64,000 nt of DNA from Bacteroidota bacterium. Its GTDB lineage: Bacteria > Bacteroidota > Ignavibacteria > Ignavibacteriales > Ignavibacteriaceae. Location: the NCBI GenBank assembly GCA_022564295.1, contig JADFLR010000016.1:1-64000 (forward strand). Direction: 5' to 3'. Made by a program: the position numbers and the translations under genes. Positions 1 through 64,000 of this stretch are shown here, piece by piece (position 1 is the stretch's first letter; every line of letters starts with the position of its first letter). The notes below the pieces were generated by a model, which saw nothing but the letters and a program-made list of their open reading frames with translations, made no database searches and was not told the origin of the DNA.

Positions 1-1
1 C

Positions 2-166
2 GGTGCTTATACCTCAGGATTCCTCAACACTGCTGAAGGTCGGGCAGCTATTCAATCTAACGGCGAAGGATATAGGCAAGATTATGAATCGCTTGAGAGA
101 GACCCTGTTAATTTCGGTATTCCTCATTTAATTAGACTCGGACTTAAGGTTAATCTTGGTCTGTAA
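2..166 (+). CDS. C-terminal end of an outer-membrane barrel protein (cut by window start)
   Basis: An open frame enters at the left edge and stops with TAA at 164-166, giving about 54 residues. The tail ends in IPHLIRLGLKVNLGL, an alternating polar/hydrophobic strand with a near-terminal aromatic-poor ending. This, and the phrase YESLERDPVNFGIP just before it, is the usual look of the last strands of large Ignavibacteria/Bacteroidetes TonB-dependent or related outer-membrane receptors. The family is therefore an inference from the tail only. It is followed 33 nt later by a T9SS cargo gene on the same strand, consistent with a surface-protein locus. Confidence 0.6.
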   Translation, partial: GAYTSGFLNTAEGRAAIQSNGEGYRQDYESLERDPVNFGIPHLIRLGLKVNLGL

Positions 167-199
167 TATTAATTTAAATTATGATTTTAGTTATTAAAT

Positions 200-2017
200 A
201 TGGTAGTTAAAATGAGAAAAAATAAGACCTCATATTATCCTAAGTTTATCTTCTTAATAGCAGCAATAGCTTTGCTGTTTCTGGGCTTTATGGAAGGAGA
301 TAAAAGAGGAAATAGTACTAATAAGCAATATACATTGAATAAAACCCAAACATCGGGTAAACAAGGTGATGCCTATAGATTTTTTATTAATAATATTAAT
401 ATGCCAATGAATAGAATCGGGACGATGGCTGCTGTGAATATTCCACCTGAAGGCTCAGAAGCTGGTTTCGGAAATGGTACATTTTTATTCTCAGGTGGTT
501 TTTTCCTGAGTGGACTTACAAATGGAAACCTTTGGGCATTTGCGCAAGCGACGGCTTCTCTTATCGAGAATATGACACCCGGTACTGTTGAAAGCGGTCC
601 GAATGATCCTGATGCAGTATTATATGTTGTTAATAGAGAAGATGAACCATTTGGTTTTAGTTGGCAAGATTGGAAAGATGCAGTGGATAAATTTGATGCA
701 GATTTCTACGATGGAAACGGTGATGGTGAATACAATCCAGTAGATTTAAATGGGAATGGTGTATGGGACCCTGATGAAGATATGCCCGATTTACTCGGAG
801 ATGAGACCGTATGGTGCGTGTACACAGATGGACAACCGGGTGCTCAAAGACTTAGATTTGCCGGTGTTAATCCACAAGGTATTGAGATACGTCAAACTGT
901 TTTCGGGTTTGCATCCAAAGGTGCTTTGGGTAATATGATATTTATACGGTATCGAATAAGAAATTCCGGTTTAGTTGCCGATGTGCTTGATAGTGTTTAC
1001 TTTGGCGCTTGGGCAGATCCTGACCTTGGTGTAACATTTGATGATGACTTAGTTGGAGTCGATGTTCCAAGAAATGCTGGATTCACATACAACGGAGGTG
1101 AAGAGCCTGATCCAGCCTATGGTACTCAAATTCCCAGCTTTTTTATGGACTTCCTTTCCGGTCCTGCAGCATATATACCGGGTGAAACGTTTATTGATAA
1201 TGATGGTGATGGTATTTACACCCCGGGCATTGATGATCCCTTAGATACTGCGTACACTTTCAGAGGACAACTTCTGGGGATAAAAGAATTGCCAGGGGCT
1301 AAAAATCTTGATATCTCATCATTTGTTCATTATATACAATCCGATCCACTTCGAGGTGATCCGAATGATGAATTTGAAGCAAGAAACTATGGGTTGGGCA
1401 GATTAAAATTAGGCGAGTTATTAGACCCCTGTAATGATAACGAGGGGGGAGTTTTTGGCGGGGTTGATTGCAGCACAGTGGACCCGCTGTTTTGGTATTC
1501 CGGTGATCCTGTTACAAATGTTGGCTGGATTAATACAGGGCTTAATGATCAGAGACAGATGACAAATGTCGGACCATTCACTTTGAGACAAGATGAAGAA
1601 GTTGAGGTATTAGTTGCATATGTAGTTGGTCAGGGAACTGATAGATTAAATTCAATTACTGTTGCAAGAAACATTAGTGATGTTGCACAATCGATTTATG
1701 ATAGTAATTTTGATTTTCCGGTTAGTGTTCAAGATGAAACACCAAATTTGCCAACAGAGTTTTCGCTTTCACAAAATTATCCAAACCCATTCAATCCAAG
1801 TACAATTATAAAATTTTCACTTCCCTCTTCTGGTTATACAACACTTAAAATTTATAATGCTTTAGGTGAAGAAGTAGTTGTGCTGTTAGATAAGGAATTA
1901 ACTACGGGTACTTACGAGATTGAATGGAATGCAACTGATATTCCAAATGGTGTTTATTTCTACCAATTACAAACAAACGGTTTTCTTGAGACAAAGAAGA
2001 TGTTACTGCTTAAATAA
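200..2017 (+). CDS. Secreted T9SS cargo protein (type A sorting domain)
   Basis: A 605-residue exported protein of unknown activity. An N-terminal hydrophobic segment (about residues 14-31, after RKNK) is a signal peptide. The ATG at 212 gives a more typical signal start than the ATG at 200; no strong ribosome site decides between them. Residues about 170-195 are rich in DxNGNGxxDxxED motifs (DGNGDGEYNP, DLNGNGVWDPDED), which look like calcium-binding EF/dockerin-type loops. Residues about 520-605 are a T9SS type A sorting domain: QNYPNPFNPSTIIKFSLP, a short beta-sandwich with TGTYEIEWNA, GVYFYQLQ, and the terminal ETKKMLLLK. The protein is expected to cross the outer membrane through the Por/T9SS machinery and be anchored or released. 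The downstream gene is a clear paralogue, 32 nt away, so they probably form one unit. Confidence 0.9.
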   Translation: MVVKMRKNKTSYYPKFIFLIAAIALLFLGFMEGDKRGNSTNKQYTLNKTQTSGKQGDAYRFFINNINMPMNRIGTMAAVNIPPEGSEAGFGNGTFLFSGGFFLSGLTNGNLWAFAQATASLIENMTPGTVESGPNDPDAVLYVVNREDEPFGFSWQDWKDAVDKFDADFYDGNGDGEYNPVDLNGNGVWDPDEDMPDLLGDETVWCVYTDGQPGAQRLRFAGVNPQGIEIRQTVFGFASKGALGNMIFIRYRIRNSGLVADVLDSVYFGAWADPDLGVTFDDDLVGVDVPRNAGFTYNGGEEPDPAYGTQIPSFFMDFLSGPAAYIPGETFIDNDGDGIYTPGIDDPLDTAYTFRGQLLGIKELPGAKNLDISSFVHYIQSDPLRGDPNDEFEARNYGLGRLKLGELLDPCNDNEGGVFGGVDCSTVDPLFWYSGDPVTNVGWINTGLNDQRQMTNVGPFTLRQDEEVEVLVAYVVGQGTDRLNSITVARNISDVAQSIYDSNFDFPVSVQDETPNLPTEFSLSQNYPNPFNPSTIIKFSLPSSGYTTLKIYNALGEEVVVLLDKELTTGTYEIEWNATDIPNGVYFYQLQTNGFLETKKMLLLK

Positions 2018-2049
2018 TATTTTATTAATTTTTAATAGCGAGGTGTATT

Positions 2050-3810
2050 ATGAAACACTTAATTTCTTCTCTCACAATTCTCTTTCTTTTTTTTAGTCCT
2101 TTGTGTTATTCACAAAAACCGGTAACGGGCAATAGTCCTTCTTCTCCGCAAGGTGATCCTATATTCGCTTATCTCAACCGAAATAATATCTCCACAGTAT
2201 TTAAAAACGATGGTATTTCAGATATTGATGTTGCCCAGAGTAATTCCGGATTTGTATATCCCTGGGGTAGCGGTAAAACAGCAGTTTTCATATCAGGTCT
2301 TTTATGGGGTGTGCAAATATCTGGTGATCCGCAAGTAAGGGTTGGAGGATCAACATATGTGACAGGATTGCAAGGAGGTAAAATTCTTTCACCTGGTGTT
2401 GCAGAAGATTCAAATCTACCTCACGTTAGGATTTATAGGGTAAGGCCGGATGTTTATCCTGGTGGTCCTCCGGTCGACCTCTCTATGGAAGCTATTGATG
2501 AATTCAAAACTGAGGCCCAAGTAAGGGCGCAATACGAGTTAGACTGGGTTGAATGGCGTGCAATAGATGGAGCTCCTTTCGATGATGTAGATGGTGATGG
2601 TTTGTATAATCCGGATTTTGATGTGCCTGGAATCTCTGGTGCAAGCCAAACAATATGGTTTGTTGCAAACGATCTTGAACCGGGTTTAACAATGAATTTA
2701 TACGGAACATTACCTATCGGTATCGAATACCAAGCAACAATGTGGGCGTATAAGGATAGTGTTGGGTGGGATAATCTTTTCTTCAGAAAGTATAAGCTGA
2801 TAAATAAAAGTGAAACTACTTTCGATAATATGTATATATCAATGTGGTCTGACCCTGATGTTGGAAACTCAACAGATGACTTTGTTGGGTGCGATACTAT
2901 ACTTAGTTTAGGATATGCATATAATGCCTTCGATTTCGATGCTACCTATACACCATTACCCCCCCCAGCTGTTGGATTTGATTTAATACGAGGACCCATC
3001 GTACCAGGAAATTTGGGAGAAGATATAAACAGGAATGGTGTAGATGACGGTTATGATTATGGAATGTTTGAAGGAGAAAAAAGAGGTCCCGGGTTTATAA
3101 ATCTTCCACTTACTGCATTTTATTATTTTATAAGAGGAGATACAATTTTAACTGATCCTACATTAGCCTTACCTCAGGGTGCAACAGAATTCTACAATTA
3201 TTTTCAAGGCAGAATAGGTCAAACCGGGGAATTCTATGTTGATCCTAATACAGGATTATCAACAACCTTTCCGCTTTCTGGAAATCCCGTTGACAGCACA
3301 GGCTGGGTTGACGGACAAATTCACGGGCCTGCAGATAGAAGGCTTGGTCTCTCAACAGGGCCTTTAACAATGGCAATTGGAGATACTCAGGTTGTTGTAA
3401 TCGCAGAAATTGCGGGAGGAGCTATCGATGGTGTTGATCACAAAAGTGCCATTGATACAATCAAATATTACAGTGAGCTGGCACAGGCATTTTATGATGC
3501 AAAGTATCCTCCTTTAGTTACAGTTGCAGATGAAGAATTGCAACCTGTTGAGTTTCGGCTTTTTCAGAATTACCCCAATCCATTCAATCCAAGCACGATT
3601 ATAAAATTTTCACTCCCCTTTTCTGGTTATGCAACACTTAAAATCTATAATGCACTGGGTGAAGAATTGGCGTTGCTGTTAGATAAAGAATTAACAACCG
3701 GCACTTATGAAGTTAATTGGAATGCCACGGGGTTGCCTAGTGGAGTTTATTTCTATCAGTTGCAAACTGAAGGATATGTTGAGACTAAAAAGATGATTTT
3801 AATAAAATAG
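2050..3810 (+). CDS. Secreted T9SS cargo protein, paralogue of the upstream gene
   Basis: A 586-residue exported protein. It starts with a clear signal peptide (MKHLISSLTILFLFFSPLCYSQ) after a GAGG ribosome site at 2040-2043. The body is collinear with the upstream paralogue: a DDVDGDGLYNPDFD acidic loop near residues 178-190, then WSDPDVGNSTDDFVGCD, close to the neighbour's WADPDLGVTFDDDLVGVD. It ends in a type A sorting domain (about residues 500-586) almost identical to the neighbour's, including SLPFSGYATLKIYNALGEE and ETKKMILIK. The high identity of the two C-termini points to recent duplication or gene conversion. Substrate or ligand is unknown. Downstream of its TAG stop the last codons are repeated in the same frame (see 3811-3882). 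Confidence 0.9.
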   Translation: MKHLISSLTILFLFFSPLCYSQKPVTGNSPSSPQGDPIFAYLNRNNISTVFKNDGISDIDVAQSNSGFVYPWGSGKTAVFISGLLWGVQISGDPQVRVGGSTYVTGLQGGKILSPGVAEDSNLPHVRIYRVRPDVYPGGPPVDLSMEAIDEFKTEAQVRAQYELDWVEWRAIDGAPFDDVDGDGLYNPDFDVPGISGASQTIWFVANDLEPGLTMNLYGTLPIGIEYQATMWAYKDSVGWDNLFFRKYKLINKSETTFDNMYISMWSDPDVGNSTDDFVGCDTILSLGYAYNAFDFDATYTPLPPPAVGFDLIRGPIVPGNLGEDINRNGVDDGYDYGMFEGEKRGPGFINLPLTAFYYFIRGDTILTDPTLALPQGATEFYNYFQGRIGQTGEFYVDPNTGLSTTFPLSGNPVDSTGWVDGQIHGPADRRLGLSTGPLTMAIGDTQVVVIAEIAGGAIDGVDHKSAIDTIKYYSELAQAFYDAKYPPLVTVADEELQPVEFRLFQNYPNPFNPSTIIKFSLPFSGYATLKIYNALGEELALLLDKELTTGTYEVNWNATGLPSGVYFYQLQTEGYVETKKMILIK

Positions 3811-3882
3811 AAATTGAAGTTCGGCTTAGCCGGGCTGAAAGACCGCCCTGGCGGGACTAAGAAAATGATACTAATTAAATAA
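3811..3882 (+). repeat. Tail duplication with GC-rich hairpin insert after a T9SS gene
   Basis: Seventy-two nucleotides (24 codons) after the sequence for ETKKMILIK-stop, the block ACTAAGAAAATGATACTAAT recurs at 3856. It encodes TKKMILIK-stop in the same reading frame. Between the two copies lies a GC-rich imperfect inverted repeat (CTTAGCCGGGC ... GCGGGACTAAG) unlike the AT-rich surroundings. The simplest reading is a palindromic element that landed in the last codons, with the present stop being a repaired or duplicated tail. Read-through of the TAG would give the same C-terminus plus 24 residues. Confidence 0.6.
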
Positions 3883-3901
3883 TATATCAAATAGATTTAT
3901 A

Positions 3902-3967
3902 ATGAAAGCTTTACTAATGTCTAGAGAAAAAAAACAACGATTAATTCGCTGGCTGCATAATTATTAA
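3902..3967 (+). other. Mini-ORF (21 aa) repeated as the N-terminus of the gene at 7135
   Basis: ATG at 3902 opens a 21-residue frame containing EKKQRLIRWLHNY and ending in TAA. The 63 nt are about 87 percent identical to 7135-7197, which begins the barrel-like gene there with MAKEKRQRLIRWLHNY. The central 30 nt (from CAACGATTAATTCGC to CATAATTAT) are identical. Reading frame is kept in both places, which suggests either a translated leader peptide or the orphaned 5' end of a second copy of the 7135 gene. No separate function can be assigned. Confidence 0.45.
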
Positions 3968-4009
3968 TTCAAAATCCTTTTGATAACTAAATTGGAAAGG
4001 GCATTTACA

Positions 4010-5914
4010 ATGAGAAATAGATTATTTATTGCGTTCCTGTTAATCACGATGGTCAATTACTTAATTGGCTGTTATTCATCACAAAAAGTAAGGAAAGAAG
4101 AAGTCTTCACGAGTGATAAAATGATTACTGAAGTTGTATTACAGAATGCCGATGTTATTATATTTGATGAACATGGCGGGACTGTTCACAGCATATATAA
4201 TTCACTGATTGGAATTTCAATTTCAGATGGGAGATCTAATATATTAAACTTTGATTCTATCAGCGAGATCAGAGCAGAAATAACTCCTTCTGTGCATCCT
4301 GATGAGATTGGTACTAAGGTGATAACGGAAGTTGTAAAAACAAATAATCGCCTAATTAAATTTAATGCCAGGGGTGGTTGGTATGATGATGATAGAAAAA
4401 TGATAATTGGAGTTGGATTGAATAATGACACAATCTCATTTAAGAGTGATCTTATTAAAGAAATTCATACTGAAAAGGCAAAATTAATTCCTAAAGAAGA
4501 TATTCTAAAAACTCCGGATTTATTTATTGCACAAGTCCTATTACAGAACAGTAATACATTAATTACTTTTGATAATGCCGGCGCAAAGTATGTAAACAAA
4601 CATACTGTGGTATCCGGCGCCACAATTCACGGTGATTATGTGAAAATAGATAGCGAAGACATATTATATGTAAAAATTCTGAAGACTGATGTTCCAGCAA
4701 CTATCTTAACAACGATGGGTGTAATCGTAGGAATATTGGCTGTAGCAACTCTAATTGCTATTGCTACAAAACAATCCTGCCCTTTTGTTTATTCATATAA
4801 TTCACAGAAATATGTATTTGATGCCGAGCCGCTCGGCGGTGCAGTTACACGAGGACTCCAAAGGACTGATCTATCAAAACTCGAACATTTAAAAGAAGTT
4901 GATGGAAAATACAAATTATTAGTGAGGAATGAAGTTCCTGAGACTCAATATCTTGATGAAATGAAACTTGTTGTTGTTGATCATTCGGAGGGAACAGAAA
5001 TCGTAACAAATTTAGCAGGAGAATTACATACTATAAGTAATCCTCAAAAGCCCATACTTGCAATCGATGAAAAGGGAAATGATCTAATAAGATTCGTAGA
5101 GGAGAATGATTATACTTTCTGGCAGACAAAATTGCCTGTTCTAAACTATGATTCGCTCAACAGCCTGAGACATAAACTCACATTTATTTTTCCAAAACCA
5201 CAACACCAAAAAAGAGCCAAGTTGATAATAAATGCGGGCACAGCCCTTTGGGGATCTCAGATGATAAGAGAAATGTTGAGCTTGTACGGAAATAATATCG
5301 ACAGTTGGTATGAAAAAGTCGATAACCTTAGCGGTGAGGAAATTGAAAAGGAACAGATGATGCAATTTGTTGTTCGAGAGGAATTATATTACCTGCAATT
5401 GATGGTTATGGAAAACGATATTTGGAATTCACAGGGATTAATTTTTGGCGGAGGACCCTTTATCGCAGAAACAAAAACATACGACCTTGACCTGTCTAAT
5501 GTAAAGGGTGACTCCCTTTTTATTCAATTCAATCCACCATTTGGTTTCTGGACTATTGATTATATAGCCGTTGAATACGATGATATCATAGTACCAGATT
5601 ATACAGAAATTGATTTATCGCAAGCGGTAGATATGAGAGATAAAGATATTCTGCAAATAATTTCTACATCTAATGGCGATTATCAAACTATGCCCGAAGT
5701 AGGTGATTACTTTCTGTTGGAATATGACGCGCTTCCTGTAGTATCAGATATGGAACGTACTTATTTTCTTAAAACAACCGGCTATTACGAACTTCATCTC
5801 CCAAAAGATCAACCAATGAAAGAAGACTTATTACAAAGAATTGTAAGTGAACCTGGTGAAGTGGTTAAATATGCAATGGAACTATATAATCAATGGATTT
5901 TTGCACAAAGATAA
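4010..5914 (+). CDS. Large lipoprotein with internal membrane segment and SCPFVYSYN motif
   Basis: A 634-residue protein. The start chosen is ATG 4010, nine nt after GGAAAGG; an earlier in-frame TTG at 3980 lacks a ribosome site. Residues 1-22 form a type II signal peptide ending in lipobox LIGC, so it should be lipidated. The N-terminal half repeats a motif of about 85 residues three times (EVVLQNADVIIFDEHGG, EVVKTNNRLIKFNARGG, QVLLQNSNTLITFDNAG). A hydrophobic segment at about 230-252 is followed by SCPFVYSYNSQKYVFDAEPLGGA, a motif seen in uncharacterised Bacteroidetes/Ignavibacteria surface proteins. Function is unknown. It is followed 13 nt later by a barrel gene whose N-terminus shares the same repeat style (NIVTILDKKDNITRGFLLG), suggesting an envelope complex. 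Confidence 0.8.
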   Translation: MRNRLFIAFLLITMVNYLIGCYSSQKVRKEEVFTSDKMITEVVLQNADVIIFDEHGGTVHSIYNSLIGISISDGRSNILNFDSISEIRAEITPSVHPDEIGTKVITEVVKTNNRLIKFNARGGWYDDDRKMIIGVGLNNDTISFKSDLIKEIHTEKAKLIPKEDILKTPDLFIAQVLLQNSNTLITFDNAGAKYVNKHTVVSGATIHGDYVKIDSEDILYVKILKTDVPATILTTMGVIVGILAVATLIAIATKQSCPFVYSYNSQKYVFDAEPLGGAVTRGLQRTDLSKLEHLKEVDGKYKLLVRNEVPETQYLDEMKLVVVDHSEGTEIVTNLAGELHTISNPQKPILAIDEKGNDLIRFVEENDYTFWQTKLPVLNYDSLNSLRHKLTFIFPKPQHQKRAKLIINAGTALWGSQMIREMLSLYGNNIDSWYEKVDNLSGEEIEKEQMMQFVVREELYYLQLMVMENDIWNSQGLIFGGGPFIAETKTYDLDLSNVKGDSLFIQFNPPFGFWTIDYIAVEYDDIIVPDYTEIDLSQAVDMRDKDILQIISTSNGDYQTMPEVGDYFLLEYDALPVVSDMERTYFLKTTGYYELHLPKDQPMKEDLLQRIVSEPGEVVKYAMELYNQWIFAQR

Positions 5915-5927
5915 TTGAGGTATAAAC

Positions 5928-7121
5928 ATGAAAAATTATTTATTTCATATTCTTTTGTATTTAGTTCTAACTGGCAATAATGCTCTTGCTCAGGATAAGA
6001 CAACTACTAGTTCGATTGAAACCACAATGACAACTGTTAGAGAAGATTTAATGTACAATATTGTCACTATTCTTGATAAGAAGGATAATATCACAAGAGG
6101 GTTTCTGTTAGGACTTCGGTCGGATTCGATAATCATTCTAAAAAACAAAAAAACATTTGGGATAGCTATTAATGATATTATTCATATTTCTATTGATACG
6201 GATCATAGCAACTGGATGTCATTTACATCGGGTGCATTTTTAGGTATGTATATTGGAAACTTAATATTCTACCAGGCAGAAGATCAACCTACAGCATATT
6301 GGTCTAGTGATGACGAAGAAGGAAAATTAGCGGCAAGTTTGTTTTTTGCTTTTATAGGGGGTGGTATTGGTTACATAGTAGATCTTGGGTTGGAAAAGAG
6401 TGAGGAATCGTTTGATTTAAGTGGAGAGGGCAGCCAAAGAATGAAAGAAGTGGAAAGGTTAAAGAAATTCTTGCTTTCAGATGAATCCACAAAGCAAGTT
6501 CATGTTACAGTTCAACTTGCTCAGGTCGGTACGAGGTTTTCCGAAATTGAAGATTTGTCAAATTCATCAGACTATTATTCCAGAAGAGTTACAAGTTTTA
6601 ATCTTTTGAGGAAATTGCAGGTTACTTATTCCCTTTTTTATTCTCTGGATGTAGGTGGCGCAATAAGTTGGTTTGGAGAACCCCAAACAATCTGGTTTTC
6701 GAATTGTTTTTTTTGCAACCAGCAGTCGTCATATCAAGGCACTCAGTCGTATGAAGGTATCGGATATTATGCAGTCGCAAGTTATCATCCTTTTAAATCA
6801 GTTTTTAGTTCATCTATCTCCTGGATAATTGGAGCCGGTATTGGCTTGGGTAGTGTAAATTATGATTTTATTAACGTTGTAAATTCCGGTGTATTTCCTA
6901 ATGCAAGTTCGGATTCAACAATTGTAAAAATAAATGAGAGCATGTTCAGCGGATTAATATTCACGGAGTTCGATCTTTACCTCTTTGATGAATTTTCATT
7001 AGGGCTGGCTATTGATTATGTATATCTACCTGAAGAAATGGAGGCAATTCCAGAATTGGGTATTGATAAAAGAAGCTTAGGTAATTTTAGTATAGGAGCA
7101 ACAATTGGTTTACACTTTTAA
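5928..7121 (+). CDS. Exported envelope protein, probable outer-membrane barrel
   Basis: A 397-residue protein with a signal peptide (cleavage after about NNALAQ, residue 22) and a GAGG ribosome site 8 nt upstream. Residues about 40-85 carry a small beta-rich unit (GFLLGLRSDSIIILKNKKTFGIAINDIIHISI) like the repeats of the preceding lipoprotein. Two glycine-rich hydrophobic stretches follow (about 98-112 and 135-150; AFIGGGIGYIVDLGL). The rest is alternating aromatic/polar strands ending GNFSIGATIGLHF, a terminal Phe typical of outer-membrane barrels. Its role is unknown. Spacing of 13 nt from both neighbours marks it as the middle gene of an operon. Confidence 0.7.
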   Translation: MKNYLFHILLYLVLTGNNALAQDKTTTSSIETTMTTVREDLMYNIVTILDKKDNITRGFLLGLRSDSIIILKNKKTFGIAINDIIHISIDTDHSNWMSFTSGAFLGMYIGNLIFYQAEDQPTAYWSSDDEEGKLAASLFFAFIGGGIGYIVDLGLEKSEESFDLSGEGSQRMKEVERLKKFLLSDESTKQVHVTVQLAQVGTRFSEIEDLSNSSDYYSRRVTSFNLLRKLQVTYSLFYSLDVGGAISWFGEPQTIWFSNCFFCNQQSSYQGTQSYEGIGYYAVASYHPFKSVFSSSISWIIGAGIGLGSVNYDFINVVNSGVFPNASSDSTIVKINESMFSGLIFTEFDLYLFDEFSLGLAIDYVYLPEEMEAIPELGIDKRSLGNFSIGATIGLHF

Positions 7122-7134
7122 GAGTTAGATAAAA

Positions 7135-7842
7135 ATGAAACCTTTTATTATGGCTAAAGAAAAAAGACAACGATTAATTCGCTGGCTGCATAATTATAAA
7201 ATCAGATTAATGCTGGTCTTGTTTCTTTATCCCAACATCGTCTGTTTTACACCTGACTCTACAGGTACTTCAAATACATTTGTTGATTTTATGTTTGGTT
7301 TAGGAGAGTATGCAGATGTTTCTTTTAACTGCAAAGGTCAGGTAACCAATGTAACCAAACACTCTTACGTTGATTATGGAGCAGGATTTACTCATAAAAT
7401 AGATGTTATTAATCTAGGAATAAGAGGCGGACAGTTAATAATTAAAGACGCGGTACACGAAGCAACAAATATTTCAATTTTCCAAAACGATTATGAAGTT
7501 CCCGGATATTCAACTTTTTATATTAATCCATTTGTTGGATTAAACACAAAATATCTTGAATTGAATGGAGGTGTATTGTGGTTTTCGAATACTTCGATTT
7601 ATGATTTTGATAATTTGGCTAGATATCTTTTAGACCCCGGCAGCTTGCAGATAACTGGTGATATCCGAATAGGAGATAGAGAGGCCTTCCATTTTACATC
7701 TCAATATTTAAGCAGCATTCCACTGTTAACGGGAAGTATTTTTGATATGGGATTTGGTTTTGGGAATAAAGAATCAAGAACCATAACTTGGGTAGGCCTT
7801 TCATTTGGTCCCTTTCAGAATCTTGGACTATCATTAAAGTAA
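7135..7842 (+). CDS. Truncated outer-membrane barrel-like protein
   Basis: A 235-residue frame beginning with the repeated peptide MAKEKRQRLIRWLHNYK (an alternative start is ATG 7153), then a hydrophobic signal-like segment LMLVLFLYPNIVCF. The remainder consists of beta-strand-like segments with GxG turns, as in small outer-membrane barrels. The frame stops with TAA at 7840-7842. The next 36 codons in the same frame remain barrel-like and finish in GARYNF-stop at 7950, so this product lacks its last strands. Either the gene is decaying by a nonsense change or a base is wrong in the assembly. Function unknown. Confidence 0.6.
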   Translation: MKPFIMAKEKRQRLIRWLHNYKIRLMLVLFLYPNIVCFTPDSTGTSNTFVDFMFGLGEYADVSFNCKGQVTNVTKHSYVDYGAGFTHKIDVINLGIRGGQLIIKDAVHEATNISIFQNDYEVPGYSTFYINPFVGLNTKYLELNGGVLWFSNTSIYDFDNLARYLLDPGSLQITGDIRIGDREAFHFTSQYLSSIPLLTGSIFDMGFGFGNKESRTITWVGLSFGPFQNLGLSLK

Positions 7843-7950
7843 AAAATTCAGGTTACAAATAATATTGACCTCTTATTGAAAGGTAGAATCGGTCAAGTCA
7901 GTTCAAATTTTGAAGGAAGTATTTCTGCAGGCGCTCGTTATAATTTTTAG
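7843..7950 (+). pseudogene. Severed 3' end of the barrel gene at 7135
   Basis: The 35 sense codons after the TAA at 7840 are in the same frame as the upstream gene. They encode strand-like sequence containing NNIDLLLKGRIGQVSSNF and ending SAGARYNF before TAG. A C-terminal aromatic residue is the usual sorting and assembly signal for outer-membrane barrels. No start codon or ribosome site for independent translation is seen, so it reads as the lost tail of the preceding protein. Confidence 0.65.
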
Positions 7951-8003
7951 CATAATAGAATGCATTGAATCAATAACGAAAATAAAAAAAACAATTAAAA
8001 TAA

Positions 8004-9002
8004 ATGAAAAATTTAAACAGGATATTTCTTTCAGTGATAGGTTTAACGATTATGTTAATGCTCACAAACAGTTGCAAAACTACGCATATACCAACTACAA
8101 CCGTAAGAACTATATATTTACAGGAAGCTGAAATTACCGGACCCATAAACCAGCCGCCGATTCATATAACCGATAGCTCAAATACTTCCTCTATTACAAT
8201 AACACCAAGATTCTCATATAATTCACAAACAGATGTAATCGGACAAATGGGGGGACACTCCTTAGTAAATGAAGATGGAATCTTTCAGGTGGATACTTTT
8301 TATAACAATGGCAGTTTTACTCTTAATGAAACTCCCGGTGCCAATATACACCATTATAATGGAAAGAATTTTACCTGGAATGTGGCATCAGTTTATGCTG
8401 CTCTTGATCTTGATTTTCGACTGTCCAGAAATTTTGGATTGTTCTTCGGTGTTAACTATTCAGTACAAAATAAAATAAGTACCTGGGGAGGCGCAGCCGG
8501 AATTGGTTTGTTCGGTGCAAGCAGCAAAGTGGCATTTAGATTGGACATCGGATTAAATATCCAGGAAATAGCTTATGATGTTTACACTGTTTTAGTAGTT
8601 AAGATTACTCCATCCAGTGGAGAAGACGATTATGTGATAGTCGATAACAGAATTGGAAAATCAACACACTTTGATCCTTTTATTTCACTAACTTACAATA
8701 CAACATACCGGGATTGGTTTGTAAACTTTTTCCTTAATGCTGGTTATAGTGGACAAACGCTAGTTGATTTTAAGTCTGAATCAAGTTCGGATAAAGACAG
8801 ATCCGGGAACAGATATATAACCAATGACCTTCGTGGCGGAAGCACAGCAGGATTTTTCAATTTTACACCAGGAATCTACTTTTTCATTGGTGAATCCGGT
8901 AGAATATTATTGGGTGCAAGATTCTTCTTTCAAACAGTGGATGAAAGTTTAGAACCATCTAACTTTATATTACCAATGGTGCAATTTGATTTTAGTCTGT
9001 AG
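8004..9002 (+). CDS. Lipoprotein with outer-membrane barrel-like domain, paralogue A
   Basis: A 332-residue protein. Residues 1-24 form a lipoprotein signal with lipobox LTNSC. After a linker (TIYLQEAEITGPINQPPIHITDSS) comes a barrel-like domain with strand pairs such as AALDLDFRLSRNFGLFFGVNYS and GFFNFTPGIYFFIGESGRILLGARFFF, ending MVQFDFSL. It is clearly paralogous to the gene at 9266, sharing the linker and the last strands almost word for word. Such lipid-anchored barrels are unusual but appear repeatedly in this phylum; the function is not known. Neighbours are envelope proteins on the same strand. Confidence 0.75.
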   Translation: MKNLNRIFLSVIGLTIMLMLTNSCKTTHIPTTTVRTIYLQEAEITGPINQPPIHITDSSNTSSITITPRFSYNSQTDVIGQMGGHSLVNEDGIFQVDTFYNNGSFTLNETPGANIHHYNGKNFTWNVASVYAALDLDFRLSRNFGLFFGVNYSVQNKISTWGGAAGIGLFGASSKVAFRLDIGLNIQEIAYDVYTVLVVKITPSSGEDDYVIVDNRIGKSTHFDPFISLTYNTTYRDWFVNFFLNAGYSGQTLVDFKSESSSDKDRSGNRYITNDLRGGSTAGFFNFTPGIYFFIGESGRILLGARFFFQTVDESLEPSNFILPMVQFDFSL

Positions 9003-9265
9003 TTCAAACAAATAGATTTTTTACTAAATACGTTTATTCCTTCATCTGGAAATACTAATTGCTTGGAATAATTTTCGTTTTAATATTATAGATTTTTACA
9101 ATTCCATGACATTTCCATGACAACTATATCAAAGATATCAATTACTATGAAAATGAAATTAAGAACACTAGATAAATTTTTGAGGTGTATTGAAAAGGTG
9201 AACAAATATGATTGCATTTTTTTTTATTAGTCAAAGTTTTTATTATCGCTAACGAGGAGTTTATT

Positions 9266-10177
9266 ATGTTCTCACTTAACGAAATTTGCAAATGCATTTT
9301 TGCTGGATTTATTTGCCTGTTACTTTTTATTAACTGCTCAACTACAAATCAAACATTATATCTTCGGGAAGCTGAAGTTTATGGTCCCATAAGTCAGCCG
9401 CCGATTCATTTAACCGATAGTTCCGATACTCCCTCTGTAACCTTTTCCCCAAAATTCTCTTATAACACTAAAAAGACATTAATAGGTGATATAAGCCAGA
9501 GTGCAGGATTTTTTGGTTCCGATACTATCTTTGTTCCCTCAGAGAATAGTTTAACCTGGAACATGTCAACAGTGTATGCAGGACTTGATATTGATTTACT
9601 ACTTTCCAGGAGGTTTGCTATTTCACTCGGTGTAAATTATTCATCTCAAAGCAGCTTTGAGTCTTGGGGTGGTATAGTTGGAATTGGTTTTTTCGATTAT
9701 AATAAAGGATCCGCTTTCAGGTTTGACGTTGGTTTGAATATACAATCAATGCAATATGATGCGTACACTGTAGTTTCAAGTGTTACAACAGGGTTTTTTG
9801 GTGGAACCGATGAGTATATAGCGTTTTATAATGATGTGGGGAAATCAACAAGCTTTAATCCTTACGTCAATTTTACTTACAATACAGCATATAAATCCTG
9901 GCCTGTAAATCTGTTTATAAACGCAGGGTATAGCATCCAAACGTTATTTAATTTCGAACCGAGAACCTCATATTACGCTTTTGGTACTTTTACAGTCACA
10001 GATTTACGCGGAAACGCTACAGCAGGATTTTTCAATTTCACGCCCGGTATATATTTCTTTCTTGGTGAATCAAACAGGATACTATTTGGCTCACGGTTTT
10101 TTTTAGAAACACAAATTAACGGGGCTGATCCAACACTGTTTATTTTACCGATGATACAATTTGATTTTAGGTTGTAA
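9266..10177 (+). CDS. Lipoprotein with outer-membrane barrel-like domain, paralogue B
   Basis: A 303-residue protein. ATG 9266 is preferred because GAGGAG lies six nt upstream and it places a lipoprotein signal (FICLLLFINC) at the N-terminus; an upstream TTG at 9212 would add 18 residues before it. The domain order matches the gene at 8004: linker YLREAEVYGPISQPPIHLTDSS, then strands such as AGLDIDLLLSRRFAISLGVNYS, and a final IQFDFRL. The pair probably arose by tandem duplication. No enzymatic motif is visible. It is the last gene of the plus-strand envelope block and converges on pabB. Confidence 0.75.
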   Translation: MFSLNEICKCIFAGFICLLLFINCSTTNQTLYLREAEVYGPISQPPIHLTDSSDTPSVTFSPKFSYNTKKTLIGDISQSAGFFGSDTIFVPSENSLTWNMSTVYAGLDIDLLLSRRFAISLGVNYSSQSSFESWGGIVGIGFFDYNKGSAFRFDVGLNIQSMQYDAYTVVSSVTTGFFGGTDEYIAFYNDVGKSTSFNPYVNFTYNTAYKSWPVNLFINAGYSIQTLFNFEPRTSYYAFGTFTVTDLRGNATAGFFNFTPGIYFFLGESNRILFGSRFFLETQINGADPTLFILPMIQFDFRL

Positions 10178-10206
10178 TGTGCCTATACTTTTTCGAATGG
10201 AAATTC

Positions 10207-12042
10207 TCATGTAAACTCAACAAACTCATTTTGGTAATAAAGCTGATTTACGTTTATTTCCCCACGTACTGAATTTACCAGCTTAACTTCAGCTGCAGTA
10301 AGAAGATCATTAATAGTAATTATGGTTTCCTTCACATTTTCGTTAGTGTTTATAAAATAGTTGCGATAGATACCAGCAAGAATTCCGCTTGTTACTGGTG
10401 GAGTAAACCAAACATCTTCTTTTCTTACAAATATATTTGTGATTGCTCCTTCTGCAAGTTCTTTCTTTTCGTTAAAGAAAATAACATCAAAAAAACCTTC
10501 TGAATTATTTTTCTTGTATTCAGAATTATAAACTTCTCTGTTTGTTGTTTTAAAATATTGAAATGTGCTATCCGGGTTAATATATTTTTCAGAGATAATT
10601 ACTTTTAAAATATTTGGTAATTGTGAAAGATCTGAATAATCAAGTTTTAATTTTCCCCATTTATTTAATAAAAGTCTCATCCTATGTTTTCCTCTGGAAC
10701 AGTATTCGTATGCTGTGTTAATTAATTCTCTCCTAATTTTGTCTTGATCAATTCTAAAAAGAAAAAATTCTGCTGCTTTACTAATTCTGTTAATATGTTC
10801 TTCCAAAAATGAGATGTCACCATCCTGAACAAGCAATGTTTCTATTAGACTAAATGGTTTTGTTTGATTAGTAAGGAATTCACTTTTAAGAATAGTCTCA
10901 TTGTATTCCTTTTCCTGTTCACTGTCCCAAACAATACCGCTTCCCAAACCGACTTCTCCCCTTCCGGTTTCTTTTTCAATTTTTATTGTTCGGATTGCAA
11001 CATTAAAAACAGAGGACTCTTTACTCATCATTCCTATTGAACCGGTATAGATACGCCGTTCTTCTTCTTCGAGTTCATTTATAATTTCCATCGTTCTAAT
11101 TTTTGGGGCACCCGTTATTGAACCGCAGGGAAACATATTTTTTATAATTTCACTCAGACTAATTTCACTTTTCAGTTTACCTTTTATCGTACTAACCATC
11201 TGGAAAAGAGACTCATATTTTTCTATTCCGAATAATTCATCAACTTTCACAGTTCCATATTTACATATCTTTCCTAAATCGTTTCTTAGTAAATCAACAA
11301 TCATCAAATTTTCAGCACGGTTTTTTTCGCTTTTCTCAAGTTCAAAAGCTCTCAGTGCATCAGTTTGTAAATCCCTGCTTCTGCCTAAAGTTCCTTTCAT
11401 CGGTTTTGTAGTTATTTTATTGTTGGTTGTACTAAAGAATAGTTCCGGCGATAGTGAAATTATAAAGTTATTTTCATTGTTAATGAATGCGGAATATTCC
11501 GCAGATTGATTGAACAGCAGGTTCTTAAAAAACGAAGCATACGAACCGGAAAAAATGAATTTTCCTTTTACTGTATAATTAACCTGGTAAGTATCTCCTT
11601 CCGAGATGTATTGTTTTATTTTCTTTATATCATTAAAAAATTTTGTTCGCGAGGTGTTTAATTTATATTCGGAAACCGAAAATGATTCACTATCATTTTC
11701 ACAAAATTCAATTTTAGATGATTTTATTTTCTTAACATCTTTTTCATCAAAAAAGAAAAACTGCATAAGTTTTCGTTCCTGTGAAGGTAAGAGTTTCTCC
11801 AATTTATTTTCTAAAAGATAACCAGCTTCGTAATCAATCAAACAATAACCTACCAATCCTTTCTCTAAATATTTATTAACTAACAGCAACGCATTATCAA
11901 TATCGTTTTTATTATAAACCGGAATAATTTCTCTCGGCTCCATGAAGATATATGAGCTGCTTTTAGAATAAATGGAAGGTGTATAGAAAAATGCCGAATA
12001 AGGATTATCAGAAATCTGTTTTATTATATTATCAAAATTCAT
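10207..12042 (-). CDS. pabB: Aminodeoxychorismate synthase component I fused to class IV aminotransferase-type ADC lyase
   Basis: A 611-residue fusion for p-aminobenzoate (folate) synthesis. Residues about 1-390 are the chorismate-binding PabB module: KQYISEGDTYQVNYT, KPMKGTLGRSRD, VDLLRNDLGKICKYGTV, CGSITGAPKIRT (about 305) and GSGIVWDSEQEKEYNE. Residues about 395-611 are a PLP fold-type IV module like PabC (IETLLVQDGDISFLEEHI; EGAITNIFV; TPPVTSGILAGIYR). The Lys in YFKTTNREVY (about 495) is the likely PLP lysine. Together they convert chorismate and ammonia to aminodeoxychorismate and then PABA plus pyruvate. The glutaminase PabA is not in the window. The arrangement PabB-PabC is a common fusion in this phylum. 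Confidence 0.93.
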   Translation of the reverse strand: MNFDNIIKQISDNPYSAFFYTPSIYSKSSSYIFMEPREIIPVYNKNDIDNALLLVNKYLEKGLVGYCLIDYEAGYLLENKLEKLLPSQERKLMQFFFFDEKDVKKIKSSKIEFCENDSESFSVSEYKLNTSRTKFFNDIKKIKQYISEGDTYQVNYTVKGKFIFSGSYASFFKNLLFNQSAEYSAFINNENNFIISLSPELFFSTTNNKITTKPMKGTLGRSRDLQTDALRAFELEKSEKNRAENLMIVDLLRNDLGKICKYGTVKVDELFGIEKYESLFQMVSTIKGKLKSEISLSEIIKNMFPCGSITGAPKIRTMEIINELEEEERRIYTGSIGMMSKESSVFNVAIRTIKIEKETGRGEVGLGSGIVWDSEQEKEYNETILKSEFLTNQTKPFSLIETLLVQDGDISFLEEHINRISKAAEFFLFRIDQDKIRRELINTAYEYCSRGKHRMRLLLNKWGKLKLDYSDLSQLPNILKVIISEKYINPDSTFQYFKTTNREVYNSEYKKNNSEGFFDVIFFNEKKELAEGAITNIFVRKEDVWFTPPVTSGILAGIYRNYFINTNENVKETIITINDLLTAAEVKLVNSVRGEINVNQLYYQNEFVEFT

Positions 12043-12218
12043 AGACCTGCAGAAAAAAAATTAAGAATGGAGATTAATAATAGTTAAATTTAACAATTCT
12101 TATTAATCCTTCTCTCTTATCCGACCTGCTTATTTTAGGTTATTTTTTATAGACTTTTTGTTTACTGTTAAAGTGCACAGGATACAATCCTGAGCGAAAG
12201 ATATATAATATTAATTCC

Positions 12219-13823
12219 TTATGAAGGATTGTTCTTTATGCTTTCCATCGTATCTCTTAAAACGCCGAGCGATCTTTGACTTAGGATATCAATCTTTATT
12301 AATCCTAAATCTTCAATTGAGTACATATCGGGTTGTGTAACGATTAAACCCAACCCTTTATTTTTTGCATATTCCAGCGCAACGTAATCAGTAATTTTAG
12401 TTGGTGTGATAACGATGCCTCCCGGATGAATACTTAAATGACGCGGGAATCCGGCAATCTTTGAGGCAATATCTGCTATGGTTTTCCAGGGTTCCATGTT
12501 AAAATTCAATCCTTTTGATTCCGGAAACAGCTTTGATAAATTAGGAAGATTTTTTGCGCTCGTCCATGGAATTCTTCTGCTGACACTTGATATTTCAGTA
12601 TTTGTAAATCCAAAAGCTTTGGCAGTTTCGCGGAATGCAGACCTTGCCCTGAATGTTACCGTTGTTGAAATCATCGCAACATTTTCATACCCATATTTTT
12701 CAAAAATGTATTTTATTATTTCGTCTCTTTCTTTCCAGGAAAAATCAATATCAAAATCAGGCGGAGAGCTCCTGGCTTTATTTAAGAACCGTTCGAAGTA
12801 CAGGTTTTGCTCTATCGGGTCTATCTGTGTTATACCCAAACAATATGCAGCCAGACTATTAGCAGCCGATCCCCTTCCGATAGTTAGCATCCCCCTTCTC
12901 TTTGCTTCATTTACAATATCCCAAACAATTAAAAAGTAATCACAAAATCCCATTTCTTTTATAACAGAGAGCTCCATCTCTAATCTGTTTTTTATCTTAT
13001 CTGTAATTTTAGCATACTTTAGGTTCATCCCTTTAAAAGATTCTTTCCATAAACGTGATTCGGAAGTTTCTCCCTGCGGTAATGAATAGAAGGGGAATTT
13101 ATACTCATTTAGTTTAATATCTGCATTGCAATTCTCTGCAATATATTCCGAAGCAATTAGCGTATCCGGCAGCGATGCCCATTTTTTTTCTATTAATTTC
13201 GGATTTTTAAAATAAAATTCTTCATCAACAAGATCTTCTTCCGTTAAGTTATCAATGCTTGCATTTAAACTAATTGAAGTAACTGTTTTATGAATTTCAT
13301 ATTCTTCAGGATTCAAAACAAAAACAGGATTTGCAGCAACCATTTTTATGCCATTGCTTTCAGCAAATTCAAACCTTTTTCTGTTGTTTGATCTCTCTTT
13401 TTTTGTGGTGATTAGTTCGAGATAAAAATCATTTTTTGGATGAACTGAATTTGCAATTTCTATTGATGGTGAAATAATAAACAGGTTCGGTAAATTATTC
13501 TCAAGGGTTTTTATTAATGAAAAGTCATCATTCAGTTTACGCGCAGTAATTATTTTACAAATATCTCTGTAACCTTTATTGTTTTTTGCTAAGAGTATAG
13601 CATAAAGGTTGTCATCCTGTGTATCGGTTATCGTAGTGCCGATAATTGGTTTAATTTTATTTTCCTTTGCGTGTTTTACAAATTGAATAACACCCTGCAT
13701 TGAATTAGTGTCAGTGATTGCAATTACTTTTAAATTATATTCAACTGCCTTACTAATTAATTTTTCCGGTGATGTTGTACCTTTGAGAAGTGTAAAATAA
13801 CTGTGAATATGCAGTGGGATCAT
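12219..13823 (-). CDS. DNA polymerase III alpha-like protein, C-terminally truncated
   Basis: A 534-residue DnaE homologue. Residues 1 to about 210 are the PHP domain (MIPLHIHSYFTLLKGT, AITDTNSMQGV). The C-family polymerase core follows, with GRGSAANSLAAYCLGIT and both catalytic Asp of PDFDIDF (about 354-357), and the third Asp in KIDILSQRSLGVL (about 514). The frame stops 20 residues later. Bacterial DnaE/DnaE2 proteins are usually about 1000 residues or more, so the rest of the fingers, the HhH, beta-clamp-binding, OB and tau regions are absent. The 176 nt before pabB show no continuing homology in any frame that I can see. Probably a truncated paralogue, possibly still a PHP-containing protein; the main replicative DnaE must be elsewhere. 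Confidence 0.8.
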   Translation of the reverse strand: MIPLHIHSYFTLLKGTTSPEKLISKAVEYNLKVIAITDTNSMQGVIQFVKHAKENKIKPIIGTTITDTQDDNLYAILLAKNNKGYRDICKIITARKLNDDFSLIKTLENNLPNLFIISPSIEIANSVHPKNDFYLELITTKKERSNNRKRFEFAESNGIKMVAANPVFVLNPEEYEIHKTVTSISLNASIDNLTEEDLVDEEFYFKNPKLIEKKWASLPDTLIASEYIAENCNADIKLNEYKFPFYSLPQGETSESRLWKESFKGMNLKYAKITDKIKNRLEMELSVIKEMGFCDYFLIVWDIVNEAKRRGMLTIGRGSAANSLAAYCLGITQIDPIEQNLYFERFLNKARSSPPDFDIDFSWKERDEIIKYIFEKYGYENVAMISTTVTFRARSAFRETAKAFGFTNTEISSVSRRIPWTSAKNLPNLSKLFPESKGLNFNMEPWKTIADIASKIAGFPRHLSIHPGGIVITPTKITDYVALEYAKNKGLGLIVTQPDMYSIEDLGLIKIDILSQRSLGVLRDTMESIKNNPS

Positions 13824-13907
13824 TATTAAATATATTTTTATGAAAATTAAGTGAAGGAAATCTAATTATAAAGGAGATTAAATTGCATTAGATGAGAAAA
13901 ACTAAAA

Positions 13908-15182
13908 CTATTTTATTGCTTTGTCGGCAATATCCCTTCGGTAATACATATTTGTGAAATGGATTTTATCCAATGCTTCGTATGCTAACTTTTTAGCTTT
14001 TTGCAAATCATTTTCTTCTAATACCGAAGTAACTGCTAGAACTCTACCCCCGTTGGTTAAAATTTTTCCATTATCTTCTTTGGTTCCGGCATGAAATACA
14101 ATTGTGCTTTCAGGTATTTCATCCAAACCAAAAATTTCCAATCCTTTTTGATATTGACCAGGATAACCTAAAGAAGCAGCAACAACACAAACAGCCGAAC
14201 CGGCATTATACTGAATACTATCTTTATCAAGATTACCTTCAGCGGCTGAATAAAGTAATTTTAAAAAGTCTCCCTTCAGCAAAGGAAGAACAGCCTGAGT
14301 TTCGGGGTCGCCAAACCTGCAATTAAACTCAATAACTTTTACTCCGTCCGACGTTAGTATTAACCCTGCGTATAAACAACCGATAAAAGGTTTACTTTCG
14401 GCTTTTAATGCTTGCAATGTGGGAGCAATAATTTTTATAGAAATTTCATTCAACAATTGAGTTGTTACAACAGGAGCCGGAGCATACGCACCCATTCCGC
14501 CTGTATTTTTTCCTGTATCGTTATCACCAATCCTTTTATGGTCTTGCGATGCAGGTAAACAAATAAAATTATTTCCATCAGATATTGCGAAAACCGATAC
14601 TTCCTCACCTTCCAAAAATTCTTCTATTAAAATTTTATCGCCTGATTTGCCAAATATTCTATCAATAAAAAATGATTTCAGTGCAGCTTCCGCTTCTTCA
14701 GCATTGTTACAAATAACTACACCTTTACCTGCCGCAAGCCCATCGGCTTTAATTACACAGGGATATTTTTTTTGTTTGATGAAATCGTTTGCCTTATCAT
14801 ACATAGATAAATTAAACTCAATATATTTTGCGGTGGGCACACCTGCAGAAATCATTAAATTTTTAGCAAATGTTTTATGCGCTTCAATTTCGGATGCGGC
14901 GGAATCAGGACCAAAAACTAAAATATCGTTTGCCCTCAATTCATCTGCTAAACCATTAACGAGCTGCTGTTCAGGACCAATTACAACAAGATCAATTTCT
15001 TTTTCGTTACAGAAATTGAGAATCTCGGCATTATTATTTATATCTAAATTTACATTTTCTCCTATTTGTGCAGTACCAGGATTTCCTGGAATTATGTAAA
15101 GTTTTTTCAACATCTCACTTTCACTTATCTTCAAAGCAAGTGCATGTTCTCTTCCTCCGGAACCGATTACAGCTACCTTCAT
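13908..15182 (-). CDS. purD: Phosphoribosylamine--glycine ligase
   Basis: A 424-residue ATP-grasp enzyme, normal full length, that joins glycine to 5-phosphoribosylamine in step two of purine synthesis. The N-domain begins KVAVIGSGGREHALA. The ATP-grasp core has KADGLAAGKGVVICN, IEEFLEGEEVSVFAISDG, the QDHKRIGDNDTGKNTGGMGAYAP signature and VIEFNCRFGDPETQ metal/ATP loop. The C-terminal cap ends FTNMYYRRDIADKA. Its start overlaps the stop of the glycosyltransferase gene by 4 nt, so the two are translationally coupled. GuaB, another purine enzyme, is just upstream in the same direction. Confidence 0.97.
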   Translation of the reverse strand: MKVAVIGSGGREHALALKISESEMLKKLYIIPGNPGTAQIGENVNLDINNNAEILNFCNEKEIDLVVIGPEQQLVNGLADELRANDILVFGPDSAASEIEAHKTFAKNLMISAGVPTAKYIEFNLSMYDKANDFIKQKKYPCVIKADGLAAGKGVVICNNAEEAEAALKSFFIDRIFGKSGDKILIEEFLEGEEVSVFAISDGNNFICLPASQDHKRIGDNDTGKNTGGMGAYAPAPVVTTQLLNEISIKIIAPTLQALKAESKPFIGCLYAGLILTSDGVKVIEFNCRFGDPETQAVLPLLKGDFLKLLYSAAEGNLDKDSIQYNAGSAVCVVAASLGYPGQYQKGLEIFGLDEIPESTIVFHAGTKEDNGKILTNGGRVLAVTSVLEENDLQKAKKLAYEALDKIHFTNMYYRRDIADKAIK

Positions 15183-16465
15183 TGAATATCTGCCTTAACT
15201 AAAAACTGAAATTCTTTTGTTAATTTTTCTGTCAGATAATCTCTTCTGAAATTGGTAAGAAACTCATCATCAACAGATGCAAAATTTCCGGCTTTAAAAT
15301 CATCGTAAACTTTTAATATTGTTTTCTTAATGTCATTCACATCTTGCGGTTCGCAAATATACGAGGCAGGATAATCCTGAACAGCTAATTTAGCAGCACC
15401 ATCAGGAACACAGGCAATAATCGGTTTCATTGCTCCAATGTATTCATAAACTTTCCCGGGAAGAATCGCATCAATATTCTTTCGTTTGCCAACCATCATC
15501 CACAATACATCCGAACTTAATAGTTTTGAAACAGCATCTTTGTGATCGACATAGCCATGATCAAAAACAAATTCCTGAAGTTTTAATTTTCTAACCAACC
15601 GCTGATTTTCTTTTCTTAAAAATCCAACAAAATGCAGCTCAATATTCTTTGCAATTTCAGGCTGTTCAATACTTATTTCTTTAAAAGCTTCTAAAAAATA
15701 TTTAGGAGTGTTGTAAACCATAAATATTCCGGAATAAGTTAAAATCATCCTGTTGTTATGTTTGGGAATTATCTTTGCTTTTTCAAAATCTTCCGGGTCA
15801 AATCCATGAGTAATTATAACTACATCGTTAAACGTTAGAAACGGGTATTGATTAATTATTTTTTCTTTAATTTTTCTGTTTGTTACAATTATTCTATCGG
15901 CTGCTTTTAAAACATTATATTCCATTTTTTTATGAAGCGAGCGATGAATAGGAGTTGGATAAAACGCAAAGTAGCTATCGTACCATAAATCTCTGTAATC
16001 AACTATTAGCGGAATATTATGTTTCTTTTTAATCTGGCTGAAGACGTGCATCGCAGAAAACGGAGGACCTGTAACAAAGATTGCATCGAAATTTTCATTT
16101 TTCAATAATTCTTCTGCTTTAGAGAATGCTTTCTTTGACCATGAAATTTTATTGTCAGGAATAAAAAATGTTTGGCTAAGTTTGTTAAATATTTTTCTGA
16201 ATATTTCCCTTGGAAGTTTTATAGTTCCGTATTTAGATAATCTTGAATTAGGGTCTCCCCCTTCAGTTCTGATAATGCGGATATCAGCCTTATTAAGATC
16301 TTCGGATAGAGAATCATCGTGAGCAAAATATCCAACTTCGCCGGCAGTGATTACAGTTGGCTCCCAATTATAATTTTTCATGTATTTTATAAACTTTAGG
16401 GTACGCTGCACACCGCTTAAACCCATAGGCGGAAAATAATATGCTATTACAAGAACTTTGAACAT
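15179..16465 (-). CDS. Glycosyltransferase, GT4-like
   Basis: A 428-residue cytoplasmic glycosyltransferase with two Rossmann domains (GT-B fold). The N-terminal VLVIAYYFPPMGLSGVQRTLKFIKYM has the typical PPxGG-like acceptor loop. The C-terminal domain has ILTYSGIFMVYNTPKYFLEAF, FVFDHGYVDHKDAVSKLLSSDVLWMM and the donor site LPGKVYEYIGAMKPIIACVPDG. Sugar donor and acceptor cannot be told from sequence; cell-surface polysaccharide or protein glycosylation is likely. It overlaps purD by 4 nt and follows guaB by 34 nt, so it is probably co-transcribed with purine genes. Confidence 0.88.
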   Translation of the reverse strand: MFKVLVIAYYFPPMGLSGVQRTLKFIKYMKNYNWEPTVITAGEVGYFAHDDSLSEDLNKADIRIIRTEGGDPNSRLSKYGTIKLPREIFRKIFNKLSQTFFIPDNKISWSKKAFSKAEELLKNENFDAIFVTGPPFSAMHVFSQIKKKHNIPLIVDYRDLWYDSYFAFYPTPIHRSLHKKMEYNVLKAADRIIVTNRKIKEKIINQYPFLTFNDVVIITHGFDPEDFEKAKIIPKHNNRMILTYSGIFMVYNTPKYFLEAFKEISIEQPEIAKNIELHFVGFLRKENQRLVRKLKLQEFVFDHGYVDHKDAVSKLLSSDVLWMMVGKRKNIDAILPGKVYEYIGAMKPIIACVPDGAAKLAVQDYPASYICEPQDVNDIKKTILKVYDDFKAGNFASVDDEFLTNFRRDYLTEKLTKEFQFLVKADIQ

Positions 16466-16499
16466 TAATAGTAACTTGCCTCCAATAAAATTTTATCCC

Positions 16500-17963
16500 T
16501 TATATATGATAGTTTGGTGCTTCTTTTGTAATAATGACATCGTGTGGATGGCTTTCCTTTAATCCGGCAGAAGTGATTTTTATAAACTTAACTTTTTCCC
16601 GAAGTTCTTTAATATTTTTTGTACCACAGTAACCCATAGCTGCTCTTAACCCGCCAACTAATTGGTAAATGGTATCTTCAAGATTCCCTTTATATGGAAC
16701 CCTGCCTTCTACGCCTTCCGGTACTAACTTAGCAATATCATCTTCAGCATCCTGAAAATATCTGTCACTGCTTCCTTTTCTCATTGCATTTAGTGAGCCC
16801 ATTCCACGATATGATTTAAAACTTCTTCCTTCAAAAAGGATTTTTTCACCGGGACTTTCTTCAACACCGGCAAAAAACCCGCCTATCATTACAGTATATG
16901 CTCCCACCGCAATTGCTTTGGGAATATCTCCTGTCTGCTTGATTCCCCCATCTGCAATTACAGGGATTCCACTATTTTTAACTGCCCTAAATACTTCCGA
17001 AATAGCAGTAATTTGAGGAACACCAACTCCTGCCACAACTCTTGTAGTACATATTGAACCGGGTCCTATACCAACTTTTATAGCATCGACTTTGCAATCT
17101 AATAAATCAAGTGCTGCATCATAAGTTCCTATATTTCCAGCAATTATCTGTTCATATTTAAACTTTTTTCTTGTCTCCCTAATAATTTTAAGTACACCAG
17201 TTGAGTGACCATGAGCAGAATCAATTACAATTGCATCAGCACCTGCTTTTGAAAGCGCTTCGATCCTATCTAAAGTATCTTCCGTGATCCCAACTGCTGC
17301 CCCCACTCTTAATCTTCCATGTTCATCTTTACTTGCATTGGGATATTTTTTCTTTTTCATTATATCTTTAAAAGTTATTAAGCCATTAAGAATCCCTTTA
17401 TTATCTACTACAGGTAGTTTTTCAATTTTATATTTTTGAAGTATCTTTTCCGCTTTATCTAAAGTTGTGCCTTTAGGAGCAGTAATTAAATTTTCTTTTG
17501 TCATCAAATCAGCAACTTTAAGATTCACATTCGGTTCAAATCTTAAATCTCTGTTAGTAAGAATTCCAACCAATTTGTGTGCTAAATTTACAACAGGAAT
17601 GCCTGACACACTATATTTCTTCATCAGGTATAATGCATCATTAATGGTTTTTTCAGGTGTGAGTGTAATCGGATCTTGTATCATTCCGCTTTCTGATCTT
17701 TTCACGCGAACTACTTCATCACACTGTTTTTCTATACTCATGTTTTTATGAAGTATTCCCATTCCACCTTCACGTGCTATTGCTATTGCCAATTTCGATT
17801 CAGTAACTGTATCCATCGCTGCAGATATTATAGGAATGTTCAACTTTATATCGGGAGTTAACAATGTTGTTAAATCAACATCGCGTGGTAAGACATGAGA
17901 CTTGCCAGGAATTAAAAGCACATCATCGAAGGTTAAGCCTTCTTGCATATTTCTTAAATTCAT
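16500..17963 (-). CDS. guaB: Inosine-5'-monophosphate dehydrogenase
   Basis: A 487-residue enzyme, full length, oxidising IMP to XMP with NAD+ at the guanine branch of purine synthesis. The catalytic TIM barrel starts [23 protein letters not shown]. Two CBS domains sit at about 93-205 ([38 protein letters not shown]). The active-site loop [15 protein letters not shown] holds the catalytic Cys near residue 305. The flap [18 protein letters not shown] and a C-terminal [16 protein letters not shown] are present. It lies upstream of the glycosyltransferase and purD in the same direction. Confidence 0.97.
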
Positions 17964-18003
17964 AATTTATAGATATAAAATTAAATCAAACTATCTTTAA
18001 AAA

Positions 18004-19173
18004 TCATTCAAATGCAGAAATACCGGTTATGTTTTCGCCAATAATAAGCGTATGCATTTCGTGCGTACCTTCATAGGTTTTCACAGATTCCAAATTTGCG
18101 GCATGACGCATAACCGGGTATTCATCTGTTATTCCGTTAGCACCCAAAATTTCCCGGGAAATATGAGCCATCTCCAAAGCTTTTTCACAGTTATTTCTTT
18201 TAGCAAGTGAAACCTGATAATGCTTTGCATTACCTTTATCCTTCAATCTACCCAACTGCAAATTTAACAATTGTGCTTTTGTTATTTCGGAAATCATATA
18301 AACCAGTTTATCCTGTGTTAACTGATAAGCTGCAATTGGTTTACTGAATTGTATTCTCGTTTTTGCATAACTTAAAGCTGTATCGTAACAAGTCATCATC
18401 GAACCGACCACTCCCCAGGCAATGCTATATCTTGCCTGGTTTAAACACATCAAAGCATTTTTTAATCCTTCTGTTTTCGGAAGAAGGTTTTCTTCGGGAA
18501 TAAAAACATTATCAAAAATTAATTCGGAAGTTACAGAAGCTCGCAGAGAATGTTTCCCTTTCATCTCAGGAGCTGAGAAACCTTTAAATTCTTTTTCAAC
18601 TAAAAATCCTCTAACCGCACCTCCTAACTTTGCCCAAACAACTGCAACATCTGCAATAGTTCCATTTGTTATCCACATTTTAGCACCGTTCAGATGGAAT
18701 CCGCCGTCAACTTTTTCAGCTTTGGTTAGCATACCTCCGGGATTTGATCCATAATCTGGTTCGGTCAATCCAAAGCAGCCAATCTTTTCACCTTTGCCTA
18801 AAAGCGGGAGCCACTTGTTTTTTTGTTCATCGCTTCCGAAAACGAAAATAGGATACATCACCAAAGAACTTTGTACGGAAACAAAACTCCTTATTCCGCT
18901 GTCACCTCTTTCCAACTCTTGGTTTATCAATCCGTACGAAACATAATTTAAGTTAGCACAACTATATTTTTCCGGAAATGTTATACCCAGCAAACCTAAT
19001 TCAGCCATCTTCGGGACAAGTTCAATCGGAAAGGTTCCGTTGCGGTAATGTGTTTCAATAACCGGAATAATTTCTTTAGAAACAAATTCGCGAACAGAGT
19101 TTCGTATCAGTACTTCTTCTTCGCTAAGAAGTGATTCTACATCAAAATAATCAGCACCCTCAAACATATTCAT
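18004..19173 (-). CDS. gcdH: Acyl-CoA dehydrogenase, glutaryl-CoA dehydrogenase type
   Basis: A 389-residue flavoprotein of the acyl-CoA dehydrogenase family. It matches the glutaryl-CoA dehydrogenase subgroup: SVQSSLVMYPIFVFGSDEQKNKWLP, IGCFGLTEPDYGSNPGGM, KMWITNGTIADVAVVWAK, and MRHAANLESVKTYEGTHEMH near the C-terminus. The Glu in YEGTHE (about 368) is the expected catalytic base. Substrate is likely glutaryl-CoA (lysine/tryptophan degradation), giving crotonyl-CoA and CO2; a related short acyl-CoA cannot be excluded. Adjacent start codons at 19173 and 19167 are both possible. No electron-transfer flavoprotein gene is nearby. Confidence 0.9.
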   Translation of the reverse strand: MNMFEGADYFDVESLLSEEEVLIRNSVREFVSKEIIPVIETHYRNGTFPIELVPKMAELGLLGITFPEKYSCANLNYVSYGLINQELERGDSGIRSFVSVQSSLVMYPIFVFGSDEQKNKWLPLLGKGEKIGCFGLTEPDYGSNPGGMLTKAEKVDGGFHLNGAKMWITNGTIADVAVVWAKLGGAVRGFLVEKEFKGFSAPEMKGKHSLRASVTSELIFDNVFIPEENLLPKTEGLKNALMCLNQARYSIAWGVVGSMMTCYDTALSYAKTRIQFSKPIAAYQLTQDKLVYMISEITKAQLLNLQLGRLKDKGNAKHYQVSLAKRNNCEKALEMAHISREILGANGITDEYPVMRHAANLESVKTYEGTHEMHTLIIGENITGISAFE

Positions 19174-19418
19174 ATCAATATATTGATAAAATTTTAAGTA
19201 GTAAATTTATTAAAAGAACGTTTGATAATCAATTAATAAGGTTAGTATTGGATGAATTAAATGATTTATTATTATACAGATTCGACTTGCAATTACGAAA
19301 AATTTGTGAGAAGATGTAATGAGCAATAAATCGAAAATTAATTGATGAAATAATTAAGTGGGGGAATACACTTTAATCTTAACTGTTCTTTCTATAAAAT
19401 ATTAATTCTGATTATTTC

Positions 19419-19507
19419 GTCATTCTGAACGACCTGCCTGCCGGCACGCAGGAGTGAAGAATCTTTTATCTTAAATGTTCTTAGATTCTTCGTTTCACTC
19501 AGAATAA
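19419..19507. repeat. Nested palindromic repeat (CATTCTGA ... AGTGAAGAATCT)
   Basis: An inverted repeat whose arms are GTCATTCTGAA / AGTGAAGAATCT on the left and AGATTCTTCGTTTCACTCAGAATAAC on the right. A second palindrome (GACCTGCCTGCCGGCACGCAGG) is inserted inside the left arm only. Such GTCATTCTGA...GAAGAATCT elements are widely dispersed in Bacteroidetes/Ignavibacteria genomes. It lies in the 450-nt gap between the acyl-CoA dehydrogenase and tRNA-Ser; I see no gene in that gap. The short frame that spans the element is an artefact of the repeat. Confidence 0.8.
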
Positions 19508-19626
19508 CAGTTGTCATATTAGTTACTAGTATTTTTGTATCTACAGAACGTTTTATTAAGTGTTTTTTATTATTCATCGGGAAGTATTATCTTTGTACTT
19601 AATATTTCGGGGTAAATTTTAGCTAC

Positions 19627-19714
<88 letters not shown>

Positions 19715-19901
19715 TGGGTGTAAAGTAGGGGAATGCCTTAAACCCTTATGAATAAAGGGCAAAAGACATTTTTAATGTTGAGGAAATTAAACATAAGATT
19801 GAAATCTCACAAGTAAATGGGGCTATTTTAAAGTTTTTCGGAGTGGAAACCCCCACCTAATTAAAGACAGAGGCTTAGTAAAGGTTATACTTTGTTTAAG
19901 T

Positions 19902-21995
19902 TTATTTCATCAACACCATCTTCTTAGTCTCAATAAAATTTCCTGCTTGAAGTTTATAGAAGTATATGCCGCTTGGTAAAGCAGTCGCATTAAACTCTAT
20001 CTCGTAGAATCCTGCATCTACTTGTCCACTAACTAACAAGTTTACCTCTTCACCAACTAAATTGTAAACAGAAAGTTTAACAAAACCATTCTCAGGAACG
20101 CTGTATTTAATAAGTGTAGAAGGATTAAATGGATTTGGATAATTCTGTTCCAGAACAAATGTTAACGGACCATTAACTTCAACTTCAATTTCATCTGAGT
20201 ATTCGTATGTACCAAGAAAATCAATTTGCTTTAATCTGTAATGGTAGATTCCGGTGCCAACAGTATTATCTACATAAGAATACTCCTGTGGTTCAGTTGT
20301 AGTTCCATAACCTTCAACATAGCCAATTGTGATAAATTGGCCTTCTTTACTCCTTCTTTCTATTTCAAACATCTGGTTGTTGATTTCTGTGGCTGTGGTC
20401 CAGTTCAATAAAACATTTCCTTCAGCATTTACGCTTGCTGTAAATGATGATAATTCAACTGGGATAACTGTACCATTATCAACATCTATAAAATAAGGGC
20501 TGCTAGTAGTAAAACTATTCGGCCCATCCGGCGGTGAGAATATTCTGAATGCTTCAAAAGAGGAATTTACAACCATTACATTACCTGCAGCATCAACATT
20601 TACATCATGAAAGTTTCTACCTCCTCCACCAATAAGATTTGTAATAACTCCTCCGACTACAGATTCTGCAGATGCAAAATCGCCCATCCAGGCTCCGTCA
20701 CTCATCCTGTATATAATAACATTGTGTAACGGTCGTGGTGTATTCCTACGACCTACATAAAGATATCCCGCTGCCTCGTTCATTCCAAGCCCATTAAAAT
20801 TAGTTGCACGAGCATCCGCGTTTGCAAGGGAATCCGAATGTTCAGGCGCATCATTTAATCCTATATGCCATACTTCAGTTGCAGGTAAGGATGATACATC
20901 CCACTTGCTTAGACCGTATAAATTATCCATTATTGCTAAAGCAGCGTAAGATTGCTGTACTACATAAAGGAAGCCTTCAGAATCCATTTCTATACGGAAT
21001 GAATTTTTCATTACTGATGAGGGGATAACTACTTCACCGGGTCCCGTGAATAAACCACCGGCATCACCAAGAGCATATCTCTTTACATGAGAAGTGTCAA
21101 ATCCATCACTATCAGTCGCGCTGTCATTATCCGAACCTGTTCTTACACTTGTTTGCTCAACTGTATAAAGCCATCGGTCAGCCCCCAGCCCAATAACTAA
21201 TGCGTCGGATATACTATTATGGTTCGACTGGTCATTAAAATCCAATATGGTTTCTACACTACTGATAGACCATAATCCATCGCCAACAGCTAATCCACCG
21301 TGCTTAACATCATCACGGTTGCTTGGAAGTACAAAACAGTATACTCTATCGTCTGGACCTATTGTAACTCCCCAGGGAGAGCCTCGGTCAGTTGCATAAT
21401 CACCCCACGGAATTACAGAATTTCCTTCTGCATAAGCTATATTTTGCTGGCCTCCTAAATAACGTCCAAAGGAATCGTGCAAATACAAACCTTTTATAGT
21501 GTTCTTAGCACCTGGATTTCCCGAAGTACCGCCGTAACGTTCTGTGACATAAGCCATACCAAAATAAAGACTACCATTGTTTCTGTTGCCAATTACCCCG
21601 GCTGAACTCCAATACCAGCTATCCGGACCTGTTTCATAGCTGATTAATTCAAATCCGTCTGAACCAACATCATCACCTGCCTCTATGGTAATTGACCAAA
21701 CACCACTGGTAGCTGTTCCGCCCCCATCCAAAGACCCATCCCAATTTACATCGTTAAAGCCAACGTTTACACCATTACCTGTTGTTATCATAATAGTCTT
21801 AACACCAGGTCCACCAACCTCTGCAATAGTAATTATCACCCAGGATGCGGGTTGATTGAGGACATATGTAATATTTGCTGGGAAATTCCCATCAAATGTG
21901 GCTCTTATATTTGACGCAAATACATTTGCTTTAATGTTTGTTCCGCAAAATAAAATCAGGGTGCCTAAAAATAGAAAGAATATAAATTTTTTCAT
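19902..21995 (-). CDS. Secreted T9SS cargo protein with propeller-like body
   Basis: A 697-residue exported protein. A signal peptide (MKKFIFFLFLGTLILFCGTNIKANVFA) follows a start with AGGAG about 8 nt upstream. Residues about 30-110 resemble a FlgD/Ig-like sandwich (ATFDGNFPANITYVLNQPASWVIITI; VNWDGSLDGGGTATSGVW). Residues about 130-510 carry repeated segments of the sort WGVTIGPDDRVYCF, IGLGADRWLYTVE, IEMDSEGFLYVVQQ and VNVDAAGNVMVVNS, typical of NHL/SMP-30-like beta-propellers. Then comes an LSSFTASVNAEGNVLLNWTTATEINNQ-type Fn3-like module and a type A sorting domain (LEQNYPNPFNPSTLIKYSVP ... ETKKMVLMK). Role unknown; probably a surface binding protein. Confidence 0.88.
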   Translation of the reverse strand: MKKFIFFLFLGTLILFCGTNIKANVFASNIRATFDGNFPANITYVLNQPASWVIITIAEVGGPGVKTIMITTGNGVNVGFNDVNWDGSLDGGGTATSGVWSITIEAGDDVGSDGFELISYETGPDSWYWSSAGVIGNRNNGSLYFGMAYVTERYGGTSGNPGAKNTIKGLYLHDSFGRYLGGQQNIAYAEGNSVIPWGDYATDRGSPWGVTIGPDDRVYCFVLPSNRDDVKHGGLAVGDGLWSISSVETILDFNDQSNHNSISDALVIGLGADRWLYTVEQTSVRTGSDNDSATDSDGFDTSHVKRYALGDAGGLFTGPGEVVIPSSVMKNSFRIEMDSEGFLYVVQQSYAALAIMDNLYGLSKWDVSSLPATEVWHIGLNDAPEHSDSLANADARATNFNGLGMNEAAGYLYVGRRNTPRPLHNVIIYRMSDGAWMGDFASAESVVGGVITNLIGGGGRNFHDVNVDAAGNVMVVNSSFEAFRIFSPPDGPNSFTTSSPYFIDVDNGTVIPVELSSFTASVNAEGNVLLNWTTATEINNQMFEIERRSKEGQFITIGYVEGYGTTTEPQEYSYVDNTVGTGIYHYRLKQIDFLGTYEYSDEIEVEVNGPLTFVLEQNYPNPFNPSTLIKYSVPENGFVKLSVYNLVGEEVNLLVSGQVDAGFYEIEFNATALPSGIYFYKLQAGNFIETKKMVLMK

Positions 21996-22132
21996 TATTT
22001 ATTACTCCTATATTTAATTGTGTATTTAATTTTCACTAAAGGGAAATTATGAAGCACGGCACTTATCCCTTTAATGACTTATGCTATACCCCACGCCTTG
22101 GGGGAAATGAATAAACTCGTTAAAACAAAATC

Positions 22133-22306
22133 TCATAATACAACTTTCCGCAAATTGTAGAGTTCAGATTTATTTAACACTTGAATCTGAAATAATGTAA
22201 TGATTTCAAACACAAAAGGACAAATGCTGAAATTGTTGTATGAGTAACATCCGACTAAATTCAGTAATGCAACAACAAGTATGCTGGGGATTAGTTCTTT
22301 ATACAT
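22133..22306 (-). CDS. Small lipoprotein (57 aa), possibly a truncated copy of a larger one
   Basis: ATG at 22306 follows a perfect AGGAGG (22311-22316 on the complementary strand) with 5-nt spacing. It opens a 57-codon frame ending in TGA at 22133. The product begins MYKELIPSILVVALLNLVGCYS: a short charged start, a hydrophobic core and lipobox LVGC, i.e. a lipoprotein signal. The GCYS at the processing site matches the lipoprotein at 4010 (LIGCYSS). The rest (SICPFVFEIITLFQIQV...) has no known domain, so it may be a cut-down relative. Well supported translation signals, unknown function. Confidence 0.6.
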   Translation of the reverse strand: MYKELIPSILVVALLNLVGCYSYNNFSICPFVFEIITLFQIQVLNKSELYNLRKVVL

Positions 22307-22635
22307 TGAATCCTCCTATTTAATCTTTTTTAATTTATTACTTTTATTTCAGGACAGCATTCTCAATTCTGTTAGGAAGAAATTTAGAGGTTTTACTAAT
22401 GTGAGTTGTCAGTAAGATGTCAGAGAATTCTAAAAAAATAATATGGAATGGATGCGCACTTCACATCAACAACCCACACCCTCTGCTTTAGGGGTATATG
22501 GGAGTCACTTTTGGTAAGAATTTTCATTTCTCACAACTACGGCAGCAATATACCCTGTAAGAGAAATATTATAGTTGCAAACCTTACTAAATTCATTGGG
22601 ATTCAGAGTTTAGCTGAACTGCGTTTCAATTCAGT
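22307..22635. other. Intergenic region without recognisable gene
   Basis: This stretch holds the upstream region and AGGAGG ribosome site of the mini-lipoprotein and the 3' flank of the radical SAM gene. A 63-codon plus-strand frame from 22448 has no ribosome site, no hydrophobic or domain pattern and is not supported. I see no RNA gene or strong hairpin. Confidence 0.5.
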
Positions 22636-24186
22636 TTAACCTACATTAAGCTTTGCCTCTTCTTTATACTGGTAAATATTTTTGTTTTTATTTTTTACGG
22701 TTTGTTTAATATATAAGTATGTCTGGTGCATCTGGTGGATCATTATCCCATAAAATACAGCTTTGTCTAGATTTTTACGGCTATTTAAAATCGACCAGAA
22801 AATCAATTTCCAAAAGATTTTGCGGTACTTGTCTTTGATCCCTAACACGTATAGAATCCGAAAAACCATCCTGATATCTTTGAATCCATATTTTGGGGAT
22901 ATTTTAACATTTGTTTTTGGAAATTGGTAAGTGTTAAAAAAATTAATAATTCGCTGGTAAGACTTTTCCGGATCATAAATATTTGTAATTACTTCGATAA
23001 ACCCATCGTACAATGATTTTTCATCCATGATCGGAACGATGTTTGTGTCTCCTTCCAAGAAGGCAATCTGCTTGCTCAAACGACCTTCTCTCATCATCCG
23101 GGCAAATAATTCAGTACCGGGAGGGGCTTTCAAAATATTGACAATGGGTAATGGAATACCGCTATCCTGAATAAAATCTATCTGTCGTTGAAATATTGAT
23201 TGTGTATCTGTATCAAATCCAACGATGAAGCCTGCTGAAATAATAAAACCTGCAGCATGGAGCTTACGGATGTCCTCTAGTTGATCACGCTTCAGGTTTT
23301 GATTTTTCATGGATGCTAACAGGCCCTCTTCGTCCGGTGTTTCTATACCGATAAATATATGTCGGAAGCCGGCTTCAATCAGTAAATTCATCAATGCTTC
23401 ATCGTCCACCAAATTTATAGTAAGCTGGGTAGCAAAATAGAAGCCAGGTTTTTTCTTTTTCCGCCACTCGATCAAAGAAGGCAGCAGTTCATCTTTTAGT
23501 ATCTTTTTATTGCCTATCAGATTATCATCAGCAAATAAGACCAACTGGACATTGCTGTTCCGGTCAATTGCTTCTAACTCTCTGATGATCTGGTTACTAT
23601 TTTTAGTGCGGGGCCTTCGTCCAAAAAGAGCAGTTACATCACAGAAGTCACACATGTAAGGACATCCCCGGGAATATTGAATGATTGCGTAAATGTAGTC
23701 GTCCATATTCACCAATTCAAAGAATGGTAAAGGTGATTCAGTAACATCTGCAAATTCAGTTGTTTGGTAAACTGGATTTGGGGCACCCTGTTTTAAATCT
23801 TCCAGAAATAAAGGAAGGGTGATCTCAGCTTCATTCAACACAAAATGATCGATGTCTGGAAAGCGTTCATGCTCTTGTGTAAAAAGTGTGCCGCCGGCAA
23901 CGATCTTAACACCTACTTGTTTGCATTTTTCAACAATCTCTCTTACGGACTCTTCTTGTACATTCATAGCAGAGAGGAAAACGTAGTCTGCCCATTCCAA
24001 CTCCTTCGTATTTAAATCATTTACATTCAGGTCTACTATTTTTTTTGACCACTCCTCAGGTAATAGCGAAGCAATTGTTAATAGGCCCAACGGCGGATAG
24101 GCTGCTCTTTTACCAATCACATGTATAAAATGCTTCATCGCATAGAACGTGTCCGGCATTTTAGGATATATTAAGAGTATGTTCAT
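22636..24186 (-). CDS. B12-binding radical SAM protein with DUF4070-like C-terminus
   Basis: A 516-residue enzyme. Residues 1 to about 150 form a cobalamin-binding Rossmann domain, with YPPLGLLTIASLLPEEW near the N-terminus. The radical SAM core starts YSRGCPYMCDFCDVTALFGRRPRTK; the three Cys of CPYMCDFC (about 175-182) should bind the 4Fe-4S cluster. IFIGIETPDEEGLL and SAGFIVGFDTDTQSIF are the usual later core strands. The last 150 residues resemble the DUF4070 extension. Such proteins methylate or rearrange unactivated carbons, often on lipids or hopanoids, but the substrate here is unknown. The NYN gene lies 47 nt upstream, same direction. Confidence 0.88.
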   Translation of the reverse strand: MNILLIYPKMPDTFYAMKHFIHVIGKRAAYPPLGLLTIASLLPEEWSKKIVDLNVNDLNTKELEWADYVFLSAMNVQEESVREIVEKCKQVGVKIVAGGTLFTQEHERFPDIDHFVLNEAEITLPLFLEDLKQGAPNPVYQTTEFADVTESPLPFFELVNMDDYIYAIIQYSRGCPYMCDFCDVTALFGRRPRTKNSNQIIRELEAIDRNSNVQLVLFADDNLIGNKKILKDELLPSLIEWRKKKKPGFYFATQLTINLVDDEALMNLLIEAGFRHIFIGIETPDEEGLLASMKNQNLKRDQLEDIRKLHAAGFIISAGFIVGFDTDTQSIFQRQIDFIQDSGIPLPIVNILKAPPGTELFARMMREGRLSKQIAFLEGDTNIVPIMDEKSLYDGFIEVITNIYDPEKSYQRIINFFNTYQFPKTNVKISPKYGFKDIRMVFRILYVLGIKDKYRKIFWKLIFWSILNSRKNLDKAVFYGIMIHQMHQTYLYIKQTVKNKNKNIYQYKEEAKLNVG

Positions 24187-24233
24187 TATTTATTCTAGGT
24201 TTTGCTGAAGTATCATAATTATTGGATGTAAAT

Positions 24234-24989
24234 TTAATTGTATTGTTTAATCTTTTCTTTGTTCCGTACATAAATTAACTTAAATCGTCCCTTTGTACTT
24301 TCACGTTGTTCAATTTCAAATTTATTAATTGAATTAATTAGCGGAGTTAACTTTTGGAAGCCATAGTTTCTGGAATCAAAATTTGGCTGCTTTTTCTGTA
24401 AAAGATTTCCAACATCTCCCAGAAAAGCCCAGCCATCATCATCTGCCAAATCGGATATAGTAGAAGAAATCAGTTTAATCACCTTTGGAGTTATTTTATC
24501 GATATTGCTCTTTTGTGAGGACTTGCTCTCAGTCAATTCCGATTCACTTCCCTCAGATTGGTATTTAAGAATTTCAATATAAATGAATTTATCACAGGCA
24601 ACGATAAACGAATCCGGTGTTTTCTTCTCGCCAATTCCAAATACTTGCATTCCGGCTTCCCGAAGCCTTGTGGCTAAACGTGTAAAATCACTGTCGCTGG
24701 AAACCAGGCAAAAACCATTTACTTTTTCTGAATATAGAATATCCATTGCATCAATGATCATTGCGGAATCAGTAGCATTTTTTCCCGTTGTATATCCATA
24801 TTGCTGAATTGGTGTTATAGCATTTTCCAGAAGAATGTTCTTCCACTTTGATAGATGAGGTTTTGTCCAGTCTCCATAAATTCTTTTTATTGTAGGATTG
24901 CCATACTTAGCAATTTCTTCCATCATCTCTTTCACATAAGCAGAAGGTATATTATCACCGTCTATTAATACTGCGAGTTTTAAATCCAT
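24234..24989 (-). CDS. NYN (LabA/PIN-like) domain protein with OST-HTH/LOTUS domain
   Basis: A 251-residue putative RNA-processing protein. Residues 1 to about 140 form a NYN domain: AVLIDGDNIPSAYV, GKNATDSAMIIDAMD and CLVSSDSDFTRLATRLREAGMQVFGIG carry the acidic residues of this PIN-like nuclease fold. Residues about 170-245 form a small helical OST-HTH (LOTUS) unit (DDDGWAFLGDVGNLLQKKQPNFDSRNYGFQKLTPLI), which binds RNA in related proteins. The combination is common in bacteria; its substrates are unknown. Confidence 0.88.
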   Translation of the reverse strand: MDLKLAVLIDGDNIPSAYVKEMMEEIAKYGNPTIKRIYGDWTKPHLSKWKNILLENAITPIQQYGYTTGKNATDSAMIIDAMDILYSEKVNGFCLVSSDSDFTRLATRLREAGMQVFGIGEKKTPDSFIVACDKFIYIEILKYQSEGSESELTESKSSQKSNIDKITPKVIKLISSTISDLADDDGWAFLGDVGNLLQKKQPNFDSRNYGFQKLTPLINSINKFEIEQRESTKGRFKLIYVRNKEKIKQYN

Positions 24990-25053
24990 AAAATTTACCT
25001 AACATTCTTTCTATACAATATACCAACAAAACAATAGATTTAATTAGACGTTT

Positions 25054-25488
25054 TCATTCAATTTTCTTTTGTGATTTTTTATATACATCAATTAATTCAT
25101 CAACTGAATGAAGAGTTACAACTTTTGGAATTATATCCAGGGGTAAGTTTTCTAAATTTTTAAACCAAATACATGATTTGCCAGTATCAAGTTTTTTCCC
25201 TGAAGCTTTATATTCTTTGATGAACCATTCGGGTATTGGTTCATAACAATTTAAATATAAAGCCATATAATTTTTTTGGGAAGCAATAGATATGTAAGCG
25301 ATTGGTTGACCATTTATAGAAAACTTTTCCAATGGTACAATAAAACTAATCGCCCCGTACTGAACAGTTTCTTTATAGCCTTTTGGTAAATTATCCAAAA
25401 TAATTTTTCGTAAAGAAGAAATTACTATTTTCCTATCATCACTTATTTGGCTGAGGTTCTCTTCTATAGAATTCGCTTTTATTCTCAT
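25054..25488 (-). CDS. DUF1801-family protein
   Basis: A 144-residue cytoplasmic protein of the DUF1801 (YdhG-like) fold: RKIVISSLRKIILDNLPKGYKETVQYGAISFIVP, then YISIASQKNYMALYLNCY and DTGKSCIWFKNLENLPLDII. Length is normal. Related proteins have been linked to iron handling or stress, but no activity is certain. It is the next gene after the attC site in the attC orientation, so it could be cassette-borne. No second attC is visible behind it, so that is only a possibility. Confidence 0.75.
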   Translation of the reverse strand: MRIKANSIEENLSQISDDRKIVISSLRKIILDNLPKGYKETVQYGAISFIVPLEKFSINGQPIAYISIASQKNYMALYLNCYEPIPEWFIKEYKASGKKLDTGKSCIWFKNLENLPLDIIPKVVTLHSVDELIDVYKKSQKKIE

Positions 25489-25579
25489 TTTATTACTATT
25501 GATTAGAATTTTATTGTAGTAATGATAAATTAAACTTCCAAAGATAACTTGAAAAGAAAAAAGTTATTGCTTAGGGATA

Positions 25580-25666
25580 ATATAACGTTTGAACTAACCG
25601 GCGCCGGCACTGCCGACATTGAAACCCATAGAGCGTTCTAGCGTCCGGTTGATTTGCTTGTTATAA
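25580..25666 (-). other. Integron attC recombination site
   Basis: On the minus strand the site starts with R'' TTATAAC (25660-25666) and ends with R' GTTATA (25581-25586). The inner pair is L'' CAACCGGACGC and L' GCGCCGGTTAG. The inner arms pair except for one extra base in L'' (GCGtCCGGTT against GCGCCGGTT), the extrahelical base that is the hallmark of attC. The total length of 87 bp, imperfect central stem and GC-rich composition against an AT-rich flank also fit. It begins 7 nt after the stop of the SIR2/AbiH-like gene, the normal position at the 3' end of a gene cassette. No integrase gene is in the window. Confidence 0.8.
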
Positions 25667-25673
25667 AGCCATG

Positions 25674-26546
25674 CTAATTAAAATATATTTCTTTAGAATC
25701 AACATATTCTACAATAGACCAAAAATCAGTAAGAGAAAATAATTCTCTATAGTATTCCAATTCATCTTTTCTATAATAGCTTATGGTAATTTTCATAATC
25801 TGGTTTTCATCTATCATTTTTTTTAAAATTAAGAGAATATGTCCATCAACACTCTTAACTGAATACCAGTTTTCGTATTGTGGGTATTTCTTTTGAAAAT
25901 CAGCAGTGATAATTTCAGTTTTAGAAAAAGAAAGTTCAAATATTAATAAATGACCAAGATATAATTTGTTATCAAAGAAAAAGTCTAAATCATAAAATTT
26001 TTGTGATAATTTTGAAAAATCTTGAATTCTCTTTGCCTTTTCAAATCCATTTGAACCAAATAGATATGAATATTCGAATTCCTTTTCATTTTCAAGCGGT
26101 ATTATGAGTTCATCAATATTATCAAGAGGGATTATAAATCTTCCGTGTATGTGTTTTGGTTTCAAAGTTTCATCTAAAATTGAATCAAAGTTGGTTGTAT
26201 AAATTTTCGATTTGTCTGAAATACCATTAATGATATTTTCACCTATCTGATTTAATTTATTAGCGATATACAGTTTTGATAGGATTTCTTTATGAATCAA
26301 GTGATACCAATAATTGTAGAGCATATAAATGTACATATCCGCTATTTTCGGAATCTTATTATTTTCATCAAAGATATTTTTGCTTACCCAGCGTTCGAAA
26401 CCATACTTTAAGATATTATTGATTTCTGATTTAAGATAGTTACGTGCTTCCTCGTGTCCTTCATTTGTTTCATTATTTAAGTCAAAATATCTGTTGAAAT
26501 CTTTAAGAATATGCTGGTGTTTTTCAGCATATATGAAATCTTCCAA
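25674..26546 (-). CDS. SIR2/AbiH-like protein in an integron-type cassette
   Basis: A 290-residue frame ending in TAG just before attC. The centre holds YTTNFDSILDETLKPKHIHG (about residues 133-152 on this start), the TTNFD...HxHG pattern of SIR2-like and AbiH-like abortive-infection proteins. LLIFELSFSKTEIITADF later resembles their final strand. The first visible start is TTG at 26546; the frame is open back to TGA at 26589-26591 with no ATG. The usual N-terminal GxGFD nucleotide loop is absent. The gene may be 5'-truncated, or a divergent member. An antiphage role is inference. Confidence 0.55.
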   Translation of the reverse strand: MEDFIYAEKHQHILKDFNRYFDLNNETNEGHEEARNYLKSEINNILKYGFERWVSKNIFDENNKIPKIADMYIYMLYNYWYHLIHKEILSKLYIANKLNQIGENIINGISDKSKIYTTNFDSILDETLKPKHIHGRFIIPLDNIDELIIPLENEKEFEYSYLFGSNGFEKAKRIQDFSKLSQKFYDLDFFFDNKLYLGHLLIFELSFSKTEIITADFQKKYPQYENWYSVKSVDGHILLILKKMIDENQIMKITISYYRKDELEYYRELFSLTDFWSIVEYVDSKEIYFN

Positions 26547-26731
26547 AAAAGAATTTATTGAAAAATATTTTTTTGTGAGCGTACTGAATCAATTATTGTC
26601 AATTACTATAAATTTCCAAGAAAATTATTCTCAATGGTAAATCTTTTCTAATAATCAATTATTTGATAATAATATATTTTACGACATCTTCGCTGTAATT
26701 ATGGATATAGCAGATTAATAATAAAGTAAAT

Positions 26732-26746
26732 ATTTGCTTGTTATAA
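26732..26746 (-). other. Possible remnant of an upstream attC half-site
   Basis: The 15-bp TTATAACAAGCAAAT (minus strand) is identical to the R''-spacer start of the attC at 25652-25666 and has the same orientation. It lies upstream of the SIR2-like gene, where a preceding cassette's attC would be. The rest of the site is missing. A short match in AT-rich DNA can be chance. Confidence 0.35.
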
Positions 26747-26798
26747 TTCGTTTTTATTCTTAGTTTTCTTTTCATTCATTCATTATGGAGAGGACAAT

Positions 26799-29510
26799 AT
26801 GCAAAAAAGGCTAATACTTTGTTTGCTTGTATCCGGTCTGTTATTATCTTCCTCGCTTTTCGCTCAGGAGAAGGGAACGATTACAGGAACAGTTACGGAT
26901 GCTACAACTGGGGAAGCTTTAATTGGGGCAAACATAATTGTTGTTGGATCAACAACCGGCTTTACAACCGGACTTGATGGTACCTACAAACACAATCTGG
27001 TTGCAGGAACTTATACTCTTCGTGCCGGCTACCTCGGTTATGAAGCAGTTGAAAAAAGGGTGACCATAAAATCGGGAGAAACCATAAGTGTTGATTTTCA
27101 GCTGATGCCAGCTCCACTTCAAATTGGGGAAGAGTTAATTATTCTTGGTTCCAGAACATTGAGGACAGTTACAGGAACTCCTGTCCCGGTAGATATTATT
27201 TCTTCAACCGAGATACAACAATCGGGTTATACGCAAATTGATCAGGTGCTTCAGAATCTCGCACCATCTTTCCATGCAGCCCCTCAAACCATTTCAGACG
27301 GAACAGACCATATTAACCCTGCTCATTTAAGGGGATTAGGACCTGACCAGGTTTTGGTTCTTGTAAACGGTAAACGACGGCATAAAAGTGCACTTATTCA
27401 TGTTAATGGAACAGTTGGACGCGGAACAGTAGGAACTGATCTTAACTCAATCCCACTTTCAGCTGTTGAAAGAATCGAAATTTTGCGTGACGGTGCTTCA
27501 TCACAATATGGTTCTGATGCTATTGCAGGTGTAATAAATATTGTACTGAAGTCATCCAGCAAATTTACTGCTGACATTCAGGGGGGAGTTACCGGAGAAA
27601 GCGATGGGGAACAAGTTAAAACTTCAATCAGCTACGGTACAGATATTGGCGACGATGGGTATTTTGTTATTACCGGTGAATTTCTTGATAGAGCAAGAAC
27701 TAATCGTTCCGGTACATGGACAGGTGATATATTTCTCGGTATTGATGGAAAAGAAGCAACTGATGCAGAACTTAGTTCGCGCGGTCTCACCCGGGATGAT
27801 TTCTCAATGAAAACAGGACAGAGTGATGCGGTTTTTGGCTTGGCGTTTTACAACACTTCTGTTCCTTTAAACGGTGGGTTTGAGTTTTATTCTTTCGGAG
27901 GTCTCGCTCATAGAAAGGGTGAAGCAACCGGATTTTTCAGACTTCCAAATTCGGAAGCGAGAGTTGTACCTGAAATATATCCCAACGGGTTTTTACCTCA
28001 AATTCATACAGAAGTACAAGATATATCTTTTGCTAGTGGTTTAAGAGGAAATTTGAATGGATGGGATTTCGATTTTAGTGTAAGTTACGGAACCAACTCA
28101 TTTTTATTTAATATAGAAAATACAAATAATGCTTCTATAGGTACTGCAAGCCCGGTTTCATTTGATGCCGGAGAGCTTGGCTTTGGCAATACTCTCGGTA
28201 ATTTAGACATTGTAAAACTAATTGACACTAAGGGTAAATTGAAATCTCTATCTTTCATCATGGGTGGTGAGTTCAGAGTTGAAAATTACTTTATTGAAGC
28301 CGGTGATGTAGCTTCCTGGCAATTGGGTAATGGCGGCGATGAGGCTGGAGTAGATTTTGACACTACTTCTTCGGGAGGCCCTAAAGATCCCGGTTCACAA
28401 GTATTTGCTGGTTTCCAACCTGATAATGAAGTTGATCGCTTCAGAAATAGTGCTGGTGTTTATGCAGGACTTGAAATTGGAGTTTCCGACAACTTCCTGG
28501 TAGATATTGGTGGAAGATTTGAAAACTATAGTGATTTTGGAAGTACTTTTAATGGTAAAATTGCCACACGAATTGGATTTGGCAAAAAGTTCGCTATACG
28601 AGGTGCTTTCAATACGGGGTTTAGAGCTCCTTCACTTCATCAGATATGGTTCAATAATGTTAGCATCCAGTTTGTTATTGACCCGCTAACAGGTGAACTT
28701 GAACCAACGAGGGTTTTAACTTCTAATAATAAAAGTTCCGTTACAAAGGCATTCGGTATCCCTGACTTAAAGGATGAAACCTCTCTAAACTTTAGTGCTG
28801 GCTTTATTACAACTCCTATCACTGGACTAAGTATTTCAGGTGATTTTTACTTTATTACAATTGATGACAGAATTGTTTTAACAAGTAGATTCTCCGACAG
28901 TGACCCCACAGTTGCCGAATTGCTTGCGCCATTCAGTTCTCTGGGTGTTGGTGCTGCTCAGTTTTGGGCTAATGCTGTTAACACCGAAACTAAAGGTGTT
29001 GATCTTATAATAGCATATAACACTATTGCTGGTGATGGAATATTGGCATTCAGTCTGGCTGGTAATATTACTGAAACTGAAGTTACAGAAGTTATTGTTC
29101 CTTCATCTCTTCTTGCAGGATTTGAAGAAACGATTTTCAATCGTGAAGAAAAAAACCGGTTGGAAGATGGATTGCCTCAGCAGAAGGGAAGCTTTAGTGT
29201 TGCCTATCGCGTAGATAGATTTAACGTTACTGCGCGTACCAATTACTTTGGTGAAATTGAATACAAACCTACAAATCCCGATAATGACGAAACATTTTCT
29301 GCAAAGGTTCTTCTGGATCTGGACGTTGGATATGAAGTTATCCCGGGATTAAAAGTATCTGTTGGTGGTACTAATATCTTAAACACATTCCCCGATGAAC
29401 ATCAACTAGCTGGGAATAGAAGTAATGAAAGATTCATTTACAGCCGAAGAGTTACTCAGTTTGGTATGAACGGTGGGTTCTACTATGGGCGCATAACATT
29501 AAGCTTATAA
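26799..29510 (+). CDS. TonB-dependent outer-membrane receptor with CarboxypepD_reg-like domain
   Basis: A 903-residue receptor after a GGAGAGG ribosome site. Signal peptide 1-22 (cleavage after SLFAQ). Residues about 27-107 are a carboxypeptidase-regulatory-like sandwich (GTITGTVTDATTGEALIGANI), the usual N-terminal extension in this phylum. The plug domain is about 120-250 (PVPVDIISSTEIQQSGYTQI, HLRGLGPDQVLVLVNGKRRH, ERIEILRDGASSQYGSDAIAGVINI). The rest is the 22-strand barrel, with RGAFNTGFRAPSLHQIW and a terminal FGMNGGFYYGRITLSL. The ligand is unknown: no neighbouring SusD-like, siderophore or vitamin gene gives a clue. It is monocistronic, with a terminator 42 nt after the stop. Confidence 0.93.
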   Translation: MQKRLILCLLVSGLLLSSSLFAQEKGTITGTVTDATTGEALIGANIIVVGSTTGFTTGLDGTYKHNLVAGTYTLRAGYLGYEAVEKRVTIKSGETISVDFQLMPAPLQIGEELIILGSRTLRTVTGTPVPVDIISSTEIQQSGYTQIDQVLQNLAPSFHAAPQTISDGTDHINPAHLRGLGPDQVLVLVNGKRRHKSALIHVNGTVGRGTVGTDLNSIPLSAVERIEILRDGASSQYGSDAIAGVINIVLKSSSKFTADIQGGVTGESDGEQVKTSISYGTDIGDDGYFVITGEFLDRARTNRSGTWTGDIFLGIDGKEATDAELSSRGLTRDDFSMKTGQSDAVFGLAFYNTSVPLNGGFEFYSFGGLAHRKGEATGFFRLPNSEARVVPEIYPNGFLPQIHTEVQDISFASGLRGNLNGWDFDFSVSYGTNSFLFNIENTNNASIGTASPVSFDAGELGFGNTLGNLDIVKLIDTKGKLKSLSFIMGGEFRVENYFIEAGDVASWQLGNGGDEAGVDFDTTSSGGPKDPGSQVFAGFQPDNEVDRFRNSAGVYAGLEIGVSDNFLVDIGGRFENYSDFGSTFNGKIATRIGFGKKFAIRGAFNTGFRAPSLHQIWFNNVSIQFVIDPLTGELEPTRVLTSNNKSSVTKAFGIPDLKDETSLNFSAGFITTPITGLSISGDFYFITIDDRIVLTSRFSDSDPTVAELLAPFSSLGVGAAQFWANAVNTETKGVDLIIAYNTIAGDGILAFSLAGNITETEVTEVIVPSSLLAGFEETIFNREEKNRLEDGLPQQKGSFSVAYRVDRFNVTARTNYFGEIEYKPTNPDNDETFSAKVLLDLDVGYEVIPGLKVSVGGTNILNTFPDEHQLAGNRSNERFIYSRRVTQFGMNGGFYYGRITLSL

Positions 29511-29551
29511 AAGCTTAATCTTCTATATTTAGACTTAATTATGAATCATAG

Positions 29552-29582
29552 AAAACCGCCATTAAACTGGCGGTTTTTTATT
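29552..29582 (+). terminator. Rho-independent terminator of the TonB receptor gene
   Basis: Stem AAAACCGCCA / TGGCGGTTTT with a 6-nt loop TTAAAC, followed by a T run. It starts 42 nt after the TAA of the receptor. With A-tract upstream and T-tract downstream it could also work on the minus strand. Confidence 0.9.
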
Positions 29583-29692
29583 TTCGATAAATCATTAAAA
29601 ACTAATTTTTGTTATAAATTTATTTCTTACACATCAAAATAATTCATCTTCAGTAATTGTGGAAAGAATGTTTAGTTGTAAGATTTGACATT

Positions 29693-29726
29693 AAAAAACC
29701 CCAATAATTCCAACATCTTTGGGGTT
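29693..29726 (-). terminator. Hairpin terminator behind the tRNA-Thr remnant
   Basis: On the minus strand AACCCCAAAG ... ATTGGGGTT is followed by TTTTTAA. It sits right after the 3' end of the degenerate tRNA-Thr sequence, where a tRNA transcript would normally end. Confidence 0.6.
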
Positions 29727-29735
29727 GCTTCTTAA

Positions 29736-29776
29736 ACTGGCGAACGTACTCGAACCGCTGACCAGCTGATTACAAA
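29736..29776 (-). pseudogene. Degenerate 3' half of tRNA-Thr (UGU), possible att scar
   Basis: Read on the minus strand, the sequence runs TTTGTAATCAGC (anticodon loop with TGT, 3' anticodon stem), variable GGTC, T-arm AGCGGTTCGAGT, then ACGTTCGCCAGT. This matches the 3' half of a typical bacterial tRNA-Thr(TGT). The T-stem 3' strand has two mismatches (ACGTT where CCGCT is needed) and there is no 5' half upstream. Sequence identity that begins at the anticodon loop and runs to the 3' end is what tyrosine-recombinase islands leave at tRNA genes. The gene cannot be functional. Confidence 0.65.
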
Positions 29777-30115
29777 TAAACAGGATTCCTTTATCTCGCT
29801 CCTTAAATAAAATCTTTCTGATGTCTTGGGTACTTAAGAGGGTACAGATTCAGGAGGATTATTAAATGTTCTTGATCAAAGAATAGACCCCATCGTTCTA
29901 CCAAATCATTTATTTTGATGAATGGAGGAGAACAAAAAAATCAACAAAATTCTTTATTTATATAATTAGGTAATAGCTATATCCACCATTATTTGCAACA
30001 TATTACTTTGCCTTTTAATTGTCATATCCAACTTTTAATGAAGTCATCTCAGTTTTGTCTCGCCTACAGCGAGCAAGTTTACTACCCAGCATCTTGGCAT
30101 TCCTCAGGCAGTATT

Positions 30116-30145
30116 GCAGTCAACAGAAAGGGGGTTAACATATTT
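30116..30145. repeat. Dispersed element B, copy 1 (AGTCAACAGAAAGGGGGTTAA)
   Basis: The core AGTCAACAGAAAGG..TTAACATATT occurs here, at 51941-51970 and at 58219-58246, always in the same orientation. Here and at 58272-58291 it is followed within about 35 nt by TTTAATCTCAATTATTTCC or nearly so. It codes for nothing convincing in any frame. Confidence 0.65.
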
Positions 30146-30237
30146 ACAACTGAAAATTAACATAAAAACTATTTAATCTCAATTATTTCCTGTCCAAGTA
30201 ATGTCCTAATTTCCTCTAACATTCTAAAGTTAAATAA

Positions 30238-30303
30238 TCATTCTGAATTTATTTAAGAATCTCACCGATAAAAAAATCCTGAATCGAGTTCAGGATGACA
30301 CAA
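30238..30303. repeat. Palindromic dispersed repeat (TCATTCTGA ... TCAGGATGACA)
   Basis: TCATTCTGAATTT...AAGAATCTC is followed by ATCCTGAATCGAGTTCAGGAT, an inner perfect hairpin (TCCTGAA/TTCAGGA). It belongs to the same repeat class as those at 19419, 49487 and 58316. Confidence 0.65.
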
Positions 30304-30419
30304 TGAAATCTGAACACTTTCCTGTTGGTGCTGGTTTAATCATCTTTTATAATTAATTGCTTTAACATAAGTTACAACTTCGACTCAATATTTTTTTTAA
30401 TTTCAAATCAACGAAAATT

Positions 30420-32165
30420 ATGGATACAGAAAGTAAATCAAAAGTAACAATAGGACACGTATTTAAAACTATAATCTGGCCGAGGAAAAATATTCTGCTT
30501 GTCGGGCTGATATTGATTATAATCAGCAGGTTAGCCAGTCTCGTGTTACCGGGCGCGAGTAAATACCTTATGGATGACGTTATTACAGAGGGCAATATAG
30601 AGATGTTAGAAACAATATTAATAGTTGTAGGCGCTTCTATCATTGTACAGGCAATAACTTCCTTTTTATTAACAAAATTATTAAGCGTGGAAGCACAGCG
30701 TTTAATAGCTATTCTCAGAGCAAGAGTACAACAGCAAATTCTTAAACTGCCCGTAAAGTTTTTTGATAATAATAAATCCGGTGCGCTTGTTTCAAGAATA
30801 ATGAGCGATGTTGAAGGTGTAAGAAATCTTGTAGGAACCGGTCTTGTTCAGCTATTCGGTGGAATTCTCACTGCTGTTATTTCATTATTCCTTCTTATCA
30901 ACATTAGTCCAATGATGACTTTATATGTACTCGTACCTATCTCAATTTTTGGTGTTATATCGTTAAAAGCATTCAGTTACATCAGACCTATTTTCAGGGA
31001 ACGCAGAGTTATCAATGCAGAAGTTACAGGAAGACTAACCGAAACATTAAGCGGTGTAAGAGTAATTAAAGGTTTCAATGCGGAACAACAGGAAGTAAAA
31101 ACTTTTGAAGCCGGTGTTGACAGGTTATTCCAGAATGTAAAGAAAAGTCTTACCTCCACAAGTCTTATTACCAGTTCTGCAACTTTCCTGCTGGGAATTG
31201 CATCAACAGGAATTATGGGTATCGGCGGATATATGATAGTAAACGGAGAGCTAACTATCGGCGAATTTTTATCTTTCACTTTATACCTCGGATTTATGAT
31301 AGCCCCGATCATACAGATGAGCAACATAGGAAGCCAGTTAACCGAGGCATTGGCGGGATTGGACAGAATGGAAGAAATAATGAACATGACTCCTGAAGAT
31401 GACGGTACAGTTAGAAAAATAGAACTTGAAAACATTAACGGCGAGATAATTTTTGATAATGTAACTTTTGCTTATGAGGAAGGAAAGAATATAATTAAGA
31501 ATATTAGCTTCACTGCACTGCCGGGAACCGTAACTGCTTTGGTCGGAACATCGGGATCAGGCAAAACTACAATTGCGGGAATTGCTGCTTCATTTCTCAC
31601 CCCGGAAATCGGTAAAGTTACGATAGACGGTAACGATATGTCTAAGGTTACTCTAAACAGTTACAGGAGTAATCTCGGTGTTGTTCTGCAGGATGATTTT
31701 TTATTTGAAGGCACTATAAAAGAAAATATATTATTCCCCCGCCCCGATGCATCGGAAGACAGATTGTTAAATGCAGTGAAAGCGGCTCACGTTCACGAGT
31801 TCACAGACAGGTTTGACGACGGGCTTGAAACAGTTATTGGTGAAAGAGGTGTTAAGCTTTCGGGAGGACAAAGACAAAGAGTTGCAATTGCAAGAGCACT
31901 ATTAGCCGATCCTAAAATTCTCATCCTCGATGAAGCAACTTCCAGCCTTGATACGGAGAGCGAATCTTTCATACAGGAAAGTCTGAAAGAATTAATGAAA
32001 GGCAGAACAACTTTTGTAATAGCCCACAGGTTAAGTACTATCAGGCAGGCAGATCAGATACTGGTTGTTGAAAATGGTGAAATAGAAGAACGCGGAACCC
32101 ACAAGGAACTAATTGATAAAAAAGGAAGATACTTTGAGCTTTATACATACCAGGCAAGGATATAA
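30420..32165 (+). CDS. ABC exporter, fused membrane and ATPase domains (MsbA-like)
   Basis: A 581-residue half-transporter. Residues about 15-310 hold six membrane helices of the exporter type-1 fold. The ATPase domain (about 345-581) has Walker A GTSGSGKT (about 378), a Q-loop VVLQDDFLFEG, the signature LSGGQRQ (about 480), Walker B ILILDEATSSLD and the switch IAHRLSTI. All catalytic residues are intact. It should work as a homodimer exporting lipid or drug-like compounds; the substrate cannot be deduced. The start ATG at 30420 overlaps no other gene. The truncated regulator fragment at 32170 is convergent and 4 nt away. Confidence 0.93.
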   Translation: MDTESKSKVTIGHVFKTIIWPRKNILLVGLILIIISRLASLVLPGASKYLMDDVITEGNIEMLETILIVVGASIIVQAITSFLLTKLLSVEAQRLIAILRARVQQQILKLPVKFFDNNKSGALVSRIMSDVEGVRNLVGTGLVQLFGGILTAVISLFLLINISPMMTLYVLVPISIFGVISLKAFSYIRPIFRERRVINAEVTGRLTETLSGVRVIKGFNAEQQEVKTFEAGVDRLFQNVKKSLTSTSLITSSATFLLGIASTGIMGIGGYMIVNGELTIGEFLSFTLYLGFMIAPIIQMSNIGSQLTEALAGLDRMEEIMNMTPEDDGTVRKIELENINGEIIFDNVTFAYEEGKNIIKNISFTALPGTVTALVGTSGSGKTTIAGIAASFLTPEIGKVTIDGNDMSKVTLNSYRSNLGVVLQDDFLFEGTIKENILFPRPDASEDRLLNAVKAAHVHEFTDRFDDGLETVIGERGVKLSGGQRQRVAIARALLADPKILILDEATSSLDTESESFIQESLKELMKGRTTFVIAHRLSTIRQADQILVVENGEIEERGTHKELIDKKGRYFELYTYQARI

Positions 32166-32169
32166 AATT

Positions 32170-32367
32170 TTATTGAATATGGTTTGGGATTTGATAGAAA
32201 ACTATATTATCTAAAAGCATCAGGAAAAGTATTAATAGGTATGCAGCAAGGATTCTATTGCTTGCCAGACTTCCCTTTTTATTTTTATGCGTGATTAAGA
32301 AGAAGAAGAAAAAAATACTCTGGAAAGCAGTAAGGAGGAGCATCAGGTTGGTATAATCTGTCAGCAT
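32170..32367 (-). pseudogene. N-terminal remnant of a membrane-bound AraC-type regulator
   Basis: A 65-residue frame, MLTDYTNLMLLLTAFQSIFFF then LITHKNKKGSLASNRILAAYLLILFLMLLDN. This is the start of the multi-helix sensor part of Bacteroidetes-type AraC regulators (LITHKxxKxSNRILAxxLL is characteristic). Full proteins are about 350-400 residues with a C-terminal AraC helix-turn-helix, which is missing because the ABC gene ends 4 nt beyond. It is the broken end of a gene cut at a rearrangement junction. Confidence 0.65.
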
Positions 32368-32675
32368 ACTTAGAATATTTTTTACTTATCCATTTGCAGA
32401 AAAGTAGAATTAAATAACTATTAAATAATTTTTAAAAGTTTCAGAATATGATAGCAGAATAATCCATTAAAATCAATGAGCGTATTTTTAGTTATTTATC
32501 CCGAAGTGTCGTCAAATTCGTCACGCCCTAATGGAATTTGTTTCTTTAGTTCATCACAACTCTAGTAAAAATCCTTCAACACAACCATACAAGCTTTAGT
32601 TAAAACTACCCAGAGCGTTTTTCATCCGGGCTAAAGTTCAATGAAATTGGAAGGATTTGCTACAGAATAAATTTT
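32368..32675. other. Intergenic region without recognisable gene
   Basis: About 300 nt at the left edge of the defence island between the AraC-like remnant and abiEii. No frame with a ribosome site and no clear hairpin or RNA gene are seen. Confidence 0.5.
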
Positions 32676-33494
32676 TCACTCTGAATTTATTTTATCAAAT
32701 TTCTTCCAATGCTTACCAAGAGTTCTCCAAACATCACTAAAATCAGGAACATCTTTAATCTGCTGACTAAGGCTCGTTTCCCATTGCTTTTTGAAAGTAG
32801 ATTCTTTTCCTAATATTGTTTGAGTGAACTGATTTGGATCAAGTTGTTTAAATTTGGTTTTCTCCTGAAAATCAAAAATATAATCCTCTACATCTTTATT
32901 CTCCTTTTCGAACATATACCATATATCATATAAATCTCTCGGCATAGTGCGTTGCATAAGCGATCTCATTTTTTCAGCAATTATTTCTTCCAAAGTATAA
33001 CTTAATATTGTGAACTCTTCACTCAAATCCGAGTATTCATTATAAACACTTAGCTCAACAGGATCATTACAAATTTTTTCATCATTTGTAATATCTACCT
33101 TAATACTTTTATTTGCTCCTACCCCACCCAACGGACCTGTATAACTCAAATAGAAATTATAATTCCCCATTTTATGTTCTTGCTCATCCTGTATATTTAA
33201 ACTGATCCTGACTTCTTTTTTCTCCCACTCAATTAATTCTTCAAAATATTTCTTTATAACTTCAGCTTCGTAATCTTCACCATTGTAAGTGAAATCTAAG
33301 TCCTCCGATAACCTGTATTCAGAAAAATAAATTTTCCTTAAGGCTGTGCCCCCTTTAAATAGTAGTCGTCCTTTAAGAAATTCTATATTGGAAATCCCCT
33401 TTAGTATCCATCCGATTACGTAATCCTTTTCAATTTGTGTATCCCGTATTCCAAGTCTATTTGCTACTTTCTGTATTTCACCAGGTTTGATCAT
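32676..33494 (-). CDS. abiEii: AbiEii/AbiGii family nucleotidyltransferase toxin
   Basis: A 272-residue toxin of the type IV toxin-antitoxin system AbiE. The nucleotidyltransferase motif GGTALRKIYFSEYRLSEDLDF (about 47-68) holds the GGT and DLD residues that define the family. LEEIIAEKMRSLMQRTMPRDLYDIWYMF near 165-190 is the second conserved block. Related toxins transfer nucleotides to tRNA acceptor ends and stop growth on phage infection. The gene is 4 nt after the antitoxin gene, in the usual order, so the module looks intact. Confidence 0.93.
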   Translation of the reverse strand: MIKPGEIQKVANRLGIRDTQIEKDYVIGWILKGISNIEFLKGRLLFKGGTALRKIYFSEYRLSEDLDFTYNGEDYEAEVIKKYFEELIEWEKKEVRISLNIQDEQEHKMGNYNFYLSYTGPLGGVGANKSIKVDITNDEKICNDPVELSVYNEYSDLSEEFTILSYTLEEIIAEKMRSLMQRTMPRDLYDIWYMFEKENKDVEDYIFDFQEKTKFKQLDPNQFTQTILGKESTFKKQWETSLSQQIKDVPDFSDVWRTLGKHWKKFDKINSE

Positions 33495-33498
33495 AGGA

Positions 33499-34317
33499 TT
33501 ATGTTGTTATGGCATTTATGGCAGAATCAATATTAGAATTATCAATTATTTTCCATTCAGAAAAGTGTTTTCCTTTTTTGGGTAATGAAGGATCCAAAAG
33601 AGTATATGAGTTACTTAATCTGCTTCTTATTTCTTTTCTTAGCAACTTAAACTCATCCAAATGCGCAAGAATAAATCCAAGGCGTTTATTAACAACTTGT
33701 ACATTAAATACATCTAGGTATGAAAGAATTTTGTCCTGATCTATTTCATTTCTGATTTTATACAGAGCTTTTACTATTTCGGAAATTCCACCTGCACTTG
33801 AAGGTTTATATAAACAATCTATTATTGTTTTTTCAATATCGCTGCAATATATTTTATTGAAATCATCTATCCAGGTTTTTTGATATCCAAAGAATCGTTT
33901 GCTGCTAAGTGTAATGAACTCAAATTTCACATTCTTTAATATTTTATGCTTAGGGACAACCTGTTTTTCGGTAACAACTTGCTCAATTAACGATGGTTGT
34001 GTAATCAATCCGTGTATATCCAAAGCGCTGTAAAATCCTATATAATAGTCCCGTGGTTTGATCATAGCTTCAGCAGCAAGATGCCAGTTTGGAAAATACA
34101 CCTCACTGTTTTTTTCGTAAGGAATAACATTATAGAGCCCATCTTTAATCCGGAGAATCAATCCCCGCTTTGTCATATCAGCAAGTAACCTGCGTACAGC
34201 ATCCGGTTCCCTCGAAGGCATAATTGTCATTGCTTCCTGAAGAGTGAAAAAAGACTGATCTCTTTCATTCAGCGACCTTAACAACTCTGATGAACGATAT
34301 GATATATTTTTTTTCAT
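33499..34317 (-). CDS. abiEi: AbiEi family antitoxin and autorepressor
   Basis: A 272-residue antitoxin. The start chosen is ATG 34317 (a GTG at 34350 would run through operator DNA). The N-terminal winged helix (FFTLQEAMTIMPSREPDAVRRLLADMTKRGLILRIKDGLYNVI, about 20-65) binds DNA; the C-terminal part (YYIGFYSALDIHGLITQPSLIEQVVTEKQ; CSDIEKTIIDCLYKP) is the antitoxin domain. Known AbiEi proteins repress their own promoter by binding two inverted repeats. Two matching palindromes are present just upstream (34326 and 34403). Confidence 0.93.
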   Translation of the reverse strand: MKKNISYRSSELLRSLNERDQSFFTLQEAMTIMPSREPDAVRRLLADMTKRGLILRIKDGLYNVIPYEKNSEVYFPNWHLAAEAMIKPRDYYIGFYSALDIHGLITQPSLIEQVVTEKQVVPKHKILKNVKFEFITLSSKRFFGYQKTWIDDFNKIYCSDIEKTIIDCLYKPSSAGGISEIVKALYKIRNEIDQDKILSYLDVFNVQVVNKRLGFILAHLDEFKLLRKEIRSRLSNSYTLLDPSLPKKGKHFSEWKIIDNSNIDSAINAITT

Positions 34318-34325
34318 ATTTAAAA

Positions 34326-34344
34326 TGTGAGTTCTTATCTCACA
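34326..34344. promoter_or_regulatory. Probable AbiEi operator 1
   Basis: A 19-bp palindrome, TGTGAGTTCTTATCTCACA, ending 9 nt from the abiEi start codon. It shares half-sites TGTGAG/CTCACA with operator 2, 77 bp away. Position over the start region would block transcription or initiation. Confidence 0.8.
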
Positions 34345-34402
34345 ATACACCTATAAAACATTAAAATCAATTATTTTAAAAAATGATGCTCTATATTAGG
34401 AA

Positions 34403-34421
34403 TGTGAGTTTATAGCTCACA
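34403..34421. promoter_or_regulatory. Probable AbiEi operator 2
   Basis: A 19-bp palindrome, TGTGAGTTTATAGCTCACA, extendable to 23 bp (AATGTGAG...CTCACATT). The same half-sites and spacer length as operator 1 occur. Two inverted repeats upstream of abiEi, bound cooperatively, are known from characterised AbiE systems. The palindrome also lies between abiEi and the end of the upstream defence operon. Confidence 0.8.
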
Positions 34422-34509
34422 TTTATTATATAATACATCATAAAAATAATACTATTATTGAAAAGAGTCAAGTGTGGTTAGTATTTATGTGGAAGTTGGA
34501 TGTAAACTT

Positions 34510-34706
34510 TCATTTTGTGTTAATATTTTCTTCTACAATTTTTATACGGGCTGGTTTACAGCCAATAGATTTAAGAAATGATTTTAATTCATCGTTTATT
34601 TTCTTATCCTGTTTAGGATCGGAATTGTAAATGCCTAAGCCTTCAAAGACTACTATATAAACTTCTAAACGCTTTTTATATTGTTCTTTGGTTTCAATTT
34701 AGACAT
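34510..34706 (-). pseudogene. Small gene (about 65 codons) broken by a one-base frameshift
   Basis: After AAAGAAG a start ATG at 34706 reads MSK, then goes out of frame. With one extra A in the run TCTAAATTG it would continue as IETKEQYKKRLEVYIVVFEG ... LKSFLKSIGCKPARIKI and stop at TGA 34510. The 62-codon second part has no start of its own. I do not recognise the family. The last 20 codons recur at 40204-40259 after the DprA-like gene, so this is a repeated unit. Last gene of the defence operon by position and direction. Confidence 0.5.
34531..34587 (-). repeat. Direct repeat, left copy (codes for KSFLKSIGCKPARIKI)
   Basis: The segment containing CGGGCTGGTTTACAG is about 80 percent identical over some 55 nt to 40204-40259 in the same orientation. 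Both encode the peptide LKSFLK-x-I-x-CKPARIKI on the minus strand. The two copies bound the block from the membrane protein through HsdR to the DprA-like gene end. Confidence 0.65.
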
Positions 34707-34734
34707 TCTTCTTTTAAATTATTATTTATTTACT

Positions 34735-35166
34735 TTATGAATTAATTAGATTTTCAACATAACGCTGGAATTTATTATAAGAATTAAACTCACTATTTAT
34801 TTTCGGCCATTCTCTTTTTACTAAATTACTCTGAAGTGTTCTCTCCATTTCATCCTTCCAAATATTCCATACCTTTATTGATAATTGGCCTGATTCCCTC
34901 AAATAATATTCTTCTGAACAGAGGTTAATATATTTCAGAACAGCTATTGTCAGTTTTTCACTTTCTAGGGGTAATGCTTTTTCATAATTAAAGCGATAAA
35001 ATCTTGCATCTGCTGGAAAGCTATCCATTATACTTTCGTAGCGCTGGGTGTATTGCAAAAATACTTGGATGTTACTTTGTTTTTTGTATGTATAAAACCC
35101 CCAAAATAAACTGGCTGCAGCAATCAATATTGAAATAGGTATAAACCAAAACTCTAAAAACTCCAT
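34735..35166 (-). CDS. Small membrane protein of the defence operon, unknown function
   Basis: A 143-residue protein with one N-terminal membrane helix (FWFIPISILIAAASLFWGFYTY, residues 6-27), a short basic stretch (KKQ), then a soluble, charged helical domain (YTQRYESIMDSFPADARFYRFN; LKYINLCSEEYYLRESGQLSIKVW). This one-helix plus cytoplasmic domain layout is common among uncharacterised proteins near phage-defence genes. No catalytic motif is seen. It follows the nuclease remnant by 64 nt on the same strand. Confidence 0.6.
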   Translation of the reverse strand: MEFLEFWFIPISILIAAASLFWGFYTYKKQSNIQVFLQYTQRYESIMDSFPADARFYRFNYEKALPLESEKLTIAVLKYINLCSEEYYLRESGQLSIKVWNIWKDEMERTLQSNLVKREWPKINSEFNSYNKFQRYVENLINS

Positions 35167-35230
35167 TTATTCTCCGTAATTTATTAATATGTTTTTAATA
35201 GTAAACTTTTTAATGAAAAAATTATTTCTC

Positions 35231-35365
35231 TCACAATTTTACACCAGCTAACAAATTAGGATATTTCTCAAGTAAATCCTGGAATACTTCTTCTGTAACG
35301 TATTCTTCCTGATTCATTTCAATTAAAGATTTATCTTTCTGCAATAAGAAAATTCCGGTGCTCAC
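35231..35365 (-). pseudogene. N-terminal remnant of a nuclease-like protein (44 aa)
   Basis: GTG at 35365, preceded by GAGG, opens a 44-codon frame with FLLQKDKSLIEMNQEEY and DLLEKYPNLLAG. The pattern of a short beta hairpin followed by LLxxYPxLLAG is the usual beginning of a family of about 350-residue uncharacterised nuclease-like proteins. The frame ends after 44 codons with TGA, and nothing more of the family follows. Probably a truncated gene left in the operon; the family name is from memory of its opening motif only. Confidence 0.45.
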
Positions 35366-35413
35366 TTTTTACCTCATAATTTATTTTAACAATATTTACC
35401 AATATTTTTTCAA

Positions 35414-36358
35414 TTAGTTCAATTCCCTAATCTTAGGCTTAAAGTATTTTGTAAAGTTCTCTAAATAATCTTTAAACCACTGATGCTGATTTGCCCAATC
35501 ACTTTTATCATTAAAATTTACTTTTTTTAGTAACTGTACCTGACTTTCTTTAGCATCAGGCAAAGGACGCCAATTTAAGTTAGCATCAATTTTTACTTTA
35601 GCATCTTCTTCATATTTTTCTTTTAGTTCTTCGAAGAATCTTTGTTTATCTGAACCTTTAATAACAAAATTAATTCCGATAAAATTATCTCTACTATTCA
35701 CATATGCTGCAAGTAGAAAATTAGTTTTGCCGATTGCAAAATTGGTCCAATGTTGAGGAGATGGCTTTTGAGATTTAATAATGCTCCCAGACGATTCTAA
35801 ATAGTCTTTTAGTTTTTGCCAATACTCCTGCTGAAGTAACTTTGTTTTAGAAACCTCACCACTTGTAACAGTTTTTCTTACAGTTTTTGACCAATCATTT
35901 GGTTTGGACACTATGTTAAACATAGGGGCTGGTGGGCTATCACCTATTCGATATGCCTCTATTTCTATTCCAAAGAAGTTTATACCTTCTTCAGTTATAC
36001 GATTGAGCCAGTCAAGAGTTGCGCTATGTTCTTCTGTAAAGTTCTTTGAAATCCAAATAATAGTAACTGCATCAAGCCCGGCTGCATAGGTCATAAGTTG
36101 ACCTAAGTGATTGTGGTCAGTTCTTTCTAATTGATTTTCTATTAATACATAGTGATCATTCAAAGTATCCTTGCAAAGAATATCGGCGCGGAATGGACCG
36201 ACATTCTTTTCCTGGTCTTGGACTTCTAATTCAATATTTAATGTTTCACCCAGCAGAGAAATATTTTCTTCCTTAGCAAGCCAAGGTGTGAAATCGGTTG
36301 CTTCACCATTCCATATTTCTCTCAAATCAACTTTTTTTAGTTTACCTAACTTTACCAT
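35414..36358 (-). CDS. DUF4268 protein with PD-(D/E)XK-like nuclease motif
   Basis: A 314-residue protein. The N-terminal half carries FRADILCKDTLNDHYVLIENQLERTDHNHLGQLMTYAAG (about 55-95), a PD-(D/E)XK-like core in which the E-x-K is replaced by E-N-Q. Proteins of this sort often act as nucleases in or beside restriction systems. The C-terminal half matches DUF4268 (NFAIGKTNFLLAAYVNSRDNFIGINFVI ... LNWRPLPDAKESQVQL ... WANQHQWFKDYLENFTKYF). It starts 24 nt after hsdR, on the same strand. Likely a partner or extra nuclease of the HsdR block. Confidence 0.8.
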   Translation of the reverse strand: MVKLGKLKKVDLREIWNGEATDFTPWLAKEENISLLGETLNIELEVQDQEKNVGPFRADILCKDTLNDHYVLIENQLERTDHNHLGQLMTYAAGLDAVTIIWISKNFTEEHSATLDWLNRITEEGINFFGIEIEAYRIGDSPPAPMFNIVSKPNDWSKTVRKTVTSGEVSKTKLLQQEYWQKLKDYLESSGSIIKSQKPSPQHWTNFAIGKTNFLLAAYVNSRDNFIGINFVIKGSDKQRFFEELKEKYEEDAKVKIDANLNWRPLPDAKESQVQLLKKVNFNDKSDWANQHQWFKDYLENFTKYFKPKIRELN

Positions 36359-36382
36359 TATTATTCACCTTATATTTATAAT

Positions 36383-39300
36383 TTATTTTCCATCCGCTAC
36401 CCAATCATCAGCAATAAGTTCTGCTTGTTTTAAAACTGTATCTATTGCTTTTTTCTGCTTGTCTGGTGGATAACCGTATTTAGTAAGAGTTCTTTTAACC
36501 AATACCATAAGTTTTGCTCTTGCACTTTCACGAATTGTCCAATCTATTGTTGCATTCCTTTTTACTTTTTCTGCAATTTCCCTTGCAATAGTTTTTAGTG
36601 TATCGTCTCCGAGAACTTTCACTGCACTATCATTCGTTCCGAGTGCATTATAAAACGCTACTTCATCCTGGGATAAACCTAACCTTTCTCCTTCTTTATC
36701 CGACTCTTTTATTTCATTCGCAATTTTGATCAGTTCTTCAATAACCTGTGCTGTAGTTAGTAGATTATTTTGATATTTCTTGATAGCACTTTCTAACATC
36801 TCCAAAAATCTTTTACTTTTTACGAGATTTGTTTTCAGGCGTGATTTAATTTCATTGTTCAATATTTTTCTTAGTAGTTCAATAGCAAGATTCTTATGAC
36901 TCATCCCCTGAACTTCTAACAGAAATTCATCAGAGAGGATTGAAATCTCAGGTTTTTCAACACCTGCAGCTTCAAAAATATCAATCACTTTATCCGAGCT
37001 AATTGCTTCATCTACAATCTGCTTAATAGCTGTATCAATTTCATAAGAAGATTTACCAGTACCTTCGCCCTCAAATTTTACTAAGCGTGATTTTACTGCC
37101 TGGAAGAAAGCAACTTCTTCTTTTATCTCAATTGCTCTTTCCTGAGGCATTGATAATACGAATGCCTGGCTTAGTATTGTAACTTCGCGAATGAATCTGG
37201 ACTTCCCATCCTGTAAGCCTAAAATATGTTCTTCTGCCTGCAGAATAATAGATAGCTTTTCGTGTGGATCGCCTGTGAAGAAACGATTGTAATTAAACTT
37301 GTACTGACCTTTATAATATGCATCAGGTTCTTCTACTAAAATATTTTTTTGCGTTTTGCTCTCTTCATTAAACATCTGCTGGACTATTTCAAGTTTTTCC
37401 AGCATTACCTCTACAGCTTGCTCAATATCCTTTGTCGGATCACCCTTTCCACCGGAGTCTGAATAAAATGAGAGAGCTTTCTTCAAATCTGAGGCGATGC
37501 CAAGATAATCAACAACCAGCCCGCCAGGTTTATCTTTGAATACGCGATTCACTCTTGCGATTGCCTGCATAAGATTGTGTCCGCGCATCGGTTTATCTAT
37601 GTACATTGTGTGGAGGCAAGGAACATCGAAACCAGTTAACCACATATCAATAACAATAACCATTTTTAATGGGTCGGCAGGATCTCTCATTCTGTCAGCC
37701 AAATCTCTTCGCTGCTGTTTTGTAGTATGCTGTTTTGCCATTACAGGACCATCAGCACTGGAAGCGGTCATTACAACTTTTATTTCTCCTTTAGCCAGAT
37801 CTTCATTATGCCATCCAGGTTTTAATTTAACTATTTCATTAAACAGGTCGACAGCAATTCTCCGGCTCATGGCCACAATCATTGCTTTGCCATCAAAAAA
37901 TTCTTGCCTCTTTTCAAAATGATTGACAATATCCCTTGCTAAGTTTCCTATCCTGTGCTTGTTACCTACAATTGCCTCTAACTTAGACCATTTGGCTTTG
38001 GCTTTTTGTTTCTCAGTTATCTTTTCATCCTGCTCAAGTTCTTCATCGAACTCTTCAATTAATCGTTTGCCTTCTTCATCAAGATTAACTTTTGCCAGGC
38101 GGCTTTCATAGTAAATTTTAACAGTTGAACCATCAGCAACAGATTTAGCTATATCATAAATATCAACATAGTCTCCAAAAACCTGGGGAGTGTTGATATC
38201 TGTTCTTTCAATAGGTGTTCCTGTGAAACCAATGTAAGTTGCGTTTGGTAATGCATCACGCATATACTTTGCAAATCCATAAGCAATACGCTGACCAATC
38301 ACTTCTTTAGTTTCTTTATCAATAACATCCCTCATAACTGCTTCAAATCCGTATTGCGTTCTATGTGCTTCATCGGCAATTACGATTATATTTCTTCGAT
38401 CAGAAAGCTGATCATATTCTTCTCGTCCTAATTCAGGCAAGAACTTCTGGATGGTTGTAAAGACAATTCCACCGCTTGCAACTTTTAATAAATCCTTTAA
38501 GTCTTCTCTGCTTTCAGCTTGAATAGGTTCCTGTCTTAATAATTGCATTGATGCTGCAAATGTGTCAAACAATTGATCATCGAGATCGTTACGGTCCGTT
38601 ATTAAAACGATGGTAGGATTCTCCATCTCCGGAGCGGTAATAAGCTTACCAGAATAAAAAACCATACTTAAGCTCTTGCCCGAGCCCTGTGTATGCCAAA
38701 CAACCCCACCGCGTTTATCACCAGTTATGCCGGATGCTTTTATACTTGATAGGACTGCTTTGTTTGTTGCGTAGTACTGATGATATGCAGCTAATATCTT
38801 TTCAGTATTTATTTGGGTGATTCCTGTTTTAGCATCTTCCTTTTTAGTTTTTTGAAAGACAATAAAACTCCTGGTTATATCAAGCAGCGTTTTGGGATTT
38901 AACATTCCTTTTATCAGAGTTTCCAACTGCGGAATAAACCGTGATGCTTCTTTATCACCTTCAGCACTTTTCCACGCCATAAATCTTTTGAAACCTGCAG
39001 AAACACTTCCTGCTTTACATTCAAGTCCATCCGAGATTACACATATTGCGTTGTATGTAAATAGACCGGGTATTGTTGCTTTATATGTTTGGATCTGTTT
39101 GTAAGCTGATACAACTGTTGCATTTTCATCAGTAGCGTTTTTTAATTCGATCACAACGAGAGGAATACCATTAACAAAGAGTAAAATATCGGGGCGTTTA
39201 TTCTGATTATTCTCAATGATTGTGAATTGGTTAACAGCAAGAAATTGATTGTTCTCTATGTTATCAAAATCTATCAACGCAACCTCATAACTTCGCTCGT

Positions 39301-39616
39301 AGCCATCCTGCTGATATGGTATTTTTACTTTCTCAATTATATACTGATGGAATGTTTCATTGTTATGAAGAAGATCAGTAGAATAGATGCGAAGTACTTT
39401 TTGTATTGCCTGTTCTTGTGCTTCATTGGGAATGTGAGGATTGATGATTGAAACTGCTTTACGTAAACGATCTGTTAAGATGATTTGTTCAAAGCTTTCT
39501 CTTTCCTGCTGCTCTGCGCCTGGTGCAATTGCTAAGCCGTGGAGATATTCCCAGCCCAAAGTATTAAGCTGCTCGATTGCAAAGTATTCTATTTTATCTT
39601 CGGTAATGGGTTTCAT
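36383..39616 (-). CDS. hsdR: Type I restriction endonuclease subunit R (HsdR)
   Basis: A 1077-residue motor-nuclease, full length. The N-terminal PD-(D/E)XK nuclease has [19 protein letters not shown] (about 142-160). The SF2 helicase has [16 protein letters not shown] (Walker A, about 310), [12 protein letters not shown] (DEAH, about 417), IGFTGTPIE and [21 protein letters not shown]. All catalytic residues are intact. HsdR normally acts with HsdM2HsdS, neither of which is in the window. The preceding small gene overlaps its start by 4 nt and a DUF4268 gene follows, so it is part of a multi-gene operon, perhaps used with the separate methylase at 42276 or an HsdMS elsewhere. Confidence 0.95.
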
Positions 39617-40038
39617 AATGTAAAAAAATAATCTTCAATCTCATTATAGTCAGCTTTCCCTTCTAATCTCAGTCTTTTCCAGTATGCAGTGGCGGCTTCT
39701 TCTCTCTTTTCTTCTTCACAATCCTTAAATTTATTACTGCTTGAGCGTATCTGTATATTTTCACTTCGTTTGATTTCTAAGATTATTGCTTCTGGAATTC
39801 CCTTACTCATATATCTATCTAAAAAATAATGATTGATTGAATCTATTTTCAAATAATTAATTCTTTTCAATAAAACTATTTCAAAAAAATCTAATTGTTC
39901 TTCAACTTTATCTGAAATGCGAACTAAAAGACAATCTTTATCCTCCCCACAATGATATTGAGTATTATTGAAAATTTGATACTGAAATTTCCTTTTAATT
40001 CCATCTTTATCAGTTGCATAAAATGATTTCAAATACAA
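39613..40038 (-). CDS. Hypothetical protein coupled to hsdR
   Basis: A 141-residue protein of unknown family; its last 4 nt overlap the hsdR start. N-terminal half is beta-rich ([24 protein letters not shown]), and a charged helical C-terminus contains [32 protein letters not shown]. The [25 protein letters not shown] segment is mixed. No signal peptide or membrane helix. Coupling suggests it is made in fixed ratio with HsdR, e.g. as an accessory or inhibitor. Unrecognised. Confidence 0.6.
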
Positions 40039-40063
40039 ATACCTTAATCATTTGTTAGTAATT

Positions 40064-40204
40064 TTATATAAAATCGATCATACTTTTTGAATTATTTTTT
40101 ATCTGACCTCTTTGCTCATCAGCTTCGGTAACATCGCTATTTATACTATTACCGTAAACTGTGGTTTTTCTAATAGTGCTGGAAAAAGAAAAGTTATTTT
40201 TCAT
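40064..40204 (-). CDS. Possible 46-aa protein between DprA-like and hsdR-coupled genes
   Basis: ATG 40204 opens 46 codons ending in TAA at 40064. Sequence is hydrophilic (NSDVTEADEQRGQIKNNSKS), with no domain. No strong ribosome site is visible. It fills most of the only sizeable gap (204 nt) in the operon and starts just at the end of the KPARIKI repeat. Confidence 0.3.
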   Translation of the reverse strand: MKNNFSFSSTIRKTTVYGNSINSDVTEADEQRGQIKNNSKSMIDFI

Positions 40205-40259
40205 TTTTAATTTTTATTCGGGCTGGTTTACAGACAATTGTTTTAAGGAATGATTTTAA
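40204..40259 (-). repeat. Direct repeat, right copy (codes for KSFLKTIVCKPARIKI)
   Basis: Partner of 34531-34587: the shared core is CGGGCTGGTTTACAG with TTTTAAG(G/A)AATGATTTTAA behind it. Here the copy overlaps the last codons of the DprA-like gene in another frame, so the repeat has been fused to that gene. It is probably the tail of a lost copy of the small gene at 34510. Confidence 0.6.
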
Positions 40260-40731
40260 GATTGAAATTAAATAACTCATTAGTATTGTTTAATTTATTT
40301 TTATAAAGATCATTTAATTTCTCAATCTGTCCGCCCTTAGATACGCAGGCTATGAATAATTCATCAGCTAACTCTATTATTTTCTTATTTCTGATCACTG
40401 ATGTATGTGAAGTAACTCGTTTGACTTCTGAAGGAAATGGTGAAATTACTAACAGCCTTTTTTGACCAAGTGCCACCTTAATTTCTGGCTCCCATATTTG
40501 CTTTAATCCTCTTGCTAAGACTAAAATCAGAGGTTGGACCCCCTTCAGAAGAAAATGAAATACATCTTTTTCTATTTTTGAATGAAATCCAGAGATTATG
40601 CAAACACCTTTGTCTCTTTTCGCAATTGCCCAATCGTATGTTTTAAGTATGATGTTAGCAGGGACTTTACGAGAACAGAGAAAGCCAATTTTATAGTTTT
40701 TCAGTATTTCTTTATTTCCCAGGTATTCCAT
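40243..40731 (-). CDS. DprA/LOG-like Rossmann protein of the defence operon
   Basis: A 162-residue protein with a short DprA-like nucleotide-binding fold: NYKIGFLCSRKVPANIILKTYDWA, then KRDKGVCIISGFHSKIEKDVFHFLLKG, QPLILVLARGLKQ and LLVISPFPSEVKRVT. The order of strand-glycine turns (LCSRKVP, SGFHSKIE, RGL) resembles the SMF/DprA core, but it lacks the flanking SAM and winged-helix parts of true DprA (about 280-380 aa). Short DprA-like proteins recur near restriction genes and may bind foreign single-stranded DNA or nucleotides. The last codons are altered by the KPARIKI repeat. Confidence 0.7.
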   Translation of the reverse strand: MEYLGNKEILKNYKIGFLCSRKVPANIILKTYDWAIAKRDKGVCIISGFHSKIEKDVFHFLLKGVQPLILVLARGLKQIWEPEIKVALGQKRLLVISPFPSEVKRVTSHTSVIRNKKIIELADELFIACVSKGGQIEKLNDLYKNKLNNTNELFNFNLKIIP

Positions 40732-40741
40732 TTATTAAATA

Positions 40742-41182
40742 TCATATATTGCTGTTTATAGCATTCAATATCTTTAGTTTTAATTCCTCCGGATATTCTG
40801 GTTCGTTAATTAAAGATGTAATTACTTCTAATAATAATTCTTTGCTAATTTTACCAGCAGCTAAATGATAGCTGATATTTTCCATTTCCTGAATAAATTT
40901 TTTTGTGATGAAAACGTATCCATTAAATAGAAGGAACTGAGCACCCAGAGATATAGCAATTCGTTTATTCCCATCTTCAAAACAATGGAATTTATTTGCA
41001 CTGAAAACAAGATGATTTAATTTTTCTTCAAAAGTTGGATAGTAGTCGTCGTTTTGAATATGATGAAGTACGCTATCTAATTTTCCAGAATCGAGTATGC
41101 CATTTGAACCACCACCACTAACTTGAACAGTTAGTTTATGTATCTTGATTGCTTGGTCAATAGTGATATAAATAATACTCAT
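40742..41182 (-). CDS. doc: Death-on-curing (Doc/Fic) toxin
   Basis: A 146-residue Fic-fold toxin. The active loop HCFEDGNKRIA (about 66-76) has the His and DGNKR of the H-x-F-x-D-G-N-K-R signature; N-terminus YITIDQAIKIHKLTV and SGGGSNGILDSGKLDSVL are typical of Doc. Doc kinases phosphorylate EF-Tu, other Fic proteins AMPylate targets; the target here is unknown. It overlaps its upstream partner by 4 nt, as toxin-antitoxin pairs do, but the partner is much larger than Phd. Confidence 0.9.
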   Translation of the reverse strand: MSIIYITIDQAIKIHKLTVQVSGGGSNGILDSGKLDSVLHHIQNDDYYPTFEEKLNHLVFSANKFHCFEDGNKRIAISLGAQFLLFNGYVFITKKFIQEMENISYHLAAGKISKELLLEVITSLINEPEYPEELKLKILNAINSNI

Positions 41183-42198
41183 TCTCTATCCTTAAGGCGT
41201 TTAAAGATTTCTTTCATTTCTTCAAGACGCTCTTCAAGGTCTTTGCTTTTTTCACCAAGGAATCTGTCAAAATCTTTGGGTGGGATAGCTGAGATATATT
41301 CTTTTAGTCTGATATGCAAGGCATCTCTGAAACCAAGATCACGTGAAGCCATTTTTGTACGAACATCCTGAAGTTGAGGAACCCAAAGTCTTTGATTTTC
41401 AAAAGCAGAATATAGTTTGTCTACTTCGATTGGAGTTAATTTCTTACCGTCTCTTTCAAATTCATTTTTAAGCTTATCCGCAAATCCAGCTTCAAAGCTT
41501 GAAATAATCAGAAGTACTTCGCTATACATCGTATCCCGGACATTTTCCTTTGAATGGAGACTTAATATTTGCCTGTATTCTTGAGCATTTTCTTTGAATA
41601 TACTTTGGTAAATTTTATTGGTGTAGATAGGATATTTGGCTTTACCCATATCCACATAATCACGAAGGGCATCAGTAAACTCTTTTCTATAATCCTCACC
41701 ACGCAAGTAATTAACTATAAAGTCTTCATCACGTTGGTTGATATATTTTGTGCCGCCACCGGTTTTTTTATTTACTGTATCAATCACAATATCGAGAATA
41801 ACGCTGCGTAGGATTTTTGCCCGCACACTTTCAGTTAAAAGCATAGCTAAATTCAAGTAGGAACGGAAGTTAAATACCCCAAGCTGAGGTGCTTTGTTAA
41901 CGGCATCAATGTCGTTAACATTGGTGGATTTTACTACTAACTTAAACTCCTGTAAGTGTTTACCGCGTAAGACCTCATAACCGTTTTGAGATAATTCTTC
42001 CGAAAATTTCTCTAAATAACGGTCAATTGTTCTTGGATCAACTTCAAAGAAAGCGGACACCTGGCTTTTGATAAATTTATATTCACCAGCAAATAAAATA
42101 CCTTCTAAACCAATCGCAATCCTTATTTCTTCCAAAGCATATTGGTTATTTAGGATATTTTGTCTGTCTATTTTTGAGTTAGTTAAGTCTTTAGCCAT
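41179..42198 (-). CDS. Doc-linked DNA-binding protein (RhuM-like)
   Basis: A 339-residue protein overlapping doc by 4 nt. Residues about 45-70 (YKFIKSQVSAFFEVDPRTIDRYLEKFSEELSQNGYEVLRG) form a helix-turn-helix-like DNA-binding unit, as in RhuM-type proteins found beside restriction and Fic genes. The middle (SYLNLAMLLTESVRAKILRSVILDIVIDTVNKKTGGGTKYINQRDEDFIVNYLRGEDYRKEF) is shared by proteins that pair with Doc. The C-terminus is charged, likely coiled-coil (EERLEEMKEIFKRLKDRE). It is plausibly the antitoxin or regulator of doc; this is inference from context. Confidence 0.7.
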   Translation of the reverse strand: MAKDLTNSKIDRQNILNNQYALEEIRIAIGLEGILFAGEYKFIKSQVSAFFEVDPRTIDRYLEKFSEELSQNGYEVLRGKHLQEFKLVVKSTNVNDIDAVNKAPQLGVFNFRSYLNLAMLLTESVRAKILRSVILDIVIDTVNKKTGGGTKYINQRDEDFIVNYLRGEDYRKEFTDALRDYVDMGKAKYPIYTNKIYQSIFKENAQEYRQILSLHSKENVRDTMYSEVLLIISSFEAGFADKLKNEFERDGKKLTPIEVDKLYSAFENQRLWVPQLQDVRTKMASRDLGFRDALHIRLKEYISAIPPKDFDRFLGEKSKDLEERLEEMKEIFKRLKDRE

Positions 42199-42275
42199 AA
42201 AAAATATTATTTGATATTAATAAATGTTTAGATTTTCTTTAAAGAACGAATTAAAATCAGGTTTAAAATCTGGGT

Positions 42276-45200
42276 TCATTTTTTATCCTCCAACTCTTTC
42301 CCCATTCTATATTTAATATCATAGTTAATTATGAAATCTAACTCTTCTTCTGTGAAACCGTAATGTTGTGCTAATATCTTATCAACTCGATCCATAGTTT
42401 GTTTTGAATATTCAGGCCAAAACTGATCATATATTACTGTGCCATTTTTCTTTTCATACCTAACACGTTTTTTATTTTTATAAAGATCTAAAACTAATTC
42501 GAGAGAAATAGTTTTTAGATTAAGAACTGCTTTTTTGTCTAATATTTTGATATCTATAGGGAAATAGATCACATCATCTTTAGCAACATCACGTCCATTA
42601 GAACGTATTATATACCAAAAATAGAAGAGAGAGCTGGATAATATCGAAACAAAAGTTTCTTTAGTTTCATTGAGAATATTTAATCTTTTATAATGTGTTG
42701 AAATGGTAGGCTGCTCATTTCCCCGTTTAAAATATGGAGCTTTAGGTAAACATTTTACCCAATAATGGACTACATCGTGATACCATATTTTTGATTTGCC
42801 ATATCTTTCATACTCTAATAAGATCGGTTTTTGTTTTTTTATCTTATTATAAATGTTTAATGCTAAGAAAGAACCAATTTTTGCTACCTTATAATTATTT
42901 GAAGGTATTTTTTGATAACAAATTCTGTTTGTAAATAAACTCTCTCTCTCATTACCTGTATCAGTAAACCTTAGAAAATCAGTTGAGAAAACAAGATTAA
43001 TTTTATAGCGATGACTAATAAAGATAGTGGTATTTTGTTGAACTCCTGAAAATAAAGTTCCAGGATGAGTATCCCCACTAAAATTTGCAAACCATACTCT
43101 TCCTGTTTCTTGAATAAGATGAGATATTGTGGACATTTTAGAATTTCCAATAACGCTTATAGGAATAATCATAGAAATTCTACCAATGTTAGTCTTTAAT
43201 AATTTGTAACTTTTTTCAACACAAAAACCATATAAATTTTTGGAAGTTAAAGTCTCATAATTTTTAAGTTCATAATCAATATTATTATTATAAGCTACAT
43301 AAGGTGGATTACCAATAATAACATCAAAACCACCAGTCTCAATTATTTCATGAAACTCAGCAAACCAGTGGAAAGGTTGGTGAGAAGAAAGCCAGTCTTC
43401 AAATTCTTTTTTGTTTTTTCTGGATCTACCGTAATCATTACCAAGATAATCGTTAAGAGTCTCATTTAGATTTTTTAATCGTTCGTTAAGATCATCTTTC
43501 GCTTGCTTAAATTCAGTGTGGTCTGTTTCATCTTCAAGTTGTATCCCTTTATATCGTTTGAAAGCTTTCGCAACCACTCCTAATTCATCGTAAACTTTTT
43601 TTGTGTCTGCATTAAGATCGAGACTCCAGGTTAATCCCTTATCTAATTCTTCTTTTGTAGCAAATCCAATCAATGTATTTCCTGTTCTGATATTGAAATC
43701 AATATCCGGTAATGGTTCAAGATGTTCAAAGTCATCAACTTCAGCAACAAGCTTTAAGAAGAGACGTAACTTTGCAATTTCCACAGCTTCGTTCATTATA
43801 TCCACACCATAAAGGTTGTTGAGTATTATGGATTTATAGATATAATATTTTTCGTTGGGATGCTGTTCAATTATATCTAAAACTTTTCTAAATTGTGGGA
43901 ATTTTTTACCACCCTTTGCATTATCTTCTTCAATAAATCCTCTCATTCTAAGCAGACAACCCTCATAAAGCGGCTCAAGAATATTAAGTGCTGCGAAAAG
44001 AAAAGCACCGGAACCGCAGGTGGGATCGAGTACAGTAATTTTAGTTATTGATTTATGGAATGCATTTATAAAATCGGAACCCTCGTACTGTTCAACAGCA
44101 TCCTGTGCAAACTGGCGTATATTAAGGTTGTAAGTAATAAAGTCGTTAATTTCTTTAACCTCTCCATTTTCAATTTTGTTTTTTATATCAAAGTAACGGT
44201 TACGTCTTTCAACAACCTCGCGCCAGATTTCCGTGGATAATGCATATTCAGGTGGAGCGTAAGTGTTCCAGGATTTTCTACGTTCTAATAAATTTGGTTT
44301 TGTTGTATCCACACCCTTTTCGATATCAGGAGGGAGTACACGAATTGTCTCTTGAGATTGCTTCGCTTCTCGTCTCGCATCTGGCTCGCCGGAGCGGGCG
44401 CTCGCAATGACCTTGCCATTGTCTTCGTAAATGCCGTGTTTTACTGCATCGAAAATGTAGCGGTCTGGATTATCACGAAGCATTTTCCACAAGCTGCTTT
44501 CCTCTTTAAAAGCATTAGCACAATCTTTTTTAACCTTATCGAACAGAAATGGAATGATTGTATTCTTCGTAATGTATTCGGTTATATCTTCTTTGGTGTA
44601 GTAGGCACCCATTGCGGCGCGATCATTAATGTATTTTTCAAATATGTAACCAATAACATCCGGGTTAATATCACGTCCGGTTGCGGTAATTTTTGTATCA
44701 AGATGCCAATTGTATTCATCAAAAAATTTGAAGATTCGTTTAAAAGCTTTGTCTTCTATTTCAATCTTTCTGTAATCCTTTTCAAGCTGGTGTACATCAA
44801 ATAAACCACCGTTAAGGTAGGGAACCCTGCCAAGTTCTTTAGTTATAGTTTTGGAGCGTTCAGATTCTGGTGACCCAAGTCCTTTATGGAACAGAACAAG
44901 AAGAAAGTTACGATAGAAAGAAAAGAATTTATCCTTACCTTTTCGTACCTGCGTTTCTTTAAGCTTATCAAAAAGGTAATGAATATTATTATCGAGAAAT
45001 CCTTTTTTCTGAATGAAGTAAATAAACATCAAGCGATTAAGCATAAGGGATGCATACCATTCTTTATTTATTTTATCTTCAATACCTTTTATGAAACCAA
45101 GGAATGCTTTATGGTGCTCTTTAAACTCATCATAAAATCTCTTTGTAACTTTTTCAGCATTGGTATTGAACTGCTCAACAACATTTGATTTTACATCAAG

Positions 45201-45638
45201 CAGAGAGATCTTTTCTTCTTCATCAATAGAGATAAACAGTTTGCTTAGCTTTTGAAAAAGTAATTCGGGATACTGAGTAGAGAAGTAAGGTGTTTCTCTA
45301 ATAGTTATTGGCTTGTTAGGTTCTCTTAAAGCGAGCTGCCAGATTTGATGATGATTATCTGCGTCAGTATAGATAAGAAGGTGCTCGAAATATAGTTTGG
45401 AAATTTTATTCTCAATCTTTTTGCGCGTGCTGTAATCGGGAATTTTACCATTACTATTCGGTGAACAGGAGAAAACAACAAAGTCTCTCTTTTCAGCTAT
45501 TGCATCAAGAGAATAGGTATCTTCTTTTACAGCGATGCTCTCTGTTTTTTCAATTCTATCCCAACCAAGTTCGTTAAATAACTCTTTAAGTTTGAACTCC
45601 TTGATTAGCTGAGTAAAGCGAACTTTATCAAGATTCAT
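42276..45638 (-). CDS. Eco57I-like N6-adenine DNA methyltransferase
   Basis: A 1120-residue methylase. SAM motif I DPTCGSGAFLF (about 540) and the catalytic NPPY in DVIIGNPPYVAYN (about 773) are intact. The C-terminal 300 residues form a TaqI-like target-recognition region (VWFANFSGDTHPGTLFSGVQ; KRGNEQPTISTHYKRL). The N-terminal 350 residues are helical with no clear nuclease motif. The methylase carries its own specificity region, so no HsdS is needed. An in-frame GC-rich repeat at 44354-44411 adds about 20 residues (near 410-429). It overlaps the helicase gene by 11 nt. Likely the self-marking arm of a PLD-helicase restriction pair. Confidence 0.88.
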   Translation of the reverse strand: MNLDKVRFTQLIKEFKLKELFNELGWDRIEKTESIAVKEDTYSLDAIAEKRDFVVFSCSPNSNGKIPDYSTRKKIENKISKLYFEHLLIYTDADNHHQIWQLALREPNKPITIRETPYFSTQYPELLFQKLSKLFISIDEEEKISLLDVKSNVVEQFNTNAEKVTKRFYDEFKEHHKAFLGFIKGIEDKINKEWYASLMLNRLMFIYFIQKKGFLDNNIHYLFDKLKETQVRKGKDKFFSFYRNFLLVLFHKGLGSPESERSKTITKELGRVPYLNGGLFDVHQLEKDYRKIEIEDKAFKRIFKFFDEYNWHLDTKITATGRDINPDVIGYIFEKYINDRAAMGAYYTKEDITEYITKNTIIPFLFDKVKKDCANAFKEESSLWKMLRDNPDRYIFDAVKHGIYEDNGKVIASARSGEPDARREAKQSQETIRVLPPDIEKGVDTTKPNLLERRKSWNTYAPPEYALSTEIWREVVERRNRYFDIKNKIENGEVKEINDFITYNLNIRQFAQDAVEQYEGSDFINAFHKSITKITVLDPTCGSGAFLFAALNILEPLYEGCLLRMRGFIEEDNAKGGKKFPQFRKVLDIIEQHPNEKYYIYKSIILNNLYGVDIMNEAVEIAKLRLFLKLVAEVDDFEHLEPLPDIDFNIRTGNTLIGFATKEELDKGLTWSLDLNADTKKVYDELGVVAKAFKRYKGIQLEDETDHTEFKQAKDDLNERLKNLNETLNDYLGNDYGRSRKNKKEFEDWLSSHQPFHWFAEFHEIIETGGFDVIIGNPPYVAYNNNIDYELKNYETLTSKNLYGFCVEKSYKLLKTNIGRISMIIPISVIGNSKMSTISHLIQETGRVWFANFSGDTHPGTLFSGVQQNTTIFISHRYKINLVFSTDFLRFTDTGNERESLFTNRICYQKIPSNNYKVAKIGSFLALNIYNKIKKQKPILLEYERYGKSKIWYHDVVHYWVKCLPKAPYFKRGNEQPTISTHYKRLNILNETKETFVSILSSSLFYFWYIIRSNGRDVAKDDVIYFPIDIKILDKKAVLNLKTISLELVLDLYKNKKRVRYEKKNGTVIYDQFWPEYSKQTMDRVDKILAQHYGFTEEELDFIINYDIKYRMGKELEDKK
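44354..44411 (-). repeat. GTCATTGCGAGC...AAGCAATCTC palindromic element inside a coding gene
   Basis: On the minus strand the element reads GTCATTGCGAGCGCCCG ... GAAGCGAAGCAATCTC, a dispersed repeat type found in many bacterial genomes, usually between genes. Here it is inside the methylase gene in frame, encoding VIASARSGEPDARREAKQS. Its GC content is far above the flanks. The insert sits between the helical N-terminal part and the motif I region, probably in a loop. Confidence 0.85.
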
Positions 45639-48600
45639 TTTTAAGCCCCATTGTGCAAATAATTTGTGGTTCTTTATATTTTATTTCATCTTCACTAACA
45701 ATACAAAGTTTATCATCATCACTTAATGAAACTGCCAGTTCAGCCAAATGTGAATCATCTATTCCCGCCTTCAACTGTCTATTAAAGGTTTCTTTGGCAA
45801 CCTCTTTCAACGGATATCTGTAAATATCCTCAATTGTTTTTTTAAGATTATCATTGGCAAATAGTAAGTCCTTATTTTCATTATAATATCTGTCCAGCCG
45901 CATGTAAACACGATACCTGGCACTTGTTTTTTTTCCCAGTTGACCACCAATCCGGGATTCTGAAATATTTATCTGATCAAGTCCATCGCTAACAAGTTTA
46001 TGATGATTTGATAGACGCATTAGTGGTTTTTCTTCCGGGTTGCACTCAGCTTTTTTTAATATTATGTATTGAGACTGACTTAACAGTTCTCCATTTGAGC
46101 TAACTAAGGCAAGAACATCGTTATCATCGTAAGTCTTTGTATAGACGATTACACTTTCCGGTTCATTATCAGATTTATTTAGTGCTTTAGTTGAGTAAAC
46201 TACATTAGGTAAATCGGGAATTACTTTTTGCAAAGAAGGATTCATATCAAGAGCATTTTTCCATATTTGATACGCGTAAGATGCTAAATCAACTTCCGAG
46301 TCATCTTCGTCATCTAATATTCCTGCTTTCTCATTATATAGATCAGCAATGTTTATTGGATCACCTTCAAAGAATGTTTCATCAGAACCAACAACTTCAG
46401 CATTTTCTTCAATGCGCTGTCCCAAACGCTGGCGAAGCCTAATGATATTTTCGATACCATCTTCCGGAAGAAATGAGTAGCAAAGAATTTTATCTGATTT
46501 TTGACCAATTCTATCAACTCGACCCGCTCGTTGAATAAGACGAATAATTGCCCATGGAAGATCATAGTTAAGTACAATATGACAATCCTGCAGGTTCTGC
46601 CCTTCACTTAAAACATCAGTACTAATAAGAACGCGAATTTCTTTTTCTGTTCCTTTTATGTTTTCTTTTTCATTACTTACCGGGCTAAAGCGATATGCAT
46701 ATTTGGTAGGATCATCCGAATCACCTGTTACACAAGCAATATTATCAATCTTTCGGTTTTTAAGATCATTAAAAAGATAATAAGCAGTATCAGCGAATTG
46801 CGTAAAGATTAATATTTTTTCTTTTGGATGCTTCTTAGTACAAACTTCAAACAATGCATTCAGCTGCCGGTCTTTAGCTGGTGTCCAGTCTTTTCCAAGA
46901 TTTAATTTTTCCATAAGATTAACAGCATCGGAAGTTAACTGTTCCTTAAGATTATTATCAAAAAAATCAGATCTTATCCAGTCAAATCTTCTTTTTTGCG
47001 TTGTTTCAAACAGCTTATATACCTCCCCTGCAAGCCTATAGTAAGATTCTGCTTCAAACATTATATGGTTATTATTATCCGTCTGTTCAGCATCTTTATC
47101 CTCCAAAAATTCATCAAGTGTATTTGCTTCTTGTCCACCAACTGGAATCGGCAAATTATTATCGATTGCATATATAAAAATATAATTCCTCAAGATGTGG
47201 CGGCTAAGAGAAAGTAAAAATGAATGTCCACTGCTTTCCAGCCGCTTAAATAAATTCGTTCTTGCAAAACCCATTAGTCTTTTCCCAGCTCGGGACAGAT
47301 TTTGCATAAGGACTTCTTCACTCTTTGTAGGATTAAATGGTAACGGATCCAATAAATAATTAGCTAATCCATAGCGCGGTAAATTTAGTTGATTAAGCGA
47401 AGTTACAACTTCAGCGGTATAAAGTTTTGCATACTGATCTTTCGAGTCTTTTGGATTAAAATCGTATTCTACTTTTTTAGCATGTCGATCAGGAAAATAA
47501 GATCTTCTCCCGTCAGAAAATGTAAGATATTTGCGTTTCTTTATTTCATCAGTTTCAGCATAATTCTGTTTGATAAAACTTCTTGTTCTTCTAACAAGGT
47601 AAAGTCTCATTAATTCCCGCCAGTCATCAGTATAATCACTTTTCTCAAATGCCAGAATTGAACGTTCCGAAGCTTGGTATTGTGCAATAAACTCAATTCG
47701 ACCTCCTATGTCTTTAATAAAATTCTCTGGGGAAATTCCAAGATCCTGATGATCATCAATAAAAAGACGAAGTTGGTTAGATAAATCTGTATAAGACTTA
47801 TTATAAGGTGTTGCAGTTAACAGAATAACTTTGCTTGCATTAAGTCCAATATATTCTTTAATGGCTCTATATCTTTTACCTTCACGATTTCTAAGGTTAT
47901 GACTTTCGTCAATTATAACAAGCCGATATCTGCGCATTTCAGGCAGTTGCGTTTGTGCCATTGAGATTGAAATAACTTTTGCTCGGAGCCGGTACTTGTG
48001 AACATAATCTTCCCACATCCTTACTATATTCTTAGGGCACATGATAAGAGTCTCAAGATAAAAATCGTCTTCAAATATTTTTGCAAGAGCACTGGCAATA
48101 ATAGTTTTACCAAGACCAACAACATCGCCAATAACCACACCGTCTCGTTTATTTAAATGATGCGCGGCAATTAATACTGCTTTATGTTGAAAATCGAAAA
48201 GTTCTTCCTTAAAGATTTTTGGAATTCTAAATTCTGAAAGACCTGCCCTGGCTTCACGTGATAAATGATAAGCCATCTTAAGATAGATGTGATACGGTTG
48301 ATAGAGTTTATCAGCAGCCCAGGATGTATCAATTATTTCTGCAAGTTCATCAGAAATATCAAGACACCATCTATCATCCCATCTATCATCAAACCACTTT
48401 GATAATTTCTGTGCGGCATCCTGTTCTAAGACATCAACATTCAACTCTCCCTGTTTTACCAAACCCGCTAAAGTCAAATTACTACTTCCAACATATCCGA
48501 TCAGAGGAGTAATTTGATCATCTCTAAAAAGAAGATATAACTTAGCGTGAAGAGTATGCCGGAGGAATAATTTAACTGAAACCTTTTTCTTTTTTATCTG

Positions 48601-48960
48601 AGCAGATAATTTTCTTAGTCCTTGTTCATCAGCTTCTGTTGGAACTCCAATAGTCAATTGTTCTTTGAACTCTTGGGCCAATCGCTTTTTAATACTTAGC
48701 GCTTCTTTGTTATCGATACCATTTGCATCCACTTTTGAAAAGTAATCTTTTATTATATCAAGAGGTGGCTTTTGCATTCCAACTAATAATCGACAAAGCT
48801 TGTCATCTTTTCCTTCAAATCTTTCTATCTCATTTGCTACTTCTTTCCATCCCCTTAGGTTGAAGTAACCCACACAAAAATCAGAACGATAGGAAACTGA
48901 TAATGTATTGTTAAGACCAACTACTAAATTATTTTCAATGTTGTCATAAATTTTAGGCAT
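45628..48960 (-). CDS. PLD-nuclease/SNF2 helicase fusion protein
   Basis: A 1110-residue protein. Residues about 100-190 are a phospholipase D-type nuclease: HAKLYLLFRDDQITPLIGYVGSSNLT (HxK...GSxN, about 137-162). Residues about 260-520 are the first SNF2/SF2 lobe: DVVGLGKTIIASALAK (Walker A, about 278), VIIDESHNLRNREG (DESH, about 348) and LLTATPYNKS. The second lobe (about 700-850) has ILIFTQFADTAYYL, STDVLSEGQNLQDC and IIRLIQRAGRVDRIGQKSD. It is the first gene of the operon and overlaps the methylase. With the methylase it forms a likely two-gene restriction-like system. DISARM-type SNF2 helicases are similar in part, but DrmA, DrmB and DrmC are absent. Confidence 0.9.
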   Translation of the reverse strand: MPKIYDNIENNLVVGLNNTLSVSYRSDFCVGYFNLRGWKEVANEIERFEGKDDKLCRLLVGMQKPPLDIIKDYFSKVDANGIDNKEALSIKKRLAQEFKEQLTIGVPTEADEQGLRKLSAQIKKKKVSVKLFLRHTLHAKLYLLFRDDQITPLIGYVGSSNLTLAGLVKQGELNVDVLEQDAAQKLSKWFDDRWDDRWCLDISDELAEIIDTSWAADKLYQPYHIYLKMAYHLSREARAGLSEFRIPKIFKEELFDFQHKAVLIAAHHLNKRDGVVIGDVVGLGKTIIASALAKIFEDDFYLETLIMCPKNIVRMWEDYVHKYRLRAKVISISMAQTQLPEMRRYRLVIIDESHNLRNREGKRYRAIKEYIGLNASKVILLTATPYNKSYTDLSNQLRLFIDDHQDLGISPENFIKDIGGRIEFIAQYQASERSILAFEKSDYTDDWRELMRLYLVRRTRSFIKQNYAETDEIKKRKYLTFSDGRRSYFPDRHAKKVEYDFNPKDSKDQYAKLYTAEVVTSLNQLNLPRYGLANYLLDPLPFNPTKSEEVLMQNLSRAGKRLMGFARTNLFKRLESSGHSFLLSLSRHILRNYIFIYAIDNNLPIPVGGQEANTLDEFLEDKDAEQTDNNNHIMFEAESYYRLAGEVYKLFETTQKRRFDWIRSDFFDNNLKEQLTSDAVNLMEKLNLGKDWTPAKDRQLNALFEVCTKKHPKEKILIFTQFADTAYYLFNDLKNRKIDNIACVTGDSDDPTKYAYRFSPVSNEKENIKGTEKEIRVLISTDVLSEGQNLQDCHIVLNYDLPWAIIRLIQRAGRVDRIGQKSDKILCYSFLPEDGIENIIRLRQRLGQRIEENAEVVGSDETFFEGDPINIADLYNEKAGILDDEDDSEVDLASYAYQIWKNALDMNPSLQKVIPDLPNVVYSTKALNKSDNEPESVIVYTKTYDDNDVLALVSSNGELLSQSQYIILKKAECNPEEKPLMRLSNHHKLVSDGLDQINISESRIGGQLGKKTSARYRVYMRLDRYYNENKDLLFANDNLKKTIEDIYRYPLKEVAKETFNRQLKAGIDDSHLAELAVSLSDDDKLCIVSEDEIKYKEPQIICTMGLKNES

Positions 48961-49166
48961 AAGAAAAGATTAAACTGTTATAGAAAATTTGCCTTACCCA
49001 CCAACTCAACATTTGTCTAATAAAAATATTATCCGGGATAAACCCCCTCCGGATATTAGGAGAGAAAATGAAGGGTGTTTATCCTAATCGTACATTAATA
49101 TCATACTAAAGATAAAGAATCGTAATCAATTCTTCCAATAAAACAATTAAAAAAGGTATAAGAAAT

Positions 49167-49469
49167 TTATAATAAGTTTACTGCTGAGATTAAATCCTGT
49201 GTTTGTAAGTGGCTCTAAATTTGAGTTGTTTTAATATCCTCGTGTCCAGGTAATTCTTTAACCACAAATACTGATGCCCCTTTTTGAATTAACCTTGATG
49301 CAAAAGAATGTCTGAGAGTGTGAAAATGGATTCTCTCATTTAGTTTTGCCTTCCGTACTGTTCTTTTGAAATACTTGCTGGCGTAATCTTCATATAATTT
49401 TATACCCATTACTCGAGAGAATATATAATTATTATTATTTATGTTGTTTACCTTACTGAAGTTACTCAA
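49167..49469 (-). pseudogene. Tyrosine recombinase relic; catalytic Tyr position is an amber stop
   Basis: The frame reads YIFSRVMGIKLYEDYASKYFKRTVRKAKLNERIHFHTLRHSFASRL, then KELPGHEDIKTTQI, TAG at 49215-49217, then SHLQTQDLISAVNLL and TAA. HxLRH and GHEDIKTTQI-Y-SHL are the core-domain signatures of phage-type integrases. The TAG sits exactly where the catalytic Tyr codon (TAT/TAC) belongs. The N-terminal half, with the SAM-like domain and first catalytic Arg, is missing. This is a dead remnant at the right edge of the defence island. Confidence 0.88.
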
Positions 49470-49486
49470 AATCGTAAATACTGTAT

Positions 49487-49583
49487 GTCATGCTCGCGAA
49501 AGCGGGCATCCCCTATGCAAAAAAGAAAGAAAAAATAGATTCCCACTTTCTTCCGAAGGAATGCCATCGGCAGTGGGAATGAC
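49487..49583. repeat. Palindromic dispersed repeat (GTCATGCTCGCG...GGGAATGAC)
   Basis: GTCATGCTCGCGAAAGCGGGCATCC ... AGATTCCCACTTTC ... GCAGTGGGAATGAC. Hairpins CGCGAAAGCG and TCCCACT...AGTGGGA are visible, and outer GTCAT/ATGAC ends pair. It belongs to the common bacterial GTCAT-repeat class. Confidence 0.7.
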
Positions 49584-49711
49584 AAATCTGGATCTTTTTT
49601 CTGTTAAAGGTGTTTTTGCGTAACTCCAGTTACCTTATTGAATCTATTCATCATCAAAGTTTCCAGTTTTGAATTAAATCCGGTACAATTCTATAGAGTA
49701 AAATGATTTAT

Positions 49712-51595
49712 TTACATCTCTTCCCACCCGAGAATAGCATCAATAGCCGTCGTAGTCATATAATGATACCGCGGTCTGGCATTTTTATAGATCCTTCTTG
49801 CCATCTCCAATCCTTCCGGAGTCTTAGCCATCGCCCGGTAAATCTGCCTCACAGAAGATCGATTGCCAATCTCTATGAGAAATTTTTCGACTGTTCCATA
49901 AGCCGGTTCATAAAGATTTTCCATCGCAAGCGAGAGCCAATTTCTCAATACGATAGGATTGTTAATATCGTTTAATTTAAGACTTGTATTAAGAGCATTC
50001 AGCCGTTCTTTTGAAATTTTAACCGGTAGCTGTTTTAAGAAATATATCCAGTGATGGGTTGTCCATCCTTCAGTACTGATTTCAGATGCCGGGGAACCTT
50101 TTACCCAATTGTTGATTATATCGTCAACAATATCAAATTCCTCTGAATGCAATTCAGGAAAATTCGAAGGTAATCCTTTGCCGTAAACCCAATTTTCTAT
50201 CTGGATTTTTTCCCCAAGCTCCTTGTTTCCCATGAGCAGATTATCGTTCATGTATTGAAGAAATCCTTCAGTTGTCATGCTTCCGAATGCGTGCTCCTGA
50301 AAATAGTCGTGCAGAAACGTATCCCATCGCTCTCTACCTACGGTTTTCTCAACGGTCATAAGAAAAAATCTTCCTTTTTGATACGGAATAGTTGAAAAAG
50401 CGTCATTGGGATTTCTTCCTTCCATATTGAGCTTTAACCGAGTATCAGAGCTGTCGGGTCCCATTCTATCAATCTCTTCTCTTAGATTTATTTCTCCATT
50501 TACCTTCAGCATATTTTCGTAACTTTCTCCATATACTTCTTCCATAATCCTGCCGGTGAGGTAGGTGGTAAATCCTTCATTCAACCAGACATCATCCCAA
50601 TTAGCGTTAGTCACAAGATTTCCCGACCATGAATGAGCCAGTTCATGTGCGACAAGCGATACCAATGACCTGTCGCCCACTAGAACGAGCGGATATACAA
50701 ATGTGAGTCTCGGGTTCTCCATACCCCCCCATGGAAAGCTCGAAGGAAGCACCAGTAAGTCATACCTATCCCAAAGATACGGACCGTATAACTTTTCCGC
50801 CGTAGTCATCATAGCCTCTGTATCGGCAAACTCATATTCTGCTTTATCTATCAGCGATGGTTCGGCATATACACCTGTACGCGGACCAAGAGAACGAAAT
50901 TCCAGGTCCCCGACGCCGAGCGCCATGAGGTATGATGGAATTTTCTGAGGCATCTCGAAATGATAGATTCCTTCTGCATTTTTTTCGGTCGGATTTCCCG
51001 CACTCATTATTGCCAGGAATTCAGATGGTACTTTTATTGTCGCATCATAACTGAATCTAACTCCGGGAGTATCCTGCAACGGAATCCAGGTCCGCGCTTG
51101 TATAGCCTGAGATTGGGTATACAAAAAAGGATAAACACCGCCTGCAGTTTGTTCCGGTGTAACCCAATCTAATCCTTCGGCGTCCGGGCTTGTAGAATAG
51201 TAAATATTTACTGTTTTTGTTTGCGCTGTAATATCAACTACGAGTGGTGAACCATGAAGTTTTACAAATTTGCCAATTACAAAAGTAGTAGGGCTTTGAG
51301 CTTTTCCGAGAGTGATTCTGTCAATCTTCAAACCCCATGCATCAAGGTAGAGTCTGTCAACCCCTTTTTTATTATTGATAAACAGAGTCGCTTTTCCGGT
51401 TATGATCTTCTTATCGAAATCGACCGTTAAATTAAGAGAAATATGTTCTATATCTACCTCCCACGGCTTTGAATTCGAATGGGAGTCTTTCACATATATT
51501 TTTTCTTTTAAAGGTGAAGAACAGCTCAGCGTCAAGAGCGAAAAGAATAAAAATATTGAAGTGGCTTTCCAAAACATGTTATGATTAATGTCCAT
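49712..51595 (-). CDS. M1-family metallo-aminopeptidase, lipoprotein
   Basis: A 627-residue peptidase. Start ATG 51595 follows GAGGAG by 8 nt; upstream codons in the frame lie in the repeated leader. A lipobox LTLSC (about residue 24) makes it a lipoprotein. The domains are an N-terminal beta domain (LTVDFDKKIITGKATLFI), then the catalytic thermolysin-like domain with GGMENPRL (about 290) and HELAHSW...WLNEGFTTYL (HExxH-x18-E, about 313). A helical C-terminal domain follows (like leukotriene A4 hydrolase-type aminopeptidases). It should trim N-terminal residues from peptides outside the cytoplasm. It shares its leader with the gene at 57310. Confidence 0.92.
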   Translation of the reverse strand: MDINHNMFWKATSIFLFFSLLTLSCSSPLKEKIYVKDSHSNSKPWEVDIEHISLNLTVDFDKKIITGKATLFINNKKGVDRLYLDAWGLKIDRITLGKAQSPTTFVIGKFVKLHGSPLVVDITAQTKTVNIYYSTSPDAEGLDWVTPEQTAGGVYPFLYTQSQAIQARTWIPLQDTPGVRFSYDATIKVPSEFLAIMSAGNPTEKNAEGIYHFEMPQKIPSYLMALGVGDLEFRSLGPRTGVYAEPSLIDKAEYEFADTEAMMTTAEKLYGPYLWDRYDLLVLPSSFPWGGMENPRLTFVYPLVLVGDRSLVSLVAHELAHSWSGNLVTNANWDDVWLNEGFTTYLTGRIMEEVYGESYENMLKVNGEINLREEIDRMGPDSSDTRLKLNMEGRNPNDAFSTIPYQKGRFFLMTVEKTVGRERWDTFLHDYFQEHAFGSMTTEGFLQYMNDNLLMGNKELGEKIQIENWVYGKGLPSNFPELHSEEFDIVDDIINNWVKGSPASEISTEGWTTHHWIYFLKQLPVKISKERLNALNTSLKLNDINNPIVLRNWLSLAMENLYEPAYGTVEKFLIEIGNRSSVRQIYRAMAKTPEGLEMARRIYKNARPRYHYMTTTAIDAILGWEEM

Positions 51596-51644
51596 TCCTG
51601 ACTCCTCAGTATTATGATTGCCTATTATTCTAATAAAATTTTTT

Positions 51645-51817
51645 CTAACCATATGATTAGGTAGTTTTATAGAAAACTACAAACATAAATTTGAAATTGA
51701 AAGAATATTTCTTAATATCCTCTGAATAGTATGGATATCTAGCAGTTCTGGTGAAATATCATTAACCTTGTGATGATATGTACGATCTTCATATCCGTAC
51801 CATATCTAAAAATTATA
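51645..51817. repeat. Twin leader element C, copy 1 (upstream of the M1 aminopeptidase)
   Basis: About 170 nt near-identical in its first 100 nt to 57957-58128. It contains the perfect hairpin GTAGTTTTATAGAAAACTAC and AAGAATATTTCTTAATATCC. On the minus strand it reads toward the aminopeptidase gene and ends 50 nt before its ATG; the other copy ends 51 nt before the ATG of the gene at 57310-57906. Equal spacing suggests a regulatory leader or promoter unit rather than random debris. Confidence 0.75.
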
Positions 51818-51940
51818 ATAGGTGTTTCCTAATGTTAAACTTGTAACTGTATCTTAATATCATTTTCTAAATTCATCTCCGGCTGTACCTTACCACCATA
51901 TCTTGACCTGCCTATGGAAGGCCTTCCGCCAGCCAGTATA

Positions 51941-51970
51941 GTAGTCAACAGAAAGGGGTTAACATATTTT
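51941..51970. repeat. Dispersed element B, copy 2
   Basis: GTAGTCAACAGAAAGG..TTAACATATT, 124 nt beyond the end of twin leader C. The rest of 51818-52128 has short GACCTGCCT-type palindromes and no convincing gene. Confidence 0.65.
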
Positions 51971-52128
51971 CAAACCTGCCTGCAGGTGCTAAACACGTTC
52001 CTTTAGGATAGGCAGGTGCAACTTAAATAAATTAGTTATACGTTCAATTAGTTCTTGTACTAATAGTTTTTTCAGCCTGTCTAATGGTCACACCTTAGGA
52101 GCATTGGTTAAGCCTACCTTGCAAATGA

Positions 52129-53592
52129 TTATTCGTTGGCTATAAAAACCGATTTAAGCTCGCTGTAATGTTCAAGTGCAACCATGCCTTGTTCACGACC
52201 CATGCCGCTTTGTTTCATTCCGCCAAAGGGTGCTTCGATATGCACACTGCTGCTGCTGTTGATAGAAATCATTCCTGTTTCAAACGCCCGGGCAACACGT
52301 AAGGCCCTGCTTACATCCCTTGTCCAGATTGAGCCTGATAATCCATACACGCTGTTATTGGCAAGTGTAACGGCTTCCTCTTCTGTTTTAAACGGCATAA
52401 TACAGACAACCGGTCCAAAAATTTCTTCTTGCATTATACGCATATCTGCATTAACTTTAACATAAACAGCCGGTGTTAGATAATTTCCATTGGCAAGCAC
52501 ACCGTCCTCTGGGATATCACCACCGCATAGCCTTTCAGCACCTTCCTTATCACCCACATCCAGATAGTTACAAACGGACTTGCGCTGCTGGGATGTAATT
52601 AACGGACCCATCTCTGTTTCTTCTAAATTCGTAGGGCCGATTTTCATCGCTTTTGTACGGTCCACAAATTGTGTAACAAATAAATCAAATATCTTTTCTT
52701 CTACTAGAAATCGGCTGCGTGAGCAGCAGTCCTGTCCGGCATTATCAAAAGCGGAAAACAGGGAAGATTCAATACATATTTCGAGCTCCGTATCGGCAAA
52801 AACAATATTAGCAGATTTGCCGCCCAGTTCGAGCGATACCCGTTTGATACCATCGGCTGCAACCTTCATTATATGTTTACCGATTTCTGTTGAGCCGGTA
52901 AAAGATATTTTTCGGATAAGAGGATGGGCGATGAGCGCTTCACCTGTTAAACTTCCCGGACCCGCTAAAACATTTACAACTCCGGATGGAATCCCGGCTT
53001 CAACAGTCAGATCGGCCAGAGCCAAAGCACTTAACGGGGTAACACCAGCCGGTTTTATAACCACGCAATTTCCCATTGCCAGTGCCGGTGCCACTTTCCA
53101 ACTGGTGATCAAAAACGGGAAGTTCCAGGGTGTTATAAGTGCACACACTCCAAGTGGTTCGCGAAACGTCAACAAGCTGCCATCGGCTGCACCGGGTATT
53201 GTCTGACCATAAATTTTATTCACTGCGCCCGCATAATATTCAAAACAGTTTGCAGCGGCTGCAATCTCTCCTTTGGCAGCGTTGATTGGCTTCCCGGCAT
53301 TTTGTGATTCCAGTTTTGCAAGGTAATCAAGTTTATCCCTGATAAGATCGGCTACTTTTTGCAGTAGCTGTCCCCGGGTTCGTGAATTCATTGATTTCCA
53401 CGTACCCTTTATAAATCTTTGATGAGCTATTTCAACAGTATGCTCAACATCCGTAACGGAAGCCTGCGCCACCGTGGCAATTTTTTTTCCATTTGACGGA
53501 TCAAATATTTCTGTAACATCGCCTGCGCTGCCCTTTACACGAACGCCATCAATGGACAATCCCTCAAATGCAATATCGTTTCTGTTAGACAT
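52129..53592 (-). CDS. Aldehyde dehydrogenase (gamma-glutamyl-aminobutyraldehyde dehydrogenase-like)
   Basis: A 487-residue NAD(P)-dependent aldehyde dehydrogenase, full length. The active-site Cys is in NAGQDCCSRSRF (about 289) and the general base in LELGGKSANIVF (about 255); ITPWNFPFLITSWKVAPALAMGN and SFTGSTEIGKHI form the cofactor site. The closest known group oxidises gamma-glutamyl-aminobutyraldehyde or betaine-type aldehydes. It is the last gene of the amidotransferase-GS-SDR-ALDH operon (34 nt after the SDR), which suggests it oxidises an aldehyde derived from a gamma-glutamylated amine. Confidence 0.92.
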   Translation of the reverse strand: MSNRNDIAFEGLSIDGVRVKGSAGDVTEIFDPSNGKKIATVAQASVTDVEHTVEIAHQRFIKGTWKSMNSRTRGQLLQKVADLIRDKLDYLAKLESQNAGKPINAAKGEIAAAANCFEYYAGAVNKIYGQTIPGAADGSLLTFREPLGVCALITPWNFPFLITSWKVAPALAMGNCVVIKPAGVTPLSALALADLTVEAGIPSGVVNVLAGPGSLTGEALIAHPLIRKISFTGSTEIGKHIMKVAADGIKRVSLELGGKSANIVFADTELEICIESSLFSAFDNAGQDCCSRSRFLVEEKIFDLFVTQFVDRTKAMKIGPTNLEETEMGPLITSQQRKSVCNYLDVGDKEGAERLCGGDIPEDGVLANGNYLTPAVYVKVNADMRIMQEEIFGPVVCIMPFKTEEEAVTLANNSVYGLSGSIWTRDVSRALRVARAFETGMISINSSSSVHIEAPFGGMKQSGMGREQGMVALEHYSELKSVFIANE

Positions 53593-53626
53593 TTTTCTAT
53601 TCTCCTTTACAGGAATAATATAAACG

Positions 53627-54400
53627 TTATTCCGGTGTTACATAAGCCGATGAAATACCACCATCAACCATAAACTCAGTCCCCGTCACAAATGATGATT
53701 CGTCCGATGCCAGATACAATGCAGCCTGAGCCATCTCTTTAGCCAGACCAAAACGCCCCATTGGAACGTGAACCAGACGGCGTTGTTTCTTCTCTTCCGT
53801 ATCCAGGAATTTCATTAATAATTCTGTTTTCAGCGGACCCGGGCACAAGGCATTTATACGAATATTCTCCCGTGCATGAACAACAGCTAATTCCCGTGTT
53901 AATGCCAAAACGGCTCCCTTGCTGGCGGTATAGGCAATCTGAGGCGTTGCCGCCCCAAGTTTTGCAACAAACGATGCCGTATTTATTATAACACCGCCCC
54001 CGGATTTTCTCAGTGCAGGTATCCCAAACTTACAACCCAGAAAAACCCCTTTTACATTAACCGCATAAGTTAGATCAAAAACTTCTTCTTCCGTATTGAC
54101 AGCATCATCATCTTTACTGTGCATTATACCGGCATTATTAAACAGGATATCAAGCCTGCCATATTGTTCCACAGCAGTATTAATCATATTTTTACAATCG
54201 GCTGCTTTTGATACGTCTGCTTTAAAAAACACCGCCTGCCCGCCAGTGTTATGTATTTTCCGGATTGTTTCTGCGCCTTCTTTTTCATTGATATCTACTG
54301 CTACAACTTTTGCCCCCTGCTCTGCAAACAGCAGACACGTTTCTCTGCCTATCCCACTTGCAGCGCCGGTGATAACGGCGACTTTGTCTTTTAGTCTCAT
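53627..54400 (-). CDS. Short-chain dehydrogenase/reductase
   Basis: A 257-residue classical SDR: cofactor site TGAASGIGRE (about 11-20), NNAG (about 90), catalytic YxxxK in YTASKGA (about 156) and SSFVTGTEFMVDGGISSAY at the end. NAD is likely preferred, as Asp ends strand two (VVAVDIN). Substrate is unknown; context implies an alcohol or amino-alcohol intermediate of the ligase-dehydrogenase pathway. It lies 27 nt after the GS gene and 34 nt before the ALDH gene. Confidence 0.92.
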   Translation of the reverse strand: MRLKDKVAVITGAASGIGRETCLLFAEQGAKVVAVDINEKEGAETIRKIHNTGGQAVFFKADVSKAADCKNMINTAVEQYGRLDILFNNAGIMHSKDDDAVNTEEEVFDLTYAVNVKGVFLGCKFGIPALRKSGGGVIINTASFVAKLGAATPQIAYTASKGAVLALTRELAVVHARENIRINALCPGPLKTELLMKFLDTEEKKQRRLVHVPMGRFGLAKEMAQAALYLASDESSFVTGTEFMVDGGISSAYVTPE

Positions 54401-54427
54401 TTTATCCTCATAAAAATCTTAATAATT

Positions 54428-55807
54428 TTAGATTCTTTCGAAGTAACGCTTTCGCTCCCAGTCCGTGACACTTGTATCAAAGGCATGTTGTTCACTCCTA
54501 AAAAAATGGCTGTAATGTTTTTGCACTGCATCACCAAAACTGTTTTTTATAAATGTGCTGCCATCAAAAATCTTTATGGCTTCAGAAAGAGTCTTCGGAA
54601 CATGGGGCAGATCATGCGCTCTGTATATATCGCCATTAAAAACTTCCGGTGGTTCAATCTTGTTTTTAATTCCATCCAATCCGCTAGCCAGCGCTGCGGC
54701 AAATGCTAGATACGGATTACAATCTGCTCCTGGAATGCGGCATTCGATGCGCAGAGTGTTGCCGCTTCCAACAACACGGAAGCCAGCTGTGCGGTTGTCA
54801 TAACTCCACGCCAGCCTGGTCGGCGCCCAGGATTCGGAACGGTATCTTTTATATGAATTAACTGTTGGAGCATAAAATACCATTACATCGGGTGCATGCT
54901 TTATCCAGCCGCCCAAAAACCAGCGAAAATCCTGCGAACACTTTACGGGTCCGGCAGACATTTTTCCCGGAAAGAGGTTTTTTTTGCCTTTCCACAAACT
55001 CAGGTGCAGATGGCAACTTGAGCCTGCCTGATCTTCCGAAAATTTAGCCATAAAAGTAACGCTTATGCCCAGCTTGTCCGCCACTTCTTTTAAGCATTGC
55101 TTGTAAACAGAGTGACGATCGGCCATTGTTAAAATATCAGCATAGCGCACATTTAATTCATGCTGACCCAAACCCCATTCACCTTTGGAGTTTTCAACAG
55201 GCACACCGGAATTTTTTAAATGACGCCGCACCATTCCATTAAAATTTTCTTCACGGGTGCCCTGTAAAATATTGTAATCTTCGATATACCAACCGGCTGC
55301 CGTCAGATCATCATATTTCTTTTCAGATGCTTCCTTGTAAGAGTTCTCAAAAATATAATATTCCAGCTCGGAGCCAGCCATAATAGAATACCCTGCGGTA
55401 GTTGCCTGTTTAATTTGCTCTCTTAATATTGTTCTGGGATTTATGGACTCCAGTTTACCTGTCTTTTCATTTTGTACATCGCAAATGATCAGTGCGGTTT
55501 TATCCAGCCAGCTTGCCAAGCGCAACGTTGAATAATCGGGCATCAGGTGCACATCGCCATAGCCGGATTCCCAATTTGCAAAACTGTATCCGGCAACCGG
55601 TTTCATTTCCATATCAACCGTTAAAAGATATTTACAAACATGCGAACCACTTTCGGCAATCTGTTCAAGGAAGAAATCAGCATCATGTCGTTTGCCCATG
55701 AAACGACCATATAAATCTGTAAATACAACCAACACAGTTTCAATCTCTTCGTTTTTTACCAGGGATTTTAACTGATCGATGGAAAGCATACCTTTAATTT
55801 CAGCCAT
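54428..55807 (-). CDS. Glutamine-synthetase-like gamma-glutamyl-amine ligase
   Basis: A 459-residue member of the GlnA superfamily. It has ATP-grasp-like GS motifs: DMEMKPVAGYSFANWESGYGDVHLMPDYSTLRL, GSELEYYIFENSY, GLGQHELNVRYAD, FMAKFSEDQAGSSCHLHLSLW, NSYKRYRSESWAPTRLAWSYDNRTAGFRV and GADCNPYLAFAAALASG. It lacks features of the main housekeeping GlnA and resembles PuuA/GlnA3-type ligases that join glutamate to amines such as putrescine or ethanolamine. The adjacent amidotransferase and dehydrogenases support a catabolic role. The amine is not identifiable from sequence. Confidence 0.88.
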   Translation of the reverse strand: MAEIKGMLSIDQLKSLVKNEEIETVLVVFTDLYGRFMGKRHDADFFLEQIAESGSHVCKYLLTVDMEMKPVAGYSFANWESGYGDVHLMPDYSTLRLASWLDKTALIICDVQNEKTGKLESINPRTILREQIKQATTAGYSIMAGSELEYYIFENSYKEASEKKYDDLTAAGWYIEDYNILQGTREENFNGMVRRHLKNSGVPVENSKGEWGLGQHELNVRYADILTMADRHSVYKQCLKEVADKLGISVTFMAKFSEDQAGSSCHLHLSLWKGKKNLFPGKMSAGPVKCSQDFRWFLGGWIKHAPDVMVFYAPTVNSYKRYRSESWAPTRLAWSYDNRTAGFRVVGSGNTLRIECRIPGADCNPYLAFAAALASGLDGIKNKIEPPEVFNGDIYRAHDLPHVPKTLSEAIKIFDGSTFIKNSFGDAVQKHYSHFFRSEQHAFDTSVTDWERKRYFERI

Positions 55808-55817
55808 ATTCTATATC

Positions 55818-56522
55818 CTAACTTTTGTAAAATTTTTCTATCCACTTTGCCACTATTCCACTATCTGTTTTCTGATCCATAGTTTTCAAAGCGGATTCAA
55901 TCAATTCCGGTTTAATAATATTTCTTCGTGAATTCATGGAAGCGATGTGATACTCTTTGGTGAACTCCGGGTGCTGCTGAATCCCCAAAACATGATCCCC
56001 AATCGTGAAAATTCCTACCGGGCAATGATCATTCCCCGCAATAACTTTAGCATTCTCCGGAAGTTTAACAACCTGATCCTGATGTGAGACAATCAAACTA
56101 TAGTTTTCCAGTTTTTTATCATTCATCCAGGGAGTCGATGAAAGAATTTGAAAGCTTTTAATCCCAATTCCCCAGTCGCGTTCCGATTTTTCAACTTTAC
56201 CACCAAGCGCTTCGGCAATCATCTCATGTCCAAAACATATGCCGACATGTTTATGTCCATTCAAAAACAATTTATGAGTAAAATTTTTATAAGTATTAAT
56301 CCATGAGAAATCATCATAAACCGACTCAGGTGATCCTGTACTCAGAAAGCCGGCATAGTCATTTAAATTATTCGGGTAGATGTCTTTTTGGACATCGAAA
56401 ACAAACAGTCTGACAGATGGTGCGTATTTTTGGAACAGGGAAATGAACATATCTTCATGATCACCACTTACATGAAGAAGGTCGCGCTGAACGTTGCCAC
56501 ATTTTAATAAGCAAATATTCAT
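55818..56522 (-). CDS. Class I glutamine amidotransferase-like hydrolase
   Basis: A 234-residue GATase1-fold enzyme. The nucleophile is in GICFGHEM (Cys about 93) and the His in QQHPEF (about 183). It resembles GuaA/YfeJ-type stand-alone amidotransferases more than the PuuD (C26) family. In this operon it may cleave a gamma-glutamyl intermediate, doing the job of PuuD, or deliver ammonia. First gene of the operon, 10 nt before the ligase gene. Confidence 0.85.
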   Translation of the reverse strand: MNICLLKCGNVQRDLLHVSGDHEDMFISLFQKYAPSVRLFVFDVQKDIYPNNLNDYAGFLSTGSPESVYDDFSWINTYKNFTHKLFLNGHKHVGICFGHEMIAEALGGKVEKSERDWGIGIKSFQILSSTPWMNDKKLENYSLIVSHQDQVVKLPENAKVIAGNDHCPVGIFTIGDHVLGIQQHPEFTKEYHIASMNSRRNIIKPELIESALKTMDQKTDSGIVAKWIEKFYKS

Positions 56523-56613
56523 TATATTTTTTCAGGCAATGATACTCTCAATGAGTAAAAGATATTATACAACATATAAGAAACCGACTTCTGCCTAATC
56601 TTTTCTTTCCACG

Positions 56614-56781
56614 TTATTTCAATATTTGATACGAACTACTTAGTAAGTAACATTTTACGTGTATAATTATAATCCCCGGATTCAAATTATAAAAATACAC
56701 ATCGCAAGACAAACTGGAAACATCAAATTGTACTTCATACGTTCCGGCATTTTTATATTCAACAAACAATATCAAAAAGTA
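56614..56781 (-). pseudogene. Relic of a T9SS C-terminal sorting domain
   Basis: The minus-strand frame reads LFVEYKNAGTYEVQFDVSSL, then CDVYFYNLNPG and decays at the end (HVKCYLL where KKMLLLK is expected), stopping at TAA 56614. It is the last 55 codons of a type A sorting domain without the body of a protein. The N-terminal part is closed by a TAG just upstream. The rest of 56523-57074 has no gene that I can support. Confidence 0.7.
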
Positions 56782-57074
56782 GGTGAGCTATTAACAAGGA
56801 AGTATTTTTAATCAGTTTAAAAAGATGATAACATTTCATAAACAAGCTATCTTTAGAATTTATTTGACTGTCTAACTAATACTTAACAGGAAAGGAGAAC
56901 CTTCTTCCAATCCTGATAAAAATCAGTGTTGTTTTAATATATTTTATTTATTCTAAAATTTCACTGCTTCAATCCCTAATATTATTCACTGATGAATTTT
57001 ATCGGGATGTGCAGCCATTTTCAAATCAGTAATCAATAGAAATTCATTCTAAATTCTTAATTCTACATTCTAAA

Positions 57075-57308
57075 TTACTTTGCTTTACCTTGTGCAGCAA
57101 CGGCGGCAGCTGCTTTTGCAATTTCATCGGGATCGCCTAACCGAAATGCTAACTGGTGCAAGGGATTTGAAGCACCTGGCTGGCGCATTTGAACAAAAAT
57201 TTGAAGCGACACAGAAGTAACCCATTCAACTCCAGCCCTAGCATCCAGTGCAGCAAATGTTAGGAGCTTAGACTGTGCTGGAATTCTCAAATTAAAAGCT
57301 ACTCTCAA
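57075..57308 (-). CDS. Small hypothetical protein (77 aa)
   Basis: Starts with TTG 57308, directly after the TAA of the upstream gene (TAACTTG), so translation would be coupled. The sequence is VAFNLRIPAQSKLLTFAALDARAGVEW ... GDPDEIAKAAAAVAAQGKAK, with no signal peptide and an Ala-rich end. Base composition is richer in GC than the neighbours. No family is recognised. It may be a real small gene or a frame-shifted tail. Confidence 0.4.
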   Translation of the reverse strand: MRVAFNLRIPAQSKLLTFAALDARAGVEWVTSVSLQIFVQMRQPGASNPLHQLAFRLGDPDEIAKAAAAVAAQGKAK

Positions 57309-57309
57309 G

Positions 57310-57906
57310 TTATGGCTCCAGTACTACAACACTGTCTTTTAAGTATCCGCCCTCCCATGGGATCCCTGTACACGAAAATGTCGCAATCCCATACGGCTCA
57401 TTTGGAATCCGATACCATTGGCTGACCCCAATTCGTTTGTTTATATAAGAGGTTATTCTTCTAGTGCCTGTATGTCTTCCACTCCTTAACATAATTACCA
57501 TTTCGAATCGTTTTACTGGAGGTAGGTCATTAGCAATTACGTAATCACTCATCTCAATAATCCGTGCGGTCACAACAAGAGAATCTGACATATCCTCATT
57601 AAGTGGAAGTAGCTGTGATTTCAAGAGCTTCACCCGATTGAAAAATGTTGCCCTGTCATATGGCTCTAATTCTTTATTCCAGGATGTGTCCACCACTGGT
57701 TCAAAAGGCTCAGCTGAGAAATCGATGTAAGAGAGTTTAGGGAGCCTTCCTGATGCATCCCAGAAATAAGTGAGCCAATAAACCTTTCTCTCCTGCTCAT
57801 TATAGCCTAAGAATCTTATCTCTTGTGGCCCACCGACAGTCGTTAGAGCAAAGTCTGCGCTTGGTAATAAAATAAATACCCAGATCCAACTGAACTTCAT
57901 TCGCAT
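57310..57906 (-). CDS. Hypothetical exported protein with twin leader
   Basis: A 198-residue protein; signal peptide MRMKFSWIWVFILLPSADFA, then beta-rich sequence (GPQEIRFLGYNEQERKVYWLTYFWDASGRLPKLSYID; TGTRRITSYINKRIGVSQWYRIP). No known domain. It is unusual because a ~170-nt leader, the same as that of the M1 aminopeptidase gene, ends 51 nt before its ATG. The coupled 77-aa frame follows. Confidence 0.6.
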   Translation of the reverse strand: MRMKFSWIWVFILLPSADFALTTVGGPQEIRFLGYNEQERKVYWLTYFWDASGRLPKLSYIDFSAEPFEPVVDTSWNKELEPYDRATFFNRVKLLKSQLLPLNEDMSDSLVVTARIIEMSDYVIANDLPPVKRFEMVIMLRSGRHTGTRRITSYINKRIGVSQWYRIPNEPYGIATFSCTGIPWEGGYLKDSVVVLEP

Positions 57907-57956
57907 GCTAGATTGAAATTCTCCATAATAACCGAATATAAATGTAAAAGTTATTC

Positions 57957-58128
57957 CTAACCATATGATTAGGTAGTTTTATAGAAAACTACAAACAAAA
58001 ATTTGAAGTTCAAAGAATATTTCTTAATATCCTCTGAATAGTAAGGATATCTGTCAATTATAGTATTATATCATTAACTTTGCAATGATATGTGGTTTCT
58101 AAATATCCTTACCTTATCTAAAAATTAT
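57957..58128. repeat. Twin leader element C, copy 2
   Basis: Partner of 51645-51817: CTAACCATATGATTAGGTAG, then the perfect hairpin GTAGTTTTATAGAAAACTAC and AAGAATATTTCTTAATATCC, then diverging. Direct orientation relative to copy 1; both copies precede minus-strand genes at nearly equal distance. Confidence 0.75.
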
Positions 58129-58218
58129 GAAAAAATATATTTAGAAGATATGTTCATCTCACTGATAAATGAGGTAGAAGGGGGACAGAGATAATGAGGA
58201 AAATCCCAGCTAATATTA

Positions 58219-58246
58219 TAGTCAGCAGAAAGGAGCTAGCATATTG
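58219..58246. repeat. Dispersed element B, copy 3
   Basis: ATAGTCAGCAGAAAGGAGCTAG is a diverged copy of the element at 51941 and 30116, 91 nt beyond twin leader C. TAAATCTCAATTATTTCC follows at 58274, as in copy 1. Confidence 0.6.
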
Positions 58247-58315
58247 TCATCAACAATAAGCATTAATATTATTAAATCTCAATTATTTCCGGTTTTAGTA
58301 GTGTCCGAATTTCAT

Positions 58316-58405
58316 TGTGTCATCCTGACTAAAGTTAGGCAGGTTCGATTCAGGATCTTCTTTTATAGATGAGATTCTGATCCCGACAAGTCGGGACAGA
58401 ATGAC
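58316..58405. repeat. Palindromic dispersed repeat (GTCATCCTGA ... AGAATGACA)
   Basis: TGTCATCCTGAC...GATTCAGGATC followed by GAGATTCTGATCCCGACAAG and TCGGGACAGAATGACA. Inner hairpin TCCCGACAAGTCGGGA is perfect. Lies just 3' of the M1-M28-PDZ gene. Confidence 0.7.
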
Positions 58406-58417
58406 AATTTCAATTTA

Positions 58418-61400
58418 TTACCTCTCCCCCAACTCCAATTGAACTGTTTTATGTTGCCCATCTCTCACATATTCAATTGTAACAACATCGCCGGGTTGAT
58501 GTTCTTTGAGTAAGTTAGAATAATCTCTCAAATTTTTAACAGGTTTATCATCAAACTTAACAATTACATCCCCCTTCAATAGTCCGCTTTTTTCTGCGGG
58601 AGAGTCCGGCATCACAGCACCTATTTTTACACCTTCGCCGGTGAATTCAAAATCGGGCATGGTGCCGGTGCTTACTCTTCTTTCTTTCTTTTGAGTTTTA
58701 TCCTTTTGATCCCTTTGTGATTTTTCTCCCCCTGTTTCCCCGGTGAATGCCAATGGTTCTTCTCTCTCAGCAAGGTATTGGATAACTTCTTTTGTAACTG
58801 CTGCCACTTTTACCATTCCGTCCCCATCAATTTTATCGTAGGTATCTGTGGGCTTATGATAATCTTCTTCGGAACCGGAAAATAATTGAACTGCAGGCAC
58901 TCCTGCTTCTATAAATGCTGTCTGGTCACTCGCATCCAATTGCTGTTGTACCATTGATGTTGGAATACCTGTTACATAATCAGTTCCCATAAAAATAAAT
59001 TTCCATTCTTTTGCACTGCTGCCGTTTAACACCAAAAGTTTCTTTCCGAATAATCTTCCGACTGTATCGAGGTTTAAATTTGCCATTACTTTATCGGCAG
59101 GAAACGTTGTATAATTTTTTACATAATTCCTGCTTCCAATCAATCCTGCTTCTTCTCCTGTAAATGCAACAAACACAATAGTTCTTTTTGGTTTTTCCGT
59201 TTTACCCATAAGTTTTGCAAGTTCAATCATAACCGCAACACCGCTTGCATTATCATCTGCACCGTAGTGAATTTTACCTTCGTTGCCTTTTCGAACATCG
59301 GGCCAGCCAAGACCGAGATGATCGTAGTGAGCTGACAGAACAACTGATTGCCCTGCAAGTTTTTCATCTGTACCGGGAATAATTCCAATTACATTTTTAA
59401 ATGAGAATTGCTTTCTATCTTTTCCAACTTTCTGTTCCCAAACCTGGAAAAATGTTCCATCATCGCCTGCCGGTTGAAGTCCCGCCGCTTTAAATTGATC
59501 TGCAATATATTGTGCTGCTTTTTCTAATTCTTCAGTTCCCAATCCCCTTCCCTTTAAATCATCCGAAGCAAGATATTTTACGTGCTCCAACATTTTTCCC
59601 CCTGAGAATACGGGCTGCAGTTTAGCCAGCGGCTCACGATTCGGAATTTTTGGAAGTACAATTTCTTTACCAGTTACAAGAATTTTGCTTAAAGGCGAAT
59701 TAACAACCTGCCATTGTCCTTTTTCAATGTTAGCAGGTTCATCTCCTTCAAAAACAAGATAGCTGTACTTTCCATAGTGAGGTAATTTTCGAACCAACCC
59801 GGGAACAGCATCTTTGTTTCCAATCGTTAACCACACCACAACCTCTTCTGGATTATTGGGGTTACGTACCGAAACAATAAAGCTGTTGTTTTCTCTACCC
59901 AATGTTTTTTTATCAATATCAACAGAGTTATCATTTAACTGAATATTGTAATCCGACACTCCATATTGAATGAGAATTTTGTATTCGTTATTCCATCCGA
60001 AAACCCATACTGCTTTATCTGTTGGAATCGTTTTAATTTCATTATCATAAATTATTTCAAACTTGTCCGGCTTTTCTTCCAACCACTTATTAGCGAGAGT
60101 TTCATAAGATTCAAAAGCAGTTTCATCTTCACCTGATGGTAAAATAACTAATACTTTATCTGAACCGTAAGCTGTTGATAACGCTGGTGGTATTTCATTG
60201 TAATGCAGTCTTCTGAAAAGATCAAACTCAGGATCAATATCAATTTTTACAGGTTTATTACTAACGGTTACAACGTAGCTTTTTTCTCTTGAATTCATCT
60301 CAACAATTTCTTTAACAAAATCAGATTCGGTGTAGATGAATACAGGAACGTTCAGGAAAAAAGGATCTTCTTTCTGAACTTGTGCAATAGTGAATTCAAT
60401 TGTATATCCTTCATCCGATTTATTAACCGATACATTTTTCATTTGCAATTCCGGTGCGCCCGTTCTTGTAATCCATTGCGTAAAAAACTCTACTAGGTCT
60501 TCACCCGACTTTTCTTCCATTGATATTCTAATATCATCGAAGGAAGCGATTTTAAATTTGTTTGTACGGTTAAAATTCTGGAATCCTCTGACAAAGGTTT
60601 CATCACCTAAATCCTGTCTGAGCATATTCCACATCATCAAACATTTACCATAACCAATTGCTTCACTCGGTTCATTGTAACGTGAACGAAAATCGGAAAG
60701 GGGGAAATCATTATCTTCATTTACATAATTAGTAAATTTTTGTAAAGTCGATCTTCTGTAATCAATCCCCTGTCCGCGCTGTTCTTTAATAAGATGATCT
60801 GCCATGTAAGTTGTTAAACCTTCACACCAGTTACCTGTTTCAATATCCACGTAAACGCTGTTGCCCCACCAGTTGTGCAATAACTCGTGTGGATAGGAAG
60901 AATGAAGAATAAATGGTAAACGAATCACTGATTCACCCAGCAGTGTAAATGATGGCATTCCATATCCTGTTTCCCAAAAGTTTTCAACTAATGCAAACTT
61001 TGAATAAGGATAAAGACCAACAAGCTGGCGGTACATTTCGAGATATTGTGCGGTTGTTTGCAGATATTTATTTGCCAAGCCTTCATCAGGTGTACGAAGA
61101 AAAGCCATTGCAGTAACAGCCCCAACTGTATAATCATACTCGGTAAATTTTGCAGCGATGAAAAAAACTTCTTCCATCGGTTCGGGAGATTCCCATTGAT
61201 CAACATGGTGATCAACAACATCCTCATCTTTTGTTCTCTTTCCCTGGCTAACAGTTTTCCATCCCGCAGGAGTTGTAGCCGTAAGATTAAATGTAATCAG
61301 TTCATCACTAAAGTAAGGGACCCAATAAGTAGAGCCGGCTAAATAAACACCAATATCAGAGATAATTCCAGGTGATTCATTGAATCCTCTTGCGTAATTT

Positions 61401-61810
61401 TCTGCACTTTGTTCAATTGGTGATTCTATCTTTCCACTGTATCTTAATTGAAGATATAGATCACCTGTGTATCTTGTGGGAAAGACAATCCGATATTCAT
61501 TTAATAAAAGGTTATTCGAAGAATCACTTTCTTCCCTGTCCATTCCAACATCTTTTGCTTTTACATCTTTATTAACCAATTCAATATTAATTCCTTCGGT
61601 TAATGATGATACAGTTAATGCATTGTGCAGCTTGAAATTCAATTTGTTGCTATCCAAATTTTCAGGGATTGTAATTTCATCGGTTACTTCAAGGAATGAA
61701 TCAGATGGATTTACTCTTGCATTAATCTCATGGTGAATGAGAGAGCTTTGTGCAAAACCTGCAACGGATAAAAACAAATAGGTTAAGAAAAATGAGACTG
61801 TTTTATTCAT
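58418..61810 (-). CDS. M1-like/M28/PDZ triple-domain secreted peptidase
   Basis: A 1130-residue protein with signal peptide (MNKTVSFFLTYLFLSVAGFAQ). The N-terminal half is an M1-like metallopeptidase with HELLHNWWGN and the downstream WCEGLTTYMADH (HExxH...E, about 305). Residues about 740-1010 are an M28 aminopeptidase: SAHYDHLGLG (about 824), YGADDNASGVAVMIELA (about 848), FTGEEAGLIGSRNY (about 885), with expected zinc ligands. Residues about 1045-1125 are a PDZ domain (IGAVMPDSPAEKSGLLKGDVIVKFDDKPV). Two exopeptidase modules plus a PDZ are a striking fusion, suited to complete peptide breakdown in the periplasm or at the surface. Confidence 0.9.
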   Translation of the reverse strand: MNKTVSFFLTYLFLSVAGFAQSSLIHHEINARVNPSDSFLEVTDEITIPENLDSNKLNFKLHNALTVSSLTEGINIELVNKDVKAKDVGMDREESDSSNNLLLNEYRIVFPTRYTGDLYLQLRYSGKIESPIEQSAENYARGFNESPGIISDIGVYLAGSTYWVPYFSDELITFNLTATTPAGWKTVSQGKRTKDEDVVDHHVDQWESPEPMEEVFFIAAKFTEYDYTVGAVTAMAFLRTPDEGLANKYLQTTAQYLEMYRQLVGLYPYSKFALVENFWETGYGMPSFTLLGESVIRLPFILHSSYPHELLHNWWGNSVYVDIETGNWCEGLTTYMADHLIKEQRGQGIDYRRSTLQKFTNYVNEDNDFPLSDFRSRYNEPSEAIGYGKCLMMWNMLRQDLGDETFVRGFQNFNRTNKFKIASFDDIRISMEEKSGEDLVEFFTQWITRTGAPELQMKNVSVNKSDEGYTIEFTIAQVQKEDPFFLNVPVFIYTESDFVKEIVEMNSREKSYVVTVSNKPVKIDIDPEFDLFRRLHYNEIPPALSTAYGSDKVLVILPSGEDETAFESYETLANKWLEEKPDKFEIIYDNEIKTIPTDKAVWVFGWNNEYKILIQYGVSDYNIQLNDNSVDIDKKTLGRENNSFIVSVRNPNNPEEVVVWLTIGNKDAVPGLVRKLPHYGKYSYLVFEGDEPANIEKGQWQVVNSPLSKILVTGKEIVLPKIPNREPLAKLQPVFSGGKMLEHVKYLASDDLKGRGLGTEELEKAAQYIADQFKAAGLQPAGDDGTFFQVWEQKVGKDRKQFSFKNVIGIIPGTDEKLAGQSVVLSAHYDHLGLGWPDVRKGNEGKIHYGADDNASGVAVMIELAKLMGKTEKPKRTIVFVAFTGEEAGLIGSRNYVKNYTTFPADKVMANLNLDTVGRLFGKKLLVLNGSSAKEWKFIFMGTDYVTGIPTSMVQQQLDASDQTAFIEAGVPAVQLFSGSEEDYHKPTDTYDKIDGDGMVKVAAVTKEVIQYLAEREEPLAFTGETGGEKSQRDQKDKTQKKERRVSTGTMPDFEFTGEGVKIGAVMPDSPAEKSGLLKGDVIVKFDDKPVKNLRDYSNLLKEHQPGDVVTIEYVRDGQHKTVQLELGER

Positions 61811-61877
61811 TTATTTAGCCAATTCTTTGATTTTAAAAATTAATAACTAATAGAACACAGATGACGCAGACCTGCCT

Positions 61878-61897
61878 TTGTCGGCAGGCATGTCAAA
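61878..61897. repeat. GACCTGCCT palindrome
   Basis: GCCTTTGTCGGCAGGC-type short palindrome within CAGACCTGCC...GGCAGGCAT, one of several GACCTGCCT elements in the window (19431, 51905, 51974). Between two peptidase genes. Confidence 0.5.
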
Positions 61898-61915
61898 CTG
61901 ATAATCGAAGATCAG

Positions 61916-64000
61916 TTAACGAACAATAACTTCAACAGGATTTTCAACTTTCAGATATTTTTTTACAACACGATTTACATCTTGAAGAGTAACTTGCTTT
62001 AATGCATCCAGCATTTCTTCATCTGCAAAAATATCCCCATCAAAATAATATGAATGTGCTAAATAATATGCCTGGTTAATGCTGGATAATCTTCTGAACA
62101 TCATTCTACCTAAATACATATTCACACGCTTAATTAATTCATCTTCAGTAAATGAATTTGAAAATTCTGCAGTGAAAAAGTTGGGGAACTGCGGTACAAG
62201 TTTGTCAACGTTTTCAGTTCTTGTTCCCATATTGATGTAAAACAAAGCTGTATTTTCTATTACATTTATTCCTGCTCCCATACGATAAGCTAAACCTTGT
62301 TTTTCACGAACATCAAAAACAATTTTATCTCCGAGTAACAATGAAAGAGCTTTCAACGCAGCTTTGTCATTATCATCAACAGTTTTCAAAAATCCATAAA
62401 ACAAATATGCCTGCTCTCCTCCAACAGTATCTATAATTGTACGAGCTTTATTAATTTCAGCATATTTACGTTGATAAGCCGGATCGTTAAGAGGTTGAGC
62501 GCTTTCTATTTTTTCAAAATTTGTAAAGTAATTATTTATTTCTTCTGCAGAAGCAGGTGAAACAACAGATATTATCATATTCTGTGGATTAAAATATTCC
62601 TTACCAAACGATAACAGTTTCTCATAGGTTAATTGTTCGGACGAAGAAACATATTTTTCGGATTCATAAATGATAGATTTATAAGCATCTTCAAAAACTT
62701 GTTTAGCTTTGTTTTCTTTTCGCATCATCACATTACCGTGAGATTTTTTAATTGCACTCTCAAACTCCCTTTCTGTTGGTACGAAATTCAGCATCTGAGA
62801 GTTCAAATAATTAATTGCTCCTTCAACATCATCCGCAAGTCCTTCTACGCGAATGTAACCGAAAGCAGGACTCAAATAAATATTATCCATTGGTATATAT
62901 GGATTATCATTAACAGTAAAAGTTAATCCATAATTAATGCTTTCCTTTTTATTTTCCGGCGATTTCATTCTTTGTCCAAATGTATCATGCCAGATGAATG
63001 CAGCATCTTTACCATATTTTTCTTCGTACGCAGCTTTGTTTTTAATCATGTAATGGACGGCTAATAATTCACTCGCATTATTTTGTTTTACAATAATTAC
63101 AGGTTTCATTTCCCCATTTTCAAAAAGTTCTATCTTAATTGCATCATCAGTTGCTAAATCCTCCTCCGAAATAAAAGGATGCTGAATTATTTTTACCGGT
63201 TCAGAAGTTATTGAAAAATCATTTAACAGTTTACCTGCTTCTAAATAACCTGCCTGCGAATACGAATCGAATACCGATTCAATTCCATATTCTCCAATAT
63301 TGCCTGCATTATAAATTCCGAACATATGAGGTTTTTCAATGTTCTTATAAAAATCGGTTTTAGTTTTAATTGCTTCAGTATTAATTATTTCAGGAGCTAA
63401 AGAGAGATTTTGTTTTTTTAATTCAACTATAAAAAAGTTTACAATTTCATTAAGACTTGATTCTTCATTTAATTTTAAAGTGGCTTCTAAATATTTTTTA
63501 ACAGGATATAATCTCGTTTGAAATGAAACCTTTGTTACCTTATCAGGAAATTTGTCATCTAATATTTTCTGTAATGAATCAGCTTTATCGCTTAACGATA
63601 ATTTAAGTAGATTAAAAAAATCTGATGTGAGATCACAAGGCAATTCATAAATAAGATTAACTAATAACAGGTCTCCTTTATAAAAGCGATGAAAAGTTTC
63701 TCCCTCAATATTTAATTTATTTTTGGGCTGTTCAAAACCCGTTCCCCATAAATGATTTTCAATTAAATTTACATCACCTGGTGGTACACAGCCGTAAATT
63801 TCTTCAATCTGTTTTATCATTTCATCCTTATTAAAATTTCCTATTACGCTCATGATCATATTATTTGGCAGATAATAATTTTTATAGAATTTATAAACAT
63901 CATCACGTTTCATATTCTTAATGGTTTCATAAGTTCCCAAAGTAGGTAAAGAGAGTGCGTGACCCTTATATATGATGGATATAATATTTCTTTCTGCCTG
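61916..64000 (-). CDS. M16-family peptidase (N-terminus beyond window)
   Basis: The open frame runs off the right edge, so the gene's 5' part is missing; a TTG at 63940 is not the start. The first visible residues (QAERNIISIIYKGHALSLPTLGTYETIKNMKRDDVYKFYKNYYLPNNMIMSVIGNF) are the middle of the first M16 domain, after the HxxEH zinc motif. A long linker and the second inactive-type M16 domain follow (DDNDKAALKALSLLLGDKIVFDVREKQGLAYRMGAGINV), ending VKKYLKVENPVEVIV. Probably a periplasmic zinc peptidase acting on peptides. Third peptidase in the row. Confidence 0.9.
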   Translation of the reverse strand, partial: QAERNIISIIYKGHALSLPTLGTYETIKNMKRDDVYKFYKNYYLPNNMIMSVIGNFNKDEMIKQIEEIYGCVPPGDVNLIENHLWGTGFEQPKNKLNIEGETFHRFYKGDLLLVNLIYELPCDLTSDFFNLLKLSLSDKADSLQKILDDKFPDKVTKVSFQTRLYPVKKYLEATLKLNEESSLNEIVNFFIVELKKQNLSLAPEIINTEAIKTKTDFYKNIEKPHMFGIYNAGNIGEYGIESVFDSYSQAGYLEAGKLLNDFSITSEPVKIIQHPFISEEDLATDDAIKIELFENGEMKPVIIVKQNNASELLAVHYMIKNKAAYEEKYGKDAAFIWHDTFGQRMKSPENKKESINYGLTFTVNDNPYIPMDNIYLSPAFGYIRVEGLADDVEGAINYLNSQMLNFVPTEREFESAIKKSHGNVMMRKENKAKQVFEDAYKSIIYESEKYVSSSEQLTYEKLLSFGKEYFNPQNMIISVVSPASAEEINNYFTNFEKIESAQPLNDPAYQRKYAEINKARTIIDTVGGEQAYLFYGFLKTVDDNDKAALKALSLLLGDKIVFDVREKQGLAYRMGAGINVIENTALFYINMGTRTENVDKLVPQFPNFFTAEFSNSFTEDELIKRVNMYLGRMMFRRLSSINQAYYLAHSYYFDGDIFADEEMLDALKQVTLQDVNRVVKKYLKVENPVEVIVR

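What the first reader, a model, noticed from the sequence alone, without database searches (positions are those of the whole stretch)
34510..48960. Composite minus-strand defence operon of unusual gene content
In transcription order: PLD-SNF2 helicase, Eco57I-like methylase (11-nt overlap), RhuM-like DNA-binding protein, Doc toxin (4-nt overlap), DprA-like protein, a 141-aa protein overlapping HsdR by 4 nt, HsdR, DUF4268 nuclease-like protein, a nuclease remnant, a membrane protein and a small frameshifted gene. Each part is known near defence loci. The combination of two motor-nucleases, one self-specific methylase and a Doc module in one run of nearly contiguous genes is not a system I can name. 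It could be one system with a built-in suicide module or two systems fused by insertion.
Basis: partly seen in the sequence, partly recalled or inferred. Interest (0 to 1): 0.85.

Follow-up and report, generated by a model that had tools for sequence, protein, structure and literature searches.

The report
Restriction system with swappable toxin slot
The gene run is two things side by side: a recurrent DNA-restriction gene set (helicase-nuclease, methylase and a DprA-like protein) that carries an exchangeable toxin pair, and next to it the leftover cutting subunit of an unrelated restriction system.

Summary
The genes are present as listed, but they are not one system. (1) Window 40243-48960: PLD-SNF2, Eco57I-type methylase, a Doc pair and a DprA-like protein. 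PLD-SNF2 with the methylase downstream recurs in 71 of 74 testable loci from many phyla; the DprA-like gene joins them in 38 of 49. The genes between methylase and DprA vary (DarT-DarG, PemK, PIN, Schlafen and others): a cargo slot, here holding the Doc pair, whose relatives also sit inside type III loci. (2) HsdR onward is a separate remnant: HsdM and HsdS are missing from locus and assembly; HsdR occurs in 0 of 80 PLD-SNF2 loci, PLD-SNF2 in 0 of 20 HsdR loci. Inferred mechanism: the methylase marks one adenine of an asymmetric site (a Synechocystis relative is, by elimination, M.Ssp6803IV, GAm6AGGC); PLD-SNF2 translocates from unmarked sites and cuts when two single-HKD chains meet; the DprA-like protein restrains or licenses it; Doc is a fallback. 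The 'RhuM-like' label is not supported. Ten paper searches turned up no description of the three-gene core.

The parts
45628..48960 (-). PLD-SNF2: N-terminal PLD nuclease with a single HKD site fused to an SNF2-family motor; presumed restriction/translocation subunit
   Evidence: Pfam PLDc_2, SNF2-rel_dom, Helicase_C; PADLOC C3a139 'HKD+Snf2'; one HxK..GSxN motif in each of 80 sequences, window plus 79
42276..45638 (-). Eco57I-type adenine methylase, presumed modification and recognition subunit; residues 801-1100 hypervariable (probable target-recognition region)
   Evidence: Pfam Eco57I; PADLOC PDLC03628 925.9 bits; NPP[YFWI] and SAM motif in 51 of 51 sequences, conservation profile
41179..42198 (-). 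PDC-M59A partner of Doc (339 aa), presumed DNA-binding antitoxin or regulator; cargo
   Evidence: PADLOC PDC-M59A 8e-113; alignment A2 of 13; model weak, pLDDT 68.7, no PDB match at E<=0.001
40742..41182 (-). Doc/Fic toxin with the motif HCFEDGNKR; cargo
   Evidence: Pfam Fic, TIGR01550; H66, F68, D70, G71, N72, K73, R74 invariant in 11 sequences
40243..40731 (-). DprA-like single SLOG-domain protein, recurrent third component
   Evidence: 38 of 49 loci; AF2 pLDDT 90.9; ShosA Z 16.0 (rmsd 2.6, 154 aligned), H. pylori DprA Z 15.0 (rmsd 2.9, 152 aligned)
40198..40259 (-). 62-bp direct repeat, copy 1 (85% to copy 2), overlaps the end of the DprA-like gene
34526..34587 (-). 62-bp direct repeat, copy 2, within the frameshifted small gene; the two copies bracket the HsdR block
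39613..40038 (-). 141-aa protein of unknown function overlapping HsdR by 4 nt; adjacent remnant block, not the system
   Evidence: no match in Pfam, PADLOC or NCBIfam at E<=0.01; match in 2 of 296 genomes, own included
36383..39616 (-). HsdR, open frame, orphan type I restriction subunit (adjacent remnant, not part of the system)
   Evidence: TIGR00348 633 bits; no HsdS domain and no HsdM match in the assembly (controls)
35414..36358 (-). DUF4268 protein (PADLOC PDC-S11), adjacent remnant block
34510..35365 (-).

Best explanation
Window 40243-48960 is one defence unit: an ATP-dependent restriction-modification system whose core is PLD-SNF2 + Eco57I-type methylase + DprA-like protein, with an exchangeable cargo slot that here holds a Doc pair. 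Working model: the methylase reads an asymmetric site and methylates one adenine on one strand; after each replication one daughter carries such a site wholly unmarked, so the nuclease must not fire at a single site. The SNF2 motor, loaded at unmarked sites, translocates, and cleavage occurs when two motors meet and their single-HKD PLD domains form a two-chain active site. The DprA-like SLOG protein binds single-stranded DNA or a nucleotide and restrains the helicase-nuclease (or licenses it on real targets). Doc and its partner are a fallback that harms the cell if the restriction arm is disabled, as PrrC does beside EcoprrI (recalled). HsdR and the genes after it are the remnant of a separate type I system. 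Shown here: gene content, co-occurrence, variability of the slot, motifs, DprA fold, absence of HsdM/HsdS. Inferred: defence function, collision cleavage, DprA brake, Doc trigger, one transcript.
For: Of 74 PLD-SNF2 loci with >=300 nt downstream, 71 have the methylase downstream on the same strand, 53 within 100 nt, the rest within 1.14 kb. DprA-like gene in 38 of 49 loci with >=1 kb after the methylase, 30 of 40 with >=5 kb, against 0 of 20 HsdR loci. In L049, L062 and L072 the three genes are consecutive with nothing between; in L021 the end of a methylase gene, then DprA, then PLD-SNF2, so the order is permuted yet they stay together. Slot contents in 19 of 20 cargo proteins scanned get a Pfam name: DarT, Macro, Virulence_RhuM, PemK, PIN, Schlafen AlbA_2, M78, AAA_21, DUF4276, HNH, FRG and others. 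Relatives of the Doc pair stand with DarG and DprA in L165 and between type III mod and res in L160, L161, L163. One HKD motif per chain in 80 of 80 sequences. Methylase residues 801-1100 hypervariable. Synechocystis pSYSX member: its methylase SGL_RS01600 (42.6% identical) is the only methylase besides the type I set in the plasmid's gene table, so by elimination M.Ssp6803IV, GAm6AGGC (PMC6604393, PMC7296061, passages). DprA fold; DprA homologues are described as antitoxins in shosTA, syrTA and rqlHI (PMC9122126, passage).
Against: DprA is not found in 11 of 49 loci (one of them, L058, has a tblastn match but no called ORF) nor in the two plasmid loci examined, so it is not universal. In L049 and L072 further same-strand ORFs follow DprA, so only L062 is a plain three-gene set. 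I saw no report of restriction activity of a PLD-SNF2 of this family. PADLOC models the Synechocystis methylase as a one-protein Type IIG enzyme; a degenerate nuclease in its N-terminal part cannot be excluded. The M.Ssp6803IV identification is by elimination; the primary paper is not held. Relatives of the Doc pair also occur without R-M genes that my queries recognised (L158, L159, L166, L167, L169) and near type I-like genes (L164; a shortened copy without Doc in L168), so its link to this system is loose. One of the 80 PLD-SNF2 loci, L064, has an HsdM match.
Confidence: 0.66

Rival explanations
1. One integrated system: HsdR is recruited as a second motor-nuclease to the Eco57I methylase, and DUF4268 and p141 are further subunits.
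For: Same strand, close spacing, HsdR frame open with D..ELK, GSGKS and DEAH motifs.
Against: HsdR in 0 of 80 PLD-SNF2 loci; PLD-SNF2, methylase and DprA in 0 of 20 HsdR loci; of those 20, 19 have an HsdM and 20 an HsdS match, the query's own source L124 included; a 204-nt gap with a repeat copy between the halves.
Confidence: 0.05
2. The methylase is a self-sufficient Type IIG enzyme, and PLD-SNF2 and DprA are a separate, for example modification-dependent, nuclease system beside it.
For: PADLOC 'Type IIG' model PDLC03628 matches at 925.9 bits. Some PLD-helicase enzymes such as SauUSI are modification-dependent (recalled).
Against: Constant pairing of the two genes, 71 of 74; no Pfam nuclease domain in the methylase; no conserved [DE]-x-K pair among the columns kept in >=85% of 51 sequences within residues 1-200, although a loose [ED]-x-K occurs somewhere in residues 41-110 of 31 of 51 unaligned sequences.
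Confidence: 0.2
3. The DprA-like protein is an antitoxin for the cargo toxins (as ShosA in ShosTA), not part of the restriction core.
For: Fold match to ShosA, an antitoxin; PADLOC PsyrA matches. In L049 and L072 other same-strand ORFs follow DprA, so they may not be free of cargo (this raised the odds from 0.15 to 0.18).
Against: In L062 the three genes stand alone on their strand apart from one ORF 1.9 kb further; some cargo brings its own presumed antitoxin, for example DarG beside DarT in L028-L030.
Confidence: 0.18

Closest known systems
Type III restriction-modification (Mod/Res), logic only
   Same: single-strand adenine methylation of an asymmetric site in the presumed Synechocystis member; an ATP-dependent motor; relatives of the Doc pair lie between mod and res in L160, L161, L163
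   Different: methylase is Eco57I-type and the nuclease a PLD fused to SNF2; no type III model is among the 25 best PADLOC rows shown for either protein
DISARM class 1 (DrmD, DrmMI, DrmC) and ARMADA
   Same: SNF2-like helicase and large adenine methylase; DISARM also has a PLD nuclease (PMC12458937, passages)
   Different: here PLD is fused to the helicase and no DrmA/DrmB or YprA-type gene was recognised in the run; DrmD model NF038317 132.4 bits against a cut-off of 610
NgoAVII / CglI and SauUSI PLD-helicase enzymes (recalled)
   Same: ATP-dependent restriction with PLD chemistry
   Different: other helicases and other modification partners (recalled); by sequence only the Pfam RE_NgoFVII PLD domain match was seen
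CxC-ABC/DndE (Pbe) systems with an HKD nuclease fused to an SF2 helicase (PMC10853773, passages)
   Same: HKD nuclease fused to SF2 helicase; weak PbeA match of the Synechocystis protein (7.7e-13)
   Different: no ABC ATPase or DndE-like gene was recognised in the run
R-M loci with embedded toxins: RptR island with DarTG2 between hsdS and hsdR (PMC12255303, passages); DOC and RhuM toxins in R-M loci (PMC3710099, passages)
   Same: toxin or toxin-antitoxin genes inside an R-M gene set
   Different: the passages seen do not describe PLD-SNF2 + Eco57I methylase + DprA
ShosTA / SyrTA (PsyrTA) / RqlHI
   Same: DprA-fold protein, described as antitoxin (PMC9122126, passage)
   Different: no PRTase or RecQ-like toxin gene recognised here; the restrained partner would be the SNF2-PLD enzyme

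Membership tests
DISARM class 1 | DrmD-type SNF2 helicase over the NCBIfam cut-off | tested here: not met
   NF038317 132.4 bits, cut-off 610
DISARM class 1 | DrmA and DrmB in the locus | tested here: not met
   none of the 10 proteins scanned has DrmA or DrmB as its best PADLOC match; PLD-SNF2 itself has a weak DrmA match, 5.8e-14. Genes outside 32676-48960 were not scanned
Type IIG enzyme | nuclease and methylase in one chain | tested here: inconclusive
   methylase present and PADLOC IIG model matches; no Pfam nuclease domain; no conserved [DE]-x-K pair in residues 1-200 of 51 sequences
Type III R-M | Mod and Res family proteins | tested here: not met
   best PADLOC matches are C3a139 and REase_MTase_IIG; no type III model in the 25 best rows shown for each
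Type I R-M (HsdR block) | HsdR | tested here: met
   TIGR00348 633 bits, cut-off 284.55
Type I R-M (HsdR block) | HsdM and HsdS partners | tested here: not met
   own genome: HsdM query 0 matches, while it matches in 4 of 4 relatives, one being its source; Methylase_S 0, control 9 of 14. N6_Mtase domain rings 7 times in the genome, best 66 bits in a 979-aa frame, none close to this HsdM
Phd-Doc toxin-antitoxin | Doc motif (recalled as HxFxDxNKR) | tested here: met
   HCFEDGNKR; motif residues invariant in 11 sequences; TIGR01550 44.3 bits, cut-off 38.65
Phd-Doc toxin-antitoxin | Phd antitoxin | tested here: not met
   the partner is a 339-aa PDC-M59A protein without Pfam or NCBIfam match
Virulence_RhuM | PF13310 domain | tested here: not met
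   no match at E<=0.01; hhalign probability 1.1% against a PF13310 protein
DprA | SLOG/DprA Rossmann domain | tested here: met
   Foldseek best H. pylori DprA E 1.8e-8; VIA Z 15.0 to it and 16.0 to ShosA; Pfam 27.2 bits, under the 29.6 cut-off
DprA | RecA loading in transformation | not testable with these tools
   needs biochemistry
PsyrTA / ShosTA | cognate toxin (RecQ-like helicase or PRTase; recalled and PMC9122126) | tested here: not met
   no such gene recognised among the 10 proteins scanned

The most novel reading that the evidence does not exclude
PLD-SNF2 + Eco57I-type methylase + DprA-like protein is a distinct, unnamed class of ATP-dependent restriction system found across many bacterial phyla, in which a DprA/SLOG protein gates a collision-activated half-site nuclease and a dedicated slot exchanges toxin-antitoxin and other modules as a second line of defence; enzymes filed as Type IIG, such as the Synechocystis plasmid methylase, are its modification subunits.
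Probability: 0.45. Interest if true: 0.7.

Novelty: new variant of a known kind. Interest (0 to 1): 0.55.

Why it matters
If right, a protein annotated only as 'helicase-related' and a methylase filed as Type IIG become one restriction system, and DprA-like proteins gain a role as subunits of a restriction enzyme. It also makes a general question testable: do R-M loci of different types share portable toxin modules as tripwires? A culturable member, on plasmid pSYSX of Synechocystis 6803 with a probable known methylation motif, makes the core idea testable now.

Tried and rejected
One-system reading with HsdR: rejected by co-occurrence. dN/dS of HsdR against four relatives: no dS could be computed (returned -1, taken as saturated), no use. 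Empty-site comparison: the flanking M1-peptidase and ABC-transporter genes have no close counterpart in 20 family members at the thresholds used, so no junction to compare. p141: one partial match besides the own genome in 296 genomes. Small frameshifted gene: in the held loci no convincing relative except the repeat copy. Promoter/terminator scan: 73 promoter-like sites against 70.3 expected, 10 terminator-like against 8.4, uninformative. Fold of the 339-aa Doc partner: weak model, best PDB row DdrC at E 1.8e-3, no claim built on it. RhuM label: rejected. Phage records: no PLD-SNF2 match at E<=1e-50 in 50,697 records. PDB by sequence: only generic helicases for PLD-SNF2, nothing at E<=0.001 for the methylase and nothing at E<=0.1 for the Doc partner. 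What PADLOC's name 'C3a139' refers to I did not find.

Literature: ten searches listed no paper whose title, abstract start or the passages I opened describe the three-gene core; the library lacks most subscription papers, and I read no paper in full. Passages by term search: PMC12839542, PMC12458937, PMC10853773, PMC12255303, PMC3710099, PMC6604393, PMC6560206, PMC7296061, PMC9122126. PrrC/EcoprrI, SauUSI, NgoAVII/CglI, collision by type III and ISP enzymes, and the RecQ-like nature of the RqlHI and SyrTA toxins are recalled.

Rows left out of counts: the DprA fraction uses 49 of 80 loci (those with >=1 kb after the methylase), the adjacency count 74 of 80 (>=300 nt after PLD-SNF2); one search returned the best 80 of 324 relatives. 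Against my reading: DprA absent in 11 of 49 and in two plasmid loci; HsdM match in L064; relatives of the Doc pair near type I-like genes in L164, a shortened one in L168, and without recognised R-M genes in five loci; same-strand ORFs after DprA in L049 and L072.

Full report
WHAT IS THERE. In transcription order on the minus strand: PLD-SNF2 (45628-48960), Eco57I-type methylase (42276-45638, 11-nt overlap), a 339-aa protein (41179-42198), Doc (40742-41182, 4-nt overlap), DprA-like (40243-40731), a 204-nt gap, p141 (39613-40038), HsdR (36383-39616, 4-nt overlap), DUF4268 (35414-36358), and fragments down to 34510. Pfam, PADLOC and NCBIfam support the labels PLD + SNF2, Eco57I, Fic/Doc, DprA (Pfam just under its cut-off), HsdR and DUF4268, but not 'RhuM-like': PADLOC has this protein as PDC-M59A, with Doc as PDC-M59B. 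Next door lie AbiEi and AbiEii and a truncated integrase-like ORF (by eye).

TWO HALVES THAT DO NOT BELONG TOGETHER. A scan of genome contigs (one genome for each of 84,980 species) with PLD-SNF2 returned 80 loci, the best of 324 relatives, 55-69% identical, with titles from Bacteroidetes, Ignavibacteria, Nitrospira, Omnitrophota, Acidobacteria, Phycisphaerae, Proteobacteria, Clostridia, Spirochaetia, Chloroflexi and others. HsdR was found in 0 of these 80 (40 of them reach 5 kb beyond the methylase), and PLD-SNF2, methylase, DprA, the Doc pair and DUF4268 in 0 of 20 loci around HsdR relatives (52-87% identical), at tblastn E<=1e-5. Those 20 look like ordinary type I systems: an HsdM match in 19 (the other, L130, ends at a contig edge) and an HsdS match in 20, the query's source locus L124 included. 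The window has neither. The assembly (4.07 Mb, 59 contigs) has no match to that HsdM, a query that matches in 4 of 4 relatives, its source among them, and no Methylase_S domain (control 9 of 14 named genomes). Seven N6_Mtase domain hits exist elsewhere in the genome, none close to this HsdM. HsdR therefore looks like an orphan left from a type I locus. A 62-bp, 85% direct repeat (40198-40259 and 34526-34587) brackets the block, which fits a separate insertion or deletion history but does not prove it.

THE RECURRENT UNIT. Of 74 PLD-SNF2 loci with at least 300 nt downstream, 71 have the methylase downstream on the same strand, 53 within 100 nt and the rest within 1.14 kb. The three without are L021, L036 and L050. 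Of the 49 loci with at least 1 kb after the methylase, 38 have the DprA-like gene (30 of 40 with at least 5 kb); L058, counted as a miss, has a tblastn match without a called ORF. In L049, L062 and L072 the three genes are consecutive; L062 is the plainest case, while more same-strand ORFs follow DprA in the other two. In L021 the end of a methylase gene precedes DprA, which precedes PLD-SNF2, so the three stay together when their order changes. In 296 genomes of the window's phylum the family is patchy: besides the own genome I read six full-length relatives (49-67%) and two in pieces (41-51%) from the rows; the 251 genomes that ring there at E<=0.001 are mostly weaker helicase matches.

THE SLOT. 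Between methylase and DprA lie changing genes: 64 same-strand ORFs of 80 aa or more. Of 20 representatives scanned, 19 got a Pfam name: DarT, Macro, Virulence_RhuM, PemK, PIN, Schlafen AlbA_2, DUF4062, M78, HTH, AAA_21, DUF4276, HNH, YhcG, PLD, FRG and others. Some loci have ORFs between PLD-SNF2 and the methylase instead or as well (L012, L013, L018, L040). The window's Doc pair is one more filling. In L165 (same class) a DarG, relatives of the pair (57% and 55%) and DprA (61%) are consecutive, and that genome's PLD-SNF2 and methylase end 321 nt from the edge of another contig (L175), so they are probably one locus split in assembly. Relatives of the pair lie between type III mod and res in L160, L161 and L163, and the 339-aa partner follows a type III mod in L170 at a contig edge. 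In L164 the pair is followed at a distance by a weak type I-like REase, and in L168 a shortened partner, without a Doc match, by type I-like genes. In L158, L159, L166, L167 and L169 the pair has no R-M neighbour that my queries recognised. The pair is thus portable cargo of more than one kind of R-M locus; its place here, inside the unit, is what ties it to PLD-SNF2.

HOW IT PROBABLY WORKS. Shown: each of 80 PLD-SNF2 sequences (window plus 79) has exactly one HxK..GSxN motif; a looser pattern finds a second site in 2 of 80. G[LIVM]GKT is found in 76 and DE[SAT]H in 74 of 80. The methylase has NPP[YFWI] and the SAM motif in 51 of 51, and a part (801-1100) with mean identity 0.21-0.30 against 0.34-0.62 in 1-800, as expected for target recognition. 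No [DE]-x-K pair is conserved in its first 200 residues, though loose ones occur in 31 of 51 single sequences. A named member lies on pSYSX of Synechocystis 6803: PLD-SNF2 (49.5%), a small gene and a VapC gene, then the methylase (42.6%), no DprA match. pSYSX carries M.Ssp6803IV and V (PMC6604393, passage); V is the type I set and IV is GAm6AGGC (PMC7296061, passages). As the plasmid's gene table, which PLSDB says can be incomplete, lists only one other methylase besides the type I set, SGL_RS01600 should be M.Ssp6803IV. PADLOC's 'Type IIG' model PDLC03628 matches that protein end to end at 2661.8 bits, so the model was evidently made from it.

Inferred: marking one strand of an asymmetric site leaves unmarked sites after each replication, so a single site must not trigger cutting. 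A motor that must meet another motor, each bringing half of a PLD active site, solves this, as collision does in type III and type ISP enzymes (recalled). The DprA-like protein is a lone SLOG domain: model pLDDT 90.9; Foldseek puts H. pylori DprA first (E 1.8e-8), VIA gives ShosA Z 16.0 (rmsd 2.6, 154 aligned), H. pylori DprA Z 15.0 (2.9, 152), next group, a Moco carrier protein, Z 11.1 (2.4, 118). DprA homologues are described as antitoxins in shosTA, syrTA and rqlHI (PMC9122126, passage), the last two with RecQ-like helicases (recalled), so a brake on the SNF2-PLD enzyme is my first choice and an ssDNA sensor the second. Doc as a fallback when restriction fails follows the PrrC idea, proposed also for DOC toxins in R-M loci (PMC3710099, passages); DarTG2 inside a type I locus is documented (PMC12255303, passages).

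KNOWN OR NEW. Embedded toxins in R-M loci are known, and PLD-helicase and Eco57I-type parts are known singly. The trio with DprA was not described in any listing or passage that ten searches brought up. I therefore call it a new variant of a known kind. DprA is not found in 11 of 49 loci nor in the two plasmid loci looked at, and I know of no tested activity of this PLD-SNF2 family.

Noticed in passing
window 32676-34350, minus strand: AbiEi/AbiEii type IV toxin-antitoxin pair directly beyond the run (PADLOC E 3e-79 and 1e-84).
   Followed up: partly
window 49215-49469, minus strand: C-terminal fragment that looks like a tyrosine integrase (HTLRHSFASRL by eye, early stop) upstream of PLD-SNF2: a possible island edge.
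   Followed up: no
L123, L124, L134, L135: HsdR frames of 1231-1337 aa whose matches to the 1077-aa window HsdR are broken near residues 216-298, close to Walker A: insertions that could be inteins.
   Followed up: no
window 30096-30149 and 51920-51973: 55-bp, 85% direct repeat on either side of the whole defence region.
   Followed up: no
window 42217-42279, minus strand: 20-codon ORF whose ATG overlaps the methylase stop (ATGA), before the Doc pair; may be the start of a displaced gene (by eye).
   Followed up: no
L160, L161, L163, L170: Relatives of PADLOC candidate pair PDC-M59 are embedded in type III R-M loci (mod and res seen in the first three, mod only in L170).
   Followed up: yes
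L181 36258-38691 (pSYSX of Synechocystis 6803): Its type I locus also carries genes between S and R: a Fic gene and a HigB-type toxin with a regulator.
   Followed up: no
L178 17291-19545 (pSYSX): ThiF / E2 / multiubiquitin gene set on the other strand shortly after the PLD-SNF2 locus.
   Followed up: no
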